A stretch of DNA of 64,000 bases, taken from positions 3,566,072 through 3,630,071 of the forward strand of contig NC_134034.1 of assembly GCF_964204645.1 (NCBI RefSeq). Reading direction: 5' to 3'. Every line of letters starts with the position of its first letter. Positions within the stretch are counted from its first letter, which is position 1. Below are positions 1-64,000 of the stretch, piece by piece. Source of the stretch: Tubulanus polymorphus (lineage: Eukaryota > Nemertea > Palaeonemertea > Tubulaniformes > Tubulanidae). The position numbers and the translations under genes are program-made. The notes under the pieces were generated by a model. That model ran no database searches. It was not told the origin of the DNA and saw only the letters and a program-made list of their open reading frames with translations.

Positions 1-410
1 ATCCGGATTCAAACCTATGGAACTGGAACCAAATTAAACCCAGACGACAGTCGAACTGGATCCAAAGCCAAATTAAAACCACACAACTGTGGAACTGGCA
101 TCAAAATAAACCCACAAAACTGTGGAACTGGGTCCAGAATCAAATTAAACCCACAAAGCTGTGGAACTGGGTCTAGACAAATCAAGCGCGAACAACCACT
201 GTGGAACTGGGTCCAGATACAAATCAAGCCCGCACCACGGTGGAACTAGGTCCAGAGTCAAACTAAACCCGCACAACTGTAGGACTGGGTCTAGTCAAAT
301 TAATCCCACGCAACCATGGAACTGGATCCAGAGGCAAATTACGTAAACCCTGGACACAACCGTGGAATCGGGTACATCAGTCAAATTCGACCCAGAAATG
401 GAACTGGTAC
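1..410. repeat. Minisatellite, unit about 39-40 bp
   Basis: About ten degenerate tandem units, each containing TGTGGAACTGGGTCC followed by an AAATTAAACCC-like stretch. The array runs off the left edge of the window. The same unit occurs in the opposite orientation at 7515-8170 and again at 47780-47965. The short open frames through this array are products of the repeat and not genes. Confidence 0.9.
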
Positions 411-739
411 CAAGTCAAATCTTCGTGAAGTGTGGATAGGTTTGAGGCGTGTTTACAGTCAGGCTTGTTCAATAACAAATGTGATGAGTATTAGGAAGTT
501 ATGGGACACGAATTAATAGAAGTGTCTGCCACTTTCATTAGCTAGTAACCATCCAATATTTAGATATAACATCAACAACAACAACAACAACAATCGCCTT
601 GACACTAATCACTGGATGGGCAAGGTGATATTCGGACTGACCCATCCTCTTCTTAACTGTATACACTTAATCTATTAGGTCTTTATTGAATGTAATCTGG
701 TTCCGCAGCTATGCCACCTGGTGGCATGACTGTAGAACT

Positions 740-876
740 ACATAAACAACGTTTGTTATGTTTCGAAGTGCTTTCATCTACTGTTTTTTGTAAATAATTG
801 TTAATACTGATTTTTCCTCCATATACCATGGGAATGGTTGGAGTGTAATAAATATTCGTATTCGTATTCGTATTTC
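740..876 (+). mobile_element. Truncated non-LTR retrotransposon 3' tail, copy 1
   Basis: This segment ends in an ATTCGTATTCGT microsatellite after AATAAATATTCG. It matches the segment at 1022-1175 along most of its length: shared AACGTTTGTTATGTTT, TGTAAATAATTGT, CTCCATATACCATG and AATGGTTGGAGTGTA. Two nearby copies sharing a simple-repeat 3' end suggest 5'-truncated LINE insertions; no coding part is present. Confidence 0.6.
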
Positions 877-1021
877 ATTTTTTTAACTGTAAATAACTAA
901 CCGAATTCCGTAAAAGCATCTGAATTCAAGTACCTTTCGGAACCTTGATGTTTAAAAAAAATCCAACTTTTAAACTAGCTAAATTTATCAAATTAGGTCT
1001 AGATGTATATAGATTCCTCCG

Positions 1022-1175
1022 GTAGTACGTAAATAGTATGTTGGACATAACGTTTGTTATGTTTCATGATACCCTTATTTCCCATTTTTGTAAATAATTG
1101 TAAATACGGTTTTCTTTCCTCCATATACCATGAAAATGGTTGGAGTGTATTAAATATTCGTATTCGTATTCATCT
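1022..1175 (+). mobile_element. Truncated non-LTR retrotransposon 3' tail, copy 2
   Basis: Same family and orientation as 740-876, with the same ATTCGTATTCGT tail. The two insertions lie about 150 bp apart. Confidence 0.6.
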
Positions 1176-2639
1176 TAAAAATATTAGCGTATTGTGGCAT
1201 TAAAAATAGCGTTATTACAGGTTTGTATGATCGATTGCCTCTAAAGATGACCTTCTCCAAAAAAAATAAGCTAACAACTAGGCAATCTCATGGGATCTAC
1301 TAACAACTGTACTGGTGGCTGCCAAAATTCGAACTCTCTCCCTCTCTACTCGTTTTCCAACTTAACTACTCTCTCCCTCTACCAAGTTTCAACCGAGTGA
1401 TCTCTCCCTACCAAATTGAGTATGGTTTCTACAGAATCTGCAACCTCCATCAACCACTCTCCGACTAGAAATACATTTCCAACCACCAACACTACATACC
1501 AAGTTTCTGAATCATGTTTTCTGAATTATTCCCTTAGACTAAGCTATTTACATTTCTTTTTTTTCTATTCGTTAAGACCAACTTCTCACATTAAATCATT
1601 ATTTTTATTCGTTATTTGTTTCCCCAGACGTTATCAATATGTATATCATTATTCAATTAACCCTAGTCAACTATCGTGTATTCCTATATTCAAGCGATAG
1701 AGACGGGTTTTTTGTCATGGACATTTATCAATTTATAGTAGTCAACAGCTTTAGAGTGTAGATTATTGACGTCATTGTATGTTTGAATAGTTAAAACTAA
1801 ATAATCCTCGCAGTTTGTATGGAGCACTTCCCTCACCTCTGACTCATCGAGTGACTCGTCGACGTTTACTTCAGAATCATCGGGAATAAATCGAAAAATT
1901 GGAATAAGACGTATACGGTTTACAGTTACGACCCGCGAGCAGACCTGCTTAAGTTACGACCTGCCGACCTGAGAGGAGGCCCTCAGCGACTGCGCCCCTA
2001 CCCCAAGAAATTCTGAAAATTTAGTTTCATTTTTATACAATTTTAGTGCATTTCAGACCTAGATCAGTAAACGAGATAAGAAGCCTGTATTAAGTGGATT
2101 TTCAGATAAACATTAATTTCATAGATCAAAGAGGATTTTTCTCAGAAAATCCACGAAAAAGCAAAAAAGTGATTCAGCCTACATTTAGGATGACATTTCT
2201 CGATTGTTCATAAGTAAATAATATCCGTTGACATGTCCTATACTAATGGTTAAGTAATTGAATAATGCATGTAATTACAACATTTGATTTTGTCTGAGAG
2301 TATCCGGCGCAACACTAAGCTACAAAATGCAATGGAAAAACAAGACCATCAATTTTATCAAATTGTACACATAACATTTAACATTTTCTCGGCAGTTATG
2401 GTTGGACATAATATAGTCATCAGTATTAATTTCCACCCTGCGTCAAAAATTCTAACCATTCTAAACAGTTCTGCCGGTTCAATTTTTGACCCGTGATTTT
2501 CAAAAGGGCTCGTGGTCAGGTTCGAACCCGTCCCCCCTAGTAAGTCCAACCCCTGAGTGGTTCCTCCTCGACTGGTTTGACGAGAGGGTTCAACACCAAT
2601 CCGTTGGCGACATACGAGACGTCCGTATTTCATGATTTC
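1176..2639. other. Intergenic stretch without a recognisable gene
   Basis: Mostly unique-looking AT-rich DNA. A pyrimidine-rich CTCTCCCTCT block lies near 1335-1410. A GGTTCGAACCC motif, like a tRNA B-box, lies near 2518-2529 without a convincing tRNA body. Short open frames here have no domain or conserved feature I can see. Confidence 0.5.
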
Positions 2640-2766
2640 GAGTATTTATATCGAAATTCGAGTTATTATGTCGAAATCCGACTTATTATGTCGAAATCAG
2701 ACTTAATGAACCGAATTTCGACATAATAACTCGAATTTCGACATAATGACTCGAATTTCAAGATAA
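2640..2766. repeat. Foldback element
   Basis: The two halves are inverted copies built from CGAAATTCGAGTTATTATG and its complement, with the axis near 2705. Each arm is itself made of short CGAAATTCGAC-type repeats. It would form a hairpin of about 60 bp and looks like a small MITE or foldback unit. Confidence 0.65.
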
Positions 2767-3339
2767 AGTGAGAAAAAATTTATCTCTTATGCCACAAACG
2801 GGCTCCTGTACCAAAAGAGCGCCGCTACTAGTCGTAGAATATGCAAAGAGGCTTTGCTCACCGGTAAGAAAGCACTGCTTTCTTTTACAAATTCAATTTG
2901 ATTCAATATCCATTTCACAGAAGGCAAATATAAAACAGGAAAAAAAATTTGAAAACGAGAGGGAAAAAACCAATTTACAAAAAGCACAAATCGCGAAAAC
3001 ACTGCTTTTGTCATAAATTATTCGCTTCACTGAAAAGTGGATCGCCTATTAATTACATGTAAAGTAGAAATCACTAAATGGGGAACCGGCACACTAGCTA
3101 TCCCGTCAGATGGCGCCACTGAGATATCAGACGCACTCGATAAAATTAGTTCATTTTCTAGTAACTTTGATCTCAATTTCCGGTCTTCCAATCCAAAAAT
3201 TCAAAAATCACGCGTCGAAATAAACCCCGATTAGTCTTGAGGGTTCATACGTGCCACGATTTTCGTATATCATGCATAGAATTTGAGAAATTATTGTTAG
3301 ATTTTAATTATTGAGTTTGAGTAGAAATCCAGCGTCGAC

Positions 3340-3407
3340 GTCGTACACTAGCGACACCAGGCGGATTATGGTGGAATTCTGCTTGCCACAGTAGCGTTAC
3401 CGGTACC
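3340..3407. repeat. Single monomer of the ~80-bp dispersed minisatellite
   Basis: Carries CACTAGCGACACCAGGCGG and a CTTGCCACAGTAGCG part related to the arrays at 11795, 33298, 37335 and 45695. It ends in ACCGGTACCCCATT, which also ends the monomer near 19495. Confidence 0.55.
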
Positions 3408-3413
3408 CCATTC

Positions 3414-3516
3414 GGGACCCAGTTCCACAGTTGTGAGTAAGAGTTAACTCTGAGTTTATGTTAGTTCATTTTCGATGAGTCAACTCGGAGTTAAATTTTA
3501 ACCCGAACTGGACCCG
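3414..3516. mobile_element. Foldback MITE of the CCAGTTCCACAGTTGTGAG family, copy 1
   Basis: Starts GGACCCAGTTCCACAGTTGT and ends with a diverged complement (CCGAACTGGACCC). The core GTTAGTTCATTTTCGATGAG is shared with the copy at 8878. Imperfect palindrome of about 100 bp. Confidence 0.7.
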
Positions 3517-4060
3517 GGTGACTATAGGGACTGCGCTCAGACTTCTCCGAATGAAGTAAAAACCGAATTTTGAATAAAACACGGTCATAAAAAACGGGTT
3601 GAATGGACTGAATATTACATTCGAAAATCCGGATTGAAAATTCCGAAATCAGTGAGTTCTGTAGTTCGATATATGATGACTGCATTGCGGAAGCCGACAA
3701 CGTGTTGTATACGCCTAAAAATATCTGATAATTAGTAATTTAAGATAACGAACCAAGATTAACATTTTCGAAATATCATGCAGAGCACAAAAGTACGCGA
3801 CAGTTATCGTGTTTCGACCGGTCATCAAATCCTGCTGGAGACATGTCTGAACAAGCAGATTGATTTAAGAAAATACTAAGGAGTAGGCTATGTATAGATA
3901 TACAAATCATGCATGCGCGCAATTAAGACATATGAAACCACCTCGAAGATTGTATACACACAGGAATTGGCATTTAAACTTCCTCACGACAGTCGTCAAG
4001 TACTAATAATCCAAGCCTTTTTTGGTGAATTATTATGTATACATTGTTAGAAAGAGATTC

Positions 4061-4357
4061 TAGGGGAGAGGGAGAGGGAGAGGGAGAGGGAGAGGGAGAG
4101 GGAGAGGGAGAGGGAGAGGGAGAGGGAGGGAGAGGGAGAGGGAGAGGGAGAGGGAGAGGGAGAGGGAGAGGGAGAGGGAGAGGGAGAGGGAGAGGGAGAG
4201 GGAGAGGGAGAGGGAGAGGGAGAGGGAGAGGGAGAGGGAGAGGGAGAGGGAGAGGGAGAGGGAGAGGGAGAGGGAGAGGGAGAGGGAGAGGGAGAGGGAG
4301 AGGGAGAGGGAGAGGGAGAGGGAGAGGGAGAGGGAGAGGGAGAGGGAGAGAGGGGGA
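4061..4357 (+). repeat. GGGAGA hexanucleotide microsatellite, ~297 bp
   Basis: Nearly uninterrupted GGGAGA repeat with one register change near 4127. It is a pure purine strand with mirror symmetry, so it could form triplex DNA. The Arg-Gly and Leu-Pro open frames through it are artefacts of the repeat. Confidence 0.95.
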
Positions 4358-5101
4358 ATAGATCAAAAATGTGTGATATTAATCGTTCTGTTGACTGTAG
4401 AGAGCTACCGTACGTATGTTGAAATTATTAATCACGACAGCGGATAAAGCGTGTTGAAAAGTAGGACACCGTGTCTCTAAAAGCAATATGTTTGGACAAA
4501 TTTGATGCGCGGTGATGTTAAAATGCAGAGTTTAGAAAATAGGCGAATCCTGTGCCAGAAAAATGCGAAAAGACTCGTGGGTGTTTTGCGCGAGTCGGCC
4601 CCCTTCACCGCGGACAGGCTTTTAGGAAAGAAGTTCCCGTATGAATTGCAAATTATTCTTTTTTTTGTCAAATTGATCCCATCGTGACAATTGCTACTGG
4701 TCCTGATCTCAATTTCATGCGGAACTCTACCTTACTTTCTAAATGCATCGACTTGACAATATGACAAAACAAGCCATAGGCGACCAACGGTTCTCGGGTC
4801 CGAATTCGAAATTACCATGCGTTAGTTTGCATTTTGGATATGTTGTACCCAGGTCAAATAAACGAGTTTTGTCAAGTCACCGCTTGGTGGCGCACTGGGG
4901 CCATTCACTGCGTACTACCCAAGTTATTCATCAAAGATCGACCCACTATAATTAACGATAATTGACGAATTACTATGATTAACGAAGTTAGGAAGCTCAC
5001 TAACGGAAGCCTGAGAACCAATAAACAAAATCGATATTTCAAAAAATGTTCTTTTTTCAAATTGCAGATTACATACGATTCTATTGACGACGAATCGACC
5101 A

Positions 5102-5731
5102 ATGCAGACGAAACCGACGCCAATTTCCATGCGACTGATCTGCGTTATAGTAGTATTCAGCATAGTACAGTATTGTCGAGCTATGCCGGCCTCGGACGTA
5201 TCAATACCGACCCCGGAATCGTGCAAAAGGCGCCCGGTGGCCATACGGATATCGTTCAATAACTGCGAGACGAAACGGCGTGTAGTGTTCGCCTGCAAGG
5301 GCACCTGCCCGAGCTACAGTCAAATGTCGTCCGGCGGCGAGACTATCGATCGATCGTGTAAATGCTGCAAGGAAAAAGGCGAAATCGAACACCGAGTCAA
5401 ATTGCGCTGTCGTAACCGCGAAACTCGACGACTTCAGATCGTACAAGTTAAAATGAAAGTTCCCCTAGATTGTATGTGTCGACCGTGTTCTAATTTATTG
5501 AATCCGACGCAGGCGTTGCAATTCGGTGGTGAAGGGACCAGCGCGGGTGCCATGAGGATGAGGACCGCGGCCAAACGATCGTTGTCGCTGCCGCCGCCGC
5601 CCGCTTCCGGTTTCTACGATCGATACAGCAGCGATTACGGCAACATCGGCGACGACCTTGAAGATGACGTAATCGACGATTACCCCGATCGCGACCTGAT
5701 CGTTTCGAAACGCAGATTGAGATTCGATTGA
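5102..5731 (+). CDS. Bursicon-alpha-like secreted cystine-knot protein
   Basis: Small secreted protein. From the second ATG (5129) the sequence opens with a hydrophobic signal peptide (RLICVIVVFSIVQYCRA). The cystine-knot domain follows, with 11 cysteines in the bursicon-alpha order: C, C, FACKGTC, then SCKCC, then LRC, then LDCMCRPC. In arthropods bursicon alpha pairs with a beta subunit and signals through an LGR (rickets). Splice acceptor TTGCAG ends at 5067, so a 5' exon (UTR, or a few extra codons) lies upstream; 5102 is the first ATG after it and 5129 an alternative. After the knot comes an unusual tail of about 65-70 residues with basic pairs (AAKRS, SKRRLR), a run of prolines and many Asp/Tyr. 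Other CTCK families (DAN/gremlin) fit less well because of the SCKCC and CMCRPC spacing. Confidence 0.8.
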   Translation: MQTKPTPISMRLICVIVVFSIVQYCRAMPASDVSIPTPESCKRRPVAIRISFNNCETKRRVVFACKGTCPSYSQMSSGGETIDRSCKCCKEKGEIEHRVKLRCRNRETRRLQIVQVKMKVPLDCMCRPCSNLLNPTQALQFGGEGTSAGAMRMRTAAKRSLSLPPPPASGFYDRYSSDYGNIGDDLEDDVIDDYPDRDLIVSKRRLRFD

Positions 5732-5824
5732 AATTTGTGAACCTAATTCCGATTCTAGTCGCATAACTTTCGATTTATATATTTTTGGCGGTCAGGAATG
5801 TTGTTGTTTTTTTGCTGCTGGAAA

Positions 5825-5830
5825 AATAAA
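5825..5830 (+). promoter_or_regulatory. Polyadenylation signal AATAAA for the cystine-knot gene
   Basis: Canonical AATAAA about 94 nt after the stop codon at 5731, at a sensible distance for the 3' end of the transcript. Confidence 0.55.
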
Positions 5831-6239
5831 TTCAAAAAAGAAAGAGAAATTATTCTATTCAAATGAACGCGCTCAATCAATCTTTTGTAGATAAAACGGT
5901 TATTTTTCATTTTATTGTTTGAAGGCAAAGCAAAAATGGCGCACACCTTAAACCACTCGTCGTACCGAGGGAGTCTAAAGCTAATCGCTATGTATTCGTT
6001 TCACAACAAGCAAAGTAATGCATTTTGAACGACCATCCGTGAAATATATATATACGTTATGGTTGATGAGTGGCAATTTTGGGAGGCCTGGTCCAGAAGA
6101 AAGAAAATGGCAGTTTCCAGATGAAAGCAACCATTTCTAAGGCGACTATTGGGTGCACGCTCGTTATAAGATGGTTTATTTTTGTTTTGTTTTGAAGAAA
6201 AACATCTAAAGATAACCAGCTTATGGTCAGCCTTTTATA

Positions 6240-6328
<89 letters not shown>
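6240..6328. repeat. (AT)n dinucleotide microsatellite
   Basis: About 88 bp of uninterrupted AT. The Tyr-Ile open frames on both strands are artefacts of it. Confidence 0.95.
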
Positions 6329-6330
<2 letters not shown>

Positions 6331-6339
6331 TTCATTTCT

Positions 6340-7510
6340 ATCTTTAAATATGGACAAGACTTCCTGAAAAAGTCACTTTCAGGGGCCAGTTTTATAGACC
6401 GGTACAATGCATATAACTCTGGTCCCAGATTCAGAAAAAGATTTATCAAACTCCCACCAATGCAACTAAGGAGTCGATATTTTTTTAAAAACTTGTCCGG
6501 GTAGGTTCAACTCAACTGACTCTTACCTTCATGGATTGTCCATCTTATCTTTTTGATTGGTAGATTTGATTTGATTTAATTCGTCAGCCCTTATAAACTG
6601 GATTTGAATATATTGGTAATTGAATTGAATTGACCGGCAACCAGTCTAGCCCCGATATATTGATGACGTAGCGCACGCTTTTCAAAAAACAATTATTAAG
6701 ATTTATCAAAAAATAAAATCAGAGTTATATATTTGATTACAAAAAATGCAAAAATTCACAGTTGTAATTGTTATTTTGAAACCCAAATATTGATGACGTA
6801 GTGCACATCGACTCACACGGAACCCCTCATATAACGCATTATACTAGGTATCAAATGTATATAAACATTATTGCAAAGTCGAAAAACTGCAGAATATTGT
6901 GTAAACCTGCTATTTTACAGGCATCTGCAAAAACAGACAAGTTTTTACGGCTTTCCACACGCGTAACTGCGTAATAGTGACGTAATACGCTAAAATGGCT
7001 CGTAAACGTCACGCGTCACGGTGGAGGCTCACATGTGACCGAAACCCACGACCGCGTGTGTGCGTCTAACTAACATACGTGCCGTAGTTCAAATGACGGT
7101 CACACACGTTTTAGACGTTTACGTTTGAACGCGGCGCTGCTTCCGTCGTCAGGGCAATAAATCCTCGTTAATCCGCGACTTTGATGTGGTTTTAATCTGA
7201 ACGGCTTTCCGCGCACTCCCCGGTCGGTCAATAACTTTTACGTTTATGACAACGACGGAAAATAATGAATGAACCCCCTCCAGTCGCATAGAGATTACTG
7301 GATCTCATTCTCCGGATGCCTGCTGCTGGTGACATATTCCGTGGATGTTTCAGTGACGGGTCGACGCTGATTACCTGTCTATACGTAATATAGAAATTAG
7401 TTCTCATCTCCCGGGTGCCGACGATACATGCAGTTAATTAATTCCAAAATGAACTTCCGAAAACAGGTTCTTTCCTATTTCTATGCGTATTTTGATCGTC
7501 GCGCGAGCCA
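6340..7510. other. Intergenic stretch without a recognisable gene
   Basis: ATATTGATGACGTAG followed by YGCAC occurs twice (near 6656 and 6787), so a small diverged duplication is present. Several TGACG half-sites (CRE-like) are scattered at 6660-7150. I see no gene. Confidence 0.4.
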
Positions 7511-7514
7511 CAAA

Positions 7515-8170
7515 CCTGCAGTTTTACAGTTGTGTGGGCTTAATTGGACTCTGGATCCAGTCCCACAGTTGTGTGGGCTTAATTCGATTCTAGACCCAGT
7601 TCCACAGTTGTGTGGGCTTAATTCGACTCTTCACCCAGTTCCACAGTTGTGTGGTCTTAATTCGACTATGGACCCAGTTCCACAGTTGTGTGGGCTTTAT
7701 TCGATTCTGGGCCCAGTTCCACAGTTGCGCGGGTTTAATTTGACTCTGGATCCAGTACCACAGTTGCGCGGGTTTAATTTGACTCTGGATCCAGTACCAC
7801 TGTTGCGCGGGTTTAACTTGAATTTGGATCCAATTCCACAGTTGCATGGGTTTGATTTTGAATCTGGACACACAGTTCCACAGTTGAGTGAGTTTAATTC
7901 GACCCTAGATCCAGTTCCACACAATCGAGTGAGTTTAACTTGAATCTGGATCCAATTCCACAGTTGAGTGAGTTTAATTCGACCCTAGATCCAGTTCCAC
8001 ACAATCGAGTGAGTTTAACTTGAATCTAGATCCAATTCCACAGTTGAGTGAGTTTAATTTGAATCTGGATCCAGTTACACAGTTGTGCGGGTTTAATTTG
8101 ACTCTGGAGTCAGTTCCACAGTTGTGTGAGCTTAATTCGACTCGGGTTCCAGCTCCATAGTTGCGTCGGT
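7515..8170. repeat. Minisatellite of ~39-bp units, opposite orientation to 1-410
   Basis: About 16 units of CAGTTCCACAGTTGTGTGGG plus a TTAATTCGACTCTGGACC-like part. It is the complement of the array at the left edge. A higher-order duplication is visible at 7876-8050, where two adjacent units repeat as a pair. The 171-aa open frame through it is a repeat artefact. Confidence 0.9.
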
Positions 8171-8380
8171 TCAATTTGTTCGTCAGAGATGCCCCCAACC
8201 ATTATCTAACTCCGTGTGGACGCGGCTCTACAGGTGTATGGGCGTGTGAGTGTGTGGATTTACTGTAGTTCTACACGCGGGTTCACACAAATAATAAAAG
8301 TTGCTCGTGGTGTTAATAACTAAGAACGTTGTAACAATGCTTTAACGCGTCATCGACACGCCCTACAACGTGCACGTGAC

Positions 8381-8538
8381 GAGCATTCGCGAAAACAAGC
8401 GCAGCGAGAGACAGGTCAACAAACGTCCATCGAAGAGCTGAAACAAATAGAGATATTTCGAGCATTCGTGAAAACAAGCGCAGCGAGAGACAAGTCAACA
8501 AACGTCCATCGAAGAGCTGAAACAAATAACAGATATTT
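8381..8538. repeat. 79-bp tandem duplication
   Basis: Two adjacent copies beginning GAGCATTCGCGAAAACAAGC, nearly identical through GAAGAGCTGAAACAAATA. Confidence 0.85.
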
Positions 8539-8766
8539 CAGATACATCCTCTTTATTTCATAGAATACAAGTAACATAATACACTTTATATACGATATCA
8601 TAGTATATATATATAATATATATTAATATATTAATCGTAATAATCAACATTAAATTAAAATCGCTGATAGGGAGCGGACAAAAAGAAGAACGTACATGTT
8701 TACAGCTCAGACGAGGGAAAGGCGGAAGGTGACTAAGGTGAGGGAAGAATATAACGGAACTAATTT

Positions 8767-8870
8767 CGGCTAAAAATGATGATACGCCGTCTCTCCTAAT
8801 CGGCCGGGTCATTTCGTAAAAGCTTGATGATGATTTTTTTTTCTAAAGTGATGACCCGGCTGCTGTGCAG
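8767..8870. mobile_element. Degenerate MITE, CGGCCGGGTCA family, copy 1
   Basis: Begins GGCTAAAAATGATGATAC and contains ATCGGCCGGGTCATTTCGTAAA, as in the copies at 10513 and 44645. The 3' half is eroded but keeps GACCCGGC and AGAAACAAGGT. Confidence 0.55.
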
Positions 8871-8877
8871 AAACAAG

Positions 8878-8987
8878 GTCCCAGTTCCACAGTTGTGAGT
8901 TAGAGTTGACTCTGGGTTAAAGTTAGTTCATTTTCGATGAGTTAACTCAGAGTTAATTCTTAACTCACAACTGTGGAACTGGACCCA
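8878..8987. mobile_element. Foldback MITE of the CCAGTTCCACAGTTGTGAG family, copy 2
   Basis: Best-preserved copy: the left end GTCCCAGTTCCACAGTTGTG is mirrored by CACAACTGTGGAACTGGACC, and the arms TTAACTCAGAGTTAA fold onto each other. It directly follows the degenerate MITE at 8767-8870. Confidence 0.8.
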
Positions 8988-9843
8988 AGGATTTTTGTCG
9001 ACGACGCCTACGATGGGTTAAACCCGGGAATCTCCGTTCATCTCATTTTCATATTCCCCTGACGACACGACGCGAGGGCGGAGCCAGGATTTTGTGTAAG
9101 GTGAGAGACCAGGTTACTGAACGGGCACAATAGTAATCAAGAAGGGCACCACAACCTGGCGAGCGGCTTCATAGTGGGACCATCCGGAGGCCCTCACCCG
9201 GAAAATTTTGAAATGTTGGTGTTCTCCAAGGCTATTGATGGCTGTCACGAGGGAAAAACTCATATTGACTTTAAAAAATGAAAAAAAACATGAAAAATTT
9301 TCAGGACACCTAAAAAAATTTATGACTCTAATTTCCACGCATTAGCTTCCCCACAAAAATCCACCGCCCCTGATTGCCCGTAAAAGCTGCTGGTTTTGTT
9401 CATGATTCGTTGCTTATATTTATGTAACGAATTCGTTTCTTAATTTCCGAAAGCGGATAAAAAAAAAGTTAAAAAATAAAATGTATACTTAACGTCTAAT
9501 AGAATGTGCTGCCCTCTAGTGGGAATACAAGGAAAACCGGAAGTTAGGATAGGTAAAAAGCCTATTGAAATAGCTATGAACGCGTATTCAAGTATTGAAC
9601 AATAAGCAAAAAAGAAGTGCATAATTCGAGGGGAAAAAATCGCAATGAAAATCACAGTTCCTAGCGAAAATACGTGCTAGGCCTAACGGAGGTCTTCACC
9701 GAATCGATCAAAAGAAACTAAAATTCGATATGAAATTCGTTGAAAATCATTACATATAAATCGTTGAAAACGTGTGTAACGCCAAAAAAAAACTGCTCTT
9801 AAAAGGAGGTAATTTTACAAGCTTTTGCCACCAAGCGTATAGT
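8988..9843. other. Intergenic stretch without a recognisable gene
   Basis: AT-rich sequence with short open frames only; none shows a domain, signal peptide or splice structure I can support. Confidence 0.4.
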
Positions 9844-10472
9844 ACAGTTGAACCTCGTTAATACGTTAATACATTATTTTATTATGGCTATTCTTTTTAT
9901 TACCGGTAAATGTATTTTTATCATTATTTCTATTTTCATTTTAATAATAATAATTATTATTATTATTATCATCATTATTATTATTATAAGAATTATCATT
10001 ATTATTAGAATTATTATTATTATTATTAATATAATCATTAACATTCTTTATTTAGGAATCAAATAACAACATTAGAAAATTGTGCAGGTGATAAAAAGAT
10101 AATGTAAACTATAAATCGATGGATAACAGAAGAAGTTAGAAACTTGTATCCATAAAACGTGGCCCAAGCACATATGAAAATCACTCAACACTCACACACA
10201 CACGTCACGGGCACACGCATATACATTCGAAAATCATGACAAGGCAGTGAAAACGTGACTCATAAATTCAGATCAACATACATTAAACAGATATTAAACA
10301 TATTGACCAATTAACAGATGATACTAGAAATTCTTTTTATAAACATCAATACACTACGACTTCTTTTGAAGTTGGATCGAGTGAATTCCGATTAAGATGT
10401 TTAAGATGAAGCCAGTTTTTTTTACGGCAATATCACTTTTGCCTACAAGCTTCGTATTAACGAGGTTCCGCT
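9844..10472. mobile_element. pogo/Tigger-like non-autonomous element
   Basis: Left end TACAGTTGAACCTCGTTAAT is mirrored at the right by ATTAACGAGGTTCCGCTGTG. The CAGT...AACCTCGTTAAT terminus resembles pogo/Tigger inverted repeats. About 630 bp with an ATT-rich centre (9940-10040) and no transposase frame. Three related CAGT-ended families occur at 48667, 50327 and 50661. Confidence 0.6.
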
Positions 10473-10512
10473 GTGAGAAACACTAATGCATTTTCGAATA
10501 AAATTTATTATA

Positions 10513-10738
10513 AGGCTAAACAAAAATGATACCTTGTTTCTCCGCAGCGGCCGGGTCATTTTTGTAAAATATGATAAAATTTGTAAACAGTTCACTTCTA
10601 TAGTGGCCGGGTCTGTAATGGTAAAATTGATCACGATTTAAAAAAAAGTAATGTATAGGGTAGATAGGCGGCCGGCCGGGTCAACATTTAAGCTCAGCAG
10701 AGCGGAGAAACAAGGTATCAATTTTTTTTAGCCTAAAG
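10513..10738. mobile_element. MITE, CGGCCGGGTCA family, copy 2
   Basis: Terminal inverted repeats: ATGATACCTTGTTTCTCCGC at the left and GCGGAGAAACAAGGTATCA at the right, flanked by GGCTAAA and its complement. Internal CGGCCGGGTCA occurs near each end. About 225 bp. Confidence 0.75.
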
Positions 10739-11374
10739 AAGAAGTTTTGATTATTGCTGGAATGGTCGGTGAAAATTTAGCTTCCATGTTAGTCGATGCG
10801 TACGCCATCTGGTAGATGTAGATGTTAAAAGCTATACCCTTCCCAGTAAGGAATTTCGTTGCGTATGTGACGATGCTATTAGGTTCGAATCCGATTATCT
10901 TCCCTCGGCAGGGATTCGAACGCGATGGCATCGAGACACTGCCACGGCCCGAAACCCTGTGCCCGATTCGCCCCGGGTGCGTAGGTCAAATCAGAATCGC
11001 GTTTAACTTCAGCCAGGAATATTCCATCGGCGAAATCCGCTTCATCGATTAAACAACAGACAGTCTAATTGGCACCGTGCCCCAGACCCCCTTATTGCTT
11101 TCATTTGCACCCCAACCCTTTCAAAATGATGGATCCGCCCCCTGATATCTGCCAACCGATGACGAGCTGTGAGGATGGAACGCAGTAAAGTCAACTGATG
11201 TACCACGCCAGCCACGAGGCTGGGGCCAGTTGCACAGTTGTGACTTAAGTCCACAATTGGTTTTAAAGTCTAAGCTATGACTACGAAACCGGCCCCTGGT
11301 TCGATTCCAAACATGTATAAATGACGTGAAGCATGTTCCCTCGTTTTTGGGAACATGTCTGACGGACGCCAGGG

Positions 11375-11525
11375 GGCCGGTTCCATAGGCATGGCTTAGA
11401 CTTAAGACCAGTCTAAACAGTTTAAGTTGTATATACGTTATAGTTCAATCTAACAACTTGAGACCAGTCTTAACATTAAAAGACCACGTCTTTCGGACTC
11501 AAGTCTCGTTTATGGAACCGGCTAA
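11375..11525. mobile_element. Foldback MITE, GGCCGGTTCCATA family
   Basis: Left arm GGCCGGTTCCATAGGCATGG with CTTAGACTTAAGACCAGTCT; right arm ends TTTATGGAACCGGC. Related half-arms (TAAGCTATGACTACGAAACC) lie just upstream at 11265-11300. Confidence 0.55.
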
Positions 11526-11794
11526 GCCCGGTGTGGGTTTGAGTACCCACTGTTCATATGAACATTTCACTGAGATATCTTTCAAATCGAACAAAAGCGG
11601 TTTATATCACACATATCACACATACATATTATCAAATGTTCGTTTTCATTTATCAGCATACAGTCAGTCATACGTAGCAAACAGCGGTAAAACAGAAATA
11701 GTTCAGAAATGTCAACAATATAAAATTTGAGGTAATGGCAACACGCATTCGAGATCAGTAGTGCCGGCAACCATACCACATAATTTTCTTATAT

Positions 11795-12070
11795 TCCAGG
11801 TTTTCAATAGAGGATTCCACTTGTGGCAAGTGAGGATCCGCCAGGTGTCACTAGTGTGCAGTAGGACATCGACTACTGCAGCAATAGAGGATTCCACTTG
11901 TGGCAGGTGAGCATCCGCCAGGTGTCACTAGTGTGCAGTAGGACATCGAATACTGCAGCAATGGAAGATTTAACTGGTGGCAAGTGAGAATCCACCGAGT
12001 GTCGCTAGTGTGCAGTAGGACATCAACTACTGCGGCAATAGAGGATTCCACTTGTATCAAGTGAGGATCC
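11795..12070. repeat. ~81-bp dispersed minisatellite, array A
   Basis: Three and a half units of GAGGATTCCACTTGTGGCAA, then GTGAGGATCCGCCAGGTGTC, then ACTAGTGTGCAGTAGGACAT, then a CGACTACTGCAGCAATA part. The same family forms arrays at 33298, 37335, 45695 and 49740 and single units elsewhere. Confidence 0.9.
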
Positions 12071-12699
12071 ACAGGCTTTTTTGATAATCTTCGGATTCCT
12101 AAGTAAAAAATCCAGTTCAAAGGTGAAAATGAACTAATCTAGAATAAAGGGATAACTTAAAGCCCGACATATACGACACAAGAAACACCGAAACGCTGAA
12201 TCAAACATGCGATAAACTCGCTTACCGACAACGCACATCACACAGGAACACAAAAGCCCCAAGGGGCAGGGGCACTATGGCTGGTCTATCGGCTTTTCAT
12301 AAACTGGCAAATGACACATTCAGTGTGTTATATTTTTGCAAAATACACTCCCCATTTGTAAAGTTATAGGCTCGCAAACATGTTTCTGTGCCCGGCTGTT
12401 TCCGTGTTTACCCGCGTCGTATGCGTTACACTTAAAACCGAGAATCCGGTTATCTAGCGGTATAACTGGCGTTGCCGCTTTAATCAATTCAAATAACAGC
12501 AGGGGAATTGCACGCGAATCACTTCAAATCACCTTATATACACTCTTAAGGAACTATTCTACCAATTGTCAAGAGACACGCCATCTATCGGTGGAAACTA
12601 GTTACAAAGAGTAGTCATTAGAAAAAAGATCACATTACATCCTTCTACTGTACATTGAAATCATTAAAAAAGAAGCACAAAAAACAGAAAAATCGTTTT

Positions 12700-15600
12700 T
12701 CAACTTTTTGATCTGTCTTTTTTGCCGTTACCGGCAGCAGTCGCCGCCGCGTTCGTTTGTAAATCGGAATTCTTATTTTTTCTATCACCGCCGCCACCAG
12801 AGGGCGCTACTATTCGTTGATGCGGAAGAGCGTTCGTTTTCGGAATGGAATAGTGCGTCGAGATGCCGTACGGTTTCAGATGGTAGATCAGGTATTCGAG
12901 AATGTACATCAGGTTCGGCGCGACGTAATGAAACGTGACGGCGTAGTCGCTGCAACAATCCGGCCCCTGAAATTAGAAACGCGGACAATATGGCGTCAGT
13001 AACGATTTCAGAAATTGTCGCCCGCGCAACCAACAGATGAACCCACGCCTGTCACTCAGCACTCATAATTGTTCTATTTTTTCCTTCACCCTTCGAAATT
13101 GTCCTGAAATTGTCCGACTAATTTTAATAAAGGACCATGGGTTCCAGTAGGATCAACTGAGTAAATTTTAGTTTTAACCACAAAATCTATTTGTTCTTGG
13201 ATTTGCAATAATGTGCAAACAGCTGATGAAATCATGGTACTGTAGCAAGCATGTTCAACGTTGATAATATCCATGCTAATGGGTGTTCCCTATGAGTCAC
13301 AAGTACGTGATAGTGAACAGTTCTTGATAATGTCGCTGGGAAAGCCCTTCTAGAGGGTTTTCCAAGTGATGCCCTTGTGAAGGGCTTTCTCTGTGATGTC
13401 ATGAAAGTAGGTCAAGCATCGATAAGTAGAAAGGGGGAAAAATTCATTAAAATTTAGCACATTTTCTTCCAGCACATCCAAATGGCTTAGAGCTGATGGA
13501 CGAAACTTGCCATATTCAATTCCAACACCTATTTCCCTCCATATGAAAAAATATCATATGTTCCAGTGGTTAAAATTTGTGCCACCAAGAGCTAACAGAA
13601 AGTTACTCTCAGAACCATTCCATAAGGAGGAACAAAGTTGATCCTAAAAAAGGCCTGACAGTAGATGCATCGGCATCATGCACTACAATGCGCTATACAG
13701 AGACTGTTTGAAATAAGATAAGACGATTTCATTGTACTCTCCTACTATTTTAATACTTAACTAACTATTTGTCCGTAGATATTTACGAAAAGAAGAAAAA
13801 TTGAAAACATTTCTCAAAACATATGATTACTACAGGCGTTTTTACGAGCATGCGATTTTTGCGATCGATTTCGTGAACGATTTGCTCCGATCGTACGATC
13901 GAATCGAATGTTCGTAAAAATGACGATCGATTTGGCTAATCACATGACATAAATATGGCGACGTTGAGGAAAAAAATGTATGGTTTTGAACTACCCTCTG
14001 CCGCCAACTTGGAAATCAAATCGCCAAATCGCTCGACGAGCGAGTTGGTCGATTTCAAAAATCGATCGGAAAATCGTGTTCGTAAAAACGCCGATCGTGA
14101 AATCGATCGCAAAAATCGGTGCTCGTAAATGCGTTCCTACGATCGATCGCAAAAATCGGATGCTCGTAAAAACGCCTTACGATCATATGTACTATTTATA
14201 AGATTACGTATTATTTACAATTCACTACAGGACGGAGCTATATAAATCTAAACCATTTTTGAAGAATTTCACTAATTGGAGTTTTTTTTACGGTAATGTC
14301 AAAGTTTCTAAATATGTCTAAATTGAGAAACAGTTACGATCTATGATTCTATTTAAACCGAGTGCTCATCACGCCACCTAGCGGGATAGCTGGCGTTACG
14401 GTTCGGACTTTCATTCACTCACCTCTTTAGCGGGAAAGTAGTTGTAGCTCCAATACCACATATTCTTCGGCAGGATACCGCGTATTAAATGGTGCTCCGG
14501 CACGAACGGGTGAAAGCGTTCCTTGCCTTCCGGGTCGCGAGAATCCCCGGCCACCACTTTCACCTTTATTAAATAAATCGATTTATTTCTATCATTATTA
14601 TTAATATCGTTATCATCATTATCATTGTAATAATTATTATCATACTCCACTCTATAAACATTTCATTAACCCTTTTTTTCCTAAGGGGCCTGAACGTCCT
14701 AGTGACTGTACAGCCTCTAAAACATTAGCACTCCGTAGTGCCGAATTTCACTAAGTAGCGTCAATTACTCCTCAGAAAATTCAAGGGAAAATCCAAGTTT
14801 GTCACAATACCGAATTAGCTAATTTGTTGTAATTTCCACGCGTTACAAGCTTGTTTATCTTATAGTAACTAGTCAAGTCTTTCATATGTCATAAGGTTTG
14901 ATGAGGTGGGCCACCAAACTCGTGTCTTTTTGGCCTGCCGAAATTCATCCAAACAAACTTGAATTTGTAAAATGAGCGCTCAGATGTGTCATGTTCGTAC
15001 TCTGAATACTGAGAAATAGAAATAGGAGGAAGTTGATTTCTGTTCGGTATTTCGAGGACTTATGCGTCTAGTTTATGATAAGCTATTGGGTTCGAATCCC
15101 GCTATAACCGTTTTCGTGCAGCATACGAAAAAAGTGGCGGGGCAGATTCGGGCGGCTTGAGGAGTAATAGGCAGGGCGGATACGAGCGGCTTGAGTGCTA
15201 ATGGGTTAAGGCTCTGTTCAGGTCCGTATCATCGAGCTACTAATTCTATCATGCATTCTATTTGTAACTTCGTATTCGTTGATTGATGATCGAATAAATT
15301 ATCATTATTATTAGTATTGAAATTATTGTTATTACCTTCTCCAAGCACAGCCCCATTTCGACATCCTCGGCGCCGCCGTTGTCGCGACGGCAAATCGACT
15401 TGTTCAAGCCCTGCTCGATGAACGTCGTCAGCGCTTTACGACTCAGTACGTAGCCGGCGCCGCCGCTCATGTAGCCCTGCTTCACGTACGGCTTGAAGCG
15501 GCGGCCGAAGTAGATCGGCTGCTCGCTCGAGTAGTTGCGCAACATATGCCGCAGATTCTCGACGATCACGTACGTGTCGTCGTCGGCCTTCAGGAACCAG

Positions 15601-18600
15601 TCGCCGTCCTGCAGCAGGTGGTCGTAGCAATAGCGAAACGCCGCTTTCGTCTTGCCCCACAGTTCGTTGCGGCCCTCTTTGACGTCCAGTTTAACGGCCG
15701 GTAGTTCATTATTAACGGCCGAACTGATGAACACGTACTTGTTGCACCGTTTCGCCCACGTGGCTTTGATATGGACGGCTTTCGATTTGATATTCGACGG
15801 ACTCGTCATTATCCAACAGACGATACGCACTTTTTTGTACAATTCCGCGGCAACCGAGTCGTCATCTGTGCAGAGAAGAGAAACATAGTATTATCAGCGG
15901 GTTCAAGGTTTCTTGTACCCCTCAACCCACTGAGTACCACTCAGGATAATATCAGCAGGTTTGAGGTTTCTTGTACCCCTCAACCCACTGAGTACCACTC
16001 AGGATAATATCAGCAGGTTTGAGGTTTCTTGTTCACCTCAACCCACTGAGTACCACTCAGGTATTATTAGCAGGTTTGAGGTTTCTTGTACCCCTCAACC
16101 CACTGAGCGTCACTCAGGGTATTATTAGCAGGTTCGAGGTTTCTTGTTCCCCTCAACCCACTGAGCGTCACTCAGGGTATTATTAGCAGGTTTGAGGTTT
16201 CTTGTTCGCCTCAACCCACTGAGTACCACTCAGAGTATTATTAGCAGGTTTGAGGTTTCTTGTTCGCCTCAACCCACTGAGCACCACTCAGGGTATTATC
16301 AGCAGGTTTGAGGTTTCTTGTTCCCCTCAACCCATTGAGCGTCACTCAGGGTATTATTAGCAGGTTTGAGGTTTCTTGTTCGCCTCAACCCACTGAGTAC
16401 CACTCAGGGTATTATTAGCAGGTTTGAGGTTTCTTGTTCACCTCAACCCACTGAGCACCACTCAGGGTATTATCAGCAGGTTTGAGGTTTCTTGTTCCCC
16501 TCAACCCACTGAGCGTCACTCAGGGTATTATTAGCAGGTTTGAGGTTTCTTGTACTCCTCAACCCACTGAGCGCCACTCAGGGTATTATGAGCAGGTTTG
16601 GGGTTTATTTTATCCCTCAACCCACTGAGCGAGGGTATTATCAGCAGGTTTGAGGTTTCTTGTTCCCCTCAACCCACTGAGCGCCACTCAGGGTATTGTC
16701 AGCAGGTTTGAGGTTTCTTATACCCCTCAACCCACTGAGCGCCACTCAGGGTATTATTAGCAGGTTTGATGTTTCTTGTACCCCTCAACCCACTGAGTAC
16801 TACTCAAGGTATTATCAGCAGGTTTGAGGTTTCTTTTTCGCCTCAACCTGCTGAGCATTACCAGTAGGGGGCGGTCTTGACAAGATTTCTCAACAATGAT
16901 CGATGAGAAAACAATGCGCTGAAAAACTGACAGCATTGGACACTCAAGGCGAAACAGCTCAATCGAAAACAATAGAATAGTCATACAGATGAATATCGCG
17001 ATATCAGTTATATGAGTATTGTACTTCAAACGACAGAAGCGGAAATGAACGACCGATACAGAACACCTGTTCCCTATTTCACCCCCTGTAAAGATATCAT
17101 CAGATTTATACAACGGATTATCGCGTGTATCGTAATCAATTTCTCCGCGGGGGGCAGGATGAGCGATATCCGTCTGTTTAAACACTGCTGCAGATGAATG
17201 CGACGTTTAGCCCTACCAATGTTCACCATTGAGGGCTTACCGACGAATAATTCCCAGGTGATCGTTTTTTTTTTTAGTCGGTGCCAGGGGCTCAGATTTT
17301 TGACGGCCGCAGCGCGAGTAATGTTGTGAGTTTTCTTTTTTTGTCGGCCTCGCGATTGTGGGACCTTAGCTCTTTTTATACTTAATATGCAGGCTACTGT
17401 GCTGCCGTCACTTCGATTTTATTATTTTGTTCTTTTATATTATCCACATTGTTTGTACTTCATTGACTTCAAACTCGACTGTTTTTCATTGTAAGATTTA
17501 AGAGTTCAATAAAGTTCTATTCTATTCATATATACATTATATGTTACTTACACAAAAAAATAATAGACAGTTTGCAATAATCTACAAAGGCCAAAAGTCA
17601 AATAAAAATAAATTCAATTTTCTCCCTGTTCATGGGCACAAATTTGGTGAAAAAGTGGGCAAATTTTTTTCAAAGATTTCACCTCCGCCGAATGAGAATA
17701 CTGGCTCGAATGATGAAAACAATTGAAAAATATGAGGTTCTCTTTTGATCGCAGTGTGGAGAATTCGAACTTTCCAAGAATCATTTGTTTGAACATATAT
17801 ATATATATATATTGCCCTATCGACAGTTCCCTCTTCTTTAAAAATGGGAATTTTTTAAATCTTTATTTCCTCCTCCAAAATCAGTATATTTGAATAGGTC
17901 TCTACCGCGTAAACCGAGCTATTATTAAAAAAGGTAATACAATATTTCGTATTCGTTTCCGTAATATTGTAAATCAATTCGCGAATAAAACATTATACCC
18001 TTGGAAATAATCATGCTCCCTCTCCTCTTTCGGCAGCTTTCATCTTTCGACTACCGCGTGCAAAAATAACGAAACCGGGTATATAATCATTCAAATGATA
18101 TCTTCGATATTGAACATAGACACGCGCAACTACGTCTGCCCGCGTGTTTCCGAACAAATATTTCGCGTTCAGTTTCAAATCATCGATTTTCCGATCAAAA
18201 GCAATATTTTCGATTGCGAAATTCATTTTCACGCAACTTCAATACACGATGAAAGACGTGCAGGCAAAAGTATCGACGAAAACGAGTGTGTTCGCACCTG
18301 CCATCGGTGTCGCAGGTGTACAGGTGGGATTTTGAACATGTGGCTTGAAGTACACAGATACCACGTACGCGCAATAAATGTTATACATGATTATTGCACT
18401 ATGTCGATATATCAATGTGTACTGTATCAATCCGTAGCAGCCCTTGGCCCATCTGATATCGAAAATAATCATCGTTGTCTTTCCAATTTTTTATATCCCG
18501 CCTTCACCCTTATACGGTACAGCCCCCGGCTTGGAGACATCCTTTTCTCGAAATGTATTTATATGCGTGTGTATTACGTAGTACCGGTAATTAGAGAGGA

Positions 18601-20130
18601 TGAAGTAGATTCATATATTCACCGGACTTTGGCCCGAGATATTTTCCGAGATCACGCGAACATATTTTGCCCGGGGCCAATCCCGGGTACGAAATTCCTG
18701 TTCAATTCGGGGACCAAATACGGCCCGGTCGAAGACGTCGGACCAGATCCGAGGCCACATTTCAAAAGACAGACACTTTATCAGCGCACTTTCAAAAACA
18801 CTTCACACGTGTGTTCAGCACTTCACATCAGACATTTTTGATTGAGAATGAATTACAAAAATCAGATATTAGACATTCTAGGAAACATCCTTTCAACGAT
18901 GATTGTCCGCACTTAAGTTCAGGACCTTTTTCACCTGAGATATTTAACTACGAACACGAGAAATTTATATCAGCACACACACTCAAAAACTGATTTAGTC
19001 AACATTTCACATACGTACGTCCAGAACTTTACACGAGACATTTTTAGTTGAAAATGAACTAAAAACACCAGATATTGGACATTTTTCAGCTCACTTTCAA
19101 AAACTGATCATTAAGCATTAAGGCTTCATGCTACAAGATGGGAAATGTCTTGTAGGGGAAAGTTTAGAGTGAGGATTCACTAGTGGTCACTCGGTTGATT
19201 CAATTACTTCTACATTTCAATGGGGTTGATTTTCAACGAACTCTGAACTGGATTTTTAGGCTCCCAAATGGAAATGTTGTCAAACAAGTCATCAAATAGA
19301 TATGAGATTGACGTGCCCAATGAGTGTATGGTAGAGTTTTATTAGAAATTGATTTTACTAATGAGAAAAATTGACTCGAATTTAAATGAAATGTAGAAGA
19401 AATTGAAGTGCGGTAACCGAGTAACCACTAGTGACACCTGGTGGGTTCTCATCTGCCTAAGTGGAAGCCTCAATTGCCAGAGTAGCGGCACCGGTACCCC
19501 ATTAAATTTGAATCAATTTTTCCTATCAATAAATCATTTTCTAGTGAAATCTATACCAAATCTATATCTATCCCATCACTTGTTTGATCATATTCGGATT
19601 TGGAAGTCTAAAAGTTAAGTTTAAATTTCATTAAAAAAACAAACTGATTTTCACTAGTGTTTCCCAGGACCCGGTTCCACGGTTCTGAGTTGAATTCGAC
19701 AGTAGAGTTAAAACATCGAAAATGAACCAACTAACTCTGAGTAAACTCTAATTCACGGTTTTGGAACCGGGCCGGGTGTTATAAAGCGCCACCTGGTGAG
19801 GGCCGACGGTTGCCCGTTGTAAGACGAATAGATCATCATTCGGCACATACCGTGGTCGTGTTGATGGGACTCGCTCCAGTTCTGCGCGATTTCCGGCCCG
19901 TGCACTTCGAAGTTGCCGTGGTTGTGTGGGTCGCTGGGCGGCAGGACGGCCTCGTTGCTCCGGTGCGGCGCCTGCGCCCCCGCCGCCCTCGAGGCCGACG
20001 GACCCCCGGAACTCGCGTACATCACGCGCACGCTCGTCGGTCGCTGCAGCATCAATACGGTGACGAACGCGCCGCCGCAAAACGCCCCGAACAAAAACGA
20101 CACGAAGAAATTCTTTCCCAAAGACGCCAT
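12700..20130 (-). CDS. C1GALT1: Glycoprotein-N-acetylgalactosamine 3-beta-galactosyltransferase 1 (core 1 synthase)
   Basis: Golgi enzyme that adds galactose from UDP-Gal to GalNAc-Ser/Thr to make the core 1 O-glycan. Coding exons (minus strand): 20130-19851, 15865-15336, 14563-14423, 12966-12700; all have GT-AG borders and agreeing phases, giving 405 aa. Exon 1: short cytosolic N-end, one signal-anchor helix ([20 protein letters not shown]) and a His/Ser-rich stem. Exon 2: catalytic core with WAKRCN, the metal-binding DDD in [30 protein letters not shown] and an EDVEMGLCL segment. Exon 3: GDSRD and [10 protein letters not shown]. Exon 4: [12 protein letters not shown] and [10 protein letters not shown], then a Gly/Asn/Ala/Lys-rich tail longer than in vertebrates. 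An acceptor at 20159-20160 suggests a further 5' UTR exon. Introns hold a 58-bp satellite, a GATCGATC foldback MITE and a TTAA element. Confidence 0.95.
13836..14178. mobile_element. MITE with long GATCGATC-rich inverted repeats in C1GALT1 intron 3
   Basis: Left end AGGCGTTTTTACGAGCATGC continues with GATTTTTGCGATCGAT; the right end is the complement (CGATCGCAAAAATCGGATGC, TCGTAAAAACGCCT). About 343 bp, with subterminal copies of ATCGATCGCAAAAATCG repeated in the right arm. No coding capacity. Confidence 0.75.
14666..15209. mobile_element. Possible piggyBac-type (TTAA) element in C1GALT1 intron 2
   Basis: Bounded by TTAACCC at the left and GGGTTAA at the right (GAGTGCTAATGGGTTAA). A partial, inverted copy of the left region lies at 35330-35417 in an ELP2 intron and also ends GTGCTAATGGGTTAA. 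No transposase frame. Confidence 0.45.
15886..16866. repeat. 58-bp satellite in C1GALT1 intron 1, derived from a SINE tail
   Basis: About 16-17 tandem units built from TTAGCAGGTTTGAGGTTTCT, TGTTCCCCTCAACCCACTGA and GCGTCACTCAGGGTATTA. The unit is the complement of the 3' tail of the tRNA-SINE at 56580-56785. The array begins only about 20 bp upstream of C1GALT1 exon 2 (15865). One unit at 16620-16640 has an internal deletion. Confidence 0.92.
17270..17525 (+). mobile_element. Non-LTR retrotransposon 3' tail in C1GALT1 intron 1
   Basis: Ends TTCAATAAAGTTCTATTCTA followed by TTC, a poly(A)-signal-plus-pentamer tail typical of CR1/L2-like LINE 3' ends. Inserted antisense to the gene. No coding part remains. 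Confidence 0.5.
19183..19435. mobile_element. Inverted-repeat element flanking an 80-bp minisatellite unit
   Basis: Left arm ACTAGTGGTCACTCGGTTGA then TTCAATTACTTCTACATTTC; right arm is its complement (AAATGTAGAAGAAATTGAAG, CGGTAACCGAGTAACCACTAG). A minisatellite monomer follows at 19430-19500. The ACTTCTACATTTCAAT flank also borders the arrays at 33298 and 37335, so the minisatellite appears to travel with this element. Confidence 0.6.
19669..19774. mobile_element. Foldback MITE of the CCAGTTCCACAGTTGTGAG family, copy 3
   Basis: Starts GGACCCGGTTCCACGGTTCT and ends TTTTGGAACCGGGCC, with the usual AACATCGAAAATGAACCAAC core. Lies 76 bp inside C1GALT1 intron 1 from the exon 1 donor. Confidence 0.7.
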
Positions 20131-20301
20131 TTTTTTCTTTCTCGCCGATTCAAAATACCTGAAAAATAAAGCGTAAGTGGTTATTAGATTAGAATACGGA
20201 TATATTCGAATGAATTTTAGATCCACCATTTTTTTCCGAAATAACAGCTGAGTCAGGGTTTGTATCATCTCTGATTACTTGAATTAGTCTCTTTTTCACA
20301 G

Positions 20302-20413
20302 GGCCCAGTTTCACAAAAATGATTAAAGCCTTAATCGATTTAAGATAAACTGAATTGATGAAGAAATTAAATCGATTTAAGAGTGAAACCTTTTTGTGAA
20401 ACTGGGCCCAGGA
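20302..20413. mobile_element. Foldback MITE, GGGCCCAGTTTCACAAAAA family
   Basis: Left end GGGCCCAGTTTCACAAAAAT and right end TTTTTGTGAAACTGGGCCC are complementary; internal TTAATCGATTTAAG and AAATCGATTTAAG also pair. Confidence 0.75.
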
Positions 20414-20456
20414 TTGTTTAAATCGAAATCTCATAATTTCAGTTGTAATAGAGTAT

Positions 20457-20507
20457 TCCTGAAGATGACTATTAGGACTATTAGGATATAGTCGAAACGT
20501 TGAATAA
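20457..20507 (+). mobile_element. Penelope-like-element motif (hammerhead-like)
   Basis: CCTGAAGATGACTAT...ATAGTCGAAACGTT: a GACTAT/ATAGTC hairpin sits between a CTGAAGATGA box and a CGAAAC box. This order resembles the degenerate hammerhead motif of Penelope-like retroelement ends. No reverse-transcriptase frame nearby. Confidence 0.4.
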
Positions 20508-20814
20508 ACTACCAGCTTCGGGTACATTTTCGGACTGTGTTTTTTCGTTATTATTGCGGGATTCTCTCTAGTCTATACATCGCTTCAACGCGGATATAGC
20601 GTTTTATGAATCGTGATCAGGGTACGGTCCCTGCGGGTCAGTTATTCCAATATGCCGATAATAAAGGAGAAAATTTTGTTCGATTGATATGTACAGTAAG
20701 CAGGCGGGTACGTGTAAATTGAGCTGCTATTCAACAGCCCCTTCACGATGGATGCAAATTTTCAAGGACTGGAAAAGTGGCCTTTTTGGATGCCTACCTA
20801 TATTAGAGCGAGCG

Positions 20815-20965
20815 GTGTGGGCGAGTGGTTAGTGCGTTCAACTCTGCGTAGCCAGGTCGTGGGTTCCAACCCTGTGCATTACCGTAGTGTCCTCGGGCAA
20901 GACACTTATCCTCATTGCCTCTCTCCACCCAGGAGTAAATGGGTACCTGGCCTGATAGATGATTC
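20815..20965 (+). mobile_element. tRNA-derived SINE with a conserved central domain
   Basis: The head has a tRNA-like A-box (GCGAGTGGTTAGTGCGTTCA) and B-box (GTGGGTTCCAACCCTGTG). The body has GTGTCCTCGGGCAAGACACT and CTCCACCCAGGAGTAAATGG, which I recognise as the deeply conserved central domain of invertebrate SINEs (as reported in mollusc, amphioxus and sea-urchin SINEs). Its 3' end merges into the 55-bp array that follows. Confidence 0.8.
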
Positions 20966-21235
20966 CTGAGCGTTTGTTAGCAGTTCGGTGTTACTTCTCT
21001 CCAGGGAGAGATGACTCCTGAGCGTCTAGCAGCTGCTCGAATGTTACTTCTCTCCAGGGAGAGATGACTCCTGAGCGTCTAGCAGCTGCTCGGATATGAC
21101 TTCTCCCAGGGGAGAGATGACTCCGGAGCGTCTAGCAGCTGCTCGAATGTTACTTCTCTCCGGGGAGAGATGACTCCTAAGCGTTTAGCAGCTGCTCAGA
21201 TATGACTCTCCCCGGGGAGAGATGACTGATACATG
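20966..21235. repeat. 55-bp satellite continuing from the SINE tail
   Basis: Five units of GAGAGATGACTCCTGAGCGT, CTAGCAGCTGCTCGAATGTT and ACTTCTCTCCAGG. The first diverged unit (GATGATTCCTGAGCG) is the SINE's own 3' end. Confidence 0.9.
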
Positions 21236-21445
21236 AATAGAGGTATAGGCTGGGGTAATAATACCAAATTTGGAGCTAATTTGAACTGACTCTGGTTAAG
21301 ATACTTGACCTATATAAATGACAATTATTATTCATTGATTAATCAATAATACTAAATTAAACTAATTAAATACTTTATGAATCACAAAATTAACATTAAT
21401 CAATACTTTACAAATTAATTGCCCCCTACTGTGTTGTCTTAACCT

Positions 21446-21556
21446 GGACCCAGTTCCACACTGTTGAGAGTTAAGATTTGACTCAAAGTTCACTCATCGA
21501 AAATGAACTAATCTTAACTGAGAGTTAACTCTAACTCAGAACTGTGGAACTGGATC
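21446..21556. mobile_element. Foldback MITE of the CCAGTTCCACAGTTGTGAG family, copy 4
   Basis: GGACCCAGTTCCACACTGTT at the left is mirrored by CAGAACTGTGGAACTGGATCC at the right; core TCATCGAAAATGAACTAATC. Confidence 0.78.
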
Positions 21557-21744
21557 CTCGATGATCAGTTTAATCTGGATTATGACCTAGTCATAAATGA
21601 TGTTTAACGCAGATGTAATTATCAGTGATCCCGAAGGAACAATCCCGATTTTAAGCCGGTTTCATCACAGGCCTACCCAAATTGTTTTTCCATGAACAGG
21701 GCGAATCAGGCTACACGGCTGTCGCGAATGATCCAAAAACCTCA

Positions 21745-21843
21745 GGACCCAGTTCCACAGTCGTGAGTTAAGATTTGACCCTGATTTAAAACATTGAAAA
21801 TGAACTAATTTTAACTCTAACTCAGAACTGTGGAACTGGGTCC
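21745..21843. mobile_element. Foldback MITE of the CCAGTTCCACAGTTGTGAG family, copy 5
   Basis: GGACCCAGTTCCACAGTCGT at the left and CAGAACTGTGGAACTGGGTCC at the right; about 190 bp from copy 4. Confidence 0.78.
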
Positions 21844-22198
21844 AGATTTCTCATAAACCCGATTAAACGTCATTGGACACATGGAACATTGATAATATCT
21901 GATTATGATCGATAATACCCCCCCTCCCCACCGTATGAAAATATTCGAAACTCACTACCATCCATATACCATCAGTAAAACAAATGCTATTGAATTATTT
22001 TTTTCTAAATATCATTTCATATCTGCGCATAGTGGATAATTCTATTAACCTATAACAACAATCGCTGACATCTGTTGCTTGTTCAAATATACATGTAATA
22101 ACCCACGTAAGCTCTGCTGTATCTGCCAGTTCGTTTACTTAAAACTTCGAAATTTCAATATCGCGCATTATTTCTAATCGACCGGATATAAAAAAGTC

Positions 22199-22530
22199 AT
22201 GCACGTTTTTCTGTATCCCATATAGAATAACCGGGGTCAGGTTTCAGCTCAAATCAGTTAAGTTAGAGTTTTTGGCATACCGAACACTAAAAAGAAGATT
22301 CAAAATATTTTTTTTATATATATAACGGGTTTTCTGCCGCTACGCACATTTTTATGTATCCCATATAGAATAACTGGGGTCAGGTTTCAGCTCAAATCAG
22401 TTAAGTTAGAGTTTTTGGCAAAGTGAACACTAAAAAGAAGATTCGAAATATTTTTTTTAAATAGGCTATAACGGGTTTTCTGCCGCTACGCACGTTTTTA
22501 TGTATCCCATAGGCCTATAGAATAACCAGG
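22199..22530. repeat. Tandem duplication, period ~145 bp, 2.3 copies
   Basis: Units start GCACGTTTTTCTGTATCCCA and include AACCGGGGTCAGGTTTCAGC and AACGGGTTTTCTGCCGCTAC. The third copy breaks off after TATGTATCCCATAG. Unique within the window. Confidence 0.85.
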
Positions 22531-25500
22531 GTCCGGTTGCACGAAAAAGTTTAGGCTTAATTCAGTTAAGAACCCACCATCCACGATTTCGGCGTCTTAT
22601 CCGCCAAAATTGAGAACTTCGTCCTTCGCCAGATTTCTCGAGTTTTCCATTCCCAAAGCCGAATAAAAATCAAGAATAAAAACTCTAACAAAAGTTTGAA
22701 ATTTTTACGACCGCTTAAAATACAAGCTACAAAATACAATAATCATAGACTTTATTTATACAGTGTCTTGTTGCTAAACGAACTACTGAAATTGAGGAAT
22801 TCATACTGCATTAACGCAGCCATCCAAAACAAATTAGTAGAGTTGCTTTTGCTTTCACGCCCGCGACAGTTTTCAATTAGTGAAAGATTTCAAATAATTA
22901 CTTTAGGTTAACAAAGCTGTAATAGACCGACGCCGGGCGCCGATGGACATCCCTTTGGTAAACGCGTATATGTGGATACTACGAAGTGTCTTCTTAACCG
23001 ATTCTGACTAGCTGACAAAGTCAGAAAAAAATGACGTCACTTGACATCCGGTTTGCAGTTCATGGGGAAATCGGAAGTAGAATTACGTCACGCTAAAATC
23101 CGGCAGCGAAATAACTAAAATAAGGCCAATTAATGGATCGGGTTATTTCAGAATTTATTTATTTCATGAAATTTCGAACAAGATTGGGTCGATGAATAGT
23201 TTAACAATGAACCGCGTTGATCGAATAGCTGAAATTCCCTTAGCAACGGGGAGCGAATTCATAATAAACAAAACGCGCCGGCGCGCCCGGTTCAGCCATC
23301 GCAGGTTCGAATCCCGGAGAATTACGTTCTCGCGCGCACGTGCGACAGTCAACCCCAGCCGCAGCGCTGAAATATGTGATCATTCATCAAGTTTAATGAC
23401 CCTAAAACTGCGATGAGTCGCATTGTCGTACGATTTCCTTAAAATTTCAAGGCAGCGCGGTGGATCGGCGGCACGGTCTCGCTCCGCGGAGCAGCGACAT
23501 CGCGGTCGGCAAAAACATTAGTCTCCGCCCCTTCTTTCACCAAATAAGGAATTCGATACCGCTGGCCACGTGCACTATTAATTTTGAGCCGTAGATTCCC
23601 GGTACTCGACATACCCCCGAGAATTAGAAACAAATAAATATTTTTTTCGCGAGAGAAATCAATTTTTGTATTGACATTTAAATTTTACAACGTGTCTTTC
23701 ATTATTTCTTGTCTTTCTTTACTTTTCAAATGGAGCTAATTTCTAAATTAACACCAGGTCAAATTCTTCAATCTTGCAAACCGTCTCAGTTTCACCATAA
23801 TATCGGTTTTTACATTTCGGGTTTTACAAAGTGGTTTATAAACCATTGAAAAATTCCTGATACAAATCGAAATAGTAATCTTTTTAGCAGTGGTAAACCG
23901 ACCTGCCCCGGGTAGCCAAAGACCAGTTTATATTTAGTAAAGAAATGGGTCAAGTTATTTTCATAGAAAATTGAATTTCATTTGATCTACCGTACAGATG
24001 AAATGAACAGGTTTGTCATAATTTTCCTAATCAAAATATAAGCCAAAATTTTTAATAACCAGAAATTAGTCGAACCTTAAGAGTTGAAGTTTCATCTTTC
24101 TTTCCCCCACCACTTAACTATATGGCATCAGTTTTCATTTTTCCAAGCTTAACAATAAGAATTGATTTAATTTCTTCAATAATCTAATGCTCGGGGCCCA
24201 AATCTACAGAACAATTTCAATATCGAAATAAAATTGAGGTGTTCCTTTAGTCAGTGACACTATTTTGAGTGTTTTTGTTACACTCCATACGTGAACGAGG
24301 TTGTTTTCGAATCGTTATGATTTCTTAATCTTAGTATGAAAAATTAAATCAAGCTGCAGTGACGAAGCGTCCGTCACTTAGATTTCATCTATTACATATT
24401 AACCTCAAATTTGAACTGATGGTCACTGATCAGTGATTCGAATAATGATGGCATATTTGGCCGTGGCCATTGTTTTGAGAATTGCAAATTCTCTAGCAAT
24501 TGAAATTGAATCGATCCTTTGTCGATCGATCGAAGAGAGATGGAAAATTATTCGATATTATCTGTGTGGTTATATTATATTCGTCGGTCGACCCATTGGT
24601 CGCACCGGCAGGGGGGTGCCAGCCGCCAGTTTTTGAGTTGGCCGGTATCCGATTTGAATTTTAGTGGTTGGTATTATTTTACTTTTGGTCGGTAATAAAG
24701 TTACTTTTAGTCGGTATCATAGTTTACTTTTTGTGGTTGTTACAATTTTGGTCGGTACTAATTTTACTTTTGGTCGATATTGGACGGCTTTTGGTCGGTA
24801 TCAGGCGGTTTTGGTCAGTATTGGGCGGTTTTGGTCGGTATTTAGAACTTAGACACTTAATTTAGACACTGGACGTCTGACTGACAGCGACGACAAAAAA
24901 GTCTAAAAAAAATAGTCGGTCAATTTTAAATATGGCCGTAGTAAGTAGTATACTGTAGTAAAAACGAAATCAGTCTTACGACTTACCTGTCCCCGGTCGG
25001 TATCTACTATCAAACTATATAAAACGGAACCATCCTTAATCAGTACTCCATCAACAACACATGTGTCGTTTCTCTCATGACAAGCGGCGTCGCGTCGCTC
25101 AGGAATTCCGAACCCGGAAGTTTATATTGTCAAGAGGAAAATTCGCAAAATTGTTTCGCGTCGGCTGTAATCAAACCGGTGAAGAGGTTTGCACGCTAAG
25201 TCGATTCGAATCCCAAATTATCTCGAAAAAAAGTGTTCCGCATTAAGTTTGCCCCCTGGTTTGAAATTAATACCTGTCTATAAAACCGGGGCAGATATTT
25301 GATCAGCACAGCAGGGCCGTAGCAGGGGCTAAGGCCCCCTGGAAATTTTGGATGTGGCCTTTTTGCAGATATATTATTGTTATACCTTATAGAACTGCCC
25401 TTTTTCGGGCTTTTCTGCCCCTCCTAAATTCAAATGCTAACTACGGCCCTGCACACAGCAGTAAACCCAACAAACTTCAAATATTTAAAAAAGTTGATCA

Positions 25501-25540
25501 AAAATTGAAATATTACTCAACGGTTTAATATAATACGCGC
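22531..25540. other. Intergenic stretch without a recognisable gene
   Basis: Mostly unique sequence. A CAGGTTCGAATCCCGG motif at 23301-23316 resembles a tRNA T-arm, but I find no matching tRNA body. Part of a foldback element (ATACCTGTCTATAAAACCGG) lies near 25270 and matches 57222-57331. Several short frames lack any supporting feature. Confidence 0.45.
24640..24842. repeat. Degenerate short tandem repeat TTTTGGTCGGTAT
   Basis: Seven or more irregular copies of a TTTTGGTCGGTA motif spaced 24-35 bp apart. Confidence 0.65.
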
Positions 25541-25543
25541 GAT

Positions 25544-25549
25544 TTTATT
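25544..25549 (-). promoter_or_regulatory. Polyadenylation signal AATAAA for ELP2
   Basis: AATAAA on the minus strand, 14 nt past the ELP2 stop codon (25563-25565). This implies a very short 3' UTR. Confidence 0.55.
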
Positions 25550-25562
25550 TCTTAAGCATTTG

Positions 25563-28500
25563 TCATAATGCAGGTAAATAAATATTGAATATTTTGACCG
25601 AATGGTCGCAACTGCAACTCGCGAACTGCAACCAGTTAGCGTTATCTTCATCCCTCCGCTCATCAGAGACTCCGGCCCGACCAGGCTGATTGCGAAATGC
25701 CAGACGCTTCACTGTCGAATGATGTGCCGAACTGCGGAAAAATCGTTAAGGAAAAATTTACACCCTTCAGATTAAATGTTACGAATAGAACGCAGAACCC
25801 AGTCAGGATCATAAAACTAGTGTAACCAATAGAAAATGGAAATTTCGCTGAGAGGCGCTTGGGAATGTTCTGCCTTAGCGTTAAGAGTAAAATCTTTTAA
25901 ATCAAATATAAAAACTTAACTTTTCGAACTAAATTATTTGTCTTAATCTATTATCAAATTGATCGATCATTTCACCTCGTATAATCAATAATAAACCCTG
26001 AATGGTTTATAGGCCTACACAATTAAAGCATTAACCCTGTCTCAAAGTATTAACCTGTTCTACACCGCACTGCAGTGTATAAATCAGCGATGGACTAGGT
26101 ACACCACATCGCGGTATATTGATGATATTAGTTTATTTTTTATCTCTATTGAAAGATAGAAGCACCTGTCAAACACTGTATAAGGCCCCAGACTATTATC
26201 GGTCTGAAAACCCTTGTAATGCTCTCACAGACCCAACACCTTTTTTTTACAAAAAAAGATACTTCATCGATAACTCGGCCACTATCGTCCATTGTTGTTG
26301 TGGTTGTTCAGCAGACGGGTTATACGTTACTATGGAGATCTGTCCGTTATCTAAGCCACACGCGAGTAAATAACTGAAACAAATAGATTACACGATATCA
26401 GACTTAGAATTGACTCGAGGACCCACTGACTTCTCTATGATTGAGACTTGACTCAGTAAAACCCTTTTTTTCGCTCTTGGCAGAAGGTGTGGTGAGTTTG
26501 TATGACACCAAAACAGATGCGGTGAGTTAGTAAGGGACACCAAACAGGTGTGGTGAGTTAGTAAGGGACATCAAAACAGCTGTGGTGAGTTAGTAAGGGA
26601 CATCAAAACAGGTGTGGCGAGTTAGTAAGGGACATCAAAACAGGTGTGGCGAGTTAGTAAGGGACATCAAAACAGGTGTGATGAGTTAGTAAGGGACACC
26701 AAAACATGTGTGGTGAGTTAGTAAAGGACACCAAACAGATGCAGTGAGTAAGTAAGGGACACCAAACAGGTGTGGTGAGTTAGTAAGGGACATCAAAACA
26801 GGTGTGGTGAGTTAGTAAGGGACATCAAAACATGTGTGGTGAGTAAGTAAGGGACATCAAAACATGTGCGGTGAGTTAGTAAAGGACAACAAAACAGGTG
26901 TGGTGAGTTAGTAAGGGACAACAAAACAGGTGTGGTGAGTTAGTAAGGGACATCAAAACAGGTGTGGCGAGTTAGTAAGGGACATCAAAACAGGTGCGGT
27001 GAGGTAGTATGGGACATCAAAACATGTGTGGTGAGTTAGTACGGGACATCAAAACATGTGCGGTGAGTTATGAGGGATACCAAAATTCATCAAATCAAAT
27101 TTATCATTTCATTTTACGCTCAGCTGATTTAGGAGTTCAATTTGTATAACGAAACTGAGTCACCAATCTGAACCAATAGTTTACGTGTTTGGAGTTGATT
27201 TTATATACATTTACCTATTTTTCACCATAACCGGAGCACAGTGAACTGCTGTCACCGAATCTTTCAGCTCGAGTGCTGGAGTTTGAGGGGTCACAAAACC
27301 GAGGCAGCTATCACCTGCACCACCCTTAACTCGCCAACTTATAACCTGCAAATACCGTAGATAATAATCAAACGTCATAACGACCACGATAGAGTCGAAA
27401 AAAGCTTCTCCCAGCAAGTGAGGATCCACCAGGTGTCGCTAGAGTGCAGAAGAACATTATATACTGTAATAAAGGATTGTGGCAAGTGAGGATCCACCAG
27501 GAAATCAAGGGAAATATCCCATACAGGGGACAGTTCATTAAGTTTGACGCAAAAAATAGTACCTTTTTTCAAGGTCTTATCTTGTGTACACACAATGTAC
27601 TATATTAGCAATGACCTCCTGCCTAACGAACGCAATGATTGATTGTGTAGTATGAAACATAAACAAACACCTGTTGTCTACCGGTCTGTTCTATTCTTTG
27701 AGACTTAAATTATCCCGCCATATAGCTTGCCCCTCCTGGATGGATTTACTAGGATGCACCTTTTAAAAGGGGTATTGAATTCACTATATTGTTCCAGACT
27801 CATGGCTGAACAACTACCTAGATGAGAAGCCAGGCTACTACAAGATTATACAGTAGAAATTAGTGCACTTCGATTTATTAACTACGTGTGTACACAGAAT
27901 GTACGTTCTTGCCGTTGAGATCCTACCTAGGGCTTGCGTACGTACTTAATGAACGTTCCCAAAACAGGTCTCATCCACTAATAAATGGACTATAGAAATT
28001 ATTCTGATTTTATGAGTATTTTGATATTTTGGGAGCAGTTCTTTTGCAGTTCTTAAAGAGTGGTAACTAAATACTAGTTGCAGTCAGTTCTGTATATCTG
28101 ACTAATGAAAGACCGACTGTTAGCCAGGCCAGCTTTGCGCGGCATAACTAGTGTTGCCCTAAGTACAAGGGAATAGCACGGAAAGGGTTAATTCAATTTC
28201 ACCTTTTTATCACGCGATGCTGTGAAGAAATATTCGTCGTCCGGCGACCAGCAACACGACCAGATTATTCGCGAGTGAACGGACGTTTTCTTATCGGTAA
28301 ATGCGCAGCGAATGAAACTTCCATCTGAAAATAAGATCTGAATAAAAACGTCTAGCCAGGTTACTTCGTTCAACACAATCCCCTTCACGTCACGCATTTT
28401 CTATAAATCAATGATGACGAATTCTAAAATACGAAAGAGAATTTGAGGCGTAGTTGTGTTCGGAACGAACCAATTAGGCTTTTGTTAACCCTTTCAGTGC

Positions 28501-31500
28501 GTTTACACCGCATTGCGGTGTACGAATCAGTGATGGATTTTGCTAGTACACCGCACTGCGGTGTATTGATTTAATTAGTAATTACTAATTATCTCTCTTG
28601 AAAGATGGCAGCACCTGTCAAACATAGTGAAATACTAGTAACTAACGATACACTGCACCGCGGTGTAGACGCACTATAGTGCTATTCCCGTTATTCAACA
28701 CACTAGGGTGGAATTTTTCAGAATTTTCAAATTATCTTCAGCACTATAGGTATCAATTAGCCAGCACTGAAAGGGTTAACTCAGTTTAGAGGCAATAGAA
28801 TTGTTTCATGTGACGCAAATGAATGCGACAATTTAGATTTTCAGTTCAGTAAGATGACGGAATACGACTTCTACCGTTGAGCGCATTTTGGTTGAGTCGG
28901 TTCACTCCAGCAGCCCAATCCTTGTTCTTGAATGCTTTGGTTTGTTTTTCTCTCACACAGGTTTATGACAAAACATATACATGTACAGTATATGAGTAGT
29001 ACTATAAAGGTTAACTACTATATTTGACGCACGAGCTTTCGCTACTAATGTATAGAAGCTTCATCTGCTGTAGTTTCATCAGGTGAATGACCTGATGAAA
29101 CTACTATACATTAGTAGCGAAAGCTCGTGCGTCAAATGAAATAGTTAATCTACTTAGTACTAATTGCCTGGTTGTATTCATTCTACACCCGGTTAACACC
29201 GACACCCCTCGATAAAACATTATATGTGCGGATATAAGTAAATCAGTATACAGACAAGTCCAAACAAATGTAATTATTGCGTAAACCTAATTGATTTTTC
29301 TCTAAACAGATGCTCCTTTGGTCATAACATTTTTATTTCCTGTCCAGGAAAAACTGAATTCAACAACCTCTTGTCGGGAAAGTCTTCCTTTTTGGAAAAT
29401 CAATATGATTACCTACCTTCGTCAGATCTAGTAAACAAACTCCACGTTCTATCGCGTGAAACGGACAGTAAATATTTGCCGTCGTACGAGAACGCCAGCT
29501 GAGTCACCGTTAAACTATGGCCCGGCAACTCACAGATTTTACGATAGGTCAACAGATCCCATAAAATGACGACGGCGTGGTCCGGCTTCGCTGCCTGCAA
29601 TATCAATGTTCACAAATCATAGTCCGGTTTCACAGTAGACTCCTGATTCAGTAAAGTAATGGTTAGTCTGTCATTGACTTAAGTAATTCAGCAGGGGCAG
29701 ATCCAGGGAGTCCATCAAATTCTTTTGAGCGCCCTTTTTTATTTTATCGAAAAAGATTATCGGTGCATTTCAATGTGGGAGTACGCTTAATATTGCCTTT
29801 TCAGACTTCAAAGCGCCCTTTTGGGATATGACAAATTCCTCGAAATTAGCCACATGATTTGCTTATGTTCAGCAAAATTATGATCGACTTTCTCATTTCC
29901 ACAAGTGTAACGATTCAGTAAAATCGTGATTATGTTCAAACGACCTTTTCATTCTCAATTACTTCAACTATTCACTAAAATTACGATTATTTTCTAATGA
30001 TGAACTTCTCCAATTTACTTGAAAATTATTCTGTAAGGCTATGATGAGTTGCTTATAACAACCTTTTTACAACCTAAATGGCGTCAACAACTCAGAAAAG
30101 TTATGGGGCCAGTTGCTCAATAGTTGGAGTTAGAATTACCCAGTGGATAGTTGACATACTGACAATTGAAAGTACATTGTTACTATGGTATCTATCGGCC
30201 GGTTATCTTTAACCAAAGCTAACCCTGTTACAAATGACAACCTTCTCATTCTCGATGACTATTCCTGGAAAATAATGGTGATTTTACTAACAATGACCTC
30301 CAGATTCTAAATAACCTTAACCCTTTCAGTTCGTCTACACCGCAGTGCGGTGTATGAATCAGTGATGGATTTTGCTAGTACACTGCATTGCGGTGTATTG
30401 GTGTGATTAGTAATTAGTTTTTATCTCTATTGAAAGATGGCAGCACCTGTAAAACATAGTGAAGTACTAGTAACTAACAGTGTAGACGCACTATAGTGAT
30501 ATTCCCGTTATTCAACACACTAGGGCGGAATTTTTCAAAATTTTCAAATTATCTCCAGCACTAGGATATTGATTAGTCAGCTCTGAAAGGGTCAAAACGA
30601 TTGATATTTACCTTACAAGCGGATGCAAGGAGAGTTCCGTCGGCATTCGAAGCCAATGCGAAGATCTCGTTGCCGTGGCCGTATAATTTCTGTACCTCGG
30701 GCCACAGCGTATTCTGTACGAGGTCACTTTCCACAGGTGGTTCTACAAAAACAAATTAATTTTTCGAATATACAATTTTGACCAAAAGTAAACACATCAG
30801 TCTATATATCAAGCCAATCAGATGCGTTTTTACCAGCATAACCATTGCTCTATAAATATCACACATCTGATTGGCATATCGCACATCTGATTGGCTAAAT
30901 ATATAGACTGGTGGGCTCTGAGCAGGAACCTGTCCGCCCAAGAAATCATGGGCCATATATTAGACCAATGAAGGGTTTGTGGCCAAGGTTTGTATTGTCC
31001 TGAGCGCCAGTGGGGGGACAATCGAACTCTGGCAAGCGAGGATGCAGTTACCTTGAAATTGTTTTGGCAGAAAATACGCATCTTGGTCGTATTCGCTAAG
31101 ACTAGTTTTCTCCGGTCGAGGCTGGGTCTGCTGGTCACTCTGGTAGACGGCTTTATTCGATAAGCCTAACGCTGGCACGCTGGCGCCCTCTGGCAGATCT
31201 AATTTTTCCTGAAATTCCAGAAAACGTTGTACTACTGGTACTTGTAAATCGCAAAAAAAATCGCCCTCCTCAGACTCTCACTCAGGAGTTATTCCCAACT
31301 CGGGGTAGAATTTTACCTTTCACAACCACAGTAAGAGACAGAGTCTACTGTATTTCTCAAACTCTTACTCAGGATTTGACACCAACTCGGGGTAGAATTT
31401 TACCGGTCTCAACTTAACCGCAGTAAAAGAGACAGAGTCTGCTGAATTTCACCAACTGAACTCGGTATTTGGCACCAACTCTAGGTAGAATTTTACCAGC

Positions 31501-34500
31501 CTCAACTTTACCACAGTAAGAGACAGAGTCTACCGTATCTCAAAAACTCTTAGTATTTGACACCGACTCCAGGTAGAATTTTATCAGTCTAAACTTTACT
31601 GCAGTAAGAGACAGAGTCTGCTGTATTTCTCAAACTCTTACGCAGTATTTGACACCAACTCGGGGTAGATTTTATGCAGTCTCAACTTTACAGCAAAAGG
31701 GACTGTATTTCTCACAATATTTTTGCTCAGTATCTGACACCAACTCCGGGTAGAATTTTACCAGTCTCAACTTTACCGCAGTAAGAGACAGAGTCTATAG
31801 CATTTCACAAACTCTTTCTCAGTATTTGTCTGACACCAACTCGGCGTAGAATTTTACCAGTCCAAACCTTACCACAAAAAGATACAGATTCTACTGTATT
31901 TCACAAACTCTTACCCGGCGTTTGAATCCATTCCGGGTAGAATTTCACCCGTCCATAAATTCAATCACAATCAATTTCTTACTTACTCTTTTCTCTAAAT
32001 CTCCCGATACGTCGATCTCGCAAATTCTCGCGTAATTTTCCAAGAAGTTTTTCGGCGCGTCAAAAATCCGTATGACCTTTTCGTCGGCACCCGACGCGAA
32101 ACGATACTTGTTGATCATCGTCAAACACTTCAAGTCGTATCCGTGAACCTGCGGCCGCGCGATTTCATGCCATACCACCTGCAAATATAGTAAGGTAGTG
32201 AGCGTACATGGTCGAAAAGTGGGGGGAGGGTCAAAAAGGAGGGGGAGAGGTTAGTTACTGAACTGTGACAGATTGAAAAGGGAGAGGAAGTAGTAAAGGG
32301 AAGGAGAGCGGGATAACGAAAAGGAGGTCATGACTAAAAGGAGAGGCAGTCAGAAGCCAGACTGAACCGTAGTTTGGACTATTTACATAAAGCAATGGAG
32401 AGGGGATGTCGAAATAAGGGAAAGACTATGAGCCAGATGCTCCTAAGTTGGTTAGAGTTAACCGATGGATAGTTGACATAGCGACAATCAAAAGTTCATT
32501 GTTACTACAGTATTTATCGGCCGGATATCTTTAACCAACTTTTGCTCGACTGGACCCGGAAATGACGAAAAAGAGAGGGGTGGCAGAAGGCAGATAGTGA
32601 CACGAGGGGCAGTCAGTAACCTGACTGCACTTCGAAACTAATGTTTCAGGGAGGTTGAAGGTGCTAAGCCGCAATAGCATAATCTCAGAAAACTAAAGCC
32701 CAACGCACACAACGCAGGGCAACAGAGAAACATTGTTTCTGGAAACAATGCTTCCAAGATCAAACATGTTTGATTTGACGAAATGGGTTTCGGTCTCTTG
32801 TTTCCGTGTTTCTTGTTTGCAATTGCATTCGGCTTGATAAACTTTAATACAATATCATAAAAGAACGAACCTGTTTATCGGGTTTAATCCAAGGTGCGTG
32901 AAGCCTGGTCGTCTGATCCGTACTGACTGTTAATAAATACTGTCCGTCGATCGGGTCCCAGGACATGTCCTCGACTGAATTAAAATGGCCGCTTAAAACG
33001 ACCCCCGTTCTCCACTGACTGTCATTCTAAAAAACGAAAAAACAAAGATGAGCATCATTAAACCGATAAAATCCCGGATATCAATTCAACCTCAGCCCGC
33101 TACTGGATCGTGTTTAGGTTCCAATTCTTCGCATTACCTGAGATAATTTCCACAAGTGGAATCCGCCTTGATATCCATGAGACAGAATACTGTAACCATC
33201 CGGGCCGAACTGACAGCCGTATAGACCTAACGTGTTTCCTCCCACTTCACCAACCCGTACCTGAATAGAGAAACATGATGAGAACAAACATTATGGTGAG
33301 TGAGGGCCCACCAGGTGTCGCTAGTGCTCTGTACTAGGACATCAACTACCGCAGCAATTGTGGATTCCACTTGTGGTAAGAGAGGGCCCACCAGGTGTCG
33401 CTAGTGCGCTGTACTAGGACATCAACTACCGCAGCAATTGTGGATTCCACTTGTGGTAAGTGAGGGCCCACCAGGTGTCGCTAGTGTGCAGCAGTAGGAC
33501 ATCAACTACTGCAGTAATTGTGGATTCCACTTGTGGTAAGTGAGGGTCCACCAGGTGTTGCTAATGTGCAGCAGTAGGACATCAACTACTGCAGTAATTG
33601 TGGATTCCACTTGTGGCAAGTGAGGGTCCACCAGGTTTCGCTAGTGTGCAGTAGGACATCAACTACAGTGACAATAGAGGATTTCACTTGTGGCAAGTGA
33701 GGATCCACCAGGTGCGCTAGTTTTCACTTTTTCTTCTACCTTTCTATTAGAATCGAATCAACTTTGGTCCTTGAAGTATATCATCAAAATGTACTAAATG
33801 CCGAGAGTAGAAAAGTGAACACTCATATCTTTTCACTGAATTGAAACTGATTTGTATGTTACATGAATCCAACTGTTAGTCCCAACATCCAGTTGCATGG
33901 TCCCTGTTATCATATGAAATGGAACAAACCTGTTCTAACCAAACGCCGGTTTCCGGGTCCGGATTCCAAACGATCATCGTTTTATCCATACTCGCCGACA
34001 ACAGACGCAACGGTCGACGCTGAGATTTCCCCTCGTGCGGATCGCTTGGTTCACGCTGAGATTTTCCCTTTAATTTTCTCTGCCAATGAACGGCGTATAC
34101 CCAGTTGTCGTGACCGGACAAAACAGTCTCCAAAACAACGGCGTAGCAACATTTCTCACCTAGAACAAGTAAATGATAATGTTTAAGGTTTTTTATTTCA
34201 AAGAAAAATTTTTTCTAAATTTCACATCGTCCTTTGACCAGTTTCTTTTTACCACCTTGGGAATTGAAGTTAAGCTCAGAAATAAAATGAATGCTTAATA
34301 ATCATCAGTGGTGTCTAGTTCATGAAGGCATTCTAACTTATCGAAGAAACTAGGGCTACGAGGACGGACACCGTGCCCACTCGGGAAGTAGTTCGAAATG
34401 CTCAACAATATGATGATTTCGATAATATGTAACATCCTCTGGTGAACATTATGTACAGAAACCAAAGACCTTGATTTTCCCCACAGCTTCTCATCAGCTA

Positions 34501-37500
34501 AACATTTGCTATTGATTGCGGTTACACAATATGCCCGTGCATGCGCAATGAAGTATTGGGATTCAAAAAACCTACACTAAATTGTCTGTCGTCCTAGAAA
34601 TTAACAAGTAACCCAACCAAAATATTTTGTTCGATTTTCCCCAACCCAAACTATTGTGACGCCGATCCATAGATTTTGGATGCTCCACACTTGTTTTGGA
34701 TGCCTCAGGTTCGTACATTACCTATAGACACCCCGCTTATAAGAATAAATCTTTTTTTTTATTTGTTTCAAAGAGAAACTCACTTACCGTTATAACTGAA
34801 TGTGAATATATTTTCCTTCAATTTGATTTCGTCCGACAATGAAAGCTGTTTGATATCGCGCTGTTGCTCGGCAACAATGTCTGGATCGCGTTTCGAGAAT
34901 TTCCATATTCGAATGAAGCAATCTTGCGCCGAACTGGCCAACAGAATTTCACCAGCCTCTACGAAAAATAAACTTGCAAGTTACCATCAAAAATGTGTTT
35001 CACAAAAACACTTTCAAATGTTCAGTTCAATGCAGGTTTTTTGCGATGATTGGTAGTTTTTGCAATTCTGAATTACTGATTCTAAATTTTCTTCTAAAGT
35101 TTATATGAAGTTATATGAGTTTATCAGAAGTTTATATGACTTAGGTATCAATGCCTGGAACCTGCGCCCTTTCAGACATTAATTATTTTACATTATAGCG
35201 AGTGATGCGGCACGATTTATGTGGTACAACTCATCATATTACCACCTTATTTCATATGAAAGCCTTGATTTTTTACTACAAAATATCACAAACAATACAT
35301 GAAAATCAACTGGGAATGAGCCGATTCTGTATCGCGATAAATTTGGATTTTTCCCATAAATTTTCTGAAGAGTAAAAGACACTACGTAGTCAAATTCCCG
35401 AGTGCTAATGGGTTAAACGAAATGTCCCAGACTCTTTCTAGTTCCATTTGAGTGGGATTCTCAATTAATGATGATAAGAGTATCGAAGGTCCGATGAGAG
35501 GGTGCAGGTTCTACGCTTTGAGTGAGGCGATATTCCGAGGCATATGGAGCGTAAGATTGTGATTTACCGTTGACTGTAAACTCTAAACCCCTGATCCAAT
35601 CTTCGTGGCCAGTTAACGTGTGCACCTTAACGAACTAAACAAAAATATAAAGTCCGCGCATTAAGAAAACCCGACGATGAAAATTCATTTTTGTGAGGAA
35701 TTTCTTCGAAGATTCTTATACCCGTTTATTTTGTTCAATGAATAGATGAATTTTCGAATCATCGGCTCCGCAAGCGAGCAGCGGTACGTTAGTCGCCGGG
35801 ATGGTTATAAACGCCAGCGCCAAAGCGAAACCGGTACCAAAGGAAAGACTCTGCAAACTGTCGAATTCATCTGAAATACACAAAAAAACAAAATGCAGGG
35901 TCCCTACATATCAGTCATTCCAGAAATCAAGGGACTTTGCGAGGACTTTTCGAGGAGAAAATTTCCAATTTTGAGGAGTGTCTGCATCGCTGTCATATTT
36001 CTATTACAGTAGACTGTGCCTAAATCAGTACTGTTTATCTCGGTAAACCATTCAATTCAGTGGAATCTGTGGCATATGACTACTAACTTGCCCTAAAACC
36101 TTAGAAGTTTTCCAATTTCTCAAGATTCAAGGGGTTTTCAAGGACTTTTGGGCATTTTGCTCAAATTCAAGGATATTCAAGGACCTTGAAAAACAAATTC
36201 TGTTTTGGATTTTTCAAGGAATCAAGGAGTCGTAGTTACCCTGAAACGGCTGCTTACATAATTCACCCTATGACATCATCAAAATGCCCCAACAGCTCAG
36301 CACAAATAACCGAATTCAGTCTTAACGCATTTCACAATTCACAATGTGGGTGGGCATCTTCAAACTAGGAGCAAATAGTGACAGCGATTCTGTTAACTTG
36401 CTTTGGACTACAGATCCCGACTAACTGACACATGGACTAATAGTGAAGCGATTAACAAAAGCACGATTAATTTTGTCAAAAAAAAAAGGAAAACGGGTCT
36501 AGAAATTCCTGCGAGTTATCGCATTCTAAACAGTGGGGATAAAACTTGGCTTGGACGAATTGTAAGAGTTGTTACCTCGTCCCAAACAATTAAGGGGTTT
36601 AAATACAAAGCATATTCTAGGCAAAGGAGTACTTTTACTTCAATTTAAAATCGAATATAAAATTTCTCAAGAAAACCACTCACAGAAATCTGGAAATTTA
36701 CAAAGTCTTTAGGGGGTGGGGGTGTTACCGTTGATCCCTGGATCCCCATTGCGGATTGTTCTCAAATTGCCTATTATATGTGGATAGCATAACAATAACA
36801 ATCTAAAAGAAATGGTCCAATCTCACGATGGTTTAACCCTTCCAGTGCGTCTACACTGCAGTGTGGTGTACGAATCAGTGATGGATTTTGCTAGTACACC
36901 GAACTGCGGTGTATTGATTTAATTAGTAATAACTAATTATCTCTCTTGAAAGATGGCAGCACCTGTCAAACATAGTGAAATATTAGTAACTAACGATATA
37001 CCCTGCCAGGGTGTAAACTCACTAATGCTATTCCCGTTATTCAACACACTATGGTGAAATTTTTCAGAATTTTCAAATTATCTTCAGCACTATAGGGTAT
37101 TAATTAGTCAGCACTGAAAGGGTTAAAAATGCTCACCTTTTCCTTCATCACGCACGGAGATGTGTACAGTAGAGTCGACTGAAGCTGAAGCGATTATAGT
37201 CCGAGGTTTCGCTGGTAATAATTCCTCATCGGCGCGATATGCGTAGACAGCGGCTATACAATCAACAGCCTGTTTGTGACCGCTTAGAGTCGCTACGCAT
37301 TCAAACTGAAAATAAATCATAAACCTTACGATTAACAATTGAACTCGTGGCAAGCGAGGATCCATCAGGTGTCGCCATGGAGCAGTAGGACATCAACTAA
37401 AGGATTGCACTAGTGACACGTGAGGATCCACCAGGTGTCACTAATGTGTAGTAGGACATTAACTCAAATTATTATGACAGCTGCCTTAGTTGATGTCCTA

Positions 37501-38402
37501 CCAGTCCCACTACTGCGCACTAGCGATAGAGGATTCCACTCGTGGCAAGTGATGATCCACCAGGTGTCACTAGTGTGTATTTGTACATCAACTCCTTCCG
37601 CAATAGAGGATTACAATTGCGGTGAGGATCCAGCAGGTGTCGCTAGTGAGCAGTAGGACATCAACCACAGGATTTCACTAGTGACACGTCGAGATCCACC
37701 AGGCTTTGCTAGTGTGTAGCTGTACATGAACTACTCCCGCAATAGAGGATTACAATTGCGGCGAAAAATCCACAGGTGTCGCTAGCGTGAGTAGGACATC
37801 AACTAGCGCCTCAATAGAGGATTTCATTTGTGGCAACTGAGGATCAATAGGTGTCTCTAGTGGTAGTTTTTGAGCTTTAAATTGCTTCTACATTTCAATT
37901 AAAATCCGATCAACTTTTCTGTGAATTAAATCAATTATCAATGAAAACTTTACCGGTAAAAAACACCGGGAGAATAAAATCAACTTTGAATATCCGACCT
38001 GATTGTTTGAATTTCTCTTCCAAACGTTCACCGTTTTATCAGCGGATCCTGATACGAATTCGTCCTCGTGTAGCTGGTCCGGGCGCGGTATCCACTGGAT
38101 ACAGTTCACTCGATCCCGGTGACCTGTGACGACTTCAACAACTTTATTAGCCTGAAACACATTTTGACGTAGAATATGAATCGGGGACATCAGAAGAGTA
38201 AGGACTGCAGATCTTTGGTTAGATCCAGGAAACTCTGCATCTTTTCACGACGAATACTCACGCTGGTGTCATAAATATGGCAGGCGTTCGCTGAACCGTA
38301 GCAAATAAGCTCGTTGAGACCCCAGCTGGCGCTGTTTGGGGTCCGATTGCAGCCTGAAGAAACGTAAATCGTGTCCACTAATTTCTTCATGGGCGCCGCC
38401 AT
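25563..38402 (-). CDS. ELP2: Elongator complex protein 2 (WD-repeat scaffold subunit)
   Basis: ELP2 is a double beta-propeller scaffold of the Elongator complex, which modifies wobble uridines in tRNA. I rebuilt 17 exons on the minus strand: 38402-38262, 38151-37999, 37305-37137, 35870-35722, 35634-35568, 34958-34788, 34159-33930, 33260-33138, 33026-32871, 32178-31987, 31208-31052, 30742-30612, 29594-29417, 28324-28203, 27345-27215, 26373-26263, 25731-25563. Nearly all borders are GT-AG with matching phases, giving 2550 nt, 849 aa (human about 826). Diagnostic stretches: [116 protein letters not shown], and the end [16 protein letters not shown]. The exon 2 donor (CAG|GTCGGA) is weak. The start ATG sits in a GCGGC-rich context. 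Introns are full of MITEs and minisatellites; no coding break seen. Confidence 0.97.
26495..27085. repeat. ~33-bp minisatellite in ELP2 intron 15
   Basis: About 18 units of GGTGTGGTGAGTTAGTAAGG plus GACATCAAAACA. Several units contain GTGAGT and GTAAG, which look like splice donors on the strand opposite to the gene. Confidence 0.9.
27410..27505. repeat. ~81-bp dispersed minisatellite, short array in ELP2 intron 14
   Basis: One full unit and part of another: GCAAGTGAGGATCCACCAGG, GTGTCGCTAGAGTGCAG, ending just 65 bp from ELP2 exon 15. Confidence 0.8.
28485..28779. mobile_element. piggyBac-like MITE, copy 1 (ELP2 intron 13)
   Basis: About 295 bp between two TTAA tetramers. Ends TTAACCCTTTCAGTGCG and CAGCACTGAAAGGGTTAA are inverted repeats; subterminal CACCGCATTGCGGTGT palindromes recur. 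TTAA targets with CCC-starting ends are the hallmark of the piggyBac superfamily. No transposase. Confidence 0.8.
29008..29146. mobile_element. Foldback element with hammerhead-like motif (ELP2 intron 13)
   Basis: Inverted arms of about 35 bp: ATTTGACGCACGAGCTTTCG with CTACTAATGTATAG, repeated in complement at the other end. On the plus strand the right half reads CTGATGA, a CTACTA/TAGTAG hairpin, CGAAA, GC-UCGU-GC, GTC: the order of a hammerhead ribozyme core with a very short stem III. The inverted arm shares most of the motif on the other strand. Confidence 0.5.
30104..30210. mobile_element. Small dispersed repeat, pair member 1 (ELP2 intron 11/12 region)
   Basis: GGGCCAGTTGCTCAATAGTT, then GTGGATAGTTGACATA, CATTGTTACTA and TATCGGCCGG. 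A second copy at 32432-32560 keeps the same order (GATGGATAGTTGACATAGCG, TTCATTGTTACTAC, TTATCGGCCGGATATCTTTA). Likely a MITE with weak terminal pairing. Confidence 0.55.
30317..30595. mobile_element. piggyBac-like MITE, copy 2 (ELP2 intron 12)
   Basis: Starts TTAACCCTTTCAGTTCG and ends CTCTGAAAGGGTCAA, so the right TTAA has mutated to TCAA. It shares the GATGGCAGCACCTG centre with copies 1 and 3. Its right end lies about 10 nt from the donor of ELP2 exon 12 (gene on the minus strand, donor 30606-30611). Confidence 0.8.
31290..31950. repeat. ~95-105-bp minisatellite in ELP2 intron 10
   Basis: About seven diverged units of GACACCAACTCGGGGTAGAA, TTTTACCAGTCTCAACTTTA, CCGCAGTAAGAGACAGAGTC and TACTGTATTTCTCAAACTC. 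The array stops about 35 bp from the edge of exon 10. Confidence 0.88.
32432..32560. mobile_element. Small dispersed repeat, pair member 2 (ELP2 intron 9)
   Basis: Second copy of the repeat at 30104-30210, ending GCTCGACTGGACCCGG. Confidence 0.5.
33298..33725. repeat. ~81-bp dispersed minisatellite, array B (ELP2 intron 7)
   Basis: Five units of GGATTCCACTTGTGGTAAGT, GAGGGCCCACCAGGTGTCGC, TAGTGCGCTGTACTAGGACA and TCAACTACCGCAGCAATTG. It starts about 38 bp from exon 8 and is followed by a TTCTTCTACCTTTC flank like those at 19205 and 37880. Confidence 0.9.
36833..37126. mobile_element. piggyBac-like MITE, copy 3 (ELP2 intron 3)
   Basis: TTAACCCTTCCAGTGCG to CAGCACTGAAAGGGTTAA, both TTAA tetramers intact, about 294 bp. 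Its right end is only 4 nt beyond the donor hexamer of ELP2 exon 3 (37131-37136). Confidence 0.82.
37335..37870. repeat. ~81-bp dispersed minisatellite, array C (ELP2 intron 2)
   Basis: Six or seven diverged units with GAGGATCCACCAGGTGTCAC, TAGTGTG, TAGGACATCAACT and ATAGAGGATTCCACT; several units are shortened or rearranged. Followed by the ATTGCTTCTACATTTCAATT flank. Confidence 0.88.
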
Positions 38403-38418
38403 TTTGTCTCAATCGGGG

Positions 38419-38428
38419 GTCACATGAC
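38419..38428. promoter_or_regulatory. Palindromic E-box upstream of ELP2
   Basis: GTCACATGAC, a perfect palindrome containing CACATG, 17 nt upstream of the ELP2 start codon. It resembles the CLEAR/USF-type E-box. Function is inferred only from sequence and position. Confidence 0.35.
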
Positions 38429-38445
38429 TTATATCTATTTAGCCA

Positions 38446-38900
38446 AATCTAATTCAATTCAAAATAGCTTTATTGCGTGGCAATGACTTTTCTTACATTT
38501 TCGGTTTAAATGTTACATACTGTTACAGGGAACGACATATAAAAGATACATAACGAAAAGGTCCAGAACAAAGTATAAGCTTAAATCTACTAAAATCAAA
38601 CAAGAAAATTAACTTTAATAAATTATTTGACGCCTGCGAAAAAATGTAGAATTTCTGGCTAATGTGGAATTGCAAATTTGAAATCGAAGTTTTAAGAAAT
38701 TTGGGGAATTATGAGATTTGGCGATTGGGTAGATGATACAGTCTTCGACTGGTCTAATTAAAAAAAAATTGTCAACTTGTGACCGACTTCGATTCACTTT
38801 TGCTCTAAGCTGGTCTGCAACTTCATTGCCTCCATGGTTGAAGAAAGAGCTCTTCTGATGTCTGCTTCATCAAGACTTCGAGCATATCGTGTAGCCAGCC
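38446..38900 (-). mobile_element. LINE 3' fragment just upstream of ELP2
   Basis: On the minus strand the segment ends CAATAAAGCTATTTTGAATT plus GAATTAG, a poly(A)-signal tail with an AATTG-type repeat like that at 39100-39126. A 60-aa frame at 38615-38797 and a preceding stretch may be the eroded ORF2 end, but I cannot assign it to a clade. Confidence 0.4.
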
Positions 38901-38939
38901 GGCCCGGTCCCGGGGCCCGGTTTGGCTGTCACTCGATAT

Positions 38940-39126
38940 CCTAGACTTGAGTCTGGGTTGAAGTAGACATCGTCATTTAAATAACTTATTCATGTTATTC
39001 TGTATGAATTACCCATGTGTCTTGTATTTTGTATTTTCTTATTCTAAAATTTGTAACTTTATTGAATTTGGGAATTTCATCCCGGAATTTCAATGTAATA
39101 AGGATCAATAAAGTACTGAATTGAAT
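38940..39126 (+). mobile_element. LINE 3' tail
   Basis: Contains TGTCTTGTATTTTGTATTTT and ends GATCAATAAAGTACTGAATTGAATTG, a typical non-LTR terminal repeat. It lies tail-to-tail with the fragment at 38446-38900. Confidence 0.5.
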
Positions 39127-40105
39127 TGTCACCTTATACACATGCCATCAGTGGACGCGGAGCCGTATATGACAGCTATGCTATTATAGATTGCTAATCT
39201 CATGAAACCTGCATATCCCTAATATCGAACATATTTTCTAAAACATTTGAATATTGAAATTATTTGTTTACACGTTTTTATATAGACCGCTTGTAGCCGC
39301 CGATGAAATTCAAGCCGGCCCTACTCAGATCGTAGATAGCTTCGTCACTCCACTAGCATCCCCATGTCAGGGTCTGACTTTTATATCAGACTTCCAAATC
39401 GTGTATACATCCGCCATTTAACCGAATTATCCGATTTACTTATCATTTCTATTTATGCCTGCCGCTCCTGATATAATCATACATCCTTTACTATTACAAT
39501 ACCTCTTATCATGATATTCAATGCAATATAACATTTCGACGTTCAAATAGAGGTCATTATATAATCACAGGGAGCCATTCTACATCTTTATCAATAATAT
39601 TTTACCAAATAGCTTGTATGTGTATACATAAACCTGTGACGTTTTGCACATCGATTTACGGTTGTCGTTTGTAAAATGACGCTGAATGGTTAACATTGTT
39701 TAAGTTTCATAATGGTAACGTTTTATAAGGCGTCAAAAAATTAGTCGAAAATGAAATCAACGAAAAACTATGAGGCGAGGCCGCTCGAGGAAAGGATCGA
39801 ACGGCTCCGATTTCAACAATACATATATACGGTAGTTAAAATTCGATGCGAAAAAAGATAACTTCTCGTCGATATTATGATGAATAATCGGTGCCTCTCC
39901 CAGTTAGCGGAGCCTTGTCAGCCTTTGCTGATTTCAAATATAATCAAATATTTGAATGAATTACACCGACGAGTGCCCCATCATTCTAAAAACCCCGATT
40001 AATGATTTTTATTTGGGAAAAATTAAGATGATTGATAAAGTTAAGGCGTATCGCGTATGCGGCCCAACCGGGGTGGCCCGGCAGTACGGAAGTCTATTTC
40101 AACTT

Positions 40106-40300
40106 TTTGAGCCCTGAGAAGCGAACTTAGCTACTGCAGATAGACCTCCTGAGAAGTGAATTTAGCTTCTGCAGATAGCGACCTGCCCTGAGAAGCGAAT
40201 TAAGCTTCTGCAGATTGCGACCTGCCCTGAGAAGCGCATTTAGCTTCTGCAGATATCAACCTGCCCTGAGGCGAATTTAATCTTCTGCAGTTAATTATCG
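40106..40300. repeat. ~45-bp tandem repeat, 4-5 copies
   Basis: Units of GCCCTGAGAAGCGAATTTAG plus CTTCTGCAGATAGCGACCT. Confidence 0.85.
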
Positions 40301-41139
40301 ACCTAAAATTATTAAAATGCCATTGCAAAACAAGAACATAAAACACTGAACTGACATTATTTAATTAATGGTAAAAAGCTTAATTTCCTTAAAAAAAAGA
40401 TGTTATAAGGTTTGCGTTTAACAGTATCGACGGATTCAGTAAAACATTCCATCTCAGCGGGGCGATATACTTCATTAGGTCAGCCTCGTCAGTAGTCTAC
40501 CAACTGCGTTCACAATTTGAGGAAATTTACGTTCATTTCATAGAATTAAGTTGGTTGATGTTCTTTTTGTATTTCATTACGTAGTATAACCGTCGGTAAA
40601 TGATAAACGACGAGTTTTACTTTCATGGCGGCATCATCGCAGCATAGGGGTAGTGGGGATTCAAATTGTTTGCTATTAGTTTTGGATCAAGTTTATTGCA
40701 TATGCCGGGTGTACAAAGGTGACGGTCGCGTCAGTGTTTTTATCATGCGGTAACTTCGACAATTCGAAATGTTCAGAGATATTTCTATAGATCAATATAT
40801 AATGGTACCCCGTGTGTGTGCCCGGTCTATGCTGGATGTACTACAGAGGTGACGTCACGATCGCCCCGCGTGTGTAACAGCGGAACGGTCTACACACTTC
40901 AATGTAAAGCCTTTCAACGACCAGAGACAACAGCGCGGCTGCCGATTGGTCAATAGAAATAGTCGGTCAGGACATGCTGCCCTCTACACGCCATCAAATG
41001 GAAGACGAAAACAAGGATGACAACTGCTTCATGTTTATTATCTAACTGCAGAGTGTGCTGAACGACGTCAATGACTAGCAAATCTGTCGGATTGCTCAGG
41101 GTAAAAATGGAGTGGTTATACTGGACTGTCTCGCCACTA

Positions 41140-41375
41140 GAATTCATTGTGTCCTTGTGACCACCTCGGATGAAGGATGGAGTCTACTGTCTGCCGATGG
41201 TTTCTAGTATTCATTGAGTCGGGTGAGGGATTGAGTCTACTGTCTGCCTTTGATTTCTAGTATTCATTGTGTCCTTGTGACCACCTCGGACAGGGATTGA
41301 TTTTTCTGATTGCCTTTGAGTGCTAGTTTTCAATGTGTCCTTGTGACCACCTCGGGCAGGGATGGAGTCTCTTGT
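41140..41375. repeat. ~65-70-bp tandem repeat, 3-4 copies
   Basis: Units of TCATTGTGTCCTTGTGACCA, CCTCGGGCAGGGATGGAGTC and TACTGTCTGCCTTTGA; one unit lacks the middle part. Confidence 0.8.
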
Positions 41376-43781
41376 CTGCTTGTGAGTGCTCAGGAGCAGC
41401 TATTGCATCTTATAAACACTAAGGAGCAACAGAGACAATAGTGGACTTCAAAGTATAGTATTGCAATGTTTATTTTTACACTTCACACTTGTACAAACTG
41501 GTCTAGTCAGAAATGTAGTTCATGAAAGTTACCAGAGTACAGAATATTTGTCGGTAGTGGTAGAACAGTACATGTATGAATTATTTAATGAAATTGAAGT
41601 TAGGATAATTTGGGTTCTGTGATCTTAGAAGGAACTATCTACGTTTGATTATATATTTCAATAAAATCCCATCCAAATACTTTTCGAGAGGATAAATGAA
41701 TTTGTAAACAGTCATTCTGTTTTGTAATCTGATTTAAGTTCTTTCTTAGTCTCATAAAATCTAGCTGCATGATTTTGATCTTTGCTCCCAGATGGATTAG
41801 TCAAGTTAGGTTGGTGAGGCTGTTTAAATGATCGCGTCCATAGTTTCGACTCATAGGTCGGTTGAGTTGCGCCTTAACAGAGATCAACATGATATTGGGA
41901 ACTTAAGTTCAGATAATTTTTAGAGCATAGCTTTGAATGATTTGTGATAATAATGACGTATAAACCTGGATGAATTGGTCTTTTAGTCTTGTATCAACCA
42001 ATCGTAGAAATAGTGGTACATTTTATATTTCCTTTGTGTGAAGCTTAGCCTGAACCATAGTCAAGATTTTTAAAGATGTGCGAAAATATGTCGACATAAA
42101 ATCTTAGACTCTTAGACGCAATAAAAAAGTTAATATGCGTAATATTCTCGTTTTCGAATTTTAATGATGTTTTAGAAATCATGGCTAGGCCAGAAAGTGT
42201 GGGGCCCGCCTACAGTTCTGTACATAGGCCCTACTGGTTCGGCTTGTTTAACATTTGTTTGCAAACCAATTTCTTCGATTGGAAATCATTTAAACCTTGG
42301 ACGGCTGACCAAGGAGAGCCTCGGCCCCTCTGGGATATGCATGGTCTTCATTTATCAACTAGTAAATCATCCTGTTTTGTAACCCATAGCCGCGGTCAAC
42401 GTTAAAGATTCGAAGATTGATCAACTTACTGACCCACGCCCGTGGGACCTTCACCCAGTCCTGAGAATGGCCGGTTCGCGGAGGTCCGTATACTGCCAAT
42501 ACTATAGAGCTCGCGTGAACCAGGGGTCGCATTAGCGATATACAACTGACACTAACGTTCTCAGTGAAGTGGGACCCTACCCGCTTCACCGGGCCCTGAC
42601 CGGATCGTGGCGCCATCTACATTGTTTTTATACTGATACGTGTAACATCTGTAACGAATGGTACGATTTAGTCGATTGATACTCTTTAAATTTGGTAAAT
42701 GTAATTTAATTACCGTTCAAACCTCGACTGGTGACATTATCAATACGGCGGCCGATTCAGATTGAACTGACACTGGTTGTGATCGTTCTATTTTAGACGA
42801 TATCCGTCAAATCGTATCTCGTTTGTGTAGTCTGTGCAAATAACGCTCACATCGGCGTTCCATACGTAGCCCATTATAATCTAAAGCACTCCCTTTTCGA
42901 CTGTGATCTCAGCAGTGATATTATGTATTTTGGTAAAAGTGCAGATCCGCACCTCTCGGCATAAATGGTTCAATCAATTACATTAGATATCATTGTTTCA
43001 GATTCAAAATGTCATCAGCATTTCAGTACATTGCGATTGCCATTGGTTAAGTTTAAAGATATCTTCACTAGAAAGATTTTAGCCTTCAGGCGTTGAGTGT
43101 TGCCGTCTCAACGCCTGAAAGTTTTTCCGCTCACGCTTCGTCAACTACCTTTTCTTATATTTTACTGAAGACGTTTCACAAATTGATAGTGTCTCACAGT
43201 CGGATGGAATAATAGGATATATAACTGTCATATCACTAGTAAGTGTCATATAAAATAAAAGTTTTGATTTTAGATTGAAAAACGAAGTTTTTTCAGTATT
43301 TTGTGAGGTCGCCGTGGTGTGGAGCCAGCGGCCATTATCTTTTAAACGTATCAGAACCAAGACGTTTTTTCTCGGATTTATTGCAGAATTTCCACTCAAA
43401 ACACAGATACACTATCAAAAACCCCAGCAACTGTATCCCAAGCCCATCAGCGAGTGCCTGTGCTGGATTCTGTCATTCAGTAGATTGCGTCAATCACGAG
43501 AGGTGCAGATCTGCACTTTTACCTGTATTTTCTGTATCGATAGTTGTGTTTGGAAGATTTTACCAATTATTCTACCATCTCAGTTTAAATATCAGGTTCT
43601 TATGCACATATCGTTTTCGCAGGGGATATTTTACCGTATATACGGCAGAGAGAGCGTTTATTTCCGCTATTTTACCGTTAATCGCCGCTGATTGGCTGAT
43701 TTACGTCGCGCGTGCGCACGGGGGTGCACGACTCAGAAAATTCGAAGAAAGTGTGGAGAACTGAGTTCGAGAAAATAGAAC

Positions 43782-43858
43782 GGATCGAGTGAGACTCGAT
43801 CCCGGGCCAGTAAATTACTAGCGCAGCGTCATACCACTAGACCATCGAGCTCGCTGAA
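43782..43858 (-). mobile_element. tRNA-like sequence (SINE head or tRNA pseudogene)
   Basis: Minus strand: GATGGTCTAGTGGTATGACG (A-box-like TGGTCTAGTGG) and CCCGGGATCGAGTCTCACTC (B-box-like). The spacing suits a tRNA, but acceptor and anticodon stems do not close well, so I call it a tRNA-derived element. Confidence 0.5.
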
Positions 43859-43900
43859 ATCAACTCAATGTTTTAACTAGACCCCTCTAGACCATAATCC

Positions 43901-44212
43901 GGCGCTATTGCACTTTCGTACCCCCCTCCCAAAAATTTTAATTTCTGTATGTTATTAATAAGGGAGGTCTGTAGAGTCAAAATAAATTACTTTTGACCAA
44001 AAAAATTATTTTTTCCAAGCCAAAATTCTGATAATTTCCTCGATTCAAACCGACGGGTCGGCCATGTTTCCACATTAATTACCACCTAAAAACATCTGAA
44101 TCTCAATAAATTTAATTGAATTGAATTGACAAAATTTCGTTTTTGGGCATATAACTTTTCTTCATCAGAACATCTTTGGGAGGGCGTTACGAAAGTGCAA
44201 TAGCGCCCCATA
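43901..44212. mobile_element. MITE, GGCGCTATTGCACTTTCGTA family
   Basis: Left end GGCGCTATTGCACTTTCGTA and right end TACGAAAGTGCAATAGCGCC are perfect inverted repeats of 20 bp; CCCTCCCAAAAA and TTTGGGAGGG pair just inside. About 310 bp, no coding frame. Confidence 0.82.
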
Positions 44213-44560
44213 ATCCTGAAATCAGTCGTTCAAAATAGAATTCACGACGCTGTAAAAATAGCCACTTCGGAAAGCGAAAGCTTTGGAAGCAAAATTAGTC
44301 ATTCTCTCGTAATTAGTTTTGCTATGTGCACTCCTCGATTGAAAATTACACGTCACATTATAAAACTCACATGCCCTATCATTACAATATCGTTAGATTA
44401 AAGAAACTTGAAATATACTTCTGTTAATTTCAAATGAAATTTAAATGAAATGAACGCGCCGTTTTTTCTTTTACAGGTCGGCGTCTCAAGGGAAGTGGTT
44501 TTCAATTGAACAGAACAGAAATTGGAGGCGACGCAACGCGAGTTGGGTTGAGTTGTTGAG

Positions 44561-47500
44561 ATGAGTTTGGAAGAATTGTTTTCCTGGCTGGCGACAATTC
44601 TAGCGATCGGACAACAGCTTACAGGAATGTAAGGAAACTTGATACGGCTAGAAAGACGATACCTTGTTTCTTATAATCGGCCGGGTCACTTTCGTAAATC
44701 GCGACGAAATTTGTGATCAGTTCAACTGTATGAATGCCATGGACCAGTCTATCAGCTGACCGGCCGGGTCAACTTAAAAGCTCAGCTGAAATAAGAAACA
44801 AGGTATCAATTATTTTTAGCCTGACATTTAGATTCAGATTAGATGTTTCAGTATTGAGGTAGGCTACCTGCCGCGCACACCAGATGACGCTCCAATATTA
44901 CGCTTTCAATGGTAGAAAAAACCATGGTTCGTTTCCGATGAAATGCGAACTGAATTTTAGATGTCTCGAAAACGGCACGAGTTATCAAAAATATTGAATA
45001 GTTAAAAGGAGGACCTTTCTACTCATAGCGTATGGTAAAGATTTACCCGAATATGAATTTACAGATCAGTAAAGTTTATTCAAACTTAATCGAAACATAG
45101 AAGAAATTGTAGTTATTCATTTACCGTCCATGCTTGCCACGGTAACAGCGCCGGTACCTCATCGGCCCGATTGATTTGCGATCTTTGCTGAATGTTCGGT
45201 TGTAATTTCTTTCAGACAAATATGTAAGCGAATAATCAAAGATAGAAAATCGGATAGCGTGCAATTTTTTCCATTCGTCGCGATGTTTACCAGGTAAATA
45301 TGTATAACGATCGGCCACAAGGGGGTACTTCTGTTGGGAGGGGGTACTTCTGTTGGGAGGGGGTACTTCTGTTGGGAGGGGGTACTTCTGTTGGGATTGT
45401 TAATGTCCGACTGTACACTATTGTCACGAACCTGGTGTATCCTCAATTGCATTGGAACTGGAATCCTCGATTGCCGCAGTACAGGCTACTGTACCCTAGG
45501 GCGAACTCTTTTATCAGATCGGAGAATCCGTTTGCCTCCAATCGTACTCTTTTATTGTTCACGTGACTTTTTGGAGTCTTTGAAACCTCCTTTCTGTCGA
45601 GGTGGTGTGATTCGGATTTTGTGTGGAGCCAACCGGAGATTTCGGACGGAGACTTCAGAGGTCATAAAAGAGTTGAGCTCTAGTCTTACTGCAAGCTAGC
45701 ACTAGCGACATTTGGTGGATCGTCACCTGGTTGAACCTCACTTGCTACAAGTGGAATCCACTATTGCTGCAGTAGTTGATGTCCTACTGCTTACTAGTGA
45801 CACCTGGTGGATCCTCACTTGCTACTAGTGGAATCCACTATTGTTACAGTAGTTGATGGCCTACTGCTCACTAGTGACACCTGGTGGAACCTCACTTGCT
45901 ACTAGTGGAATCCGCTATTGCTACAGTAGTTGATGTCCTACTGCTCACTAGTGACACCTGGTGGAACCTCACTCGCTACTAGTGGAATCCGCTATTGCTG
46001 CAGTAGTTTATGTCCTCGGCCCACTAGTGACATTTAGTGGCTCCTCACTTGCCACAAGTAGAATTCTCTATTGTCGCAGTAGTTGGATGTCCTACTGCAT
46101 ACGAGCTACAGTTGTTGGTAAATCCCCACAGTGAGGATTCCCCAGGTGTCAAAAGTGACACTAATCATTAGGAGAATCCCCATTGCTGCAGTAGTGTGCA
46201 CATTTGTGTCACCTGGTGGATCTTCACTTGCCACAAGTAGAATTCTCTATTGTCGCAGAAGTTGGATGTCCTACTGCATACAAGCTACAGTTGTTGGTAA
46301 ATCCTCACAGTGAGGATTCCCCAGGTGTTAAAAGTGACACTAATCATTAGGATAATACCCATTGCTTCAGTAGTGTGCACACTAGTGCCACCTGGTGGAT
46401 CTTCACTTGCCACGAGTGAAATCCACTATTGCCGCAGTAGTTGATGTCCTACTGCACACTAGCAACACCTGGTGGATGCTCACTTGCCACATGGGGAATC
46501 CTCTATTGCCACAGTAGTTGATGTCCTACTGCACACTAGCAACACCTGGTGGATTTTCACTTGCCACAAGTCGAATCCACTTTTGCCGCAGTAGTTGATG
46601 TCCTATTGCAAACTAGCGACACCTGGTGGATTTTCACTTGCCACAAGTGAAATACACTTTTGCCGCAGTAGTTGTTTTCCTGCTGCACAGGACATAACTA
46701 AACTCGTCTATTACTGAAACAGGCCTAGTTGATGTCCTACTATACACTAGCGCACCTAGTGGACCCTCACTTGCCACTCTCACTAGTGAAACTCTTGAAT
46801 GTTGCAGAATTCATTGAGATTCGGCATATAATTTGCGTATTCGCAGAAAAATAAATCATATCAAAAATGCAGTCGTTATAACGGAATTGTGTTGTTTCGT
46901 TTTTTCCAGTTGTACAGTTTGGTTACGTTATGGTATATTAAGGGAAGACAGTGCAATCATTATAGTTAACATATGCGGCTCGACGCTGCAGTTCATTTAC
47001 TGTTTCACGTATTATATTTTTACCAAACAAAAGGTTCGTATACGTAGTTTCACGATCATCGGAGAAAATATTCCAACGTAGAATAATACAGGTTAGGCCC
47101 CACCTGATCGGGATGATTTACGACCCATGAATTTCATCCGGTTTAGAAAGGATGTTTCCAACGAACGTGTTAATCTGAATCATTCATCCGGTTTAGGGAC
47201 CATCCGTTGTTCAGTACGTACGCAAATATCTGTCAATTTGCGATCTGCATTAATTGTATGCATTTTCACAGACCTCCCTCCCCCTATCGTGCGTACTTAA
47301 TACTAAATTGATGGTCCCTTTTCAATGCACATATTTATGTATGGATGGACTGTGGGATCATTCATTCATTACGTACATATAAAATTTGACTTTTTCAAAT
47401 CTTTTACATCGTGTCTATCTGTATCTTCTTTAAAAAGACAATATCAAACAATCGAAAGGCGTAATTTGTTTTAAGCCGCGACTATTTTCTAGATCTGCCG

Positions 47501-49412
47501 TATCCATTTTGAAATAACCGTTCATTCATCTTTTTATTTTCAGTCCGTTGTAAATAAACAGATAACGATCGGTTTGTTTATGTTGTTTCCGATCCTGATT
47601 TACACGCGGTTTATTTCGCCGACTCGAGAATCGGCCGTCGCGACGCTCGGTTTGTACTGTTGCACCGTGTCTGTGATATCGTACGGTTCACCGCTGTCCT
47701 CCGTAGTACGTATCGATTCGAAATGGCTTAAATATTTTCCCATTAAGCCCTACGGCTATAGAACTGGGTAAAGCTTACACGACCGTGGAACTTAGTCCAG
47801 ATTCAGTTTTTACCCAAACAACTGTGGAACTGGATCCAGAGTCAAATTAATCCCACTCAACTGTGGAACTGGCTGCAGATTAGAAATAAAACCTGCACAA
47901 CTGTAGAACTGGATCCAGATTCAGTTGAAACCCGCACAACTGCCAAACTGGATCCAGAGTCTAAATGAACCCGCGTTGAATCCATCCTCCCCAGCAGGGA
48001 TTCGAGCCTGATGGCATTTAGGCTGGCACAGTAAAAAACCTGCCGCACTAGCCTTAAGCCTTAAGATTTTGTCGTTATTAGCCAATCAGAAAGCCTGTTT
48101 TATTTTAGCCCAGGTTTTTTCCATTCGTAGTTTTTCCATAAAATTTGTCTCGGCGATTATACAACGAGCAATCTGATTGGTGCGGCCAGTTTGTGTGCGG
48201 AAAACCTGCACACCCGGTCTAGTGCGGCAGGGATTCGTGCTGTGGCTGAGTGTAGCGATACCAACAAGTTTGAATCCCTGCCGGCAAAGTATGGTGCAAC
48301 CAGATAAGATTCAAATTAAACCCTGTTTGCTTGCATGGACGATGAATTGAATTTGGTAATGATTTTCAGAAACAAGTGATTCGAACGCAAAGTACATCTG
48401 TGATGTCATTTCCTCTGGTGGCGTTTAACGTCGTACTCGGTGGATTGTGGTTTATTTACGGAATCATTCGACACGATAAATATATTCAAGTGAGTGAAAT
48501 AAAAAAATGCGTAGTTTGAGAATCTGAGAAGATTCGACCCCAGTGTGTTGAATAATGAGCATATTGCTGTAGTGTCTCTACACCGCAGTGCAGCGTATTG
48601 TTAGTTACTGATATTTCAATGTTTTGATCGATGCTGCCATCTTTCGAAAGAGATGAAAACTACAGTTAACCCCCGATATACCGCCCTCCCATGTACCGCA
48701 ACCTCCGCCTACCGCCAGTCTCTATGCAAATACATAGTAAAACACCCCTGATATACCACCAATACTGCCAATATCGTTCAGCACCGATGTGGGCGGTATA
48801 TATCGGAGGTTGACTGTAATTACTAATGACATCAATAAACTGTGATGTGGTGTACTAGCAAAGATCATCACTGATATATCAGTGTTTTCAATAAGAAATT
48901 AACAAGCCAGGTCCCTTTGAAAAACAGAAGGGTCCCATAATATGTCAGTCCCGGAAATGAAAGCTGTTTTGAAAAAACAGGCGGGTCCTTTACAAACGAC
49001 AGACGGGTCTGGGACCTGGCTCTTATTGAAAACACTGTATATACACGGCACTGCAGTGTAGATGCGCTGAAAGGCTTAAGTAATTTGTGCTGTACCTTCG
49101 AATTATAATAATGATCCAGATCAATTTTATTAGTCCCGAATGATGCAGATCAAGTAGGTTTAACAGTACCTCGGATTACTGGTAGACTGGATTATTTTCA
49201 TGTGTCTCGAACGTTCAGGTTTTACGGTACCTCGGATATCTCATGAACCAGATTAATTAAGACATATTTTTCACGCTCGGTTTCGATTTTTCTATTTTCA
49301 GGTACCGAATTTTATAGGATTTATTCTCGGATGTCTTCAGGCGTCGTTATTCGTTTTGTATCCGTCGCGATCGTCGCGGACTATAAACGCGAAGTCGACG
49401 GTCGTTATATAA
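44561..49412 (+). CDS. SWEET1: SWEET-family sugar transporter 1 (SLC50A1)
   Basis: Bidirectional sugar (glucose) uniporter of the plasma or Golgi membrane with seven helices in two MtN3/saliva triple-helix repeats. Exons: 44561-44628, 45216-45293, 46910-47033, 47544-47705, 48370-48489, 49302-49412; all borders GT-AG, phases agree, 663 nt, 220 aa, the normal family length. First repeat: FSWLATILAIGQQLTGM, a QICKRIIKDR loop, FFPFVAMFTSCTVWLRYG and IIIVNICGSTLQFIYCF. Second repeat: QITIGLFMLFPILIY, VSVISYGSPLSSV, VIRTQSTSVMSFPL, VVLGGLWFIYGI, and VPNFIGFILGCLQASLFVLY. The conserved SPL, RTxSxxxMxFPL and VPN motifs are present. A usual Pro in helix 1 (SGxP) is replaced by TGMQ. Introns carry a CGGCCGGGTCA MITE, minisatellites and a triple MITE nest. 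Confidence 0.96.
44645..44823. mobile_element. MITE, CGGCCGGGTCA family, copy 3 (SWEET1 intron 1)
   Basis: GATACCTTGTTTCTTATAAT at the left and AATAAGAAACAAGGTATC at the right are inverted repeats; both flanks continue as GGCTAGAAA and TTTTTAGCC. Starts 17 bp after the exon 1 donor. Confidence 0.78.
45318..45396. repeat. 20-bp tandem repeat (SWEET1 intron 2)
   Basis: Four units of GGGGGTACTTCTGTTGGGAG, just past exon 2. Confidence 0.9.
45695..46790. repeat. ~80-bp dispersed minisatellite, array D (SWEET1 intron 2), inverted
   Basis: About 13 units in the opposite orientation to arrays A-C: CACTAGTGACACCTGGTGGA, TCCTCACTTGCCACAAGTGG, AATCCACTATTGCCGCAGTA, GTTGATGTCCTACTGC. A longer higher-order unit (about 190 bp with GTTGGTAAATCC) is duplicated at 46020-46390. 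It fills most of the DNA between exons 2 and 3. Confidence 0.92.
47780..47965. repeat. ~40-bp minisatellite (SWEET1 intron 4), same family as 1-410
   Basis: Four to five units of ACAACTGTGGAACTGGATCC plus AGATTCAGTTGAAACCCGC, starting about 75 bp after the exon 4 donor. Confidence 0.85.
48667..48819. mobile_element. pogo/Tigger-like MITE, nested
   Basis: CAGTTAACCCCCGATATACC at the left and GGTATATATCGGAGGTTGACTG at the right, flanked by TA on both sides. A second copy of the family lies at 51592-51768. It interrupts the piggyBac-like MITE exactly at a TA present in the intact copies. Confidence 0.78.
48884..49037. mobile_element. hAT-like MITE, nested
   Basis: CAGTGTTTTCAATAAGAAAT with GCCAGGTCCC at the left; GGGACCTGGCTCTTATTGAA with AACACTG at the right. 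The CAGTG terminus suggests hAT. The duplicated target is unclear because the site is TATATA-rich. Confidence 0.65.
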
Positions 49413-49739
49413 GAGAGCCTCGAGTCAATCAGAGAGCGGGCGTCGACCCGAAATCATTCGTGTTCGTTCTCGTCGCATTTAAATTACGTCTTCTTTCTGT
49501 TTTGAAAGAAAAAATCAAAAAAGTATTTCCATTTCGAATTGTTAGGTTTTGGTTTCATTCGTAGAATGATTTTCCGTGTTTCTACGAGCTAATGCTAGGT
49601 CGGGTTGTGAATCAGCCGTCTGGAACACCGCCTCTTCTCACGTACATTCGTTACTTTATCGACATTCCGAACAATGCCTCAGACATTTTGATAAAATCAG
49701 AACCTGGGAAACGCTATGGATGCAATTAAGTTTAACACT

Positions 49740-49930
49740 TGAGGCAAGTGAGGTGAGGCAAGTGAGGTACTACTAGGTGTCGCTAGTGTGCGGTAGGACA
49801 CCAACTACTGTAACAATAGATTTTCCCTGTTGAGCCAAGCGAGGATCCACCAGGTGTCACTAGTGTGCTGTGATACGTCAACTACCGCCGCAATAGAGGA
49901 TTTCACCTGTGGCGGCAAGTGGGGATCCAC
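49740..49930. repeat. ~80-bp dispersed minisatellite, array E
   Basis: Two and a half units (GTGTCGCTAGTGTGCGGTAG, GCGAGGATCCACCAGGTGTC) about 330 bp past the SWEET1 stop codon. Confidence 0.85.
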
Positions 49931-50326
49931 TTTAGTTGGTGAGTCTTCCAGGCTTCATTTTCCAACTAATGAAACACAAACACCAGACATTTTTATCAGC
50001 ATTCTCTTAAACGCTCGTTGTTTTGACTTCACAATACGAGATTGAATATGTCTAAACAGGTGTTGGTTTCAGGCTGCAAATTACTACCTATATTCGGGGT
50101 CATTTACTTGTGTTCTGGAGCGATCCAGTTTACTGATTTTATGTCTTAGGTCGTATGTTGAAACATCCAATTCTTCCTCGCATGGGATTCGATTTTATAG
50201 TCAAGACGGACCGTGTCCAGTTTATTCACAAATCCTCGCCAAGGAATTTGGTGTTCATTGCTCTGAAACGTGTTTGGTCACATATCACGGGGCCACGGTC
50301 CCAGGCCCTTAAATGTTTACAGTAAA

Positions 50327-50482
50327 ACTCGCTTAATCCGGATTGTTCGGGACCAATAAAGTTCATCTGGTTTATGTGAAATTTGGATCAGCGGATCAAT
50401 TATGTACATGTATAAGGATTACATCAAAATCTGGATTAAGCTTATCCGAATTAAGCGGATCCGAATAAAGCGAGTTTGACTG
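50327..50482. mobile_element. pogo/Tigger-like MITE
   Basis: CAGTAAAACTCGCTTAATCC at the left and GGATCCGAATAAAGCGAGTT plus TGACTG at the right. The CAGT...AACTCGCTT end is typical of pogo/Tigger inverted repeats. Confidence 0.72.
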
Positions 50483-50660
50483 TTTATCGATGCACTTGTC
50501 TCATTTACCTAGTCAGAATAATGTACGGTGTTCTTCGCCCAATACTCTGTAGCGTTGGGACTAAAATAGACCAGATGAGTTGAGATGACAAGGGAAATAC
50601 ATGCAGAAAACGAATGATTAAAAGCCAACTAAATATCAAAAAACGAAATTTATTTAATAC

Positions 50661-51129
50661 AGTAGAACTGGCGCAAGTCGGACAGCTTTAAGTCGGAAAA
50701 TGGGCAAAGTCGGTCGAAATTCCAAGGTCGCAATTTTTTCAGTTCATTTTCCTATCAAAATCTGTCTCAAAGTCAGATGCTAGGAGTCGTAAATCCGGCT
50801 AAGTCGGCTAAAATATAATTATATGTTCCGAACGTTTCAAAGCAATGCATTTTTCAATCTCTAAGTCAGTCGGCTTATTTCAGTTCTTTTTAAAAAAGAT
50901 TGTCACTGGCGCGCAGCATCTATAATGTACTGGGAGATCGATTTTTCTGTCGACGGATACATGTTTACAGTAGTAGTCGGCCATAGAATAGAGTATTGAC
51001 CCCGGCGTGTCACTCAGTTGCTGTAGCTAATTCGCATTTTTCTTAGAAAACCCCCAAAATCCGACTTACTCATAATCGGACGTTTTCCCGTGGTCTCAAC
51101 GTGTCCGACTTACGCCAGTTCTACTGTAA
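50661..51129. mobile_element. pogo/Tigger-like non-autonomous element, ~467 bp
   Basis: CAGTAGAACTGGCGCAAGTC at the left and GACTTACGCCAGTTCTACTG at the right, flanked by TA on both sides. Internal AAGTCGG repeats; no open transposase frame. Confidence 0.78.
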
Positions 51130-51591
51130 TAAATTTGAAGGAAAATTTTTTTTTTTCACATTAACGACCCTCATCAAGTGATGTTGGGCTTTTAATTATG
51201 CGACCGTTCGATGAGTACATAAGCGAAGTGTCGGAGAAATCTTCTTGCTCGCATGTAGCTAGATTATGCGTAACGATACACGCGGGACTAGAGGTAGTTC
51301 TGAAAAAAAATGACCGATTTTTGCTTGTGTACTGATTGAACGATAGCAGCAGGCGTAGCGTGGACCTGGTTTCACAGTCGTGAGTTACACGGTATTCGAG
51401 TTTGTATGTTTCAATGTTTTAAATCCCGAATCGAATCTTAAACGCTCTCTTTTGACATCGTTTTTTCGGTCCTTCATTTATTGAGTTTATGCTAAATCGA
51501 TTAGGAGTTGATCATTTTAATGAAACTGGCATTTACAACTGTGGAGCTGTGTACTGGATATTAAAAGTTTTAGGCCCGGAAATATCGAGTA

Positions 51592-51768
51592 CAGTCAACC
51601 CGCGATATATACGGCCCTCCCATATACCGCAATCCCCGCCTACCGCCAGGTTTTCTCAATGTTCATCTCTATACAAATACATAGTAAAATACCCCCGATA
51701 TACCGCCACTCTATACCGCCAAAATTGTTCTGCACCGATGTGAGAGGTATATCGGGGGTTCACTGTAT
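51592..51768. mobile_element. pogo/Tigger-like MITE, second copy of the GATATACCGC family
   Basis: ACAGTCAACCCGCGATATAT at the left and GGTATATCGGGGGTTCACTG at the right; the interior CCGCCTACCGCCAG matches 48667-48819. Confidence 0.78.
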
Positions 51769-52190
51769 ATACAGTTATGTTGCTTGTACACGTACCGGTA
51801 TATAATGTTGATATCACTTTTAGGGGTCATTCATTTATTACGTACGCATTAGGGGAGGGGGAGGGGTCAGTGCAATTGCGTACTGTTATGCTTAATGTAT
51901 ACGAAAAAATGGCCGATTTTGCGTTGGGTTGAAAAATTCAAATTCTATGCGTACCTAATAAATGAATGATCCCTTAAACGCAATTGGAAACAAGAGTTAA
52001 CTTATATTTGTAATTCATTTAGATTCTTTAACTTGTTCATCAAGATTATCTATTTGAACAAGAGGTTTTAAGTGATGTGGCCTTAAGTTCAGCTGGGGCC
52101 CATATTCTTATGAATCGCCACTAGTCCTAGAGTTTTAGTTGGATCAAGATAAACCCTACAGACCCCTTGGGATTTCGATGGCTTGGGTGG

Positions 52191-52268
52191 GCATTGTCAA
52201 ATAGCGGAGCGGAGCGGAGTGCGGAACGGAGCGGAATCCGGTTGGGGGAAAACGGAATAGCCGATTTA
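52191..52268 (+). repeat. GC-rich inverted repeat, left copy
   Basis: GCATTGTCAAATAGCGGAGC through GGAATAGCCGATTT; nearly perfect complement of 53076-53153, about 810 bp away. Includes a CGGAG-rich block. Confidence 0.85.
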
Positions 52269-52746
52269 GCCAAAAACATTACCGCTGTTGCGTTACAACT
52301 TCGTCCAGTACACGTGCGTAGTTTTCTGAAATACAAAACTTTTTAGTACGAGTTAAGCCATGGACTCTAAAAATAAAGAGTCTATGGTTAAGCAAAGCCC
52401 TGGAAATTGAGTGTCTCTGTTTTTATTTGTGTCAGGCGATTACATGTAGTAGGAAGCTTCTTCCAATTATATTGAAAGTTCATGTTAAGTGTCTTCCTCA
52501 CAATGGAAATCTTAATGATGTTTTAAAACTTTAATTTAGATGGAAATGACCAGTGAAACTGCGCAGTCTCGATAAATTTGATAATTTTAAAGAAATTTGG
52601 TAATTTTTGAATCTCGTTGTTTTTTCTACTCAATAAACTTACAGTTTATACTGAACTAATGTACATGAAGTTGTTTCAGTTAAGTTACTTATCGCGATTA
52701 CTATTCCACGACGCTGATCACCCCCAGGGCAAAAATACTGTTAAAA

Positions 52747-52923
<177 letters not shown>

Positions 52924-53075
52924 TAATCCTCGGGACGAAAATAGGAATCCATTATTATGGAATTATTATTATGGGATTCGACCCTATTAGGTGTTTCTTC
53001 TTTCCAACTTAAGCAGCGTTGATCATCCTCGGGACGAAAATAGGAATCCATAATTATGGGATTCGACCCCGAGGA

Positions 53076-53153
53076 AAAATCGGCTATTCCGTTATCCCCC
53101 CACCGGATTCCGCTCCGTTCCGCACTCCGCTCCGCTCCGCTATTTGACAATGC
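53076..53153 (-). repeat. GC-rich inverted repeat, right copy
   Basis: AAATCGGCTATTCCGTTATC through GCTATTTGACAATGC; complement of 52191-52268. Confidence 0.85.
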
Positions 53154-54471
53154 CCGGCTTGGGTTGCTCTACTGGGAAAGCCCATATTTCTATGATGTTC
53201 CTTATCCTTCTTGGGGTACCTTTAGCAATGGGGCTATTAGATAAATGAAGAATCAAAACACAGCGGAGCTATATCAGCCGACAGGCTGCGCGTTATCAAA
53301 TAATTTGCAAGTTTTTTCAATACTTCATATATGTACTGAAGGGTTCAAGGTCATTCTTTTATTGCTGGACGCGCTGTCGTTCCGCACCGTGGTAAGGCTA
53401 ACAATGTTTACACGGCAATGGCGCTGCCATATCGAAAACTGTAAATTTTAGGATAAAAGTCAAGGAAAGCATGATTATTCTAATCGATGCCACGGTTAGG
53501 ACTTTTCAGAGGTCCGATTTAGTCGCTTGACCCAAAAAGTCGTATCAGATCAACTTCTTTCTGCACCTAAGTTCAGAAAACCCGTGCAAAACATTTCTTG
53601 TGCATTTTGAATAAAAGTTATCAGTTTTATTTTGTAAATAAACAATATTTTTATGGTACAATTGTGAGAATTGTTCGTGTTCATTTTGCCACGGATTCAC
53701 TGATCCCGGAATGCGTCGGAATGCTGTGATTTTGATATAATTGGAGCCACCCTTACGCGATATATTGCCTGAAACAGGATTCGCTATCATCGATTTTGAT
53801 AGGATCATCCGTCTAATCGAGGTCCGCGCCGGAAACCTTTGGAGGCAAAAAATGGTTGTACTTGTTTGTTTCTTGTTGCTTTTCGTCGTTTGGATTTTTG
53901 TGTTGAATTCGGACCACGACTCGTCCACGCCGACTTCGTGAAAAATGCACCCCAAATATCTGTTTAGATAAAACAAAAGATGGGTTATTCCGGGTCCCGG
54001 TCTCTTTGAAGAACTAGGAATATATACAATATGTAACTACGAGAAGAAAATCCTAAGTAGCCGAATGACGTGAGCTTCGATTGGAGGCAACCAAACCCCG
54101 GAAACGCTGCTGGGTTCCATTTGTGTTGCACTTCCCTAAACGAGGCCCTGTATCCAGTGGGAATCGACTGGATACACGCATTCCTGATGCCTGACCGTAA
54201 CCCCAGGTAGCGAGAGCGAAGACGGGCTGAAAGAAGTCGACTCTAGTTGTTAACATGTAAAAATGTGTCCGACTTGACTGATATCTTATACTTGTGTGTC
54301 TGAGTAGGATGGTTATGTATCAATTACATATCAAATAAATATAATATAAAATATCTCATTTGAAAATATAACAATTGAGTTGAACGCTTATCAGAGGTTA
54401 TCGGATCCTACTTGAGCGTAGACTCCTGTATTTCCTTTTCATTTCATGTTTACGATTTCTAAGTAAACGTT

Positions 54472-55710
54472 CTATGTTTTTTTTGGTGTATAATCCGCGT
54501 TCGTATTACACCGATATAAACCCATTAATAAGTGAATGAATTTCCTCCGAAAAACTGGCATGGCTCCGACGTATATGAAAAAGTTGACGCAGAAAACCGA
54601 TTGCCGCAGTATATAAAACGCTCTTTCTAAACGGAACGCGTTCGATAGCGCGTAGAAAGTGTTCCTGTACGCTGGCCATTTGCCGACAGTCTTGAAAACA
54701 ATCCGTATAATTCTATTGAGGTAAAACAGAAAATTGCACATTGCACTCGGCAGAACAAGCGCTATGAACGTGATAACGACAACGAGAAGAGTTTTACTGG
54801 CTGAAGATTGATGTCGATCTGTTGTTCTTCTCATCGGTAGATCAGATATTCTATTTCTTATTATAGCAGTTTTTATTGATAGAATAACTATGAGAAAAGA
54901 CGGTAAAATTTCTTGTGAAAGTGGATTTAAAAATACGTATAAAATGTTTACAGGTGATTTCGAAGACAGAAAATCAGGAGATTTACAACTCCAATAGTGA
55001 ATGGATTCATTGCGTGTGGATCTGTGACGTTCTACAAGACGAATATCACTTTGTGCAATAATGTTATATTGTCCTAAAATAGAAGCCCACAACCAGACGC
55101 CAACTACCGCCATTTTACGTCTCCGAACGGTGACCTGTTTCCTGTGAAAGAAAGGAAAACGAATCGATACGAATCTTTCGATGGCGATCACTAAAACTGC
55201 GTAGTTTGATACAGCAACGGCCGGTTGGTATAACAAAGTTTTGAGGAAACACCACGGAATCAACCTCTCGTGAAGATGTTGAAAATAGTAATAGAAATAG
55301 TAAATGTATGGACATCGTGTTCTGACATCAGTTAGTGACATGGAAAATGTGTTACAACTGTGCAATCCATTGCTATAGAGGAATTTGATCATTTTTGGGG
55401 AAAATTCGCGAATCAAATGAAACATGATGACAGTTTGATCCGCAAACGCGATAGTAATCAGATAGGGGAACGTGCAACGAACCGACTGACAGCTCCGACA
55501 TTTTATCAGTAAAACTATAGTCAGAATATTGAAGAAATTTCCGATTGGAAGCAACAGCAGCGCTCGGATGTGATCGGTCCTAGCGATAGTATAGTCAAGG
55601 AATCCGAAGAAGGCGTGTGTTATAAGCCGATGACGAGTTATGGTGGTATAAGCGGTTGTAGTGAAATTGTTCACAGGTTCCAGTGAGGTAACCGCAGTCA
55701 ACTGATTCAT
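54472..55710 (-). CDS. Orphan class A (rhodopsin-like) GPCR, probable peptide receptor
   Basis: Intronless seven-helix receptor of about 412 aa; the first in-frame ATG is 55710. Visible marks: NFTT glycosylation site near the N-end; helix 1 PIGNFFNILTIVLLI (GN motif); helix 2 ITIAFADQTVIMF (A-x-AD); Cys at the base of helix 3 and IAIERFVSIRFPF (ERF in place of DRY); basic loop VTVRRRKMAVVG; helix 5 EILPSFLIVIL; basic third loop RRTTDRHQ; helix 6 VVITFIALVLPSAMC; helix 7 FCVNFFIYVGAMPVFRRKF (NFFIY in place of NPxxY). This pattern resembles the FMRFamide/TRH-type receptors expanded in lophotrochozoans; the ligand cannot be named. It is divergently oriented to the large receptor gene at 57743, and a damaged fragment copy lies at 63853. 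Confidence 0.85.
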   Translation of the reverse strand: MNQLTAVTSLEPVNNFTTTAYTTITRHRLITHAFFGFLDYTIARTDHIRALLLLPIGNFFNILTIVLLIKCRSCQSVRCTFPYLITIAFADQTVIMFHLIREFSPKMIKFLYSNGLHSCNTFSMSLTDVRTRCPYIYYFYYYFQHLHERLIPWCFLKTLLYQPAVAVSNYAVLVIAIERFVSIRFPFFHRKQVTVRRRKMAVVGVWLWASILGQYNIIAQSDIRLVERHRSTRNESIHYWSCKSPDFLSSKSPVNILYVFLNPLSQEILPSFLIVILSIKTAIIRNRISDLPMRRTTDRHQSSASKTLLVVVITFIALVLPSAMCNFLFYLNRIIRIVFKTVGKWPAYRNTFYALSNAFRLERAFYILRQSVFCVNFFIYVGAMPVFRRKFIHLLMGLYRCNTNADYTPKKT

Positions 55711-56579
55711 GTTATTATCAGGATGCAATCGTCAAGTCGCGGAATGGTTCAGAAGCGCGCGCCTACGCATTTGTTAGAACACTTAAAATCGATATTTCCA
55801 TAGAAAGATTGGTATTCAGGATATATAGCTCGGAACACAGCGCAATATTTCACATTTCGATGAAGTGTTTTCAGCTTTTCAGGCTTCTGATAGAAAATCC
55901 TTTCAGAAACTCTTACTGGTTAGATCCCATTATCTATCACGTACATCATCATTCGACCGAAATGAGGGAGGTTACCGTTACATGCGTTTCAGCCCAACAG
56001 CCCCCTGCCGAGGGGGATTCGGGTTTCAGCGAACGAACCCCCTAAAACTTTCAAAAGTGCCCTTCGCAAAGTCAGTGTCAAAGAAATATGGGTCGAGATT
56101 TTTCGAAATTTGGATACAATGTTCCATGTTTTTTTGGGCAGTAATTGACCAGTGACGTATTATCATCGCTCAGTCGATCAATGACATGTTTTAATGAGAC
56201 GCTGTTTAAATTAAGTTTAGGTTATCGAAAAAATTTAAGATATGTCCTTTTTCAGATATGTTCTTTTTCAATAGAAAAGTGCTCCTTTTCGCGTAGTCTA
56301 ATAAGTGCCCTTTGCGTTGAAATTGAACTGCTCCTCAAAAAAGCTCGGCACAAAGGCATGAAGAATCGAACTTGAATTCTTCGAGTAGGCCTACCTACGT
56401 AAATTCATACGTTTATTGAAAATGTGGTTTTACAATGACCAATTCTTTAAGTATGTAATATGGCTGCCCAGGAAGTGTCTTCTTGTTCTTCGGACCTCAT
56501 ATAAGTAAGTTTTTTTTTTCCATATTAATAAAGAAAGAAACTCGACTTAAACTGAGCATAGGTAGCGCTTGTGCGGAGA

Positions 56580-56785
56580 CCTGTATTTTTTAACACCCTC
56601 AACCCACTAAGCGCCACGCAGGGCATCGTAAGCAGGTTCGATGTTTCTTTTTCCCAACGGGGAAGAGACAATAGAAGAACCTTCGCCCAGGAAACTCTGT
56701 CGCCACCAGGGTTTGAACCCATAAATCCTGGATTGACGAGACCAGTGACCGGCGGCTTAAAACACTCGGCCACTGCGCCTCAAGC
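56580..56785 (-). mobile_element. tRNA-derived SINE (Ser/Leu-type head)
   Basis: Minus strand: GGCGCAGTGGCCGAGTGTTT (A-box) and ATGGGTTCAAACCCTGGTGG (B-box) with a long variable region between them, as in class II tRNAs. The 3' tail GAAACATCGAACCTGCTTAC, then GCGTGGCGCTTAGTGGGTTG, matches the 58-bp satellite unit at 15886-16866. Confidence 0.82.
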
Positions 56786-57221
56786 GCTCGTGTGGAGACC
56801 TGTATGGTGGCTGATTCGGGCCATACCAAAAAAAAATTCGAGTACAGGTATGATTTTTTATTTGCCCATTTTTGTGCGAGAATACAAAGAGTTTGGTTTT
56901 GATCTAGATTGGTCCACCAGCAATATTTCAGTGACACCCTACTGTTTTGACTGGTAAAATCATTAACCTGGGATGCATAAGAGCTTACCGTATTTTCATA
57001 TATACATTTTGTCTCAAGAGGGTCAGAAAGCTTCGAATCTCAAAAATTAAGACTATTCAAGAATTTTCGAGCAATTTCAAGAATTCGGAAATATGCTCGT
57101 TGCCTTCGGCTCCCGGCGGATGCGGTGCAAAGTATGGCATATAGTGACACTTGTTTTAATCCCCACCCCCCCCCCCCACCCCTTAAAACGAAATATGGTT
57201 TCGTCGCGGGTGATGATATCC

Positions 57222-57331
57222 AAGGGCCGGAATTATAGACTGGTATCAACTTTAACTCGGTGGCTAACTCAATTCATTTTCAGTCAAGTTAACCCCGGGT
57301 TAAAGTTAATACCAGTCTATAAAACGGCCCA
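57222..57331. mobile_element. Foldback MITE, GACTGGTATCAACTTTAAC family
   Basis: GGGCCGGAATTATAGACTGG with TATCAACTTTAACTCGG at the left; CCGGGTTAAAGTTAATACCA with GTCTATAAAACGGCCC at the right. A partial copy lies near 25260-25290. Confidence 0.72.
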
Positions 57332-57742
57332 AATATTTTCAATGAAAATCTACTGAATTTGAAGGGAATATGAAAGAATATGATTTTGTACGTGTACATC
57401 CCAACCATGACCATGGTATATATGGAGGAAAAGAGAGTATTTGCCATCATTGCAGACAGAAACTTTCTATATTTGGATTATAATTGGACATCGATATAAC
57501 GACGCATGGAAACATGAAACCGAAAGTAGCTGCACAAATCGATGGTTATTCCTGGGAAGTTTGTCGTTTGAGTCAGAGTAAACGCTAATGAGAGAACCGT
57601 AAAAAATCTTTCCACGACGAATTCTAAAATTCGTTTCATGAGCAAGAAATGTAAAATTCTGCATCAGTTGTGGATTAGACCTGAAGATCTGCGGACAACC
57701 GAGCAAAATATCGTGAATTAATTTCATTGCATTATCGTGTTG

Positions 57743-60700
57743 ATGTTGGGTATGGAGCAGCGACTGAGAGCGCTGTTTATAGCATCGCTGATCGTCTGTC
57801 AAGTTCGGATCGCACGCGCTGATCGCGCAGACTCTATCGAGGAATCGTCTGTGACGGTGAGTTCGTCTTGTAACAACACGTGGTACGCCCTAGAATCTAC
57901 GTCCGGTTACATCGTTTCACCGAATTATCCGTCGTTAACGCGCGGTGTTGAATGTCGTTGGTTCATCAGCAGTTCTTTACCGGGTACTTTTCACGTCCAA
58001 GTTTACTACGACATCGAGACGTCAGTATTCTGCAACGATAACTACTTCTACGAAACCGATAACAGATTCTGCGGCGATGGAAAACACGAATTCCGCCGCA
58101 ACGATTCGATCTCGTTGATGTTGCGGGTTGAAGTCGACGCTGCGCGAGGTAGTCGGGTTTATATCATGTATCGTCATGAAAGAAGCCGATTGAAAATTAG
58201 ACACAACTGCAGAAAATATGGACTCAGATTGAATCATATGCAAACATCGAAGGGACATAAATTCAATTTGATATTTGGATCTTGCCAATTGTTCCTGGAA
58301 TGGATCGGGATGCCTGATGGTTTAGCGATGAATTTAACGTTTGTCGATTTTGCCTACTCGTCTAATTCTCATCAGGTCCCTTTTCGGATTCATGAAGGAT
58401 GGAACAGCAGCAGTGAACCATTAGCTCTCATACGACAACAAACCGGCCATCCACCTTCATCATTTTATACTAAAACAAACAAAGCCACTCTAGTATCGCA
58501 GAAAATTTCTATCAAGTCACAGCTTTTAGTTCAGATATACAAGATATCAGATTGGAACGTCTCTAATCCTTTGATTCAGATTTCTCATAACGAGTCGGGA
58601 GTGCTCATTCCCGATGACAACAGTTTACACGTAATAACTCGATCAAAACACTTATACTGCTGGTCTATCACGGTGCAGGCGTTACAGTACGTCGTCTTCA
58701 ACTGGACACATGATTTCGTCACATCCGGTGACGTCATTGGTGTATATAAACTAGAAGGGTTACGTGTTGTAGGAACTGATATTTTACTCGGTTACAACTA
58801 CCTGCAATCACTGAGTGTCAAATCTGACGGCTTTCTTATTGTATTGTGCGTATTAAAGAGAATGTTTCATGAATTCTTGAGTGTAAAAATATATTACCAA
58901 ATGAAAACAATTTCAATGGCTGATATGAAGGTTAACAATCGTCAGGTGAGTAACAGCGAAGCTAGTTTCAACTATTCAAAAAGTATGTCAATTACATAAC
59001 ACGAAGTTAATGGCTTATTTACGTTTAGGTATCCGAGAGTCGATTAAGATACATGACGCCGAACACATTGTTCCCAAGACGAAGGGACCCGAAGACCACG
59101 ATGAATTATCGCATCACTAAATACGAGTTTCGATGGAAAGTTGACATTTATGAAGAGAACTTAGAGCTAAAAGTTTTATCAGAGAACTGCGATCGAGCCG
59201 GATTTTACATATTTGACGGCGGTAATTTCACGGCTAGACGCTACGGTCCGTATTGTCCTCGTTTACGGACATACGACCGTAACGTCGTCAGCCTTGTTTC
59301 ATCAGGTGGACCGGTTACTGTGGCAGCATACGCTTACAACTGGGATGATCAGTTAGCAGTCGATACGAAGTCATTTCTCAGATTTCGTCCAACTGACTGC
59401 GACGGTTATGTCTTAAAGGAGGGGGAACTTCAGATATCCCTGACGTCACAGTGTCTCGTGATTACCCCTGAAAACCGACGCCTTCCGTTGAAAAGCATTT
59501 ATATATTATCGGAACACGAGTATCAAATTGACCGGTGTTTTCCGAATCATTTATCATTCGGGTCATGTAGCAGGTATTTGAGAGCGAGTAGTCAGTTTCT
59601 CGATAACGGTCTCATCGTATTAAACACGGTGAAAATACGATTCGCGGATCCATTCTGGAGAATTCCATTAATTGTTAAACTACGACGTAAATGTCAACTA
59701 TCAAAGAAACCCGAGACAGAATTACTTGAATTATCCATATTGAAAGATGAATGCGGGATTGTGCAATCGCTAAATTACCCAGGATCTTCTGAATATCAAT
59801 TTCAACCGTTATATTTCAAGTTTTTCCAAGCGTCAAAACGTGAGAAATTTCCATATTTCAGATTTGTTATCAAACACATTGAAAGGACACCGTGCTTTAA
59901 ATCATCTTCCAAAGACAAAGATCCAATTTTTTACAAACAAAGGATTGAGTCGAACGCCAAAATTCAACACGAAAATCAAATATGCGACGAAAATGCGATA
60001 CCGGGAATCGTATTTTATAGTCTTATCGATTACAACCTCTGGTTCGAGGTGAAAAGCTTTGTCCCCAGTTTTCGAGTACAATACATGTTAGAAAAGTCGT
60101 TACCGGTGAAACTGATTGAAAATATCTGTAAATCGGGATTTCTAGATTCGGGGATTTCCTGCGTAAAATACATCCGAGATGAACGCCTGAATTGGGAGAA
60201 TGCTGAACTGTACTGCAGACAAAAGTATGCGGGCCATCTACTCAGTATCAACTCGGAGCAGGAAATGATTGCTATTAAAACCTTATTCGCTACAAAACTT
60301 CTTAAAACTGCATATTCACAGAAAGCGCTTATAATGATGATCGGATTAAAACTGCAGGTAAATGTTATGATATTTTTGTTCAAAACTATACCTTGGATAT
60401 CCTTGATTGTGGAACAATTGACTTTTTATCTTAACATTTCAATTTTACGTTTTAGTTTAGCAGATACACGTGGACTGATGGCAAACCATTGAGCTACACG
60501 GAGTGGTATAAGCCTAGAAATAACGACACGATACCAGACGTTATTCAAGGATTGATATCTCCTCTAAGAAAACAACCGGTAAATGATGTAGATATGCCGT
60601 GTACGGCGATGATACTGAATAATCCACGAGGATCGGCGAACTGGGTTCGATTTCCCTGCAAAATTGAAGAGGTTCACACGAGTTTCATTTGTGAATCGGA

Positions 60701-63700
60701 AAAAGTCGACATCGAAAATACAGAAAAATGGACGAATAGAAACAAAACAGTTTTAACATCAAATTCAACAAAAAATGACACATTTGTTTTACGAGAAAAT
60801 GCGTTTAGATCCGCTGGTTTCGACGGATCGAACTGTACGATTGGTTGGCTAAGCATAAATAGAAGATGTTATCAAATACTGACAGACTGGAGTAAACATC
60901 GAGGTTTAGATATAAAAACTGCGACAGAGATGTGTCATGAAATCCGGGGGGAAATAGGCACTGTGATAACCAGTTACTCAGAAACTATGAATTTAATAAG
61001 AACATTTCACTATCAGAATCAATATAGTTCTATACTAACGATTTCTTCTAATGACACACTTCTAGTTATAAAGCCAATCATCACTAGAGATGAAATTACT
61101 TATATTCGATCAGTTAAATGGATAGTAAAACAGTTCGATATCGCGACAGATATGGCGCATTCTGTTGTGTGTTCATACAATGTTACTGGCGAACAGTTAG
61201 CTTCTATTAGCGGTTGTAAATCGTGGCAGTTTAAATGTAGCGACCAAAGATGTATCAGCGATCATCGCGTATGTGATACCAGACACGACTGTCTGCACGG
61301 CGAAGATGAACTCAATTGTACGAATATAAGTTTATACAGCCAGTTTAAATGCTATGATGGTCAGCAGGTCATATCAATTAGTGGTTTCTGTGATTTCATA
61401 CAGGACTGTGTGGATGGTTCTGATGAAAACTCATGTTTTCATCCCCCGTGTTCGTCCGAACAATTTCGCTGCAAAAGTGGTCAATGTGTCGGTAGGTCTA
61501 ACCGATGTGACGGAGTTGGCGATTGTTATGACGCTTCGGATGAAACGGAATGCACTGCCCAACTGTGTCAAGGGTTTCTATGTAACAGTGGAGACTGTAT
61601 CAGTTCTCAATTGTATCAGGATGGAGTCGTGGATTGCAGTGGAAGCCTTGAGGAAGACGAATTAGTAACATCAACTAATGTTACAGTGAATCCCACAGTT
61701 CAGTGCAATAATGTGAACCAATGTACAACTAACTTCACAAATCTTTGTACAGAATCCGATGAACAAAGATGTTCTTTCGATTCTCCTCATTGTTACTCTA
61801 GACGCCACAGATGTATTTTAGAAAGAATGACAAACGGTTACCCAGTTTGTAGATATCTTGAGCACGTATTGAGATGTGAAGAATTTGAATGTCCAGCTGG
61901 TACTGTAAAATGCCCAGCATCGTACTGTATACCAATCAGACAGGTGTGCGATGGTCAATCAGATTGTCCTAATTCGTACGACGAACAAAACTGCGGGACA
62001 TTTTCATGTCCAGGAATGTTTAAATGTGGCCTCGAAAATCGATGTATTCCGCAATCCGAAGTTTGTGACGGTGTGGTCAATTGTAAACATACATCTGATG
62101 ACGAGGCTTTCTGCAACGTCACGTGTCCCAGGGGCTGTAAATGTCAAGGGCATTTGGTTGATTGTGATGATACTAGTTTAACAACTATAACTAATCTTTT
62201 TACGGCATCAACTCGAGTTTTAATTTTGTCAAATACTGGAATTCTTCTAAGCGTGTCAAAGTTTTATTCGTTCGTTTATCTTCGTATGCTCAACATCTCA
62301 TCAAATGGATTGTCGTACGTAATGCCAAACTCGTTCTCAAACCTGCATAATCTGCATACGTTAGACCTGACATATAACAACATAACATCACTATCCACAA
62401 ATACATTCGCTGGTTTGTATAGTTTGAAATATCTGTTCATAACCGAAAATCCGCTACGTAATTTAGCGGACGATACCTTCCAAGATCTGAAGTCCCTTAA
62501 CGATCTCAATCTTCGCGGAATGTCCTTATTAGTGCTCGGTAGAAATATATTTAGAGGTTTATCTGCATTACAGTCGTTGAATATCAGCGATAACAAAATC
62601 CACCATATTTCACGATATGCTTTTGCGGGATTACCCGAACTTAGAATACTCGATATGACCAACAACTCTAAATTCCTTTCTGCAGAAAGAAGCGTCTTCG
62701 ACAATCTGACATCATTGGTCTCCTTGACGTCTGATGCTTACAAATTCTGCTGCTTAGCGCCAAATGTTGACCAGTGCCTTCCCGAAGCCGATCAATTTTC
62801 TTCCTGCTCTGACCTGATGGGTAACACGGTTCTCAAAGCGATCATCTGGGTCATCGCTTCATTCAGTTTCTTTGCCAACAATATCGTTATTTTATTTCGT
62901 TTTCGATCAATTCTACTTACCTCAGTAAAGCGTAACATATCTTCCGACATCCTTATCATTAATATCGCGGCTTGTGATTTTCTGATGTCGATTTATCTAT
63001 GTTTGATCGCGGGAGCAGATTACGTTTATAAAGGAATTTATTTCCTACATTCTGAGACATGGACGGACAGCTTATTGTGTAGTTTTGCTGGTGTTATGGT
63101 GACTATTTCCTGTGAAGGCTCATTGACGTTTCTATTTATTCTAACGCGTCATAGATTCTCAAATATCGTTAATCCATTTTCTCGAAGCCCGATTACATCC
63201 CCGAGATACGTGTGCATTATTTGTGTTGTATGTTGGTTATCTATAGGTACAGCTTCTACAATACCGCTGTCCCAATCGACTTACTTCGGGAATAATTTCT
63301 ATGGCACTACTGGAGTTTGTTTACCTATGAATTTGATTTCAATCGATGTCAATGCCTGGCAATATTCATTCGCTATTTTTGCTGTATTCAACTCGGTCAT
63401 ACTTGCTACGATAATGGGGACTTACGCGCAAATGTACAGACTCGTATCCGGAAGCAGGTCTGGTTCGGGTAGAGCTGATCCCACCGAACTGATTTTGGCA
63501 CGCAGGAGTCTGGTTATAAATCTGTGTAATCTTTTTTGCTGGCTGCCGTTAATTACCGTTCAGTTTTGTGCTTTATTTCAGGTAGAAATACCGAATCAGG
63601 TGGCGGCTTGGCTGGCGGTTCTTTTCTTGCCGATCAACTCGTCCCTCAATCCCCTTCTTTACACTATTCTCACTATTGATATGAAATCCATACAGGCAAA

Positions 63701-63722
63701 AACTAAACACCTACGACATTGA
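57743..63722 (+). CDS. Mosaic CUB / C-type-lectin / LDLa / LRR seven-helix receptor (type C LGR, GRL101-like)
   Basis: Exons 57743-58945, 59029-60357, 60456-63722; all introns phase 0 with GT-AG borders; about 1932 aa. Residues, roughly: signal peptide 1-27 (LRALFIASLIVCQV); CUB 43-145 with four Cys and GYIVSPNYP; diverged CUB-like regions to about 760 (CGIVQSLNYPG near 641); C-type lectin domain 768-925 (NWENAELYC, GHLLSINSEQE, WTDGKPLSYTEW), interrupted by intron 2; a second, diverged lectin-like domain about 972-1083; six LDLa modules from about 1098 to 1400, one degenerate, two with the calcium motif DGSDE/DASDE; a Cys-rich gap; LRR N-cap CPRGCKCQG at about 1402; about seven 24-residue LRRs; hinge KFCCLAP; seven helices 1638-1920 with NPLLY in helix 7. 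The helix 3 end is TRHRF in place of D/ERY. Relatives: Lymnaea GRL101 and relaxin receptors, which lack CUB and lectin parts. Ligand unknown. Confidence 0.9.
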
Positions 63723-63771
63723 ATAGACTTACTTGAACTAAAACACGACCATAATGAGTGCCAATCCTTAA

Positions 63772-63777
63772 AATAAA
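63772..63777 (+). promoter_or_regulatory. Polyadenylation signal AATAAA for the mosaic LGR
   Basis: AATAAA 49 nt after the stop codon at 63722. Confidence 0.5.
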
Positions 63778-63852
63778 CTACGGAATTCTGATACCGACGA
63801 CTCGTGAGGAACGCAAAACCCATTAACCCAAAAGTAATTAACAGGCTACGCG

Positions 63853-63972
63853 ACTCAAATGAAACATGATGACAGTTTGATCTGCAAACGCGATAGTTAT
63901 CAGAAAAAGGGAACGTGCAACGAACCGACTGAAATCTCCGACATTTTATCAGTAAAAGTATAGTCAGAATAG
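63853..63972 (-). pseudogene. Frameshifted fragment copy of the GPCR at 54472-55710
   Basis: About 120 bp nearly identical to 55411-55531, the helix 1-helix 2 region of the intronless GPCR, in the same orientation. An extra base in a run of T (CCCTTTTTC against CCCCTATC) shifts the frame, so helix 2 is lost. Similarity stops about 30 bp before the window edge and just left of 63853, so only a short piece is copied here, unless more lies beyond the edge. Confidence 0.75.
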
Positions 63973-64000
63973 AACGATAATCACACTCAAACGTGGTGAA

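Follow-up and report, generated by a model that had tools for sequence, protein, structure and literature searches.

We found that a 64-kb window (the whole stretch of DNA analysed, 64,000 nucleotides) holds a gene for what we read, at a probability of roughly 0.7, as a type C LGR that carries a probable CUB domain, an unclassified region of ~610 residues and a C-type-lectin fold, and that would act by receiving a protein ligand. Its features are as follows.

57743..58945, + strand: exon 1 (residues 1-401), an open frame with the signal peptide, the CUB region and the start of the unclassified ectodomain; GT donor at 58946
57743..57823, + strand: probable signal peptide (residues 1-27), a hydrophobic N-terminus judged by eye
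57869..58183, + strand: probable CUB domain (residues 43-147), with Cys 43, 71, 97 and 110
58205..60120, + strand: unclassified ectodomain (residues 155-765, ~610 residues), with intron 1 inside
58946..59028, + strand: intron 1 (83 nt, GT/AG), interrupting the unclassified ectodomain
59029..60357, + strand: exon 2 (residues 402-844), an open frame with coding-like codon usage
60121..60701, + strand: C-type lectin-like domain 1 (residues 766-926), with intron 2 inside and without EPN/QPD or WND
60358..60455, + strand: intron 2 (98 nt, phase 0, GT/AG), within lectin domain 1
60456..63722, + strand: exon 3 (residues 845-1932 plus stop), a 1088-codon open frame
60828..61193, + strand: possible further C-type-lectin-like region, degenerate (residues 969-1090), with four Cys whose spacing was judged by eye
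61215..62114, + strand: LDLa region (residues 1098-1397), Pfam Ldl_recept_a in six stretches, 6.5e-36
62124..62753, + strand: LRR domain with N-cap (residues 1401-1610), ~7 repeats by eye, LRR_8 4.3e-26 in three stretches
62814..63719, + strand: seven-helix domain and tail (residues 1631-1932), 19-residue tail after NPLLY, 7tm_1 5.5e-19
63772..63777, + strand: polyadenylation signal AATAAA

The gene is read from the + strand as three in-phase exons of 1932 codons plus a stop, without an internal stop, and an in-frame stop at 57719 lies upstream of the start ATG. Frames, phase and splice sites (GT donors and AG acceptors at both introns) all agree with the exon coordinates and the 1932 residues given by the first-pass annotation. 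The long open frames of the exons are not due to chance, the expected numbers of chance frames of 425, 487 and 1088 codons in six frames of 64 kb being 4.5e-7, 1.5e-8 and 6e-23. On a codon-usage score trained on exon 3, with a background of 600 frame readings from 100 overlapping windows (mean -0.282, sd 0.064, maximum -0.064), exon 1 (+0.044) and exon 2 (-0.011) in their own frames outscored all 600 background readings and their own five other frames. The gene looks real, and its exons most likely make up one chain. Strong support for the exon 2/3 join comes from a single C-type-lectin fold that straddles the boundary: the best single-domain solved chain for this fold, 2afp, matched the joined exon 2/3 piece at 1.3e-7 and exon 2 alone at 0.0049. 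The exon 1/2 join is likely, judging by its splice sites and reading phase, by codon usage and by the absence of a leader from exon 2. Alternatively, exon 1 could encode a secreted CUB protein that ends in intron 1, with a separate lectin-LDLa-LRR-7TM receptor starting in or before exon 2; exon 1 read into intron 1 does stop after 418 residues, and a variant polyadenylation signal, ATTAAA, lies inside exon 1 at 58852. However, an in-frame stop immediately precedes the open frame of exon 2, which has its first Met at the ninth codon and shows no hydrophobic leader by eye, the exon 1/2 splice sites and phase fit, and intron 1 contains neither AATAAA nor ATTAAA, and we regard two genes as very improbable. 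The evidence is stronger against a split between a CUB/lectin gene and an LDLa-LRR-7TM gene, which had been named earlier as the objection to a single chain, because the lectin fold continues from exon 2 into exon 3.

As judged from its sequence, the receptor core is a type C LGR of the relaxin receptor/GRL101 branch, and C2 by its LDLa count. Type C receptors have LDLa directly N-terminal to the LRRs and a short hinge, and the C1/C2 grouping reflects the number of LDLa modules, according to excerpts of PMC4561518. The whole-protein Pfam scan detected LDLa in six stretches (1.9e-28), LRR_8 (4.3e-26) and 7tm_1 (5.5e-19), which bears out the LRRs and GPCR core first proposed for the joined protein. 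The claim of six LDLa modules stood as to their number, with multiple modules in front of the LRRs as in GRL101 (type C2), and not as to their completeness: six cysteines are present in just four stretches (residues 1098-1132, 1176-1210, 1323-1357 and 1362-1397) and four cysteines in the remaining two. A stretch of eight cysteines at residues 1261-1318 of this region has no domain assignment. LRP2 chains outscored human RXFP1 (7tmw) on the LDLa modules alone.

The 7TM domain had RXFP1 as its best solved match (149 bits, 1.9e-42), followed by FSHR and LHCGR (79 bits each), TSHR (76), the family-1 receptor chain 8w1z (64) and LGR4 (~30). By these pairwise scores, rather than by a tree, it sits nearer the relaxin receptors than the type A/B LGRs. 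Hydropathy peaks show six helices, the seventh being placed by homology and NPLLY. The ~7 LRRs resemble the type A count, and the hinge is short, with ~20 residues separating Cys 1610 from the first hydropathy peak. Switch residues D2.50, R3.50, W6.48 and NPxxY are kept, whereas the acidic position of the DRY motif holds a His, which could alter basal activity or coupling. For exon 3, NCBIfam returned four LRR families of bacterial proteins, far under cut-off, and for two other proteins of the window no family; no 7TM relatives were confirmed in viral_contigs (10 pattern matches) or genome_contigs (83), which are viral and prokaryote sequence collections.

In front of this core, a CUB domain is probably present at the N-terminus. 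The four cysteines attributed to it were found, and the excised region scored 20.4 bits against Pfam CUB (6.6e-4; 18 bits in a longer piece), one bit beneath the cut-off of 21.4. Its match to cubilin is best quoted as the single-repeat value of 0.015, since the whole-chain value of 4.1e-8, like whole-chain values to LY75, sums several repeats. Neither CUB nor lectin was matched in the whole-protein Pfam scan. Lectin region 1, when excised, rose above the Lectin_C cut-off (1.5e-7, 32.6 bits; cut-off 22.6), and with intron 2 inside the fold this upholds the earlier description of a lectin domain split by a phase-0 intron. The second lectin-like domain of the first-pass annotation fared worse: residues 969-1090 matched no Pfam family, their best solved match had an E-value of 1.9, an AlphaFold2 single-sequence model of residues 966-1095 was unusable (mean pLDDT 34.3), and what is left is cysteine spacing.

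EPN/QPD and WND are the canonical calcium and sugar motifs of C-type lectins. A motif scan found none of them in residues 766-1100, where a wider pattern matched only the WTD of WTDG, and therefore classical glycan sensing loses support. Sugar binding through the classical calcium site appears unlikely on this evidence, which weakens a glycan-sensing receptor as the leading reading. Some other C-type-lectin folds bind sugar without these motifs, so sugar binding by another route may still occur here. The solved chains that resemble lectin region 1 include LY75, the PLA2 receptor and snake-venom snaclecs, folds known for protein ligands, and also mannose receptors, CEL-IV and a collectin; because protein binders and sugar binders are both among them, similarity alone does not decide the ligand.

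Between the CUB and lectin regions, residues ~155-765 matched no family above the Pfam cut-off in any of five pieces covering nearly all of them, nor in larger pieces; two matches to unrelated families (E 0.031 and 0.22) were at chance level and below cut-off. A degenerate series of CUB repeats, suspected here by eye, was set aside, as none of the five pieces matched CUB. Single-sequence HMM comparison of eight segments (28 pairs) gave an internal repeat a probability of 1.1% at best; the method is weak, and does not connect one lectin region with the other either. An AlphaFold2 single-sequence model of exon 1 without the signal peptide was unusable (mean pLDDT 32.2). A hydropathy peak at residues 363-381 (1.52 vs the threshold of 1.5) falls inside the supposed ectodomain and counts against our preferred reading. 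The N-terminal addition, earlier put at 770 residues, measures 1097 residues before the first LDLa cysteine. One might take this head for a passive spacer on an ordinary endocrine GRL101/relaxin-type receptor, as the core is the recognisable part and neither residues 155-765 nor the second lectin region has a convincing family. We consider this improbable: 1097 codons kept open before the LDLa region, 28 cysteines in residues 43-1083 and 15 of the 25 N-glycosylation sequons of the ectodomain suggest a folded, selected head.

We suggest that the LRR arch would dock a protein ligand, the likeliest being an insulin/relaxin-like peptide, with the LDLa string and the head as protein-binding modules that may capture, restrict or co-receive this ligand. 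Binding would then signal to the 7TM domain, which has its switch residues largely in place and would be expected to activate a G protein. An insulin-like ligand has been proposed, not shown, for GRL101 in excerpts of PMC8286064.

The same anatomy could serve another ligand, with the head binding non-self and the relaxin-type 7TM reporting it, a pathogen-sensing role compatible with our preferred reading. We keep pattern recognition under consideration because snail relatives sit in a schistosome-resistance region: in the portions of PMC12297450 drawn on here, GRL101-like genes (lectin, LDL, LRR, 7TM) lie there, associated variants are spread through the cluster, and haplotypes differ in gene presence or absence. 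Additionally, the lectin and CUB regions of our receptor are far from their solved relatives. However, the validated and top-outlier variants in the same portions of PMC12297450 fall in a neighbouring RING/IAP gene, outside its coding sequence, the canonical sugar motifs are missing from residues 766-1100, and tblastn with the whole protein found one receptor copy and no paralogue in the 64-kb window (next match E 4.1), and this role is unlikely. A lineage-specific version, in which CUB, lectin and a new fold at residues 155-765 turn the relaxin-receptor chassis into a non-self or surface-protein sensor that triggers a G protein directly, a role proposed, though not demonstrated, in the snail receptors of the schistosome-resistance region, is more doubtful still.

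Returning to a type C LGR that would receive a protein ligand, human RXFP1 (7tmw) is its best solved match for the 7TM domain and its best chain over LRR plus 7TM, and to our knowledge carries no CUB or lectin. RXFP1 differs in having one LDLa, 10 predicted LRRs and a 32-residue linker (25 residues from LDLa to LRR in RXFP2), as excerpted from PMC4561518; here the last LDLa and the LRR cap are 3 residues apart, and therefore the tethered-LDLa scheme of RXFP1 may not carry over. Lymnaea GRL101 and other type C2 LGRs share several LDLa modules before the LRRs and a relaxin-receptor-like 7TM, though GRL101 has 12 LDLa and six LRR (PMC8286064), and excerpts of PMC8286064, PMC4079206 and PMC6267866 mention no CUB or lectin in this group. 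GRL101-type receptors are orphans, for which PMC8286064 proposes insulin-like peptides as ligands; snail members sit within a parasite-resistance region (PMC12297450), as far as these excerpts go.

The view that LDLa and LRR are the sole modules in front of the 7TM of type C LGRs does not hold, since lectin-bearing and CUB-bearing members are in print. By domain description in parts of PMC12297450, the Biomphalaria sudanica SudRes2 receptors, which are GRL101-like, resemble ours in joining a C-type lectin-like domain, LDL class A, LRR and a rhodopsin-type 7TM in one chain; they differ in forming a gene cluster, where our 64-kb window has one gene, and CUB has 0 occurrences in the main text of that paper. 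Cnidarian and placozoan type C LGRs likewise add CUB to an LDL-LRR-7TM receptor, and differ in having fibronectin type II, with no lectin mentioned in excerpts of PMC9545775. Amphioxus receptors with Lectin C, CUB or LDLa ahead of a 7TM belong to the Adhesion family and not to the LGRs, per excerpts of PMC2246102. A limited literature search found no publication that describes an LGR bearing both CUB and lectin. The two additions have thus each been published on separate receptors and probably occur together here, and no new receptor class is opened. The lectin fold and probable CUB on a relaxin-type core suggest that the outer head of these receptors is freely rebuilt, and head, LDLa, LRR and 7TM offer a clear construct set for locating the ligand-sensing part.

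The receptor is real and, though somewhat unusual, belongs to an already known group. Its three forward-strand exons (57743-58945, 59029-60357 and 60456-63722), as read by the first-pass annotation, were all found as open frames and join in phase to give 1932 codons and a stop. Introns 1 and 2 (83 and 98 nt) both carry a GT donor and an AG acceptor, an in-frame stop at 57719 lies 5' of the ATG, and AATAAA at 63772 follows the stop codon by 50 bases. All three frames are open beyond chance expectation at the window's stop frequency (5.4%). With exon 3 as the training set for a codon-usage score, exons 1 and 2 in their own frames (+0.044 and -0.011) outscored each exon's other five frames and exceeded all 600 background frame readings from 100 overlapping windows (mean -0.282, sd 0.064, maximum -0.064). 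Lectin domain 1 starts in exon 2, its WTDGKPLSYTEW stretch falls in exon 3, and the joined piece scored 32.6 bits against Pfam Lectin_C; the single-domain chain 2afp matched it at E 1.3e-7 versus 0.0049 for exon 2 alone, whose best value (9.1e-4) was to another solved chain. Because one lectin domain straddles exons 2 and 3, their join is supported, and the proposed interruption of that domain by an intron is borne out. Exon 1 probably joins exon 2, a junction with no such straddling domain. Retention of intron 1 would give a predicted 418-residue product, and the variant polyA signal ATTAAA lies inside exon 1 at 58852, so the gene may also yield a short secreted form.

Introns and gene content suggest that the window is animal DNA. 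Other features were detected in it:

54472-55731, minus strand: rhodopsin-type 7TM frame, intact over 419 codons, upstream of the receptor (7tm_1 7.8e-12)
63849-63971, minus strand, immediately 3' of the receptor: a 123-base stretch of that 7TM frame repeated at 93% identity, TM1-TM2 by eye, the frame broken within the copy, which may extend past the window
5015-5731, plus strand: cystine-knot-like, apparently secreted ORF (Cys_knot 1.9e-4, 22.1 bits vs a cut-off of 24; mucin-2 match 3.7e-4), which by eye resembles bursicon-type LGR ligands
15258-15890 and 19753-20274, minus strand: one Fringe/galactosyltransferase-like exon (4.4e-17) and a second frame that by eye looks like an N-terminal exon belonging to the same gene
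56560-56800, minus strand: tRNA-derived SINE-like element with B-box-like GGTTCAAACCC and an A box by eye, 23-base direct repeats at its ends, about 60 tail bases matching 58-bp tandem array units (15888-16857) at 77-85%
30-341, 7519-8178, 47777-47972: dispersed minisatellites, first group
11805-12070, 33294-33721, 37530-37803, 45724-46689: dispersed minisatellites, second group
2640-2752: palindromic repeat, probably a small inverted-repeat element (Rfam MIR7504 53.1 and 51.5 on the two strands vs a gathering score of 83)

The minisatellites form two families with units of ~39 bp and ~77-80 bp, multiples in places, some copies being inverted as judged by eye.

A Pfam scan of the whole protein recovered LDLa (1.9e-28) and the proposed LRR and GPCR core (LRR_8 4.3e-26, 7tm_1 5.5e-19), and reported neither CUB nor lectin. 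Cut out as separate pieces, lectin region 1 (residues 766-926) was significant and the probable CUB (43-147) fell one bit under the cut-off. The CUB call keeps its four cysteines at the expected places and cubilin as top solved match (2.9e-5 when the whole of exon 1 was the query, 4.1e-8 for the domain by itself, both summed over repeats), and falls short in its Pfam score and best single cubilin repeat (0.015). Since the whole-chain value of LY75 against lectin region 1 (4.8e-12; best single repeat 0.14) sums repeats, we judged this region by Pfam and single-domain chains. The possible second lectin-like domain (969-1090) was not confirmed: it has C-type-lectin cysteine spacing by eye, with the inner pair missing, no Pfam family and a best solved match of E 1.9. 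Residues 155-765, one third of the receptor, showed no convincing Pfam family and no visible internal repeat. All six proposed LDLa stretches were matched, four with six cysteines and two with four, and an eight-cysteine stretch (1261-1318) is unassigned.

Against solved structures, the 7TM is nearest RXFP1 (1.9e-42, 149 bits), followed by FSHR (4e-21), LHCGR (4.6e-21), TSHR (3.8e-20), an unnamed family-1 receptor chain (1.7e-16) and LGR4 (3.3e-6). D2.50, R3.50, W6.48 and NPxxY, in class-A numbering, are all kept; the DRY acidic residue, Glu in aligned RXFP1, is His, and 19 residues follow NPLLY. Hydropathy peaks mark six helices, the seventh being placed by homology, and an extra peak at 363-381, just above threshold, falls in the supposed ectodomain. 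In type C LGRs, by definition, LDLa modules precede the LRRs and the hinge is short (available part of PMC4561518); because the receptor has both, with an RXFP1-nearest 7TM, its predicted protein is type C by this definition, and by LDLa number it would fall in C2, the GRL101 group.

EPN/QPD and WND are the canonical motifs of calcium-dependent sugar-binding C-type lectins. A motif scan found neither anywhere in residues 766-1100, so classical sugar binding by the lectin regions is unlikely and protein binding likelier, which weakens the earlier glycan-sensing idea. Among the solved chains resembling lectin region 1 are lectin folds that bind protein and others that bind sugar, so this similarity cannot settle ligand type. 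Beyond the domains themselves, we infer that the LRR arch would be the docking site for a protein ligand, an insulin/relaxin-like peptide being the likeliest, and that the outer modules would help or restrict its binding; such a ligand has been proposed for GRL101 (PMC8286064, in part). The tethered-LDLa scheme of RXFP1 may not apply to the last LDLa module, because 3 residues separate it from the LRR cap versus 32 and 25 in the RXFP1 and RXFP2 linkers (PMC4561518, same part). By analogy the receptor may serve in recognition: lectin-bearing snail relatives sit in SudRes2, a schistosome-resistance region of Biomphalaria sudanica, but its validated and top variants fall in an adjoining RING/IAP gene, others being scattered across the receptor cluster (available part of PMC12297450).

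In a limited search of open-licence full texts we found no LGR with both CUB and lectin, nor in the available parts of PMC11863921, PMC2246102, PMC11521371, PMC4079206, PMC6267866 and PMC8242945; GRL101 and "CUB domain", matched as terms only, co-occurred there only in a brittle-star regeneration study. The first-pass statement that type C LGRs carry LDLa and LRR only is contradicted by published additions of lectin (PMC12297450) and CUB (PMC9545775), each as far as the available text goes. In the former, 10 of the 14 SudRes2 genes encode a lectin-LDL-LRR-7TM receptor, two more lack a lectin or LDL domain, six genes outside the region are annotated with these domains, and the authors describe the lectin domain as what sets those genes apart from GRL101. 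The receptor has in common with the SudRes2 receptors a lectin on LDL-LRR-7TM (same part of PMC12297450), and probably shares a CUB with the type C LGRs of Nematostella and Trichoplax (PMC9545775, in part).
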